Positions 1 through 40,427 of a stretch of DNA of 40,427 bases are shown piece by piece. A program made the position numbers and the translations under genes. A model generated the notes under the pieces. That model saw only the letters and a list, made by a program, of their open reading frames with translations. It made no database searches and was not told the DNA's origin. The DNA is from an uncultured Eubacteriaceae bacterium. Lineage in GTDB: Bacteria > Bacillota > Clostridia > Lachnospirales > Lachnospiraceae. The stretch is from positions 1 through 40,427 of the forward strand of contig CAMEUH010000002.1 in assembly GCA_945938055.1 (NCBI GenBank). The letters are read 5' to 3'. The number at the start of each line of letters is the position of its first letter. The stretch's first letter is position 1.

Positions 1-842
1 ATCGCTATATCCGTTGACAATCCAGAAGTGGCTCCCATTTTCTTTGCTGTCTCTATTACCCAATCACAATAGGAACCATATGGATAACAGCAGCACCAAT
101 CCTTTGGATTAATTATATCCGTAAAAACATCCAGTGCTTTTGTAATATCATTCACAAACTCATTTTCCGACAAATGATTCATCCAGTAGTGTTCATAACC
201 ATGAATTGCAAAATCCATTCCATGACGTTTCATTGTCTTGATCTGATCCATATTCATATATAATTCATTCACAAACGCTTCCTCATTATCCGTAACAAAT
301 TCCTTAAATAATTCATCTGTAATAGTATTACGCAATTTCTCAGGAAGTTCCATCTGCAATACACGTTTAACAAATATGGTATCCTTATCATCAAACCGAT
401 TGGCAACTGCAAGCTTATTATAAAGCGTCTGATTATCTGCATATTCTTCCTCACTACGCCTATAATAATCCATTTTCTGCAGCAATCTCTCACGAAGTTC
501 CAGAATGTTTGTCCTGGCAAGAATATAATGAATCTTGTTTACATCTAATACTTTTTTCTCACGAATAATCTTACCCGGCATAGAAAATAATCCTGATATA
601 CCATTCTCCTCAAGAATTGGAAATACATTTGTATAATGATCTAGATAGCCATCATCAAATGTCAATAAAACGCTCTTTTCCGAAACATTATTTTCTACTA
701 CATCCTGTAAACGAACGAACTTAAAATCATTATTTTTTAGGAAATTAATCTGCTGCTTAAAATAGTCTATCTCTAATCCCTTTATTCTCGGATACCTGCT
801 ATACTTAATGTTTCTAACATAATGGTACATTATTATATACAT
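1..842 (-). CDS. Polysaccharide deacetylase family protein (truncated by left window edge)
   Basis: My own reverse-strand translation from ATG at 842: MYIIMYHYVRNIKYSRYPRIKGLEIDYFKQQINFLKNNDFKFVRLQDVVENNVSEKSVLLTFDDGYLDHYTNVFPILEENG...; YHYVR and LTFDDGY are NodB-fold deacetylase hallmarks. Open to the window edge, so absent from the ORF track; RBS ggaga upstream. Confidence 0.85.
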   Translation of the reverse strand, partial: MYIIMYHYVRNIKYSRYPRIKGLEIDYFKQQINFLKNNDFKFVRLQDVVENNVSEKSVLLTFDDGYLDHYTNVFPILEENGISGLFSMPGKIIREKKVLDVNKIHYILARTNILELRERLLQKMDYYRRSEEEYADNQTLYNKLAVANRFDDKDTIFVKRVLQMELPEKLRNTITDELFKEFVTDNEEAFVNELYMNMDQIKTMKRHGMDFAIHGYEHYWMNHLSENEFVNDITKALDVFTDIINPKDWCCCYPYGSYCDWVIETAKKMGATSGLSTDIA

Positions 843-860
843 TAATTTATCTCTCCTATA

Positions 861-1610
861 TCAAATAATATTTTGTCTTATTGCATTAAACTCCTTCTTA
901 TTTTCAAATAAATATCTAGCTATCACTTCCATCAATTCAAAATCATTTTCATGATCCAAATCCAAAACACCGGTATCATACATTTCAATAACCTCGCAAT
1001 AACCATCCAATACATTCTTGCCCGAAAACAAAAACTCTACTGAATATGCATATAACGAAGCATTCAAATCAAAAATCTCCGGTGCCTGTTGTCTGGCAAC
1101 ATAATCGGACTCAATAACCTTCTGATATCCCCGTTCACTCTTTTTTACCATATTAAAATAAGGGTTACGCCTAGATGGTACAACAGAAGTAACAACATCG
1201 CAGTTTGTAGACATCTTTTTGTCAATTAAGTTTTCTAAATCCTTCACCGTACGTAATGGTGATGTTATATCCAAATCAACAACCATATCATATTTATTCA
1301 TTTTCTGCTGACTCATTTTCTCAACACAGTCCCTTATAACTGCAATCTTTGATACAACATCGCCACTTAATTCTGGAGATCTTTTAATGATATGAACCTC
1401 TCTCATTTTATTCTGACGAAAAATGTCCATCAACTCTTCACTATCCGTATTTAATACAATATCCGCAAAAATTTCCTCATACTTATTTAAAAATAAATCT
1501 ATTGCTGATAAGGAATATAGTGGTAATGGTTTTCCTAAAAAGTCTTTTATATTCTTATTCTTAATTCCTTTAGAACCTGCTCTTCCACAAATAGTAAATA
1601 ATATTTTCAT
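861..1610 (-). CDS. legF: Acylneuraminate/nonulosonate cytidylyltransferase (CMP-legionaminate synthase-like)
   Basis: N-terminus MKILFTICGRAGSKGIKNKNIKDFLGKPL, typical of NeuA/LegF/PseF; located in a nonulosonate cluster. Confidence 0.85.
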   Translation of the reverse strand: MKILFTICGRAGSKGIKNKNIKDFLGKPLPLYSLSAIDLFLNKYEEIFADIVLNTDSEELMDIFRQNKMREVHIIKRSPELSGDVVSKIAVIRDCVEKMSQQKMNKYDMVVDLDITSPLRTVKDLENLIDKKMSTNCDVVTSVVPSRRNPYFNMVKKSERGYQKVIESDYVARQQAPEIFDLNASLYAYSVEFLFSGKNVLDGYCEVIEMYDTGVLDLDHENDFELMEVIARYLFENKKEFNAIRQNII

Positions 1611-1625
1611 TCTGCATTTTCACCT

Positions 1626-2306
1626 TTATTCATATATCCATACTGGATTCATTTTTCTAATATCCTCTATGCTTCTCTTTTTAATAACTATGTTTGGAGA
1701 TTGCCCAAAAACAAGACAATTATCTGGTATGTTTTCATCCTTTATATATGTACCAGCCGAAACAATTACATTCTTACCAATTTTAGAATTACCTAATATC
1801 GTGCTATTCGCATACATTATAACGTTTTCTCCAATTTTAGGATAAAATATTTTATCTCCCTGTCGATTTCCCCCAACCGTTGTTCCCTGATAAACAAAAA
1901 ATCTATTACTATACTCTGCTCGTCCCAACACACTCGACATGGGATGTTCAGCAAAAAACACATCTGGTAAATCTATTGCATAAAACCATTCAACTGAATG
2001 TAAAATTTTATTTAAATAATAGACATATGAGGCTAGCTCTTCCATGTCATTTTCATACAAATCATGAGATAAATAATATAGAAAAACCGCTTGTTGGACT
2101 GTATGTTGCAGATAAAAACACACCTCACCTGTTTTATTATAATATTGTGTTTTCAATTTACTGCACGCATATTCCAATCTATTCATTGCAACCATAATTG
2201 AGCTTATGGGAATAGGTGGTATTGGCAGAATCTCCCCGGCAAAGCTATTATATAATTGCTTCTCAATATATCGTTTCAGTTCCTCTGCATTCAGTTTACA
2301 TAACAT
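1626..2306 (-). CDS. Left-handed beta-helix (serine O-acetyltransferase-like) acyltransferase
   Basis: C-terminal hexapeptide-like repeats (IGENVIMYANSTILGNSKIGKNVIVSAGTYI); N-terminal helical region as in CysE-like proteins. Confidence 0.7.
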   Translation of the reverse strand: MLCKLNAEELKRYIEKQLYNSFAGEILPIPPIPISSIMVAMNRLEYACSKLKTQYYNKTGEVCFYLQHTVQQAVFLYYLSHDLYENDMEELASYVYYLNKILHSVEWFYAIDLPDVFFAEHPMSSVLGRAEYSNRFFVYQGTTVGGNRQGDKIFYPKIGENVIMYANSTILGNSKIGKNVIVSAGTYIKDENIPDNCLVFGQSPNIVIKKRSIEDIRKMNPVWIYE

Positions 2307-2332
2307 TTCAATTAATCTCCCACTAATACAGA

Positions 2333-3268
2333 CTAATTTCCCATAGATAATTTTAATGTTTCGACAGCTTTGTCCATATCATTAAAATTATCTGCTTTAC
2401 CATCAATAATATCTATGAAGTAAATTAATTCTTTCTTTTGGAAATCATCTCTCTCCTCTTCGAAAGTTATTCTTTTTCCACTCTTCAAATAAGATACCTG
2501 ATTCTGTATTAAATCACATAAAATTGTATCATTTTCTGTAAATAACAATAATTGCCGCATTGGAACCCTACCAAAATAATCCAAATGCAGTTCAACAAAC
2601 ATATTATTATATTGTGCCAGATAGATTGCTATATCTTCACTACTTATCTCCAGATGGGATATTTTCCCCATCAAACATATATTTTTCTGTGGTTTGCCAA
2701 ATAAGTAATTCAAATAATCCCATTCGTGAATTAGATCAATTGCAACTCCACCCCCCATTTCTTTCTTCGCACTATATACCTCTCTATAATCAATCTGAGG
2801 TCTCCAATCCGGTAAATAGCTGGAAGATATTGCTCTGGCGCAATATACATGAGACAAATCTATATTGTTCTTAATATATTGTATAACCGCTTTATATCTC
2901 AATGGGCATGCAACATATATTGTTTTGTTGATTTTATTCTTAATCCTTTCAAATTCCTCTACCTGTTCATATGAAACAATTGGTTTTTCAACAAAAAAGG
3001 ATTTCGTATTATTATAAAATTTTTGAATTGAATCTAAATGATATTGAGTTGGGTTCGTAATAAAAATTACATCATAATCTTTAGGCATTAAATCATAATT
3101 TTTATATTCACAATTAATATATGGTATTATACTATTATCAAGTTCCTTTCCCATACCACTTCTGAAAAGATCAATTTTAATATCAATCCCCCTGTTTTTA
3201 CATACATCCACTAGGTTCTTTATGTGTCTATGAGCAATGGACCCAACTCCAACAAAACAAACTTTCAT
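2333..3268 (-). CDS. Gfo/Idh/MocA family oxidoreductase
   Basis: N-terminal Rossmann motif VGVGSIAHRHIKNL and FVEKPI motif. Confidence 0.85.
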   Translation of the reverse strand: MKVCFVGVGSIAHRHIKNLVDVCKNRGIDIKIDLFRSGMGKELDNSIIPYINCEYKNYDLMPKDYDVIFITNPTQYHLDSIQKFYNNTKSFFVEKPIVSYEQVEEFERIKNKINKTIYVACPLRYKAVIQYIKNNIDLSHVYCARAISSSYLPDWRPQIDYREVYSAKKEMGGGVAIDLIHEWDYLNYLFGKPQKNICLMGKISHLEISSEDIAIYLAQYNNMFVELHLDYFGRVPMRQLLLFTENDTILCDLIQNQVSYLKSGKRITFEEERDDFQKKELIYFIDIIDGKADNFNDMDKAVETLKLSMGN

Positions 3269-3271
3269 CTT

Positions 3272-4249
3272 CTATTCCTCAATCCTATCAATCAACTCCA
3301 AAGTAGATAAATCCTTTTCAAAGTCATATATATCATTTTTTAACTGTCTACGATTTACCATCTCAAAAAACGTCCTAATTTCATTTCGATATGCATTTTC
3401 AATAATTGATGAGCTATATCCTTCCTGATGCTCAACATTTTCATACAAATTTATATTTTCTTCCTGCTTATTCTCTAAATTATAATACATCAACCCCTTT
3501 GGAGTCCCATTCCATGATAAATATAGTTCCTCTCCGTAAACCTCTAAGTTCCTTACTGCCTTTCTTGAAACAACATCAACCGCAAAAATACCCTTATGTC
3601 CACCTTCATGTTCTATTGTTATCAAAAGATTATCCGGATAGTCTATTTGAAGTTCGGAATTCTTACTCTTAACAACACTGACTTTCTCTATATTTCCAAA
3701 TACTGTAATAATCCAGGGCAATTCAATCGCCAAAATCTCCCGGCAACCATTTGTACGCCTGTCTTTTACAAAAAAATTCTTAAAACTTTCCCACGGATGC
3801 CAGTCAGGCAAATATTGCCCTGTGTGATAAATATAATTAAGCTTTTTATTCTGTGCCTTTACCTTTTCATTAATATACTTAATTTCATCGCGATATAGAA
3901 AAGTTGATGACAAAAACAATACTCTATGCTTATTTTCTGCCAATCGGATATTTTCCTCATATCTGTCTGATACCAGATTAATCTCTGTAAACACATCTTT
4001 TTCAGCATTTAAACACTGATTAATAATATTTCCATGTGATAAAGGTGAGGTACATACAAACACTACCGTTACAAATGAAATCACTTCATCCAGATTTCCG
4101 ACAGTATTGATGCCAAACAATTTTTTCGTTTCTTTCTGCCTGTCTTCCTGTGCATCAACTCCTATGATATCTATATCAGAATACTCATCTCTAATCAACC
4201 GTATTCTACGTTTCCCCATAGAACCAAGTCCAACTACTGCTACTTTCAC
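3272..4249 (-). CDS. Gfo/Idh/MocA family oxidoreductase (second)
   Basis: N-terminal MKVAVVGLGSMGKRRIRLIRDEY dinucleotide-binding motif; tandem with the preceding oxidoreductase. Confidence 0.8.
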   Translation of the reverse strand: MKVAVVGLGSMGKRRIRLIRDEYSDIDIIGVDAQEDRQKETKKLFGINTVGNLDEVISFVTVVFVCTSPLSHGNIINQCLNAEKDVFTEINLVSDRYEENIRLAENKHRVLFLSSTFLYRDEIKYINEKVKAQNKKLNYIYHTGQYLPDWHPWESFKNFFVKDRRTNGCREILAIELPWIITVFGNIEKVSVVKSKNSELQIDYPDNLLITIEHEGGHKGIFAVDVVSRKAVRNLEVYGEELYLSWNGTPKGLMYYNLENKQEENINLYENVEHQEGYSSSIIENAYRNEIRTFFEMVNRRQLKNDIYDFEKDLSTLELIDRIEE

Positions 4250-4276
4250 ACCATTACCTCCTAAGCTCAGTTCTAC

Positions 4277-5437
4277 TTATATCAGATCATAAAATTTTTT
4301 CTCTAAATCCATCTTCTGATTTTTTACAAGTTTCTCCAATATACTAACAATTTGCTTTGATGTCTCGCCATTCCCATATGGATTCTTTACATTCTTAGCT
4401 ACTTCTCTAAAATCTGGCGACATAGCTTTTTCAATCGCTGCAACAATTTCTTCTTCTTTGCTGTCACAATTTATAACTGAATCAGCTTGAATCCTACCCT
4501 TTTGCCGATTACCTATATTAATGGTTGGTATTCCAAAAGAAGGTGCTTCAATAATACCGCTTGATGAATTACCTAACACAAACGCTGCATTATTTAATGC
4601 ACTTAGATACTTTTTCATTCCCAAGGAATATGTAAAATACACATTATCATGTTTGTTTGCATATTCCTGTAAGATCCTGTTTATGGTTTCTCCACCGCAG
4701 TCTGCATTAGCACCCGTAATAATGAATCGATAATCCTTAAAATGACTCATCGCTTTAAGAAGACTTTTACATTGTTCCTCACAATCTCCTTCCAGAGTTA
4801 CTGGATGAAATGTAACAACGCCATATGATTTAGCTAAATCAAAATTTAGCATATCCTCTAATTCTTCACGGCTAAACTTCGATTCATGCAATATATTTTC
4901 AACGCCTATGGCACCCACATTAAAAACCCTGTCTGGTGATTCTCCCAACTGTATAACTCGTCTTCGATATTCTTCCGTACTTGTAAAGTGATATAAGCTC
5001 ATTTTTGTGATGGAATGCCTAATTGCCTCATCAATAGCACCTTCTGTTACTTCTCCACCATGCAAATGGATTATTGGAATTCTCGCATTCATTGCCGCAC
5101 AGCATACTGCCAAAGTCTCATATCGATCCCCCAGTACCATCAGGTAATCCAAATGATGTTCTTCAAAATAATCACCAAACCCCATCAATGCCAGTCCCAT
5201 ACTTTTTGAAATACTTGCACTACCGCTTCCCTGTAAAAGAATATCGACTTTTTTATCTATAGAAAACCCATCTTTTTCAATTTCCTGCACAGTATATCCA
5301 AAATTACCTGATAAATGCGCTCCTGTTACCAATACACTCACATCAAAAATGTCTGATTCTGATAAGCGTTTAATAATTGTTCTTAATAATCCGTACTCTG
5401 ATCTTGTAGCCGTTAATACTGCAATTTTCTTTTTCAT
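4277..5437 (-). CDS. legG: UDP/GDP-N-acetylglucosamine-type 2-epimerase (hydrolysing), NeuC/LegG-like
   Basis: MKKKIAVLTATRSEYGLLRTIIKRL...HLHGGEVTEGAIDEAIRHSITKMSLYHFTSTEEYRRR...LGNSSSGIIEAPSFGIPTINIGNRQKGR is diagnostic of NeuC/LegG. Confidence 0.93.
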   Translation of the reverse strand: MKKKIAVLTATRSEYGLLRTIIKRLSESDIFDVSVLVTGAHLSGNFGYTVQEIEKDGFSIDKKVDILLQGSGSASISKSMGLALMGFGDYFEEHHLDYLMVLGDRYETLAVCCAAMNARIPIIHLHGGEVTEGAIDEAIRHSITKMSLYHFTSTEEYRRRVIQLGESPDRVFNVGAIGVENILHESKFSREELEDMLNFDLAKSYGVVTFHPVTLEGDCEEQCKSLLKAMSHFKDYRFIITGANADCGGETINRILQEYANKHDNVYFTYSLGMKKYLSALNNAAFVLGNSSSGIIEAPSFGIPTINIGNRQKGRIQADSVINCDSKEEEIVAAIEKAMSPDFREVAKNVKNPYGNGETSKQIVSILEKLVKNQKMDLEKKFYDLI

Positions 5438-6432
5438 AATTCTATCATCTCATCCTCTGCAAAATCACGTATTGCTTCCATTCCCACTACTTCAAACCAA
5501 CGCATAGGTGAGATACCATTTCCCGGTCTCTTGGTTGTAATATTTTCCTCCGTCAGCACTTCACCCTTTTTAATTGTTCTCTTTGCGACAATACTTTTTC
5601 TTGCTATACCGATATTTTTCTTCTCAGATTCTGTTGGTTTTTTTTCACCAGTACCAAGTGCACACTCGATATTTCTAATGGAATCAACCATTTTCTTTAA
5701 CTCATCCATTTCCAGGCTTGCTTTATGATCAGGTCCTTCCATATTACGATCCAATGTAAAATGCTTCTCAATGACAGTCGCTCCCATTGCCACTGCCGCA
5801 ATTGGGACTTCTATTCCTTTTGTATGGTCGGAGTATCCCACCTCTACCCGAAAATGCTCTTTTAATGCAAGCATTGCATTCAAGTTTACATCGCCATATG
5901 GTGTTGGATACTCTGTGGTGCAATGTAATAATTTGATATCTTTTGTTCCATTATCTTTCAGAACCTTAATTGCCTCTTCAATTTCTTCCATAGTACACAT
6001 ACCAGTTGACATAATAACCGGTTTATTCGTTTTTGCAATTTTGATTAAATACGGTAAATTTGTAATCTCCCCAGAAGGAACTTTCCATAAATTACAACCT
6101 ATTTCATTTAAAAAATCTATACTTTCCAAGTCAAATGGGGTAGAAATAAACTCAATCCCTATGCTATCACAGTATTCCTTTAGTTGAATAAAATTCTCAT
6201 TCGACAGTGTTAACCTGCGCAACATTTGCAACTGTGTTTCTGTTCCACCTGTTGCATCTTTTTGATACTGTGCCTTCTCTGCATTCTTCGAAACTAATTT
6301 TTCTGGAATAAAGGTCTGAAACTTTATGTAATCGACTCCAGCCGCTTTTGCAACATCGACCATTTTCTTTGCTAGTTCAAAATCACCATTATGATTGACT
6401 CCGGCTTCCGCAATTATACACACATGATTCAT
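5434..6432 (-). CDS. legI: N-acetylneuraminate/legionaminate synthase (NeuB family)
   Basis: HVCIIAEAGVNHNGDFELAKKMVDVAKAAGVDYIKFQTF, SDHTKG and C-terminal SAF-like domain. Start placed at MNHVCII (6432) rather than the longer track ORF (6537). Confidence 0.93.
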   Translation of the reverse strand: MNHVCIIAEAGVNHNGDFELAKKMVDVAKAAGVDYIKFQTFIPEKLVSKNAEKAQYQKDATGGTETQLQMLRRLTLSNENFIQLKEYCDSIGIEFISTPFDLESIDFLNEIGCNLWKVPSGEITNLPYLIKIAKTNKPVIMSTGMCTMEEIEEAIKVLKDNGTKDIKLLHCTTEYPTPYGDVNLNAMLALKEHFRVEVGYSDHTKGIEVPIAAVAMGATVIEKHFTLDRNMEGPDHKASLEMDELKKMVDSIRNIECALGTGEKKPTESEKKNIGIARKSIVAKRTIKKGEVLTEENITTKRPGNGISPMRWFEVVGMEAIRDFAEDEMIEL

Positions 6433-6445
6433 ACTCTTCCTCCAA

Positions 6446-7015
6446 TTATCGTATTGTTTCTCCTGCTGGTACAATTTGTCCTTCTTTAATGACTCTTCCT
6501 TGTATAACTGTAGCATTTGCACCAATAAACGCACCATTTCCTACCGTAACATTACCGCACAAAACCGCACCCACAGCTATGTGTACAAAATCTGCCACAA
6601 TGCATTCATGTTCTACCAAAGCCATTGTATTAATGATTGCCATTTTTCCTATGGATGCCTCTGCATTAATAACAGCCCCTTTACCTATAAATGTTCCTTC
6701 GCCTATCCTGGCGGAATCAGATATAATAGACGTTGGATCTTTGATAATTGGCAGATTAAAACCTATTTTTTTTACTTGTTTATACAACATCTCTCGTATG
6801 TTACCTTTTCCCATATATCCAATGGTAATTGCCACATTTTTAACTCCATTATCATAGAAATGCCTTAATTCTGCATCTGTACCAAGGTATTGATACTTAG
6901 ATAAATGTTCCTCCACATCTGTGTATCCAACAATTCTATATTGGCCCTGTCTCTCTATGCAATCTGCTACGCTTTTTGCATGCCCGCCATAACCTATTAA
7001 AATAATTTCTTCCAT
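6446..7015 (-). CDS. NeuD/PglD/LegH-like sugar O/N-acetyltransferase
   Basis: MEEIILIGYGGHAKSVADCIE N-terminus plus hexapeptide repeats; location next to neuB. Confidence 0.85.
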   Translation of the reverse strand: MEEIILIGYGGHAKSVADCIERQGQYRIVGYTDVEEHLSKYQYLGTDAELRHFYDNGVKNVAITIGYMGKGNIREMLYKQVKKIGFNLPIIKDPTSIISDSARIGEGTFIGKGAVINAEASIGKMAIINTMALVEHECIVADFVHIAVGAVLCGNVTVGNGAFIGANATVIQGRVIKEGQIVPAGETIR

Positions 7016-7019
7016 AATT

Positions 7020-8096
7020 CTAATCCAATACTATATTAAGCTTTTCTTCCATTCGTTTCATTTCGCTAAACTCACCCATATCCAAAAAAGAATCTTCACT
7101 TATTGGATAAATTCCTACTTTTCCTCCATTACCCATAACTGCATATATTAAATCCGTCATATGAAACATTACCCCATCTGGAATAAGTGATATTACTTCT
7201 GGCTTAATTATATACATTCCTGTATTTATTAGATAGGATAAGTGGGGTTTTTCTTCCATACTTACTATTTCACCATTTTCTTTTGTATTAAGCACACCAT
7301 ATGGAACAATTAGATTTTTCAATGCCGATACCACAGTAATATCATTATTGTTTTTCTTATGGTGTTCATATATATCTCCATAATCAGCCAAAACTAAAGA
7401 ATCACAATTTGCCACAAATATTGAATCAGTAAATTTATCTTCTATAATCTTAATGCTGCCACAAGTCCCAAGAGGTATATTCTCTTCTACATATTTTAAA
7501 GTATAATTCGGATTAGCATCTGCAAAATATGATTTAATCATGCTTTTTTTATAATTAACAGTTACATAAAAAGAATTGATTTCATATTCCGTAAAACAAT
7601 TAATAATCCTCTCTATAATTGGAGTTTCACCTATGGGAATTAATGGTTTCGGCAATATCTTGGTGTACGGATACAACCTTGTTCCTCTTCCCCCAGCCAT
7701 TATAATAACCGGAACTCCTGACAAATTTCTCTTATTTTTCTTTTTATTTAAACTAATATAATCTGATAAAAAAACAATATCCTGGATTTTTCGATTGTCG
7801 TCAACAATCGGTAAGGCTGTTATTGATTTTTCACACATAACTGTATCAGCAGACATTCTTGATCCAGCTGGCAAGAAATGTGGATTGCCTTTCATTGCCT
7901 TATCTACAGTCGAATTCAAATCGCCAGAACTTAAAATCCAACGTCTAATATCACCATCTGTTACACACCCTACTAAAGACTGTTCATTATCCGTTATAAA
8001 TAGTATACCCCTTGCATTTACATCAATCATTTTCATGGCATCAACAATGGTCATAGATGTATTACCAATAAATTTATAAATATGTTCTTTATCCAT
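7020..8096 (-). CDS. CBS-domain sugar-1-phosphate nucleotidyltransferase (PtmE-like GlcN-1-P guanylyltransferase candidate)
   Basis: N-terminal paired CBS-like repeats followed by VPVIIMAGGRGTRLYPYTKILPKPLIPIGETPIIERII; domain order matches PtmE-type enzymes of legionaminic acid pathways. Confidence 0.88.
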   Translation of the reverse strand: MDKEHIYKFIGNTSMTIVDAMKMIDVNARGILFITDNEQSLVGCVTDGDIRRWILSSGDLNSTVDKAMKGNPHFLPAGSRMSADTVMCEKSITALPIVDDNRKIQDIVFLSDYISLNKKKNKRNLSGVPVIIMAGGRGTRLYPYTKILPKPLIPIGETPIIERIINCFTEYEINSFYVTVNYKKSMIKSYFADANPNYTLKYVEENIPLGTCGSIKIIEDKFTDSIFVANCDSLVLADYGDIYEHHKKNNNDITVVSALKNLIVPYGVLNTKENGEIVSMEEKPHLSYLINTGMYIIKPEVISLIPDGVMFHMTDLIYAVMGNGGKVGIYPISEDSFLDMGEFSEMKRMEEKLNIVLD

Positions 8097-9267
8097 ACGC
8101 CATTTCTCCCAAAACTTTCTTTATTGTTTCTGCCACAAACTCAATTTCTTCATCTGTAATTTGCGTACTGGAAGGAATATTAAGAATTCTTTCTGCATAA
8201 TATGGAGCTTTTTCCAGTTCATATGTAATTTCATTCTGATATGGAAGTTGTTCATTTATCAGCCCCCAAATCGCCCGTGTCTGTATTCCATGCTTTTCCA
8301 GTTCTTTAATTATATCCCTCATGGAAACCTTAATTCTCTCTCTGTTTATTTCCACAGAATAGAACCACTTGTTCGATAATGTTCCTTCTCTAAAATCTAC
8401 TACTTTTCCAAAATCAAAACCCTCAAGTAACTTTTTATATTTATCAAAATTGTCTTGCTTTCTTCTGATAAACTCTGGCAGTTCTTCCATCTGAGCCACC
8501 CCCAAAGCCGCCTGCAAATTAGTCATTCTGTAATTATATCCAACTTCATTGTGAATATAAAAATGTGAATCATCCTTAGCCTGTGTGGAAAGGTAACGAA
8601 TATGATCAACCACTTCTGCATTATTTGCAGTTACTGCGCCACCACCACCTGTAGTGATTATTTTATTCCCATTGAAAGAAAATGCGCCAAAATCTCCGAT
8701 TGTACCCGCATATTTACCCGAGAGAGGGCCATCAATATATTTAGATCCTAATGCTTCTGTAGCATCCTCGATAACTTTTATATTGTATTTTTGGGCTGTT
8801 TCCATAATGCGTACCATATCCGCAAGATTGCCAAATATGTGAACTACAACCAATGCCTTTACGTGTTCTCCGTGATATGTAAGTATACCATCTTGAAACT
8901 TACACTCATTTTCACAAAACTTCCGGAGTTTCTTGGGATCCATACACAAACTTTCATCACAATCTATAAAAACAGGATTGGCAAATTGATACTTTACCGG
9001 ATTAACAGCAGCAATAAATGTAAGTGGCGGAACAAGGACAACATCCCCTGGTCTTATTCCTGCTTCAACCAACGATAAATGAAGTGCTGAAGTTCCGCTC
9101 TGACAGGCAGCAACATTTTCTGTATGCAGAAATTCTGCCAATTGATGTTCTAATTTTGTGATATACGCTCCGCCAGTTGAAACCCATCCTTGTTCAAGTG
9201 CATCATTTACATATTTCTTTTCATTTCCTTCAAAATTTGGAATTGATAGTGGTATAAATTTTCCCAT
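8089..9267 (-). CDS. legC: DegT/DnrJ/EryC1/StrS aminotransferase (LegC-like)
   Basis: AACQSGTSALHLSLVEAGIRPGDVVLVPPLTFIAAVNPVKY...EDATEALGS...FSFNGNKIITTGGGGAV; 8-bp overlap with the downstream nucleotidyltransferase. Confidence 0.88.
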   Translation of the reverse strand: MGKFIPLSIPNFEGNEKKYVNDALEQGWVSTGGAYITKLEHQLAEFLHTENVAACQSGTSALHLSLVEAGIRPGDVVLVPPLTFIAAVNPVKYQFANPVFIDCDESLCMDPKKLRKFCENECKFQDGILTYHGEHVKALVVVHIFGNLADMVRIMETAQKYNIKVIEDATEALGSKYIDGPLSGKYAGTIGDFGAFSFNGNKIITTGGGGAVTANNAEVVDHIRYLSTQAKDDSHFYIHNEVGYNYRMTNLQAALGVAQMEELPEFIRRKQDNFDKYKKLLEGFDFGKVVDFREGTLSNKWFYSVEINRERIKVSMRDIIKELEKHGIQTRAIWGLINEQLPYQNEITYELEKAPYYAERILNIPSSTQITDEEIEFVAETIKKVLGEMAYG

Positions 9268-9284
9268 TTCCCACCTCCAGATTA

Positions 9285-10493
9285 TTACATTTTCGAGTCT
9301 AAAGATTTTCCTTTCTCAATGTGATTGAAATTAGGAAGATATTCCTGAATAATTTTTACAATATTTTCTTTTGATGTTTCTTCCTTTTCAAAGGAATTAT
9401 CAAGTTTTAATAAAAGCTGCATTAATGATTCTTTTTCCGGAACAGACTTATTAACAATAACGCCTAACGCATTAAATCTATTATTATCCACAGATTCCTC
9501 TGCTGTAAAGAACTCCTCATAATCCTTCTCTCCAGATGTATCGGATTTTGAATAATGCACCGGATATCCTTTACTCCCTGACCTTAAATTGATAGATTTT
9601 TCAATTGCGTCTTCGTCAGAATCACATTCCAATACTTCAAACCCATGTTCCTGTATAAGTTCGGTAGCAATTCTATCAAATGTCATCATCTGTGCCTTCT
9701 TAAGCTTTGGGAAAAAAATCTCCCTATTATTTCCAAGCATGCATGACAACATACAAATCTGACCACTCTCCTCAGGTGAAACAAAGTATCTCTTAACATC
9801 CATTGGTGCACCAATGGGTTGTAGTTTTGATATTCTTGCCAAAAAACCTGCCGGCAAAGAACCATTTGAAAATGCCACATTGGCAAAGCGTGCTGTCTTT
9901 ACCGGGAATTTATCTGAATACGAAAAAATCAAATCCTCCATAATTCGTTTACTTGCTCCCATAATATTTACCGGATTAGCAGCTTTATCTGTCGATACAC
10001 AAAAATATTCTTCTGGCGGAAATTCTACCAATAAATCGAGCAGCCTTTTTGCATGTAAAACATTATTTTTCAACAACGCTTCTACGGAATAGATATCCTT
10101 TTCCGAACGTACATGCTTATGGGCTGAAAAGTTTCCAATGATATCAAATCCTCCACGCTTTTGAAACATTTTTCTGAAAACATCTGAATTAAAGTCCATT
10201 GGATACGGAATATAATCCTCCGGGACATACATTCCCCTTATGCTTCTAATATCCCTGGTTAACTCAGCCAGTGCATTCTCATTTATATCCACAACTACAA
10301 GCGATGCAGGTCGAAAAGGAAGTATTGATTTAACAAACGAGGAACCTATGCTTCCTGCTCCTCCAATAACCAATACACTTTTTCCCTCTATTTTCTGCGT
10401 TAATTCCTTCTCATGTTGTTTTATATCGCTTAAAAACATACTTTGAGGTCTCTTAATTACTTTTTCATTTATAAACGTATCAAGATTAAACAT
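9285..10493 (-). CDS. legB: NDP-sugar 4,6-dehydratase-type SDR (polysaccharide biosynthesis protein; LegB-like)
   Basis: GKSVLVIGGAGSIGSSFVKSILPFRPASLVVVDINENAL, NFSAHKHVRSEKD, VSTDKAANPVNIMGASKRIME are CapD/LegB family motifs. Confidence 0.85.
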   Translation of the reverse strand: MFNLDTFINEKVIKRPQSMFLSDIKQHEKELTQKIEGKSVLVIGGAGSIGSSFVKSILPFRPASLVVVDINENALAELTRDIRSIRGMYVPEDYIPYPMDFNSDVFRKMFQKRGGFDIIGNFSAHKHVRSEKDIYSVEALLKNNVLHAKRLLDLLVEFPPEEYFCVSTDKAANPVNIMGASKRIMEDLIFSYSDKFPVKTARFANVAFSNGSLPAGFLARISKLQPIGAPMDVKRYFVSPEESGQICMLSCMLGNNREIFFPKLKKAQMMTFDRIATELIQEHGFEVLECDSDEDAIEKSINLRSGSKGYPVHYSKSDTSGEKDYEEFFTAEESVDNNRFNALGVIVNKSVPEKESLMQLLLKLDNSFEKEETSKENIVKIIQEYLPNFNHIEKGKSLDSKM

Positions 10494-10524
10494 AATTTCC
10501 TCACTTATATTTATTCAAAATATT

Positions 10525-11583
10525 TTAAATAATCTTCTTTAATGCCTCCAACAACACATCCATATCCTTTGTATCCAACGCTCCCAAATGTCCTACCCGA
10601 AACAGCTTTTCCTTCAATTCTCCACCATTAGGGCACACCCATATACCATAATCCCGTTCCAATGTTTCAAATATTTCATATGCTGATAATCCCTCTTCTA
10701 CCATAAGCGGAGTTACCGCATTGGACAATGAAGGAGAGGAAATCCTAAACGGCAGATCTTTTATTCCGTCCCGAAAATATGAAGCCAGTTCAGCAATCCG
10801 CTGATTTTCTGCCTCAATACCCTTTTCACACAAACTCTCCATCCTTGCATGTATCTGCAACAAGATACTTACAGCCGGTGTAAATGGTGTCTGTCCACGT
10901 TCCCCATTCTTTAACGCATCCGCAAGATTAAAATACATACTTGCAATCTTTCGGTGATAAACTCTGTTCACAGCATTCTCTGACAAGACTAAAATCGATA
11001 TTCCCGGCGGTACAGCAAGTGCTTTCTGTGACCCTGTTATCATAACATCAACATCCAACTCCGACATATTAAGTGGATCCGCAAGGAAAGCGCTGATTGC
11101 ATCTACTACCAGAAACAATTTATTCCTCTTGCAAAAGTCAGACACTAATTTCATGTCATACAGCTTTCCAATAGATGTCTCATTCATATTGATAAGAAAT
11201 CCCGTGTATCCTTGATTTTCATATGGTTGTAACATTTCTTCAGTAAGTTTACTTTCAAACGATACTATTATTTCAGTATATGGAATTTCATGAATCTCAC
11301 ATAATTGTGCAAATCGATGTCCAAAACTCCCTCCATTCACCACTAATACTTTATCCGATGAATCAAAAGAATTCATTACTGCTGCTTCCATTGCTCCCGT
11401 TCCGGAAGCTGTCAAAAACACTACCCTCGAACCTTCTGGTGCATATGTAAGCTTTTTCATCATTTCTTCATTTTCTAGCATTAACTTTGAAAAACTTTGA
11501 TTTCTAAAATATGGTGTTGGTTCTGCTCCAATATTCAGAACTTCTTTATATTCCTGTACCGGTCCTACTGTAAAATTCAACAT
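10525..11583 (-). CDS. Class V aminotransferase (alanine-glyoxylate / 2-aminoethylphosphonate-pyruvate transaminase-like)
   Basis: MLNFTVGPVQ...FLTASGTGAMEAAVMNSF...LVVDAISAFLADPLNMSELDVDVMITGSQKALAVPPGISILVLS. Start moved to 11583, preceded by an aggaag RBS. Confidence 0.85.
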   Translation of the reverse strand: MLNFTVGPVQEYKEVLNIGAEPTPYFRNQSFSKLMLENEEMMKKLTYAPEGSRVVFLTASGTGAMEAAVMNSFDSSDKVLVVNGGSFGHRFAQLCEIHEIPYTEIIVSFESKLTEEMLQPYENQGYTGFLINMNETSIGKLYDMKLVSDFCKRNKLFLVVDAISAFLADPLNMSELDVDVMITGSQKALAVPPGISILVLSENAVNRVYHRKIASMYFNLADALKNGERGQTPFTPAVSILLQIHARMESLCEKGIEAENQRIAELASYFRDGIKDLPFRISSPSLSNAVTPLMVEEGLSAYEIFETLERDYGIWVCPNGGELKEKLFRVGHLGALDTKDMDVLLEALKKII

Positions 11584-11617
11584 ATTATCACACTTCCTGC
11601 CGTAAACCAGCATAATC

Positions 11618-12448
11618 TTATTGATATTTTCCTAGATCAAAATCTACAATACCATGATTTTTAATTCGTTTTTCTACTGGAGGGACTTCCATATAATGAT
11701 CCCCAAATGTATATCTTAAATAACTATCATAGTCTTTGGGAGCATAAAATCGATATCCTTCAAATTCCAATTCCGTTAACTCTGTAAAATATTTTAATGG
11801 AAATCCGTTTGCATCCTCTATCCCATGCCAACCTATAATTCCCACTTTCGAACAATTGCTTTCCGTATATTCTGCTGCCATTTTTTCCGTTACAGAATAT
11901 ATTAATTTTTTTGGTATAATGCATGCCAAAGACCATGCAATTCTTCCTAACAGCGTTTCACTTGTATATCTGGCTGTCCTGGCATATAATACTTTTCTGC
12001 AGAACTTTGCTATCTTATTATGTCTTTTCCTTGTTTTTTCATTGTCCGGTATGCCATCACACGGAAAAATGTCAATAAAAATACCTCCATGCATTTTCAG
12101 ACGTTCCTGTCCTATTCGGACCGCTTTGGTTCCATTCATTCTGATTTTGCTATATAACCATGGATATCCCTTATCATTATTATAATTCTGAAATGTCATG
12201 TTAGAAGATAATTGACCTGACACTTTACAGAATTTTTCATACTCACTTCGCAACATTCGTACATCGATATCATCATCCCACGGAATAAAACCTTTATGTC
12301 TTACTGCTCCAAGTAAACTTCCACCTTCAATAATATATTTAATATTATTATCTCTGCATACCCGATCCAATTCTCTCAAGATCTGAAGTTGCACGGAATG
12401 CATTTTCTGTAATTCGGCATCTGTTAATTCTACTTGCTTTGTTTTCAT
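11618..12448 (-). CDS. LicD family phosphotransferase
   Basis: ILRELDRVCRDNNIKYIIEGGSLLGAVRHKGFIPWDDDIDVRMLRSEYEKF: LicD signature. Confidence 0.93.
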   Translation of the reverse strand: MKTKQVELTDAELQKMHSVQLQILRELDRVCRDNNIKYIIEGGSLLGAVRHKGFIPWDDDIDVRMLRSEYEKFCKVSGQLSSNMTFQNYNNDKGYPWLYSKIRMNGTKAVRIGQERLKMHGGIFIDIFPCDGIPDNEKTRKRHNKIAKFCRKVLYARTARYTSETLLGRIAWSLACIIPKKLIYSVTEKMAAEYTESNCSKVGIIGWHGIEDANGFPLKYFTELTELEFEGYRFYAPKDYDSYLRYTFGDHYMEVPPVEKRIKNHGIVDFDLGKYQ

Positions 12449-12468
12449 TTTTATTCCTCATGTCAAAA

Positions 12469-13230
12469 TTACTTTTTCCTTAATATTGCATACCAATGGC
12501 TTGTTTCCGATAATTCTTTTTTATCTAATTGTTCAAAATAACCTTCCTTGACAATATCGCATTCAGCAACTAATGGAGCAAGCATCTCCAGATATTCCTC
12601 TCTTGTGCGATAAATTGCATCATAATTATCATCAAGACTCTCTGACCAAATATGATTCAGAGTCAGTCTTTCTTTGACCCCTACGCTTTCCTCTATGTAA
12701 ATAATAGAACCTTGATTTACAATATTTCCTAAATTTCTGTAACATTCCCTCAAGTCACCGTCATTAATATACATTGACACTCCAGCAATAATAACCGTGT
12801 CAAATTTCTCATCTGTTATTGTAGGTGTTGAAAAAATATTTTGAAAATTACTATTTATAAACTTTGCCTTTGGCTCGTTCTCATAACGCTTTGATGCAGC
12901 TTTTGTCATTTCTAAAGAGAAATCCGTTCCAACATATCTTCCCCAAGTAGGTAAAACATTTTCAGCCCATCTTCCAATTCCGCATCCAATATCCAACACA
13001 CTATGTGTTTCCTTAACATTTAAGAAGTTTAATACATAATCCTTCTCAAACTCATGCCATTTCTTCGCATAATCCGGATTGTTGTCTCCCAAAAGCACTG
13101 TTGTATACTGACTTTTTTCACCATTCAGGTATTTTTTTGCTCGTCTATCATAGAATTCCTGAATATTGCTTCCGCTCACATCAACTTTCCTGGAATAGAT
13201 TCTATTTTGATTATCCATCACAATCTCCAT
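12469..13230 (-). CDS. Class I SAM-dependent methyltransferase
   Basis: VLDIGCGIGRWAENVLPTWGRYVGTDFSLEMTKAA motif I/II. Confidence 0.88.
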   Translation of the reverse strand: MEIVMDNQNRIYSRKVDVSGSNIQEFYDRRAKKYLNGEKSQYTTVLLGDNNPDYAKKWHEFEKDYVLNFLNVKETHSVLDIGCGIGRWAENVLPTWGRYVGTDFSLEMTKAASKRYENEPKAKFINSNFQNIFSTPTITDEKFDTVIIAGVSMYINDGDLRECYRNLGNIVNQGSIIYIEESVGVKERLTLNHIWSESLDDNYDAIYRTREEYLEMLAPLVAECDIVKEGYFEQLDKKELSETSHWYAILRKK

Positions 13231-13277
13231 TCAACACAATGTATTTTAAAATTATATCGACATTTTCAATCAATATA

Positions 13278-13517
13278 TTAACATTCAATTACTCCAACAC
13301 CTTTTTTGATTAAACGATCCCTGTATACACTGAAATTTGCAGAACTTTTCTCCGTTAATATTACCGTCTTTCCTGCACCTCTAACACCAGTTACCATGCA
13401 TACCTGATAGGGTGGATTTTCATCAGAAAAATTGTCAATAATTTCATTTTTCTGCATTACCCTTTCTATATAGTTAATTGGTGATTTTCCAAAGGCTAAA
13501 GTAGATGGATTCTTCAT
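13278..13517 (-). pseudogene. AAA-family ATPase remnant: N-terminal P-loop segment joined to a C-terminal-like segment
   Basis: MKNPSTLAFGKSPINYIERVMQKNEIIDNFSDENPPYQVCMVTGVRGAGKTVILTEK (Walker A GVRGAGKT) runs straight into SSANFSVYRDRLIKKGVGVIEC and a stop; only 79 aa, with no Walker B or core. Confidence 0.6.
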
Positions 13518-13525
13518 TCTGCTCC

Positions 13526-13570
13526 TTTATAACTTTTTATAACTCCAAAATATTTTTATAACTTTTTATA
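13526..13570. repeat. Direct repeat TTTATAACTTTTTATA x2 upstream of the ATPase remnant
   Basis: Identical 16-mers at 13526-13541 and 13555-13570. Confidence 0.7.
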
Positions 13571-13615
13571 TTTCTTTTCAACTCTTTTTTCAATGTCCTA
13601 ATGAGCACCTACAAC

Positions 13616-14965
13616 TTATATAATCCCTCTTTTTCTGACAAATTCTTCCGTTATCCCTGTTATCGCAATGGACTCTCCTGCAGTCAGTTTGTAACTCTGT
13701 TCTCCAATTCCATGAATTTTAGCCATAAATTCACTAATTTCATAGCGCAATCCATCGCCAATAAATTTAGGTTCATAATGCTCAATGACCGTCTCATCTT
13801 CATAACGTACATCAAATTTTTCAGTCAGCCACCAAGGCGACTGTGCAATCACATATCCTTTAGCTCCTGCAACCACCAATTGCCCCTCTGACTTTACTGC
13901 CATACCAACTTTAGCTGTTGCCATAGCATTTTTATAACGAATCTGAATCTTTGTGTAATCATCGGTTCCAAGTTCATTGTCAATACTGTCAAATGTAACC
14001 GATTCATAATCCTTACCTAATATCTTAATAATTGGCATAAGTGCATTTCCACCATATTCAAGAAATGCCCCACCATATTTTGAATCCATTCGTTCTCTGG
14101 AATTAATTTCTGCAATACGCGTAAAGCAAGCCTCAACATCCTTAATTTCTCCAATTTTTCCACTTTGAACCACATTGAGTAGTTGTTGAAACCCTGGACA
14201 ATATGCCGCCTTAATTGCTTCCATCAAAACTACATTTTTTTTCGAAGCAAGCTCATACAATTCCTCACTTTCACTTTTTGTAAAAGCAAGTGGCTTCTCA
14301 CACAAAACATGTTTGCCCGCATTTAATGCTTTTTGGGCATACTCATAATGTGTCTCATGGGTAGAAGCAATATAAACGGCATCTACCCCCTGAAGAAACT
14401 CCTCATAATCCTCTGTTAGGACAACCACTTCATATTCCGCACAGTTTTTCTGAAAGTTTTTCACACTCTCCAGATCTGGATTATAAGCACTGATTACAGC
14501 CATACCACTAGCGTACCTTGCCTCCGCCAGAAAACGTTGTGCAATACGTCCTGTCCCCACAAGTCCCACTTTAGTAATATTAAATGCACTACCTCGAAGC
14601 ATTGTCGATGAAATATTGGGCGTTCTTTCAAGATAAGTTACTTTACAAAAAGCATTCAAATAATCAAATGTGCCTACCCAGTCTGAACCAACTGTAAATA
14701 TATCAACACTATACTTCTGAATGTCTTCAATCTTTTGCCCTTCATGATCCTCTACAATAATCATGTCGGCAAGCCCGGTATTTTTAACATTCTCAATCCT
14801 CTTCACAACAGGATCAATCACATTTAACTTCCCCCTTGCCTCATCAAAATGCTCCGTAGTAACACCGACAATCAGATAATCCCCTAACGCCTTTGCCCGT
14901 TCTAATAATTTATAGTGACCTTCATGAAATAAATCGAAGGTTCCGTATGTTATTACTTTTGTCAT
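13616..14965 (-). CDS. Fusion protein: TagD-like cytidylyltransferase + Gfo/Idh/MocA oxidoreductase
   Basis: N-terminus VITYGTFDLFHEGHYKLLERAKALGDYLIVGV (HxGH) and RTPNISSTMLR (ISST motif), then KVGLVGTGRIAQRFLAEARYASGMAVISAYNPD...HVLCEKPLAFT. Confidence 0.92.
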   Translation of the reverse strand: MTKVITYGTFDLFHEGHYKLLERAKALGDYLIVGVTTEHFDEARGKLNVIDPVVKRIENVKNTGLADMIIVEDHEGQKIEDIQKYSVDIFTVGSDWVGTFDYLNAFCKVTYLERTPNISSTMLRGSAFNITKVGLVGTGRIAQRFLAEARYASGMAVISAYNPDLESVKNFQKNCAEYEVVVLTEDYEEFLQGVDAVYIASTHETHYEYAQKALNAGKHVLCEKPLAFTKSESEELYELASKKNVVLMEAIKAAYCPGFQQLLNVVQSGKIGEIKDVEACFTRIAEINSRERMDSKYGGAFLEYGGNALMPIIKILGKDYESVTFDSIDNELGTDDYTKIQIRYKNAMATAKVGMAVKSEGQLVVAGAKGYVIAQSPWWLTEKFDVRYEDETVIEHYEPKFIGDGLRYEISEFMAKIHGIGEQSYKLTAGESIAITGITEEFVRKRGII

Positions 14966-15870
14966 AATAATCCGTGACTCCTTAGATATTCTTCCTGCTT
15001 TTTATAATATGGGTAATCGTGTGCTCTTCCTGCATTATAAGATGGTGTCATGTAATCACCGTATGTCTTTTTCAAAATTGCATCATATCCGCATGGTACC
15101 GATACTTCCATCTGTTCAAACGGCACCATTATCGTATCGCAAAACCATTCCTTGTTCAGATAATACTCCGGCTGATAACATATATTAGTGGGAAAATATG
15201 TTAATTGATCGCATTCCTCCTCATGAAATAATCCGGCAATCCTGTCAAGTAATAACCACAACTGGTTTTCTTCATTGACACCTCTGGTTATTTTGGTCTG
15301 GCATAACGACTCAATCTGTTCTAAATAGCCTTCTATCTCACCATTTTCAGTATATGTTTTATAATTCTTCGCCGCAGAATATACAACCGTATATAAATTT
15401 CTCTGAAGCTGTGCCTGCTCCCGGTCTCTTGGCACAAAATCAAGCGGTACAATATCAATCCCACATATGTAAGGGCATCCATAAAACCTTTTCCGCCGTT
15501 GCTCATCAAGTATAATCTGCCTGGTATTCATGACCGAGGTGGTAGGCTGACTGTGAGTCGGATCCGCATAAGAGCTGCTGTTGTAATATCCCTCTGGAAG
15601 TTCATCCGAAAGAATCCTCATCAATGTCTGATAGTCCTTACGTTTCATGGCAATATCAATGTCATCATCCCACGGAATGAACCCTTTATGCCTTATGGCT
15701 CCCAGAAGGGTTCCCCAGTGTGCATAATAGGTAAGTCCATAATCCGTACATATGCGGTGGATTTCCTGCAGTACTTCCATCTCAACCGCCCATACTCTCT
15801 TCATCATTTCCGATACGGTAAACCCACATCTTATCTCTTCTTTAAAAAAATCCTCATTGATTGCAAGCAT
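14962..15870 (-). CDS. LicD family phosphotransferase (second copy)
   Basis: VLQEIHRICTDYGLTYYAHWGTLLGAIRHKGFIPWDDDIDIAMKRKDYQTL. Start set at MLAINEDFF (15870) with an aaggat RBS, just after the upstream GT2 stop; 4-bp overlap with the fusion gene. Confidence 0.9.
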   Translation of the reverse strand: MLAINEDFFKEEIRCGFTVSEMMKRVWAVEMEVLQEIHRICTDYGLTYYAHWGTLLGAIRHKGFIPWDDDIDIAMKRKDYQTLMRILSDELPEGYYNSSSYADPTHSQPTTSVMNTRQIILDEQRRKRFYGCPYICGIDIVPLDFVPRDREQAQLQRNLYTVVYSAAKNYKTYTENGEIEGYLEQIESLCQTKITRGVNEENQLWLLLDRIAGLFHEEECDQLTYFPTNICYQPEYYLNKEWFCDTIMVPFEQMEVSVPCGYDAILKKTYGDYMTPSYNAGRAHDYPYYKKQEEYLRSHGLL

Positions 15871-15880
15871 ATTTTCATCC

Positions 15881-16897
15881 TTAAATGCACTTAATATAGT
15901 TTCTATATTTTTCCTCATCAAAGCCTTCTGCAATCGCGCGATATAGCGGCATCTGCTTTACCAGAATCGAGGAGTACGGTGAATATGTAATATCCTTCAC
16001 TTCTCTTAATGCCGTCTGGGTTAATGGCTGATACATGAAGTAATCCAGCGTTATGCCTCTTGCTTTTGCAAAATCCAGCGTTTCATATAAATACGTATGT
16101 AAAAAGTATAGCTTTATTTCCTCATAGAATGGTTCAAAATGCTCCGTTTTCTTCATAAATTCCCAGACCAGAAGCTGCACTGCTGCGTGCTCTAAAAGAG
16201 TCTCCTTTGCTTTCATGTCATTGCGCATGGTGCCATTATTATTCTGCCTGTATATGTACAATTTGTCTGGCATAACGGCAAATCGTTTCGCCGTATAAAG
16301 CAGTGGATACACAAATAACGGTTCTTCATATACTACATGTTCCGCATACTGTACTCCCGCTTTTTCAACAACTTCCCTTCGATACAGTTTATTCCAGCAT
16401 CCGTACGTCAATGTTTCGCTCAGTAACATTTTCTTTCTGTCCTCCGGCGAATCAATCTGTATGAATTCATCTTTTATCGGCTGTTTACTGTCCACAATAC
16501 CGATTTTGTCAAAATAATAGTCAAAACCAAATTGAACAATGTCTGCATCCAGTTTCTTTGCTTTTTCATATACTTTTTCAAAAATATCCAGAAGCACCCA
16601 GTCATCCGCATCAACAAAAGCGATATATTCACCGGAAGCATACTTTAACCCTTCATTTCTTGCTCCACCCTGTCTTCTGTTTTCAGGAAGATCGATTATG
16701 GCAACGGAATCCGGATAAGCTCTTTCAAATTCCATGAGCATTTCCCATGTTTTCCCCTCATCGGTAGATGCATCATTAACAAAAATAAGTTCTAATGCTT
16801 CCATCCCGATGGTTTGCTGGACCAGTGATAAGAAGCACTTCGGAAGCCATTTAGTTGCGTTAAAACATGGAATAATCACGCTAACCTTTTTATTCAT
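15881..16897 (-). CDS. Glycosyltransferase family 2
   Basis: KVSVIIPCFNATKWLPKCFLSLVQQT...IFVNDASTDEG...RRQGGARNEGLKYASGEYIAFVDADDW; aaggag RBS before the 16897 ATG. Confidence 0.92.
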   Translation of the reverse strand: MNKKVSVIIPCFNATKWLPKCFLSLVQQTIGMEALELIFVNDASTDEGKTWEMLMEFERAYPDSVAIIDLPENRRQGGARNEGLKYASGEYIAFVDADDWVLLDIFEKVYEKAKKLDADIVQFGFDYYFDKIGIVDSKQPIKDEFIQIDSPEDRKKMLLSETLTYGCWNKLYRREVVEKAGVQYAEHVVYEEPLFVYPLLYTAKRFAVMPDKLYIYRQNNNGTMRNDMKAKETLLEHAAVQLLVWEFMKKTEHFEPFYEEIKLYFLHTYLYETLDFAKARGITLDYFMYQPLTQTALREVKDITYSPYSSILVKQMPLYRAIAEGFDEEKYRNYIKCI

Positions 16898-16957
16898 ACA
16901 AATACTCCTTTTCACCAGTATTATATCACACCCCCTTTGATTCTTCCATTAAATATC

Positions 16958-17932
16958 TTAGTTCTTTGGTCCCTGCAAAATCATCATCAGTTTATCATTA
17001 ATGGCAATCAGCTGCTGCACCTTACTCTTTAATTCTCCATTTTCAGCCAGCAGACCGCTTATAAATGTTTCCAGACTGCCATCCATCATTAGCTTATACT
17101 GCATTTCCTCCAGCATCCTATGATAAAACGGCGTCATTTTGGCATAATCCCACCAGATTTGCTCAATGTCAAAATGGCAATTCTGTACATCCCATGGTTT
17201 ATCTCCTGCATAATGAATAATTGCTGTATTCTCCTTCACATACTGATAGCTAAGCTTCTGATTATGGGAAATCCTTGCAAATAAATCATATTTTGCATAA
17301 TCCACATATCCGATACGCTCCCAGTGTACATAATTCAGAATATCTTGATCCGGAGCCTCCATCTGATAATTCCACTCTTCAACAGCTTCCATATAGGTTC
17401 TGAAATTATGATTCTGCCGTATTTTCCCAATATTAAGAAGCATGACTCCCGCATTAAAGTACCGGTATCCCTGTTGCAGCATAGGACCAAACATCTCCCG
17501 CTGTTTCTCTCCAAAAGTATCAGGAGTTCTTTTTCCGTTGCTGTCATCCGCCGCAATAATTTCATATTCTCCGAAATCCATGTGATATAAATCGCAGATG
17601 GACTGATTGATAATTAAATCCACATCCAGATACAGTAATCGTTCCACACTCTCCGGCAATATGTCCATTAACATCAGTCTGTAATATGTTTCTATGCTCC
17701 ATTGCGTATTCCTTGGCAGTTTCACATCGAATTTACTTCCATCCACCTTTAAAGATATAATACTGATATCATACTGTTTTAAAGAATCTTCCAGAATCCG
17801 AATATCTTCTTCCTCTAGTTCACTATGCAGAAGATATGCATCAATATGTTCCCCATTATTGACACATAAGGAAGTCAGCATGACTCCCGTATAATATAAG
17901 TACTTTTTATTTAATGCCGTGGCAATATTCAT
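16958..17932 (-). CDS. Glycosyltransferase family 8
   Basis: MNIATALNKKYLYYTGVMLTSL...RLLYLDVDLIINQSICDLY (DxD)...YFNAGVMLLNI...IIHYAGDKPW. Confidence 0.92.
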   Translation of the reverse strand: MNIATALNKKYLYYTGVMLTSLCVNNGEHIDAYLLHSELEEEDIRILEDSLKQYDISIISLKVDGSKFDVKLPRNTQWSIETYYRLMLMDILPESVERLLYLDVDLIINQSICDLYHMDFGEYEIIAADDSNGKRTPDTFGEKQREMFGPMLQQGYRYFNAGVMLLNIGKIRQNHNFRTYMEAVEEWNYQMEAPDQDILNYVHWERIGYVDYAKYDLFARISHNQKLSYQYVKENTAIIHYAGDKPWDVQNCHFDIEQIWWDYAKMTPFYHRMLEEMQYKLMMDGSLETFISGLLAENGELKSKVQQLIAINDKLMMILQGPKN

Positions 17933-17955
17933 CTTTTTGCTCCTCGTATCCCTTT

Positions 17956-19125
17956 CTACTCTTCCCTAAGTGCCAGTTCCACATAAATTCTTGCCTGATG
18001 AAGATTACCATCATTTAAATAAGCATTGGCAAGATAATTATACACCCGGATTCTTTGCTCCTTGTCCTCTTCCAAGATTTTCTGAATTGACAGTGATATA
18101 AATTCTGTAGATAAATTCTTTTCCAGAATAAAATGGTATAATGCATTATCTGCCAGACTTTCCGTAAGCAGTTCTTTCAGGTGAACATATAATTTCGTCA
18201 ATTCTTTATAATCCGTGGAATAGGATACCAGATTCCTTTTTCCTGCTCTTTCTTCTGTCGTCATTATTTCTGCAAAGGTATATATCGCCGCCAAATCTCC
18301 CTCTGTATCCGAATCCTTAAAAAATAAGTCAGGCCTCTTTGTATTTACTTCTTTTAAATATGCCGTAACCTCTTTATACTGACCATCCTGTAACAATTTT
18401 GCCGATTTTGCAATCACTTCCTTGGTCTCTGACTTAACCCCCATCAGGCCAACGGGTGCCTCATATGGTTTTAACTGATTCTGTCTGACCCAAACCATAA
18501 CCAGACGTTCCGCCAGAAATCCAAACACACGTCGGTCATAATCATCATATCCTGTCATATCGATCTGTTTCTCTACCTCAAAAAGAATGGTAAAGAGCCA
18601 CTCTGCATACTGATTCATCAGTTTCCGGCTGGTAACCATCATGTTGGCATAATACATGCAGCATCCGTCCATGACCGTATCATAGGTTAACAGATACTCC
18701 GGATAATATTTTTTTATAGCCTCCCTTGTAAGGTCAAGATCTCTTGCATAATGCTTTTTTGCATAACCCTCGTAAATACTTTCGCCTTCCGGATATATCA
18801 GCCGTCCTGTAACGATTACATCATATTTCTTTAGAATTTCTTCCAGCTCTGATGCCTGAAACAGTTCTTCCTTTTCATTAAGAAAATATCTTCTGTAATG
18901 ACAAAGACCTGTTATGTCACAATCCGATCCATTCTTCCACATCCAGTAAAGCCCTGATAATTCACTATAATTAGGATTCTTCGCAGAAATATTATCTCCC
19001 GTGTTATCCGTAAGATATCCCAATGGCTCATGCAATGCCGCTCCTACCTGCAACGGAATATAGATTTTATCCTCCGGCACATCAAATTCCTTATGTGCCA
19101 TTACATATATCCTTATGTCCTTCAA
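17956..19125 (-). CDS. DUF4422 domain putative glycosyltransferase
   Basis: IRIYVMAHKEFDVPEDKIYIPLQVGAAL...LSGLYWMWKNGSDCDITGLCHYRRYF is typical of DUF4422. Confidence 0.88.
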   Translation of the reverse strand: MKDIRIYVMAHKEFDVPEDKIYIPLQVGAALHEPLGYLTDNTGDNISAKNPNYSELSGLYWMWKNGSDCDITGLCHYRRYFLNEKEELFQASELEEILKKYDVIVTGRLIYPEGESIYEGYAKKHYARDLDLTREAIKKYYPEYLLTYDTVMDGCCMYYANMMVTSRKLMNQYAEWLFTILFEVEKQIDMTGYDDYDRRVFGFLAERLVMVWVRQNQLKPYEAPVGLMGVKSETKEVIAKSAKLLQDGQYKEVTAYLKEVNTKRPDLFFKDSDTEGDLAAIYTFAEIMTTEERAGKRNLVSYSTDYKELTKLYVHLKELLTESLADNALYHFILEKNLSTEFISLSIQKILEEDKEQRIRVYNYLANAYLNDGNLHQARIYVELALREE

Positions 19126-19144
19126 TGCTTCCTCCTAAAAGAAT

Positions 19145-19170
19145 GACCCAAGTATAACCATACCTGGGTC
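19145..19170 (-). terminator. Hairpin terminator after the 122-aa gene
   Basis: GACCCAGGTATGGTTATACTTGGGTC followed on the minus strand by ATTCTTTTAGG. Confidence 0.6.
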
Positions 19171-19186
19171 CACTTCTCATACTCTT

Positions 19187-19555
19187 TTAATACTCTGCTG
19201 TTACCTTCTCTATCTGCTTTACAAATTCCAGAACTCCGCCCTTAAGCGCAACAGCAATCAATGCATCCTCTTTCTTTGACAATGCATCTCCCAATTCCTT
19301 TACTGCCTCATTCACCTTTTCCTTTTCAATCAGGACTTCCTTCTCATTAATCACGTCCATTGTCCTGTTAATTATTTCAATAATCCAGTTAATTCCCTTC
19401 ACCACTTCATCCAGATACGCATCCGTATCTAACAGTCTGTTTCCGCTCAGTTCTTCGGAAACATTTTCAATTCCCTTGATAAGCTTTGCACTATATTCAT
19501 GTGCAACCTGTAACGCCTCTATCTGCTGCTGTCTGTAATCATCCATGATTTTCAT
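19187..19555 (-). CDS. Uncharacterised 122-aa alpha-helical protein
   Basis: ORF MKIMDDYRQQQIEALQVAHEYSAKLIKGIENV...; predicted helical; good RBS (aggagat); own sigma-D-like promoter and terminator. Confidence 0.75.
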   Translation of the reverse strand: MKIMDDYRQQQIEALQVAHEYSAKLIKGIENVSEELSGNRLLDTDAYLDEVVKGINWIIEIINRTMDVINEKEVLIEKEKVNEAVKELGDALSKKEDALIAVALKGGVLEFVKQIEKVTAEY

Positions 19556-19615
19556 CTCCTAAATTCTTGTTTTCTCCATGCGCCCCGTTCAATCCAGGCT
19601 GATACTATATATTAA

Positions 19616-19643
19616 TATATCGGCAGTATTCTTTAAAATATTA
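19616..19643 (-). promoter_or_regulatory. Sigma-D/sigma-28-like promoter (TAAT-N16-CCGATATA)
   Basis: Minus strand TAAT ATTTTAAAGAATACTG CCGATATA, about 60 nt upstream of the 122-aa ORF. Confidence 0.65.
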
Positions 19644-19702
19644 TACATCCAATATAAATTATGTTATACTTATTCCATATAGTCCAACCGGAGGAACGCC
19701 AC

Positions 19703-20665
19703 ATGCCAAAAGTATCCATTATTATTCCTGCATATAACGCCGAAAAAACCTTAGCTGCCTGTCTGGGCAATCTGGTTCATCAGACACTCCCAGATATTGA
19801 GATTATCCTTGTAAATGACTGTTCCACAGATAACACTCTGTCTATTATGATGGATTGTGAATCACAATTTCCTGAGAAAATCATTGTTGTAAACTCCGAC
19901 AAAAACCGTGGCGCAGGTGGTGCAAGGAATGTGGGACTATGCTATGCATCCGGTGAATATATTGGTTTTGTGGATAGTGATGACATCGTCGTTCCCGAAA
20001 TGTATGAGAAATTATATCAAAAAGCCATTGAGGAGAATTATGACATTGTTGACTGCGGCTATTATAACGAGGCAACCGACAGTGCCATGGTCCATACCTC
20101 AGATGAGTTATCCGGTACATTGAATGACTGGAAGAGAAGTGAATTAATTGCCAGTGGCGGCTATTTCTGGTCCAGAATTTTTAAAAAATCATTTTTTGAC
20201 GAATTAAACATCCAATTCCGCGAAAACTGTATTCTGGAGGATTGCGAAACACTTATGCTGACTTTTGCCAAGGCACATAACATCGGCAATGTAAAGGAGA
20301 TTCTTTACTGCTACAAAAATTACAACACTTCCATTTCAAAGTGTACCAATGCAGCTACCTTTTTCCGTAACTCCACTGCCGCCATTGAGGCCATTTATAA
20401 CACCTTGTCTGTTCTGCCAAACTATCCGGGAATTCAGAAAGCTGTAGAATACTCCATTGTTAATTTGTGTGCACTCAGCATTGATGCCTGCCTGACAAGC
20501 GGGGCAAACGACCCGGAATTCATAAATAAAGACCGTTATAAGAAAATTGCAGGATATCTTCAATCCATGGTAAAGATTCCGTTCGACGATAACAATTTTA
20601 TTAGAAATAAGATTTCTAAGGAAGAACGAAACACTTTAAAAGAGTTACTTTCCTATTCCTTTTAA
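19703..20665 (+). CDS. Glycosyltransferase family 2 (only plus-strand gene in the window)
   Basis: MPKVSIIIPAYNAEKTLAACLGNLVHQT...NDCSTDN...RGAGGARNVGLCYASGEYIGFVDSDD; ggagg RBS before the 19703 ATG; upstream TGTTATACT extended -10-like element. Confidence 0.9.
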   Translation: MPKVSIIIPAYNAEKTLAACLGNLVHQTLPDIEIILVNDCSTDNTLSIMMDCESQFPEKIIVVNSDKNRGAGGARNVGLCYASGEYIGFVDSDDIVVPEMYEKLYQKAIEENYDIVDCGYYNEATDSAMVHTSDELSGTLNDWKRSELIASGGYFWSRIFKKSFFDELNIQFRENCILEDCETLMLTFAKAHNIGNVKEILYCYKNYNTSISKCTNAATFFRNSTAAIEAIYNTLSVLPNYPGIQKAVEYSIVNLCALSIDACLTSGANDPEFINKDRYKKIAGYLQSMVKIPFDDNNFIRNKISKEERNTLKELLSYSF

Positions 20666-21706
20666 CCGCTTTAACGCCTCCAGTGCCGGTTCATATTCTC
20701 CACACTGCTTATAATATTGTCTGGCTTTTTCATACTCACCGAGGCACTCACGGATAACACCGGCATTATAGTACGCCTTAAAACTGTTGCACCCTTCTAC
20801 CTTGCAGAAAGAATAGGTAACCGCTTTTTCAAATTCCCTGACAGCCTCCTCAAACATGGCGTTATTCATATATGCAAGCCCCATAAGGAATACATAATCA
20901 GCCGATACGGCAAACTCCTTATAAATATTCTCTAAAAACATCATTTCCCCATACCGTTTCAACTGTAACAGGGCATAAGCATACGTTTCCACCATATCCT
21001 GTACATACTCAAGTCCCGGATTCAGATCAAAACCAAGTCCCTGTTCAAAATACTCTGCTGCCTTATCATATTCCTGGCACATGTAATAACTCTTGCCAAG
21101 CTGATAAAAAGTATATGGGTCTTCTCCCATTTCTTTTAAATCCAACAGCAGAAGCTCAATATTTCTCTTTGCCTTTTTCTTTTTTTCCTCTTTCGTTCCC
21201 TCATATCCACTATGACCGATCTGAATGGGCACATTCTGATGTTCAGCACTTTTTCCATCTTTGCGTACTACCTGTTCATGAATCCGTCCTCTGTATTCAT
21301 AAAATCTTCGGTCAAACATACGGCTGATTCGTTCATGCCCTGATTCTTTGCCATCCACGCCATCATAGTTGTTTACTCTTTCAATCCGCCCAGCCATCTC
21401 AGGATTTTCACGCAATAATTGTTCCACCCGTCTCACATCAAACTGCTCAATCCATTCATCACTATCCAGAACCAGAATCCAATCATTATTTGCCAGACTA
21501 ACAGAATAATTTCTTGCCTTGGAAAAATCATTACACCATACAAATTCACCTAATACATCTGCATAGTTTTTTATAACCTGCTTGGTTGCATCCATGGAGC
21601 CTGTATCTACCACTACAATTTCCAAATCATATAACTTTAATGATTTCAAACATTTTTCTAATTTTTCTACTTCATTCCTTGTAATAATACATACGGACAA
21701 CTTCAT
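20645..21706 (-). CDS. Glycosyltransferase family 2 with C-terminal TPR-like repeats (SunS/WaaE-type)
   Basis: MKLSVCIITRNEVEKLEKCLKSL...VVDTGSMDAT...WVLVLDSDEWI followed by helical YYNAGVIRECLGEYEKARQYYKQ repeats. Confidence 0.9.
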   Translation of the reverse strand: MKLSVCIITRNEVEKLEKCLKSLKLYDLEIVVVDTGSMDATKQVIKNYADVLGEFVWCNDFSKARNYSVSLANNDWILVLDSDEWIEQFDVRRVEQLLRENPEMAGRIERVNNYDGVDGKESGHERISRMFDRRFYEYRGRIHEQVVRKDGKSAEHQNVPIQIGHSGYEGTKEEKKKKAKRNIELLLLDLKEMGEDPYTFYQLGKSYYMCQEYDKAAEYFEQGLGFDLNPGLEYVQDMVETYAYALLQLKRYGEMMFLENIYKEFAVSADYVFLMGLAYMNNAMFEEAVREFEKAVTYSFCKVEGCNSFKAYYNAGVIRECLGEYEKARQYYKQCGEYEPALEALKRLKGIGK

Positions 21707-21721
21707 TGGACATCCTCACCA

Positions 21722-22879
21722 TTATTTGTTTTCTATCTCTGCAAACATCTTTTGAAAAGCCTTTTCATAACCATAACTTCTCACTTTTTCATGACCACAT
21801 TCTGCAATCTGTATCCGTTCGGAATCATGAGACAGATAATATTCTATCTTTTCCATCATATCCTCCGGACTGCTATACATTACCAAATCTTTTCCATCTT
21901 CAAAATGTTCTGCTATCCCAGCCTGATAATTGGTTAAACAGAATCCTCCGGCTCCAAGAATATCAAAGACCCTAAGTGGTACACCTGATGTAATGGAACG
22001 CATGGTAATATTTAAATTAATCTTTGAATTTCGGAAAACCTTTGGCATCTCCTCACAATATTCCACGCCCCCATGCGCCTTTACCGACGGGATGTCCTCT
22101 ATCCGGCCCTGGGTAAACAAATTTACCTGAAATCGCGACGCCGCCATAGACAACAGTTTCCGTCTCTCGGTTCCTGTCACCAGCTTATTCATCTGATTCG
22201 CCATGACAATGGAATCCGGAACGTTCATTCCCTGCAAATCCATATTTATGGCATGAAGATACTTTTTGGTGAACTCTTTATCCACGATTTCATTAATAAA
22301 GTTATATCCATAAACCTTCTGCTGTGCCTCTGTCAATGCATCCACAAATCCAGAGTAGTATTGCGGGATGTTATCCGAAAACATTGCCTCATTCTTTTTA
22401 AGATATAGGTTTCCCACAAAGCTGACATCATATTGATACCGTGTTCCCCGAATATCAGTACCCAGCAGTTTATCCAGCCGTTCCCTGTCTACCGCCAGCG
22501 GCATATAGAACAAATTCTGTACCTTGTATGCATCCAGAGTCTGAATTCCATCCTTTTCAAAAAGATAAATACGATTACAGTCATAATACACTTCCCTCTG
22601 AAATAAAGTATAATTAGGCCAGTCGTAAATCCATGATATATATATTTTCTTCATCTGATGACACATTCCTGATATCATGGGAAGAAAATCATATGAAAAT
22701 ACTATATCAATATCCTTTGCCATTTTCTCTGCTGCCTCCATGGCAGCCCGTCCATCCAGATATTCTTTTACATCCCTTTGCATCACAAGAACTTCATCCG
22801 CAATCTCTTTCAGATGATTCAGGGTATCCCTAAAAGAATTTTCATTCCAGCTGCAATATAAGATTCTCATTGAACACAT
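21722..22879 (-). CDS. CgeB-like glycosyltransferase (DUF3880 / Glyco_trans_1_2)
   Basis: ILYCSWNENSFRDTL...YFLPMISGMCH-type N-domain; C-domain SGVPLRVFDILGAGGFCLTNYQAGIAEHFEDGKDLVMYSSPEDM. Confidence 0.88.
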   Translation of the reverse strand: MCSMRILYCSWNENSFRDTLNHLKEIADEVLVMQRDVKEYLDGRAAMEAAEKMAKDIDIVFSYDFLPMISGMCHQMKKIYISWIYDWPNYTLFQREVYYDCNRIYLFEKDGIQTLDAYKVQNLFYMPLAVDRERLDKLLGTDIRGTRYQYDVSFVGNLYLKKNEAMFSDNIPQYYSGFVDALTEAQQKVYGYNFINEIVDKEFTKKYLHAINMDLQGMNVPDSIVMANQMNKLVTGTERRKLLSMAASRFQVNLFTQGRIEDIPSVKAHGGVEYCEEMPKVFRNSKINLNITMRSITSGVPLRVFDILGAGGFCLTNYQAGIAEHFEDGKDLVMYSSPEDMMEKIEYYLSHDSERIQIAECGHEKVRSYGYEKAFQKMFAEIENK

Positions 22880-23856
22880 TACCTCACTGTTTCAAACCAC
22901 CGAAGTATCTCTTTACTTTCCTCAGTCATGTTCTTATTCAGATAAAAATTATTCTGCCAGTTCTCCCATTTTCCGGCTGATATTTTCTTTAGACTTCTTA
23001 AGTTATCCATCAACTGAAAGGACGGATTTTCCTGATTCCAAAGACACATTCCAATTGCGCAGGAAAAACAGCTCAACATAGCATAATCCATTGCTTCCAA
23101 AACATTTTTCCCTATTTCCGGAATTTTGGAAGACTCTGGAAGAAAGGACTGTTTCAGGAAACCAACTGCTTCCATTGCATCCAGCATATCGGAAAATTTT
23201 TTCTGCTCATTTCCTGATTTTGAAGAGGACTGTTCATTATTCTTATAATAATATAATACTAATTTTACATTTCCTATTCTCTTTGCCAGCAAAACGACAT
23301 GTATCAGGAAATCCAAATCTTCATAAATAACACCTTCACGAATCCGGCATTGATTTTCTTTGAGCAATGAGGATCGAAATATTTTCGTTACTGCATAACC
23401 CACGCCGGCAATGATTTTTCCTCTCTTCTCATCATCCAAATCACCGATGACATCATCCCCATAAGACAATACTGACTTTCCCATGTTTTCTTCATAGTAT
23501 GCACAGTCTACAATATCGCAATCTTCTTCGGCTGCTTTTTGATATAGCTTTTCATACATCGTCCCATCAATCACATCATCGCAATCCATGAAGCCAATAT
23601 ATTCGCCTTCTGCCATACTAATTCCCATGTTTCTTGCCCCACCGGCCCCACGGTTTACTTCAGAACAAATCACCTTGATTTTATTCGGATATTGTTTTCT
23701 CCAATTTTCAAGAAGCTCTCCACTTTTATCCGTAGAAGCGTCATTCACCAGAATCAGTTCCATTTCTCCCAGGGTTTGTCCCGTCAGGCATTTCATGCAT
23801 CTGTCAATATACTTTTCTCCATTGTAAACCGGTACGATTACAGATACTTTTACCAA
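22879..23856 (-). CDS. Glycosyltransferase family 2
   Basis: KVSVIVPVYNGEKYIDRCMKCLTGQT...VNDASTDKSG...NRGAGGARNMGISMAEGEYIGFMDCDDV. Confidence 0.92.
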   Translation of the reverse strand: MVKVSVIVPVYNGEKYIDRCMKCLTGQTLGEMELILVNDASTDKSGELLENWRKQYPNKIKVICSEVNRGAGGARNMGISMAEGEYIGFMDCDDVIDGTMYEKLYQKAAEEDCDIVDCAYYEENMGKSVLSYGDDVIGDLDDEKRGKIIAGVGYAVTKIFRSSLLKENQCRIREGVIYEDLDFLIHVVLLAKRIGNVKLVLYYYKNNEQSSSKSGNEQKKFSDMLDAMEAVGFLKQSFLPESSKIPEIGKNVLEAMDYAMLSCFSCAIGMCLWNQENPSFQLMDNLRSLKKISAGKWENWQNNFYLNKNMTEESKEILRWFETVR

Positions 23857-23928
23857 AATATAATCCCCCTTAGCCGGATTTTTCTTTTTAAAATTATATC
23901 ATGAACATTCTTAAAAGTCATCCAGCAA

Positions 23929-23969
23929 AAAGGGTACCGCTCACGATATATTCGTAAACGATACCCTTT
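23929..23969 (-). terminator. Hairpin terminator candidate downstream of flagellin 1
   Basis: AAAGGGTA ... TACCCTTT inverted repeat, continuing TTGCTGG on the minus strand. Confidence 0.6.
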
Positions 23970-23994
23970 ATTAAAACGATGAACTATCTAAAGA

Positions 23995-24807
23995 TTACTG
24001 TAAGAGTGACAGTACACCCTGTGTTGACTGATTTGCCTGAGCAAGCATTGACTGACCAGCCTGAGCAAGAATGTTGTTCTTGCTGTACTCAACCATTTCT
24101 TCAGCCATATCAACATCACGGATACGGGATTCAGCTGCCTGAGTATTCTCGCTTGTTGCATCCAGGTTGTTGATAGTGTGCTCAAGTCTGTTCTGAAGAG
24201 CACCAAGTGTTGATCTCATTTCAGATACAGAATTGATAGCTGCCTGAATAGATGCCATTGCTGCACCTGCTGAAGAGAAAGAGCTAACCTTAAGTCCGCT
24301 GACCTGAAGAGTAGAAGCATTCATATTCGTAATAGAAATACCAATCTTCTGTCCACAGAGAGAACCAACCTGAAGATTCTTACCAGTAAAGGAACCATCC
24401 AGTAAGTTCATTGTGTTGAACTGTGTTGTAGAACGGATTCTGTCAATTTCAGATGTCAGCTGATCCATTTCCTTCTGAATAGCATCTCTGTCTGTTGAAG
24501 TATTGGTGTCGTTAGCTGCCTGTGTAGCTAACTCATTCATTCTCTGTAAGATGGAATGTGTCTCATTCAGAGCACCTTCTGCTACCTGGATTAATGAAAT
24601 ACCATCCTGTGCATTTGCTGAAGCCTTGTTAAGACCTCTAATCTGGCTTCTCATCTTTTCGGAAATTGTAAGACCAGCTGCATCATCTGCGGCTCTGTTA
24701 ATTCTATATCCAGATGATAACTTTTCTGTTGATTTTGCCTGTGCGTTTGTAACACTTCCTAAATTTCTGTTTGCATTCATTGCTGTCAGATTGTGCTGTA
24801 CTACCAT
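23995..24807 (-). CDS. hag: Flagellin 1 (short, D0/D1-type, 270 aa)
   Basis: MVVQHNLTAMNANRNLGSV...KSTEKLSSGYRINRAADDAAGLTISEKMRSQIRGLNKAS...C-terminal MAEEMVEYSKNNILAQAGQSMLAQANQ. Confidence 0.97.
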   Translation of the reverse strand: MVVQHNLTAMNANRNLGSVTNAQAKSTEKLSSGYRINRAADDAAGLTISEKMRSQIRGLNKASANAQDGISLIQVAEGALNETHSILQRMNELATQAANDTNTSTDRDAIQKEMDQLTSEIDRIRSTTQFNTMNLLDGSFTGKNLQVGSLCGQKIGISITNMNASTLQVSGLKVSSFSSAGAAMASIQAAINSVSEMRSTLGALQNRLEHTINNLDATSENTQAAESRIRDVDMAEEMVEYSKNNILAQAGQSMLAQANQSTQGVLSLLQ

Positions 24808-24895
24808 AATTCTTTTCCTCCTTGAACGTTAACCGTTTTCTTTATATCCTTATTTTCCAGTGATGTTTCAATATGTTTCTCACTTATTTGTAATA

Positions 24896-24922
24896 TATAT
24901 CGGAGTATCTTTTTCAAACTTA
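24896..24922 (-). promoter_or_regulatory. Sigma-D/sigma-28-like promoter of flagellin 1 (TAAG-N15-CCGATATA)
   Basis: Minus strand TAAG TTTGAAAAAGATACT CCGATATA upstream of the flagellin 1 leader. Confidence 0.85.
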
Positions 24923-24942
24923 ATAGCCGAAGAAAAAAATTT

Positions 24943-26583
24943 TTAAATATTTTTATACTCAGTTATAAACCTTCTTCGCGATTCTTCATATGCCTGTTCT
25001 GTTGCCGGATTTTTCCCTACACTTACTTCATGAAGAACACCCGCCATCCCACAATTCAAAACTCCGGCCCTATAGCCCGCTCTTTGAAATTCCATAGTCT
25101 GAGAGACATCATAAAAATGGAAATTTGTAAATAAATCGTCCCTCCATGCAACATCAGCACTGGTTGCAATCAGCACCCCATCCAGACATTGTACCGGGAT
25201 TATTAATTGCATAAAAGTCTCCTGAATTCCCTGTCCATCTGTTACAGACCGAAGCACATGAAGCGTCCAGTCCTGATATAAGCATAAGTGTTTATCCTCC
25301 ACGCTGCTATCCCACCATATACCATTCTTTGGCATTTTACTGGTGCCTGCCACTCCAAGCATCTGATAATGAGAATCTTCTAAACCCCGTATCAGTCGTT
25401 TTGTAAAGTCTACATCAAACAAAAACGTATCCTGATGGATGTAAATCTTATATACTGCATCAGATGCTCTCATTCCAATATTGTAGCCTTGGGTCATGCT
25501 TTTGGCATGAAAAATAACAAATACGCTTATTCTGTAATTTTCCGGTACATTTTGATACTGCAAATACAGCAGGACCTCTTCCACATAGCTTTCATCATTG
25601 GCACAAAGTATAAAAGAAATTTTGTTCGCATCCCTTTTTTTCGGCGGGTTAATTTTAGTCATATCCCATTCTTCTGCATCTAAATAATGCACTTCCAGTT
25701 CAGTTTTTGTACGCTCTCCGCAAAAAACTTCTCTGTTTACCCCGTTTATTCCTTTAAATGCATTGGCATATCTTTTTAATACTTCTGCTTTTTGTGTCTG
25801 TCCCAATTCTTCAATCAGCTTTGCAGTTTTTTCTAATACAGAAGCTGTATACAATTCATCAACAGAGCACTTTCCCACAACTGCCCAAAAATCAGCCGAA
25901 TCATTATATTGTTTTATAAGTTCTGCAACCTTCTTCTGTCCCTCTTCTAAAAAACCAAACCAGATACACCGGAATGCAAATTTGTATTCTTTCAATATTC
26001 TCGCAAAATCCGCACAATCAATATATTTGTCTGCGCTAAGCGTGTTCAGATCCCTTTTTCTTTCACAGGCTGTTATCTCCAGAATCATATAATCATAACG
26101 AATCCATTGATCAATAACTTTTTTAAACAGAAACGTATTATCAGAAAAAACAACATCCGAAACAAAACGATATGTATCTTCATATTCGCCCAGCATGATT
26201 CTCTCTTTGATTACTTTCTGTATTTCCTCACTAACCTTAACACCGTCCAGTTCTTCCGTACTTACCTCATTCAGATTTTCCTGTATAATTCTCAAATCCT
26301 GCGTATCGCATAATGTTACTGCCAAAAGATACTGCACATAAGATTTTTCACGTTCCCCATAATACAACTGGTAATTTCCAAACATAAACACTAATTCATA
26401 ATTGTCCGGGTACATTCTGCACCCTTCCTGTACCGTTTGTAATGCATCCTCCACATACCGCAGGTTTTCCTGAATAGAAGCCAAGTATATATAGTATTCT
26501 GCACTGTCATTCTTTTTCTCTTTCAAACATTGAAGCGCCCGTTCATATTCCTTCCGTTCCATTAAACTTCTAACCTGTTCCAC
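24943..26583 (-). CDS. TPR-containing glycosyltransferase (Glyco_tranf_2_5-like) between the flagellin genes
   Basis: Helical repeat N-terminus; C-terminus KISFILCANDESYVEEVLLYLQYQ...YKIYIHQDTFLFDVDFTKRLIRGL...MLGVAGTSKMPKNGIWWDSS. GTG start at 26583 preferred because of the GGGAGG RBS; track ORF begins at 26625. Confidence 0.82.
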   Translation of the reverse strand: MEQVRSLMERKEYERALQCLKEKKNDSAEYYIYLASIQENLRYVEDALQTVQEGCRMYPDNYELVFMFGNYQLYYGEREKSYVQYLLAVTLCDTQDLRIIQENLNEVSTEELDGVKVSEEIQKVIKERIMLGEYEDTYRFVSDVVFSDNTFLFKKVIDQWIRYDYMILEITACERKRDLNTLSADKYIDCADFARILKEYKFAFRCIWFGFLEEGQKKVAELIKQYNDSADFWAVVGKCSVDELYTASVLEKTAKLIEELGQTQKAEVLKRYANAFKGINGVNREVFCGERTKTELEVHYLDAEEWDMTKINPPKKRDANKISFILCANDESYVEEVLLYLQYQNVPENYRISVFVIFHAKSMTQGYNIGMRASDAVYKIYIHQDTFLFDVDFTKRLIRGLEDSHYQMLGVAGTSKMPKNGIWWDSSVEDKHLCLYQDWTLHVLRSVTDGQGIQETFMQLIIPVQCLDGVLIATSADVAWRDDLFTNFHFYDVSQTMEFQRAGYRAGVLNCGMAGVLHEVSVGKNPATEQAYEESRRRFITEYKNI

Positions 26584-26640
26584 GAAAAACCTCCCAAAGC
26601 TTACTGCCTTTATTATATCACACACTCCTGAAAACGAAAA

Positions 26641-26664
26641 CAGAGCCGGATTTCTCCGGCTCTG
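26641..26664 (-). terminator. Intrinsic terminator of flagellin 2
   Basis: CAGAGCCGGA GAAA TCCGGCTCTG followed by TTTTCGTTTTC on the minus strand. Confidence 0.9.
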
Positions 26665-26694
26665 CTCCTGATAGTATTAACTTTTGCCTAATGA

Positions 26695-27507
26695 TTAGCC
26701 TAAGAGTGAAAGTACACCCTGGTTAGCCTGATTTGCCTGAGCAAGCATTGACTGACCAGCCTGAGCAAGAATGTTGTTCTTGCTGTACTCAACCATTTCT
26801 TCAGCCATATCAACGTCACGGATACGAGATTCAGCTGCCTGAGTATTCTCGCTTGTTGCATCCAGGTTGTTGATAGTATGCTCAAGTCTGTTCTGAAGAG
26901 CACCAAGTGTGGATCTCATACTAGATACAGAATTGATGGCTGCCTGGATAGATGCCATTGCTGCACCTGCTGAAGAGAAAGAACTAACCTTAAGTCCACT
27001 AACCTGAAGAGTAGAAGCATTCATGTTGGTAATGGAGATACCAATCTTCTGTCCTGATAAGGAACCAACCTGTAAGTTCTTTCCTGTGAAAGTACCATCC
27101 AACAGATTCATTGTATTGAACTGTGTGGTTGAACGAATTCTGTCGATTTCAGATGTTAACTGGTTAATTTCCTTCTGGATAGCATCTCTATCTGTAGAAG
27201 TATTAGTGTCGTTAGCTGCCTGTGTAGCTAACTCATTCATTCTCTGTAAGATAGAATGTGTCTCGTTAAGAGCACCTTCTGCTACCTGGATTAATGAAAT
27301 ACCATCCTGAGCATTTGTTGAAGCCTTGTTAAGACCTCTTATCTTTCTTCTCATCTTTTCGGAAATTGTAAGTCCAGCTGCATCATCACCAGCTCTGTTA
27401 ATTCTGTAACCGGATGATAACTTCTCAGTTGACTTTGCCTGTGCGCTCTGCACTCCGCCTAAATTTCTGTTAGCGTTCATCGCTGTAAGATTGTGTTGTA
27501 CTACCAT
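26695..27507 (-). CDS. hag: Flagellin 2 (short, D0/D1-type, 270 aa)
   Basis: Near-identical to flagellin 1; start at MVVQHNL (27507) with aaggagg RBS, not the extended track ORF (27645), which would run through the promoter. Confidence 0.97.
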   Translation of the reverse strand: MVVQHNLTAMNANRNLGGVQSAQAKSTEKLSSGYRINRAGDDAAGLTISEKMRRKIRGLNKASTNAQDGISLIQVAEGALNETHSILQRMNELATQAANDTNTSTDRDAIQKEINQLTSEIDRIRSTTQFNTMNLLDGTFTGKNLQVGSLSGQKIGISITNMNASTLQVSGLKVSSFSSAGAAMASIQAAINSVSSMRSTLGALQNRLEHTINNLDATSENTQAAESRIRDVDMAEEMVEYSKNNILAQAGQSMLAQANQANQGVLSLLG

Positions 27508-27532
27508 AGTTTTGTCCTCCTTGAACTTAATG

Positions 27533-27548
27533 ATCGCATCCTTGCGAT
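27533..27548 (-). promoter_or_regulatory. Candidate CsrA-binding hairpin in the flagellin 2 leader
   Basis: Minus strand ATCGCA-AGGA-TGCGAT: perfect 6-bp stem with AGGA loop, about 21 nt upstream of the AGGAGG Shine-Dalgarno. Confidence 0.6.
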
Positions 27549-27585
27549 TCATGTGAAATTGTTTTGTGAGTTGCCTCACTGTTTC

Positions 27586-27605
27586 TAAGTAAGATGTCTT
27601 ACTTA
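27586..27605 (-). promoter_or_regulatory. Perfect inverted repeat at the predicted 5' end of flagellin 2 mRNA
   Basis: TAAGTAAGA-CA-TCTTACTTA on the minus strand (9-bp arms), a few nt downstream of the expected start site. Confidence 0.65.
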
Positions 27606-27614
27606 TTTGTATTA

Positions 27615-27641
27615 TATATCGGAGCAAATATGAAATACTTA
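27615..27641 (-). promoter_or_regulatory. Sigma-D/sigma-28-like promoter of flagellin 2 (TAAG-N15-CCGATATA)
   Basis: Minus strand TAAG TATTTCATATTTGCT CCGATATA. Confidence 0.87.
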
Positions 27642-27664
27642 ACACCGATTTATAATTTTTTTTA

Positions 27665-28144
27665 TTATTTTTTCTTATCCATGAATTGCGGTTCAGAATC
27701 CAGTTTAGTCATGTTCTTATAATAATTGCTGACTGCCCTACTATTTTTACGAGTTTCTTTAACCGCCTGCTTTACCTTAGAAAACTGATTCTCCACGCCA
27801 GCCTTAATTCTCTTCTCTTCTGCCTCAATGGATGCCGAGAGTTCAACTACTCTTTGAATCAATTTCTGCATTACGGAAATCTGCTGGGAATATTGGGATT
27901 TATTTTCCTGCAATGCCTCCCTCACCCTTTCATAAAGAGTCTCAAAGCCATCATCCAACTTATTGATTTCATCTATGTATCGGCCCTTTTCCTCAACAGT
28001 AGCATCCAATTCCTCCATTTCAAATCTTGCATCGGACACAATCTGTTTCTGGTGCACATTTACTTCCTGAATCTTTTCCAGCAAATGTATCTTCTTATTC
28101 AGACTGTCAATCATCAAATCAAGGTAACTGCCATTATTTTCCAT
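27665..28144 (-). CDS. Coiled-coil flagellar protein, FliT/FlgN-like chaperone candidate
   Basis: 159 aa, highly helical; directly after fliS; C-terminus YYKNMTKLDSEPQFMDKKK resembles FlgN/FliT-type tails. Confidence 0.6.
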   Translation of the reverse strand: MENNGSYLDLMIDSLNKKIHLLEKIQEVNVHQKQIVSDARFEMEELDATVEEKGRYIDEINKLDDGFETLYERVREALQENKSQYSQQISVMQKLIQRVVELSASIEAEEKRIKAGVENQFSKVKQAVKETRKNSRAVSNYYKNMTKLDSEPQFMDKKK

Positions 28145-28152
28145 AAGTTCTC

Positions 28153-28530
28153 CTACATGTTCTGAGTACGTCTCATTACTTCTTTCCAGGTATCGCGCAT
28201 TCCCCGCAGATGTCGAAGCACTTCTTCAAGAATTTCTTTATCCTTTTTAATATTTGCTTCAACCAGTCTGCTGTAAATATAATTATACACCTTATCAAAA
28301 TCTTCCGCTACCGGATATTTATGATTTAATGTTGCCTGAAACTCCATGATAATATTTTCAACTTTTATAATATTAGTATGTGCTTTCTGGGCATCCCCCT
28401 GCTCAATCCCCATAATGGCAATATTACAAAACTTTATTGCTCCCTCATATAACATGAGCGTTAATTCCGCAGGTGATGCTGTTAATATTTTACTATTATT
28501 ATATTGTGAATATGCATTCGTTAAAGCCAT
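28153..28530 (-). CDS. fliS: Flagellar export chaperone FliS
   Basis: NAYSQYNNSKILTASPAELTLMLYEGAIKFCNIAI, classic FliS N-terminus. Confidence 0.96.
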   Translation of the reverse strand: MALTNAYSQYNNSKILTASPAELTLMLYEGAIKFCNIAIMGIEQGDAQKAHTNIIKVENIIMEFQATLNHKYPVAEDFDKVYNYIYSRLVEANIKKDKEILEEVLRHLRGMRDTWKEVMRRTQNM

Positions 28531-28569
28531 TGCCTTAACCTCCCTGTTCTAGCCAATATTTCCGTATTC

Positions 28570-30846
28570 TTACTGTCCGAATAATCCTGAAAGCTGAGAT
28601 GTCTGCGAATTCAAGGATGCCAGTGCCTTTTCCATTGCAGCGAACTTCTTATAATAACGATCCTCATAATCAGAGATTTTATCTTCCCAGTCAGAAATAT
28701 CACTGGTATAGTTACTATACTGTGTCTTCATCTGTTTGTCATTATAGACGGTATATGCACTGCTTAACGAGGAAGATGCCATCCTGCTTGTCAGCTTATC
28801 ATACAAATCCGTCGTTATCTTACCAAAGAACTCAACGACTTTATCCGGATCTGATGCAATTGCCGCACGCAACTTATCCGTACTATCCGCTGTCATCGAA
28901 TCATCCGCATCTCCGGCAATATGATATACACCTCTATCGTTATCTCCTGACCCAAAATACCCTGCTGTCTTAATTCCAAAAGATGCAAGTGAAAGCTTTT
29001 CACCATTTACTTCATAGCTTCTGCTCATAATTGTCTTCATTTCAGAAGATAATGTTCCTAACGTATTATCTTTACGAAGAAGAGAATCTTTGATCTTCTG
29101 TTCCCACTTTTCAATCTGGTCATCAGTCATTGCTTCCTTCTCATCATCGGTAAGCGGCTCGTACTTACTTGCGGATGGTGCATTATAAGCTTCATCCATG
29201 GACTTAATCAATTCATTATATTCCTTGAAAAAGTCCTTAATCATATTATAAATTCCGTCAATATCCGTATCAGTTGTAATCGTTACTGCTTCATCGCCTT
29301 CTGTAACTGCAGTTGCCTGTATGGTTAATCCATTAATCTCGAAGGAATTGGTATTGCTAACAAATTTCGCACCATTTAACTCAATCTCTGAATCCTGTCC
29401 CACAATTCTAACCGCAGCCTTGGCATCTGCATCAGTCTTATAAGTATTCAGCACATTTTCTGCCGTAGTTTTCAGGTTCGTGTAGTAATCACGCAGATTA
29501 TCCTTTAATTCGGCATTTGCTGTATCGATTTCTGCATTTCTTTCTGCGACATATGCATCCAGTTTTTCCGGAGTAGACAGTGCATCCAATGCACTCGCAT
29601 GTTTTTCCTGAGCCTCCGTAAGACTTTTGCTTACCTCATCCAGTTCCTTCTGGGCTGTCTCAGCAGCTGCCTTCATGTCGCCTGCCACATAGACGCCATT
29701 TTCAAGAACTGTAACTGCATCTTTTGCTGCCTTAAGCTGATTTTCAAGACTTGCTTTCCGCATCTGCTCGCCTTCACTCAGTTCGCCGGATTTACCATTT
29801 AATTCATCCAGTTCTTCCTGCATTGTCTCCATTTCAGCTTTTACACTGGCAATTTTATCATCCTTGGTTGTCGGTGTCTTATAATTCACCACTTCCCGCA
29901 TGACCGGATTTCCTTCTTCATCCAGAATTTTATTTCCATCCTGGTCATATGTCTCTTCATATGTGATATCATAATCCATTTCCAGATACTTCACTTTTGC
30001 ATTCAGATATTCCTGGCGACTGGAAAGACTTGAAATATCCTTATCCAGGGATGCCACCATTTCCTGAAGCTTCTTTTCCTCAGTTGCTGCATCCGTATAG
30101 GCGGTTTTCTTTGCCTCATATGCCTTGTCAGTTTCTGCATCAATATCTATTGCCGCATCCTTCTGGTACTTTGCGACTTCTGCATCAGTAACAGCATAGA
30201 TTCCAAGCTTCTTTAATGCCGTAATAGCATCTGACGTTCCTGCATTTAAAGCAAAATCGCCTTCCAGTCCGCTTGTCTTTGCACTAATAAAAAATCTCTG
30301 ATTCTTCTCATCAAAGCTTGCATTAACACCAGCGTCTTTCATTTTTGCAACTAACTGTGCAATAGTCATATCGCCGGACAAATCTATGGATACAGCCTTA
30401 TCTCCAGATTTCACTTCAATGTTTCCAAGATCTGTAAGGGTTTCCAGTCCCTTAACCTCGCTTAGTTTACTAGAAGTCTTCAAATTGTTACCATCTTTAT
30501 CTGAAACCACCCCACCAGTAAGATAACCTGATGTTGCCAGCTGTTTCACCTTCAGCTTCTGTGTCCCGTTAACCGCCGTTGAAGAAGCGGTAACCTTTGC
30601 AATTGAACTATTGGATACAGACGAAGTCTTTTTATTGTACGAACCAGAAAATCTCATGGAAGATAATTTTTTACTATAAAAACTGTATATCTTCGTGTTC
30701 ATGTCCTTCCAAGCGTCCTGAGTCCACTCAAGCTTGGTCTGTTTCTTCACGATATTATCTTTTCTTGTCGAATACGCCGACACCAGTTCTTTTACAATTG
30801 TATCCGTATCCAGCCCAGATGCCATACCCGATAATCTAATTGCCAT
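28570..30846 (-). CDS. fliD: Flagellar filament cap protein FliD (758 aa, large internal insertion)
   Basis: MAIRLSGMASGLDTDTIVKELVSAYSTRKDNIVKKQTKLEWTQDAWKDMNTKIYSF N-terminus and FliD C-terminal region with IKDFFKEYNELIKSM. Confidence 0.95.
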   Translation of the reverse strand: MAIRLSGMASGLDTDTIVKELVSAYSTRKDNIVKKQTKLEWTQDAWKDMNTKIYSFYSKKLSSMRFSGSYNKKTSSVSNSSIAKVTASSTAVNGTQKLKVKQLATSGYLTGGVVSDKDGNNLKTSSKLSEVKGLETLTDLGNIEVKSGDKAVSIDLSGDMTIAQLVAKMKDAGVNASFDEKNQRFFISAKTSGLEGDFALNAGTSDAITALKKLGIYAVTDAEVAKYQKDAAIDIDAETDKAYEAKKTAYTDAATEEKKLQEMVASLDKDISSLSSRQEYLNAKVKYLEMDYDITYEETYDQDGNKILDEEGNPVMREVVNYKTPTTKDDKIASVKAEMETMQEELDELNGKSGELSEGEQMRKASLENQLKAAKDAVTVLENGVYVAGDMKAAAETAQKELDEVSKSLTEAQEKHASALDALSTPEKLDAYVAERNAEIDTANAELKDNLRDYYTNLKTTAENVLNTYKTDADAKAAVRIVGQDSEIELNGAKFVSNTNSFEINGLTIQATAVTEGDEAVTITTDTDIDGIYNMIKDFFKEYNELIKSMDEAYNAPSASKYEPLTDDEKEAMTDDQIEKWEQKIKDSLLRKDNTLGTLSSEMKTIMSRSYEVNGEKLSLASFGIKTAGYFGSGDNDRGVYHIAGDADDSMTADSTDKLRAAIASDPDKVVEFFGKITTDLYDKLTSRMASSSLSSAYTVYNDKQMKTQYSNYTSDISDWEDKISDYEDRYYKKFAAMEKALASLNSQTSQLSGLFGQ

Positions 30847-30857
30847 AAATATACCTC

Positions 30858-31295
30858 CTAACGCTTCTCATCCACGAGAATGCCTGCCAGTTCCCAAGCC
30901 TTCTGAATTAAATCCAGAGTCTTTTCTGCCGGAACCTCCTTGATAACCTCATTGGTATCCTTATCCTTGAGCTTTATGGTAATTCGATTCGTCCCTTCAT
31001 GAATTCCGAATTCTGCAATTGTATTATTGCCAATCTTACGATTCATATCCTTTAATGCCTGCTTAAGCATCTTTTCGCTTGGCTGGTTTTCCTGCTGCTC
31101 ACTATTCTGGGTATTGCCATCCTTACCGTAAGCATCTACCTTTTTGATTTCAACAGGCTCCTTAATTACAGAATTCATTTCTTCAATTGGTTTCGCATCA
31201 ACGCTCACTACATCCTTGACCGGCGTTGCTGCTGGAGTTGACATAGCTTGATAAGTTCCCGCTGCTGCTATACTATTTACATTTTCAACTGCCAT
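30858..31295 (-). CDS. flaG: FlaG family flagellar protein
   Basis: LKQALKDMNRKIGNNTIAEFGIHEGTNRITIKLKDKDTNEVIKEVPAEKTLDLIQKAWELAGILVDEKR; start at MAVENVN (31295) with ggagg RBS. Confidence 0.92.
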   Translation of the reverse strand: MAVENVNSIAAAGTYQAMSTPAATPVKDVVSVDAKPIEEMNSVIKEPVEIKKVDAYGKDGNTQNSEQQENQPSEKMLKQALKDMNRKIGNNTIAEFGIHEGTNRITIKLKDKDTNEVIKEVPAEKTLDLIQKAWELAGILVDEKR

Positions 31296-31356
31296 TTTAA
31301 ATACACCTCCATGTGTCTGACTAAAAACCACATAAATATATTGTTTCTATATCTCC

Positions 31357-31384
31357 TATATCGGATAAAAAAACAAAAAATTTA
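31357..31384 (-). promoter_or_regulatory. Sigma-D/sigma-28-like promoter upstream of flaG-fliD-fliS (TAAA-N16-CCGATATA)
   Basis: Minus strand TAAA TTTTTTGTTTTTTTAT CCGATATA. Confidence 0.82.
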
Positions 31385-31434
31385 TATTTTGATAAAATAA
31401 TTTTTGTATTTTCTTTGTTATCTCATTTCAGATT

Positions 31435-31668
31435 CTAACCAAGTAAGTTTTCCAGAGCCTTTACATCCGCCATGGAATTTGCAGCTTCCTTATTAGCCTC
31501 CTGAATCTGTACATAGACTTCCTTACGATAAATCGGGACGGTCTTTGGTGCGGATATGCCAAGCTTTACCTGGTCGCCCTTTATTTCTATCACTGTAATC
31601 TCAATATCATTGTTAATGATAATTGCCTCATCTTTCTTTCTTGATAATGCCAGCATATTATTCACCAT
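31435..31668 (-). CDS. csrA: Carbon storage regulator CsrA
   Basis: MLALSRKKDEAIIINNDIEITVIEIKGDQVKLGISAPKTVPIYRKEVY. Start M at 31656 (MLALSRK) is likelier than the track MVNN start. Confidence 0.96.
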   Translation of the reverse strand: MVNNMLALSRKKDEAIIINNDIEITVIEIKGDQVKLGISAPKTVPIYRKEVYVQIQEANKEAANSMADVKALENLLG

Positions 31669-32116
31669 CCTTTCTTGCCTTCAGAATATCATAAACAGGA
31701 TGTTTTACCAGATAATCCTCATTTTCGGCAATCAGCTGAACTCCCTTTAATGTTCCTGCATTAATAATAATCGGTGCCTTATAATTTGCAGTCATCTTTG
31801 TAATGTCAGATGGAACGGTCAAAGTAACCAGAATCAGTAAATCATCATTCTCGATTTTCCCAATTGAAGCCAAAAGTTCATCTTCCACTACCGGATCATA
31901 GGTTTCAGAAACAATCAGCGGGTCAATAACCGGAAGTGCCAATGCCTGTTCTTCAACAGACTGCAACCACATAATTGTTTTTCCTGCCTTCTTTTCTGAA
32001 TTAAAAAGAATTGTGTAATCCTTATACTCTTCAAATCCCATCAGGCCGTTTTCAAATCTTATAATCTTATCCTGTGCAATGTCTACTTCCCCAAAACATT
32101 TTGTCTTAATTAACAT
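31658..32116 (-). CDS. fliW: Flagellar assembly factor FliW
   Basis: IKTKCFGEVDIAQDKIIRFENGLMGFEEYKDYTIL; start MLIKTK at 32116 with ggag RBS; 3' end abuts/overlaps csrA. Confidence 0.95.
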   Translation of the reverse strand: MLIKTKCFGEVDIAQDKIIRFENGLMGFEEYKDYTILFNSEKKAGKTIMWLQSVEEQALALPVIDPLIVSETYDPVVEDELLASIGKIENDDLLILVTLTVPSDITKMTANYKAPIIINAGTLKGVQLIAENEDYLVKHPVYDILKARKDGE

Positions 32117-32164
32117 AGCTTCTCCTATCTGCACCCGTGTGCTTTAATCTATTATTAGTTACTT

Positions 32165-33706
32165 TTAAATAAAATCCAGAAGTGATTGTCTTACTACTTT
32201 GCTTGCTGCAGTTAATGAAGCATTGTAAACCAGTTCTGCTGATGCATAATTAATTACCACATCCTCCAGTTCAATATCCTCATTACTGGACTTTAAGTCC
32301 GTAAAATTCGTCTTCTGGCTTTCCAGCCTTGTCTTCGTAAGATTAAGACGTGTCATTCGATTACCAATATCAGCAATGGCAATATCAACTTTTTCCTGAT
32401 GATTCTGCATTAAGCTGACACCAGACTCAAACGTCTTTTGCAGATTATCATTATAATAATCCAGTTCTTTCTGTGCTGCTTCAATAAGTTTATCCAGTTT
32501 CTCCTGTGCCTCATCACTGGAGTAATTTGGATTTTCTTTCAATTTGGTAAGCGTATTAACTTTTTCTTCTGCCACAATGGCATTATCTACCGCATTAATA
32601 ATTTCATCAATGTCTCTTCCCATATCTAATGAGAGGCAGTCAGAAGCTTCCGAATTTACCTTTAATTTCTGGTTGAAATTTACAATATATTCGATATTCT
32701 GGCCTTCATCTGCCTTTTCATAGGTAAGATTCGTCGCAAGATTTGTACAGGTAAAATAATGCTCCGGCTTACAATCTCCCTTTTCAAAGGAATCCTTTTC
32801 ATATGTAACTGAAAAATCACCAGTATTAAACAGTTTGGTGTACACCTCATTGCCAAAAAGCAATTCGCCTGTTTCTGTGTTTAAAAGAATTTCGCCGTCT
32901 GCCGGAACCTGGTTCGGATCGGTTGTCTCTGTTATGGAATATCCGTTTTCTGCAAGGAAATCCTTTTGTACGCCCCCTGCATCCGTATACTGAATGGAAA
33001 CCGATGACGCTGATGTCATTTCTGCTGCCGGCTTGATATCTGTATATGCCAGACGGATTCTGTGAACTTCCTCTGAGCCAATTGCATTATAATCCGCAAT
33101 ATTCTTAAGTTCTGCCTCAGTAAGTGCTCCCAGCTGAGCTCCCGTCAGATTCTGTACTGCTTTCAAATCCACAGAGCTTGTCACCACAGATTTATAATCA
33201 AAATTTTTTGATGTAAATTTCTGAGTAATACAATAATCCGCATCCTGTAACTGTTCATCCGTTTTATAAGTCAGGGAAGAATCCGTCCGGTATCCGGTAA
33301 ACACATATCTTCCTGCATAATCCACATCACCCTGTGCATAAAGCGCTTCCCGTAGTTCCTTTAAGCTGTCCGAAATAATTTTACGTTCACTTAAGGACAA
33401 GGTATCTGTAGAACCCTGCACACAATAATTATACACATCTGAAACGATGGAATCCACTTCCGTTAACGCCCCTTCTGACACATCCAGCCAGGAATTTGCA
33501 TCCGGAATATTCTTCTCCAGATATTGTTTAACCTCACCTAAACTGGTACGCAGTCTCAGAGCCCTGATTGCAATAATCGGATCTTCTGACGGTCTGCTGA
33601 TTTTCTTCTGAGTCGACAGCTGGGTATCCAGAATACTCATCTGCTTTTTATTGATGCCTACATTATTCAGCGAATTCTTTTGCATCATATAATTCGTTAT
33701 TCTCAT
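32165..33706 (-). CDS. flgL: Flagellar hook-associated protein 3 FlgL
   Basis: MRITNYMMQKNSLNNVGINKKQMSILDTQLSTQKKISRPSEDPIIAIRALRLRTSL; flagellin-like C-terminus. Confidence 0.94.
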   Translation of the reverse strand: MRITNYMMQKNSLNNVGINKKQMSILDTQLSTQKKISRPSEDPIIAIRALRLRTSLGEVKQYLEKNIPDANSWLDVSEGALTEVDSIVSDVYNYCVQGSTDTLSLSERKIISDSLKELREALYAQGDVDYAGRYVFTGYRTDSSLTYKTDEQLQDADYCITQKFTSKNFDYKSVVTSSVDLKAVQNLTGAQLGALTEAELKNIADYNAIGSEEVHRIRLAYTDIKPAAEMTSASSVSIQYTDAGGVQKDFLAENGYSITETTDPNQVPADGEILLNTETGELLFGNEVYTKLFNTGDFSVTYEKDSFEKGDCKPEHYFTCTNLATNLTYEKADEGQNIEYIVNFNQKLKVNSEASDCLSLDMGRDIDEIINAVDNAIVAEEKVNTLTKLKENPNYSSDEAQEKLDKLIEAAQKELDYYNDNLQKTFESGVSLMQNHQEKVDIAIADIGNRMTRLNLTKTRLESQKTNFTDLKSSNEDIELEDVVINYASAELVYNASLTAASKVVRQSLLDFI

Positions 33707-33726
33707 GTCAGCGCTCCTCCTTCTTT

Positions 33727-35271
33727 TTATACTCCGGTTTCATTGATTAATTTATTATATACTTCGCTTAAAACGGAAATCATCTTAGAACACAGGTTAT
33801 ATGCCTGCTGGTATTTCAAAAGATCAATTGCCTCTTCATCATCATCCACGCCCATAACCGAAAGTCTCTGATTCTGAACCGTATGAGAGATATTCTGGAA
33901 ATTGCTGTAAAATGTAGTTGCCTTATCTGAGTCAATGGCAACTGCCGCTACAATACTTTCCAAGAAATATGATCCTGTACCACCATTAAAAATCTTTTGA
34001 TGCTGTATTGCCAACAGTTCATCCACCAAATCAGACTTTGCCTCTCCATCCAGATAATTTGTGGTCGTTGCCAGTCTTGTATTATCTTCAATCAGTGTCG
34101 GATTGACTTCTATGGTAAGTGCCGACATGGAAGCTTCTGAATACTTTATCGTGAAAAATGGAATTCCAGGAACTCCTTCCGTTGTCTCGCCCCTCTCAAA
34201 TACAGCATTAACTGCATCCGACATAAGATTTACAAATTCATTAAGCTTGGACTGATAATATGGAATTCCCTTATAAGTGCTATTGGCAACCGCTCTCTGT
34301 TCAATCGACAATTCCCGGGTAATATTCCCCATTGCATCCGTATTGACCGTTTCAACCTCAAATGCATTATTACAGCCATCCCTGATATCAATCAATGCCC
34401 GCAAGCTTCCGCCAAGGCTTGGATTATACTCTTCGAAGGTTGTACCATTCGACCATGTAATTTCATACATACCTTCCGCATCCGATGCATTCCTTTTTTC
34501 TGTCTTCGCTTCTGTCACCAGTGTATTGTAATTGTAATTGCTTACAAGATCCTGTCCATTTACGCGGACCGTATAATAAGTAACGCCATTTCCCATGTCC
34601 TGCTCATTTGTTTCCACATTGATGATTGCAGAAAGCTCATCTACCAGCTGATTTCTCTGATCCCGCAGGTCATTTGCGTTGCCGTTGTGAACTTCAATCA
34701 TGTTAATCTGTTTATTCAGACTGGCAATATTCTCTGCAAGTGTATTAACACGGTCACACTGATTTTTTATTTCTTCATTGGCATCTATCTGAACATTTCT
34801 AAGATTGGTATACAGGTTATTAAAATAATCTGCCATGCTTTTTCCGGCATTAATCACACTATTTCTCACCGTATTATCTTCCGGCTTTTTCTGAAGTTCT
34901 GTTAAAGCAGAAAAGAAATTATTCCATTCTGTTGTCATACCTTCCAGAGAATACTCATTTAAATAGTCTTCAATCTGGGTCATGTAATTTTCATAAACGC
35001 TGTATTCGCCCACATTAGTATTATTATTACGATACTTAATATCATAATAGCTATCACGAATCTGTTCAATGGACGTTACCAGTACACCCGTTCCTACCGT
35101 TCCATAGCTGGCATATGTTCTTAGTGCCTGATCTGCCTTTGCATTTGTCTTCTGACGTGAATAGCCTTCTGTGTTCGTATTCGATATATTATGTGCACTT
35201 GTATTAATGGCTGCCTGATATGCCTGCAGTCCCGTATAGGCTGTATTCAGACCCAAAAATGTAGATGGCAT
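33727..35271 (-). CDS. flgK: Flagellar hook-associated protein 1 FlgK, paralog 2
   Basis: FLGLNTAYTGLQAYQAAINTSAHNISNTNTEGYSRQ N-terminus; EAIDLLKYQQAYNLCSKMISVLSEVYNKLIN C-terminus. Confidence 0.94.
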   Translation of the reverse strand: MPSTFLGLNTAYTGLQAYQAAINTSAHNISNTNTEGYSRQKTNAKADQALRTYASYGTVGTGVLVTSIEQIRDSYYDIKYRNNNTNVGEYSVYENYMTQIEDYLNEYSLEGMTTEWNNFFSALTELQKKPEDNTVRNSVINAGKSMADYFNNLYTNLRNVQIDANEEIKNQCDRVNTLAENIASLNKQINMIEVHNGNANDLRDQRNQLVDELSAIINVETNEQDMGNGVTYYTVRVNGQDLVSNYNYNTLVTEAKTEKRNASDAEGMYEITWSNGTTFEEYNPSLGGSLRALIDIRDGCNNAFEVETVNTDAMGNITRELSIEQRAVANSTYKGIPYYQSKLNEFVNLMSDAVNAVFERGETTEGVPGIPFFTIKYSEASMSALTIEVNPTLIEDNTRLATTTNYLDGEAKSDLVDELLAIQHQKIFNGGTGSYFLESIVAAVAIDSDKATTFYSNFQNISHTVQNQRLSVMGVDDDEEAIDLLKYQQAYNLCSKMISVLSEVYNKLINETGV

Positions 35272-35286
35272 AACTCATTCCTCCCA

Positions 35287-37071
35287 TCAGCTTCCCAAAG
35301 CCGTAACCAGATGTTCCATCATTTCGCTCACCACAGTAATGTATCGTGAAGCTGCATTATATGCGTTCTGGAACTTAATCATGTTCGTTAGTTCCTCATC
35401 CGATGCCACTCCAATGGATTCCTGACGTTTATTATCCAGCTCGTTTGCCATGGATTCCTGATACTGCTGCATGTTATAAAGAACTTCTCCAGTATTGGCA
35501 ATATCAGAAATCAAGCTATTATAAAATGACTGAAAATCCTCTTTAGCATATTTATCGGGATTTAACGCCGCAAACTTAACTTCCCATACATCAATCAATT
35601 TTTCTGCCGTGGCAAAATCCTCACTTCCGTCTTTCAGCGATAATGGAATGTTCTGGTAATCCTGAAGAACCTTATCATTCACCTCAAGATTTCCCAACGT
35701 ATATAATGACTCATTTCCAAAGGAATTCTTATTATTTCGTACATATATTTTCTGTGTTTCTCCGTTCGCATCAACATATTCCTTGACTTCATACCGTTCG
35801 GTAAATCTACGTGAAAATAATTCTACACCCACGGTTTCTCCATCCATGCCATATGCTGTCTTATCCATGTCGAGGATTGTACTTCCCGCCGGAATAACTG
35901 TTCCATCGGTAGTTGTTATTGCTGCATCGGTAGTAGTTTCCGGGCAGAGAACATTATTGATTGCTTCTACCATTCCGTTCACAAGCTTATCAAATCCTGC
36001 CATTGTGGAAAGAATTACGGAATTATCTACTGTCGTGTTATAGCGATAAACATCATCCTTATACTGCTGATATGCAGCCTCATAATCTGCATCAGTTGCA
36101 TAATCCTCCCTCAGTGGCTCTACCGGAACATCCCGGTAGTCAACTTTCTTATTGCCCCTTGCCAGAAGCATTCCCTTCAGTTCACCAATATCATTATTAT
36201 TAATCGCATTAAACTCTTCATTAAATGCAAATACGCTTCGATTATTCATTGTCGTCCATACTGGTTCATACAGACCCGTACTGCCTATCTCCTGCACATC
36301 CATCTGGAAAAATGAATTGCCTGAAAGAAATGGATACCCTTCCATGTTAATATTAATCTTACTATCAGAGGTTTCCCAATACTCTATTTTAACGTAAGAA
36401 GCAAGTTCATCCAGGGCGTTATCTCTTTCATCCCTGTAATCTTTTGCATTCTCGCCACAGCTTTCAATATAATTTATTTTTTTATTTAGTTCAAAAATCT
36501 GACTTCCAAGTTCATTGATTCGATTAACCGTATCAACCACCTTGGTATTCAGCATCTTCTGGTAGGATACCATTCCGTCATAAATTGCTGTTGCACGATT
36601 GATAAACGCTGCAGAGCTCTGCACCAGCGCTGTTCTCGTCACCGTGCTGCCCGGATTCTTGGCAACTTCATTAATCGCACCCCAAAGGTCATCCATAATA
36701 TCCTCAAACTTAACGCCTTCCATTTCTCCAAAGAGGGTTTCAACCTCCTCCACAGCGTTATACTGGCTTTCATAAAATGCCGTACGTCCATTTTCCTGCC
36801 GATATGCCTTATCCAGGAACTCATCCCGTACCCTTCGCACATCCTGTACATCAACACCGATTCCGTATTGAAGCGAACTGACTGCATTCTGGCCAATCTT
36901 AAAGTATTTACTTGTGCTGTAGGTAATCTGTTGTCTCGTATATCCCTTGGTATCAATATTCGATAAGTTATGCCCCGTGGTATTCAACGCTGTCTGCGCT
37001 GCCTTTAATCCAGAAACTCCAATATACAAGCCAGCCATTCCGCCCGCCATGCTTTCCACCGCCTTTTTCAA
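35287..37071 (-). CDS. flgK: Flagellar hook-associated protein 1 FlgK, paralog 1
   Basis: MAGLYIGVSGLKAAQTALNTTGHNLSNIDTKGYTRQ; C-terminal LTNMIKFQNAYNAASRYITVVSEMMEHLVTALGS. The true start may be an internal Met (37050 or 37038). Confidence 0.94.
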   Translation of the reverse strand: MKKAVESMAGGMAGLYIGVSGLKAAQTALNTTGHNLSNIDTKGYTRQQITYSTSKYFKIGQNAVSSLQYGIGVDVQDVRRVRDEFLDKAYRQENGRTAFYESQYNAVEEVETLFGEMEGVKFEDIMDDLWGAINEVAKNPGSTVTRTALVQSSAAFINRATAIYDGMVSYQKMLNTKVVDTVNRINELGSQIFELNKKINYIESCGENAKDYRDERDNALDELASYVKIEYWETSDSKININMEGYPFLSGNSFFQMDVQEIGSTGLYEPVWTTMNNRSVFAFNEEFNAINNNDIGELKGMLLARGNKKVDYRDVPVEPLREDYATDADYEAAYQQYKDDVYRYNTTVDNSVILSTMAGFDKLVNGMVEAINNVLCPETTTDAAITTTDGTVIPAGSTILDMDKTAYGMDGETVGVELFSRRFTERYEVKEYVDANGETQKIYVRNNKNSFGNESLYTLGNLEVNDKVLQDYQNIPLSLKDGSEDFATAEKLIDVWEVKFAALNPDKYAKEDFQSFYNSLISDIANTGEVLYNMQQYQESMANELDNKRQESIGVASDEELTNMIKFQNAYNAASRYITVVSEMMEHLVTALGS

Positions 37072-37115
37072 TCATCCATCTGTTTCATGCCTTATGACGA
37101 AAAATGCAAAGCCAT

Positions 37116-37631
37116 TTACTGCTTTGCATCAAACGCACCAGCACCGTAATCCGTGCCTCCTGCACTATAAGCACCCTTCGTGTAATTATTCGTTTCGGGA
37201 GCCATTTTAAGTCCTTTTAATAAATTCATTTCAAATTCCAGAATTTCCATTGATTCCTTCATGAGAGCCTTATTGTTTTCATTCACGCGAACCATCTTAT
37301 CTAACGTCTTCTTAAGCTTCGAATGAACATCCTGCAGTTTTTTCTGTTCTGTCGGTTGTTTCTTCAACAAATCAATCAGGACCTTCACCGTTAAATCCTT
37401 TGAATCCACGTGAAGAACCCTGCAGATATCATCAATGGTATTTTCCCGTTTCTTTTCCAGAACGTTTACCCGATCCACGATTTCCTGTTCCTGGTTCATG
37501 ATATTCTGCATTTCTTCAATATCATTCTTCACTATAGTTGAGGTCTTTTTTGTGGACAAATCTACCAGTAATGTATACTCTGAATTCTCTTTTTCAAGAA
37601 CATCAACTAATTCATCAATTAAACTCGCCAC
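37116..37631 (-). CDS. flgN: Flagellar chaperone FlgN
   Basis: MASLIDELVDVLEKENSEYTLLVDLSTKKTSTIVKNDIEEMQNIMNQEQEIVDRVNVLEKKR; position between flgM and flgK. Confidence 0.9.
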   Translation of the reverse strand: MASLIDELVDVLEKENSEYTLLVDLSTKKTSTIVKNDIEEMQNIMNQEQEIVDRVNVLEKKRENTIDDICRVLHVDSKDLTVKVLIDLLKKQPTEQKKLQDVHSKLKKTLDKMVRVNENNKALMKESMEILEFEMNLLKGLKMAPETNNYTKGAYSAGGTDYGAGAFDAKQ

Positions 37632-37644
37632 TTAAAAACCTCTC

Positions 37645-37926
37645 CTATAATGCTAATTCCGACGAATACTCGTCTACTATCTTGTTGGCAAAATCCATGC
37701 CGCTGATATGATATGTTCCGGCACTCATCATTGCTTTAATTTCTGCAATTTTATCTTCTCTCACATCCGGAGCCTGGGATACTGCTGCCTTTGCTGTCTG
37801 AAACTCTTTGCCAAAGGTAGAAATCTCAACCTTGTCACTGCCATAAGTTCTGTCTGCTGCTTTTGTTTTATAGCTGGTATTCGTCTGATAAACCTGGCTT
37901 ATGGCATTATAAGCATCAATACGCAT
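37645..37926 (-). CDS. flgM: Anti-sigma-28 factor FlgM
   Basis: Short protein ending REDKIAEIKAMMSAGTYHISGMDFANKIVDEY, the FlgM sigma-binding region. Confidence 0.92.
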   Translation of the reverse strand: MRIDAYNAISQVYQTNTSYKTKAADRTYGSDKVEISTFGKEFQTAKAAVSQAPDVREDKIAEIKAMMSAGTYHISGMDFANKIVDEYSSELAL

Positions 37927-37966
37927 AACTCATTCCTCCTTTATGCTTTTTTGATTTCTTGTAAAC

Positions 37967-37994
37967 AATATCGGAAGAACCACGCAAAACATTA
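37967..37994 (-). promoter_or_regulatory. Sigma-D/sigma-28-like promoter candidate upstream of flgM (TAAT-N16-CCGATATT)
   Basis: Minus strand TAAT GTTTTGCGTGGTTCTT CCGATATT. Confidence 0.65.
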
Positions 37995-38028
37995 ATACCC
38001 ATTTGAAAATAATTCTAAAAATCTTTTC

Positions 38029-38445
38029 CTATTCTTTATCCAAAAAATGCATCTTATTTCCTTTTGAACGTATTCTTTCTGCATCTGTCGTGTGATGCAC
38101 TGCATTATACAGGTTATTCATCTGGTTTGCCATTGCATTTTTACAGGCATCACAGAATCTTCCTGATTTAATCATTTTTCCACAGCTTTCACACGCTATG
38201 CCGATTGGCGAATCATCCGCAAAGCATAATCTCTCTTCCCTGACCCATTTTTCAATCTGTCTTGGTGAAACATCCATAGCTTCTGTAATCTCATTCATGG
38301 AACAGCGTGGATTATCCTCCACATATTTCTTAACCTCCTGAAACTTATCCTCCAGTGCATCAATACATACTGGGCACAGGTTCCGGTAGGTACCTCCAAT
38401 ATAATTAAACAATCTTCCACAGTTTTTGCAATTTCTAACTTCCAT
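38029..38445 (-). CDS. yvyF: YvyF-like flagellar operon protein (zinc-ribbon/HTH)
   Basis: NCKNCGRLFNYIGGTYRNLCPVCIDALEDKFQEVKKYVEDNPRCSMNEITEAMDVSPRQIEKWVREERL; second CxxC pair; location upstream of flgM. Confidence 0.92.
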   Translation of the reverse strand: MEVRNCKNCGRLFNYIGGTYRNLCPVCIDALEDKFQEVKKYVEDNPRCSMNEITEAMDVSPRQIEKWVREERLCFADDSPIGIACESCGKMIKSGRFCDACKNAMANQMNNLYNAVHHTTDAERIRSKGNKMHFLDKE

Positions 38446-38458
38446 TCTCTTCTACCTC

Positions 38459-39172
38459 CTAAAAACCATTTCCAATACAGACACTGGCGCAATATATTTC
38501 TTCGGCTCCGCCTTCCAATAGTACTTCACTGCAGGCATCCATCGTGCTTCCTGTTGTATAGATATCATCCACCAGTAGTATTTTCTTATATTTTACAATA
38601 TTTGTAGTTATTTTAAAAGCATTTTGAAGATTTTTCATTCGTTCTTCCTCATTTAATTCTTTCATAGCACGAGTTTGCCTTGAGCGAATCAAAAGTTTAT
38701 GTTCAACCGGTATCCCAAGTTCCTTTCCAAGAACGTCTGCAACCAGACCAGCCTGATTATATCCTCTCTGATAATATTTAAAACGGTACATGGGAACCGG
38801 AATGATTACCTGCGGCTTCCACCGCCTGATGAAATGTCCATGTCTTGATGCAATGGATTCTCCGAAGAAACTGGCATATTCACGCCGATTAGAATACTTA
38901 AAACGATACATGGCATATTTAATATTCTCATCATATGAAAATACTCCAACGCCTTGCCGGAACAGATGCTTTTTATTTTTACAATCACTACAATATTCTT
39001 CATTTGCAGAATATATCTGCTTCCCACACTTTAAACAGTGCAACGCTCCAATATAATGAAGTTTTTCATTACATTTCAGGCAGATGTTCCTGCCTTCCCT
39101 CCCCGGAATATCCGGCAGCACATTTTCGCATACCGGACATTTCTTCGGGTATAACATTCTGATTAATTCCAA
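38459..39172 (-). CDS. comFC: ComF family protein (ComFC; phosphoribosyltransferase domain)
   Basis: N-terminal Cys4 zinc site; YQRGYNQAGLVADVLGKEL...ILLVDDIYTTGSTMDACSEVL PRTase motif. Confidence 0.93.
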   Translation of the reverse strand: MELIRMLYPKKCPVCENVLPDIPGREGRNICLKCNEKLHYIGALHCLKCGKQIYSANEEYCSDCKNKKHLFRQGVGVFSYDENIKYAMYRFKYSNRREYASFFGESIASRHGHFIRRWKPQVIIPVPMYRFKYYQRGYNQAGLVADVLGKELGIPVEHKLLIRSRQTRAMKELNEEERMKNLQNAFKITTNIVKYKKILLVDDIYTTGSTMDACSEVLLEGGAEEIYCASVCIGNGF

Positions 39173-40427
39173 CTACACACCTCTTTAATTCTGACATCCA
39201 GAGTCGAGTAACGCTTTTGTTCACTAACATTCTGAATCATCTGATGAAACACGTCTTCCATCCCTACCATGCACACACATACCTTTGCCCTTGTCACTGC
39301 CGTATACAAAAGATTCCTTGTCATGAGCATTCTTGGGCCTCCAAGCATAGGAACAACCACAGCCGGATATTCGCTTCCCTGTGACTTATGTATGGTAATT
39401 GCATATGCGAGTTCCAGCTCATCCAGTTGTTTAAAATCATAGGTTACAAATTTTCCTTCTTCAAATTCCACCGTAACCTCCTGGGCATAATTGCTGATAT
39501 GACGTATCATGCCAATATCTCCATTAAACACACCCAATCCCTTTTCTTTTGGAATTCCAAATTTACCGCGAATTTCCCATTCCATCTGATAATTATTCTT
39601 AATCTGCATAACCTTATCGCCTTCACGGAAGATACCATCCCCAAATTCCTTCTCATTCTTTGTATCATCCGCAGGATTCAGGTACTCCTGTAACACACTA
39701 TTTAAACGTTCCACGCCAACAGGCCCTTTTCTCATGGGGCTCATGATCTGAATATCCATCATGTCTGCATTCACATAGGTGGGAAGTTTCTCCCTCACAA
39801 GTGTAATCATGGCATTAATAATGGCATTGGCACTATCCCGGTGCAGAAACAGGAAATCCCTGCTGTATTTATTCAATTCAACATTTTCTCCATCATTAAT
39901 CTTATGCGCATTAACAATAATTTCACTTTCACTTGCCTGTCGGAAAATCTTTGTCAGCCGGACCACATTAAAACAATGAGAATTAATAATGTCCTTTAAA
40001 ACATTTCCAGGTCCCACACTTGGCAGCTGGTTAACGTCACCTACCAGAATCAGCCTTGTTCCCACATCAATGGCACGAAGCAGGGAATACATCAGATTAA
40101 TATCTACCATGGACATTTCATCAATGATAACCACATCTGTCTCCAGCGGATTCGTTTCATTTCGTTCAAAGCTGATTCCCTTATTATCCTCAGGTGCACC
40201 ATTTAATTCCAGCATCCGGTGTATAGTCTGTGCCTCATGTCCGGTTGTTTCCTTCATTCTTTTCGCTGCCCTTCCTGTTGGGGCCGCAAGGCGTATTTCC
40301 ATGCCCTCCAGCTCAAAATACCGAATAATGGCATTAATGGTTGTGGTCTTTCCGGTACCCGGTCCTCCCTGGCCTATCACCGTCTTCTTGCAGTCGCTCT
40401 TGACGACCTTTCTGGCGGAATCCATTA
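39163..40427 (-). CDS. recD2: RecD-like (RecD2) ATP-dependent DNA helicase, N-terminus outside the window
   Basis: GGPGTGKTTTINAIIRYFELEGMEIRLAAPTGRAAKRMKETTGHEAQTIHRML, DEMSMVD, LVGDVNQLPSVGPGNVLKDII, AYAITIHKSQGSEYPAVV, LLYTAVTRAK. Confidence 0.94.
   Translation of the reverse strand, partial: MDSARKVVKSDCKKTVIGQGGPGTGKTTTINAIIRYFELEGMEIRLAAPTGRAAKRMKETTGHEAQTIHRMLELNGAPEDNKGISFERNETNPLETDVVIIDEMSMVDINLMYSLLRAIDVGTRLILVGDVNQLPSVGPGNVLKDIINSHCFNVVRLTKIFRQASESEIIVNAHKINDGENVELNKYSRDFLFLHRDSANAIINAMITLVREKLPTYVNADMMDIQIMSPMRKGPVGVERLNSVLQEYLNPADDTKNEKEFGDGIFREGDKVMQIKNNYQMEWEIRGKFGIPKEKGLGVFNGDIGMIRHISNYAQEVTVEFEEGKFVTYDFKQLDELELAYAITIHKSQGSEYPAVVVPMLGGPRMLMTRNLLYTAVTRAKVCVCMVGMEDVFHQMIQNVSEQKRYSTLDVRIKEVCSWN

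Follow-up and report, generated by a model that had tools for sequence, protein, structure and literature searches.

We propose, with moderate confidence, that P1, a small protein encoded among the flagellin and glycan genes of an uncultured Eubacteriaceae bacterium, is a four-helix-bundle protein of the cytoplasm that assists flagellin O-glycosylation and is made together with flagellin by means of sigma-28 RNA polymerase. The gene lies in a 40,427-nucleotide stretch of contig CAMEUH010000002.1, referred to here as the window. In the hypothetical mechanism, transcription by sigma-28 RNA polymerase would produce P1 alongside flagellin, P1 would most likely bind to the flagellin subunit or to the glycosyltransferase, perhaps to both, and it would present flagellin to the enzyme before export. 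We infer this physical contact, the function as an adaptor and the partner enzyme, which across most of the phylum would be Maf and in the host species would be a GT2/TPR, DUF3880 or DUF4422 enzyme encoded among the flagellin genes. What we observe, and describe below, is the P1 family, its predicted fold, its sigma-28-type sites, its genomic linkage both to maf and to flagellin genes, and a fusion with a Maf-like protein.

By sequence conservation P1 is a real gene, a copy with 95% identity being found in a near relative (L030, JAQXXN010000223.1). That entry is labelled 'Thermoflexaceae bacterium' (Chloroflexota, NCBI) although its proteins are ~90% identical to those of the Firmicutes-like window, and the metagenome-assembled genome has probably been misnamed. 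The 122-residue open reading frame named in a sequence-only reading of the window is present at 19187-19555 (minus strand), but translation probably begins at Met4 to give a product of 119 residues, since both the spacing of the AGGAG element and the ortholog alignment point there. Specifically, AGGAG directly abuts the first ATG with zero spacing, so that the good ribosome-binding site claimed for the longer frame does exist but suits Met4, and Met4 is the point from which the 27 orthologs align (28 sequences including the window gene). The private hairpin terminator of the same reading is plausible, as the hairpin 3' of the stop codon has an 11-bp stem (-19 kcal/mol, z -3.0) that is kept in the near relative with one A-U to G-U change; a crude terminator scan of the orthologs gave 8 of 28 and is given no weight. 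That P1 forms a monocistronic unit is, however, unproven, because the DUF4422 gene begins on the same strand 61 nt past the stop codon and a sigma-A-like candidate promoter overlaps the sigma-28-type site. The features are collected in Table 1.

Table 1. Positions of P1, its putative signals and the neighbouring genes within the window.
Feature	Position	Strand	Basis or remark
Intrinsic-terminator-like hairpin, then T-rich stretch	19145..19170	-	3' of P1 stop; also in the near relative
P1 coding sequence	19187..19546	-	119 aa from Met4; 122-aa frame extends to 19555
Shine-Dalgarno AGGAG	19556..19560	-	9 nt 5' of Met4; conserved in the near relative
Sigma-28 (SigD/FliA)-type promoter, TAAT-N16-CCGATAT	19617..19643	-	motif excess, orthologs, conservation in the near relative
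Sigma-A-like candidate, ATAACA-N16-TATAAT	19640..19667	-	overlaps sigma-28-type site; alternative or second promoter; block conserved in the near relative
DUF4422 protein, first gene of downstream glycan cluster	17956..19125	-	Pfam PF14393, E 1e-83
GT2-TPR, DUF3880/Glyco_trans_1_2 (CgeB-like) and GT2 glycosyltransferase genes	20645..23856	-	between P1 and flagellin; third gene called by BLAST-level similarity only
Flagellin fliC-a	23995..24807	-	sigma-28 site 24923-24897
TPR-glycosyltransferase (PF13712) between two flagellin genes	24943..26625	-	Pfam; candidate flagellin glycosyltransferase
Flagellin fliC-b	26695..27645	-	sigma-28 site 27642-27616; true start probably internal to this frame, past the site
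flgM-like gene	37645..37926	-	sigma-28 site 37994-37968; assigned by operon position

Sigma-28 (late flagellar) control of P1 is well supported in silico, and with it the earlier claim of a sigma-D-like promoter (TAAT-N16) about 60 nt upstream. The site, TAATATTTTAAAGAATACTGCCGATAT, lies 61 nt 5' of the first ATG and 70 nt 5' of Met4 and has the form common to the sites of fliC-a, fliC-b, flaG and flgM; the flgM site, TAATGTTTTGCGTGGTTCTTCCGATAT, has identical N16 spacing, as the sequence-only reading had stated. In the window the motif TWAW-N16-CCGATAT has five matches where 0.08 would be expected, a count reached by none of 100 shuffles, and the five sites precede the two flagellin genes, flaG, flgM and P1. 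Across the draft genome there are 18 matches versus 3 with the reversed control, those outside the window being mostly intragenic. This motif was taken post hoc from the flagellar promoters of the window and adopted after the stricter GCCGATAW alone gave no genome-wide enrichment (6 versus 5), and hence the weight is carried by the in-window and ortholog comparisons, the latter being the key independent check. With fixed criteria, an equivalent site was found within 200 nt upstream in 12 of 28 P1 orthologs, P1 itself and its counterpart in the near relative among them, compared with a mean of 0.3 and a maximum of 2 in dinucleotide shuffles. Among the neighbouring ORFs that served as a control, 10 of 296 had a site (p 5e-9), and these included four flagellin or FliD genes and one orphan FliD-like gene. 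Between the window and the near relative the -35 and -10 elements of P1 are identical and the spacer differs. Set against the Butyrivibrio sigma-28 reference (-35 TAAA, -10 MCGATAa; PMC3720852), the region upstream of P1 carries the promoter sequence expected of a member of the late flagellar regulon. Of the TWAW-N16-CCGATAT matches that lie between genes and ahead of an ORF, the clearest in the draft genome, those of the window aside, is at 1993-2019 of L126 (contig C164); it precedes a 132-residue protein with no Pfam family (1569-1967), a candidate for a further late flagellar gene.

It is very improbable that the sigma-28-type site is fortuitous and that P1 is driven instead by the overlapping sigma-A-like promoter. 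The latter has 10 of 12 matches and belongs to a block that the near relative retains, the strict sigma-28-type site is missing from about half of the orthologs, and both kinds of site can occur at flagellin genes of Roseburia and Eubacterium (PMC3720852), but the motif excess in the window and the ortholog count, set against shuffles and against control ORFs of which several are themselves flagellar, argue for the sigma-28-type site. Alternatively, the conserved sigma-A-like block could serve the GT2 gene on the plus strand as its divergent promoter. As the two sites overlap, dual sigma-28/sigma-A control of P1 is also possible.

The AlphaFold2 model confidently predicts P1 to be a four-helix bundle (mean pLDDT 93.5; helices 2-33, 41-66, 75-91 and 94-116), in agreement with its earlier description as a helical protein of no recognised family. 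Neither P1 nor its 27 relatives gave a convincing Pfam or NCBIfam family, the matches in Pfam, NCBIfam and PHROGs being weak, scattered and at chance level, and PDB sequence profiles gave nothing below 0.015. A Foldseek search of the model against the PDB and viral libraries returned nothing at E ≤ 0.001; its best PDB matches were mainly designed bundles, which carry no information for a four-helix bundle. Inspection by eye showed neither a signal peptide nor a transmembrane stretch, and P1 resembles neither flagellin nor the hook or cap proteins, which leaves the suggestion of a secreted flagellar factor unsupported. P1 was also rejected as a homologue of FliS or FlgN/FliT (hhalign probability under 6%), there being no similarity to the FliS profile (PF02561) and a probability of 5.7% over 39 columns with the FlgN/FliT-like profile. 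Likewise, P1 was rejected as a Maf homologue, with no profile match to long Mafs, their C-terminal region included; the MptE-like/Maf_flag10 core is absent from P1 and is carried only by the linked or fused partner.

P1 is not the orphan it had been taken for. The host's taxonomic family, sampled by 299 genomes, has orthologs in 27 of them, and a broad superfamily lies beyond it, with other members beside maf. Flagellin is found in 26 of the 27 P1 genomes compared with 156/299 overall (p 2e-7), and the single P1 genome with no flagellin match is 72% complete and carries the orphan FliD-like gene; we count all 27 as flagellated. The orthologs adjoin genes for Glf, ManC-type, NeuB, DUF3880/Glyco_trans_1_2 and DUF4422 proteins, the DUF4422 gene being directly downstream of P1 in L030 and L034 and upstream in L037, and several have no glycan gene nearby. 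Among flagellated members of the family, PF01973/Maf is not associated with P1 (14/27 versus 53/130, p 0.30).

The main rival to the adaptor reading is that P1 is a FliS/FliT-like export chaperone, with flagellin or the orphan FliD-like protein as its client and no direct part in glycosylation, and that its maf linkage reflects a shared late-operon position. We judge this unlikely, if still worth serious weight. The predicted bundle is of roughly FliS/FliT size, about half of the P1 genomes of the family have no PF01973, and the orphan FliD-like gene is carried by 26/27 P1 genomes versus 90/130 of the remaining flagellated genomes (p 0.003), and in about ten of the 27 it lies convergent to P1; moreover, about ten distant homologues directly follow fliD. 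On the other hand, P1 relatives are tightly coupled and fused to Maf specifically, FliS and FlgN-like genes are already present in the window, and the profile comparisons gave no detectable kinship with FliS or FlgN/FliT, so that the chaperone of the sequence-only reading survives as a rival, with orphan FliD-like neighbours, but not as a recognisable relative of FliS or FlgN/FliT.

The orphan FliD-like protein itself (~450 residues, weak FliD_N/FliD_C matches) is encoded in 116 of 299 family genomes and in several lies near nusG/ribosomal protein genes; examples are L044:4628-5989, which bears a sigma-28-type site, L033:7941-9350, L056:3531-4862 and, in the window's own genome, contig C155:1873-3150. 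The window also holds a gene at the flgN position (37116-37631) and, between flagellin and fliS, a second FlgN/FliT-like protein of 159 residues that falls under the Pfam cut-off (27665-28144).

A profile search across the phylum gave a match in 49 of 399 genomes. The distant homologues are of two sizes, short (~118 residues) and long (~200 residues with an extra N-terminal region), and the P1 profile matches them at E 7e-18 and 7e-17, respectively. By this profile similarity P1 is a member of an unnamed superfamily, defined here, of small helical proteins beside maf. Outside the host's family, 48 loci were picked by sequence without regard to context, and a Maf-like gene (so labelled by a profile from 14 Maf-like proteins, several confirmed as PF01973) is immediately adjacent on the same strand in 36 of them. 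It overlaps or lies within 5 nt of the P1 homologue in 30, exact overlap values being approximate as ORF starts were set mechanically, and late flagellar genes are in view in 43. In genome G125 a 110-residue P1-like protein is encoded between flagellin and Maf, while in genomes G241 and G144 the P1-like domain forms the N-terminus of a 559-567-residue PF01973 (Maf-like) protein, and the top PDB match to the modelled fusion protein is the crystal structure of Maf, 5MU5 (E 6.5e-17). The short and fused Mafs stop ~25-40 residues past the core, but a C-terminal region of ~180 residues follows it in the several long Mafs that gave a match to the motif. The helical module may partly replace the C-terminal bundle missing from short and fused Mafs, although long Mafs are also accompanied by P1-like proteins and the two are not strict complements. 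We set aside a stretch in the 1079-residue G094 protein (L061) and weak matches in L057 and L058, which resemble chance matches between helical stretches.

These data also bear on whether P1 could regulate late flagellar expression, as an anti-sigma factor or a protein partner of the FliW/CsrA type. P1 is a small helical protein that appears to be co-regulated with flgM, and csrA directly precedes some of the distant homologues, but the recurrent coupling and fusion are to Maf rather than to regulators and Pfam/NCBIfam gave no similarity to any regulator family, making such a role highly unlikely. Of the three functions offered by the sequence-only reading, we favor the glycosylation adaptor, the distant relatives being adjacent or fused to Maf. 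The adaptor role is favored by the sigma-28 sites, flagellar co-occurrence, maf adjacency, Maf fusions and glycan-gene neighbours, and is weakened by the lack of a tie to Maf within the host's family, the orphan FliD-like neighbours and the several orthologs with no glycan gene nearby.

In the host, maf is absent from the window, where P1 is flanked by GT2, DUF3880, DUF4422 and flagellin genes. No flagellar-type Maf was found in the host genome (85% complete), and its PF01973 proteins show only a weak relationship to the Maf set and are encoded away from the flagellar cluster. For this reason, and because PF01973 is not associated with P1 in the family, we infer the adaptor role of P1 from its relatives. 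Nor would a helper of this type be universally required, since the Clostridium botulinum Maf, expressed in E. coli together with its flagellin, glycosylates it (PMC11339370). More tentatively, the P1 family could serve Firmicutes O-glycosylation as a general module for recognising flagellin, in partnership with structurally unrelated glycosyltransferases (Maf, DUF3880/CgeB-like and GT2). It would act in trans in most cases and at times as an N-terminal domain fused to Mafs that have no C-terminal helical domain of their own, and would set acceptor specificity and timing ahead of export.

The glycan cluster at 861-15933 encodes a NeuB-type synthase and a PhnW-like aminotransferase together with, as read from the sequences, a cytidylyltransferase-GFO-type oxidoreductase fusion and two LicD-like proteins, and may direct the synthesis of an unusual, possibly phosphoester-bearing flagellin glycan. 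Within it, a 79-residue ORF (13278-13517) resembling the N-terminus of a P-loop ATPase (GVRGAGKT) has no Pfam match and is probably a gene remnant.

Two questions are still open: how Maf chooses flagellin, for which no sequon is known, and how glycosylation is made to precede export (PMC11339370, PMC4065374). A widespread uncharacterised gene that often overlaps maf is a directly testable candidate partner. In the openly accessible literature searched, the passages retrieved from papers on Geobacillus and Clostridium flagellin-glycosylation loci do not describe P1. A P1 family would sharpen the annotation of such loci in many Firmicutes and is relevant to those gut commensals that are motile and have flagellins with a predicted or demonstrated pro-inflammatory effect (PMC3720852).

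The closest precedents are the flagellin-binding domain of FlmG (PMC7591256), the C-terminal helical domain of Maf (PMC11339370) and the FliS-type chaperones (PMC4065374). The Maf/FlmD glycosyltransferases (PF01973; PDB 5MU5) are adjacent or fused to distant homologues of P1 in flagellar operons, and the Maf C-terminal domain consists of helical bundles with a weak resemblance to flagellin export chaperones (PMC11339370), but P1 has no catalytic domain and no profile match to long Mafs. The export chaperones FliS, FlgN and FliT share with P1 a small size, a helical fold and a late-operon (sigma-28) context, and differ from it in sequence profile and in the recurrent Maf linkage and fusion of the P1 relatives. 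In Caulobacter, the specificity of FlmG comes from its N-terminal flagellin-binding domain (PMC7591256). By analogy, P1 would be a helical module that gives a cytoplasmic O-glycosyltransferase its flagellin specificity, mostly as a separate protein. On the published description of FlmG, the two would differ in that FlmG uses TPR repeats in cis, whereas P1 would use a non-TPR bundle mostly in trans.
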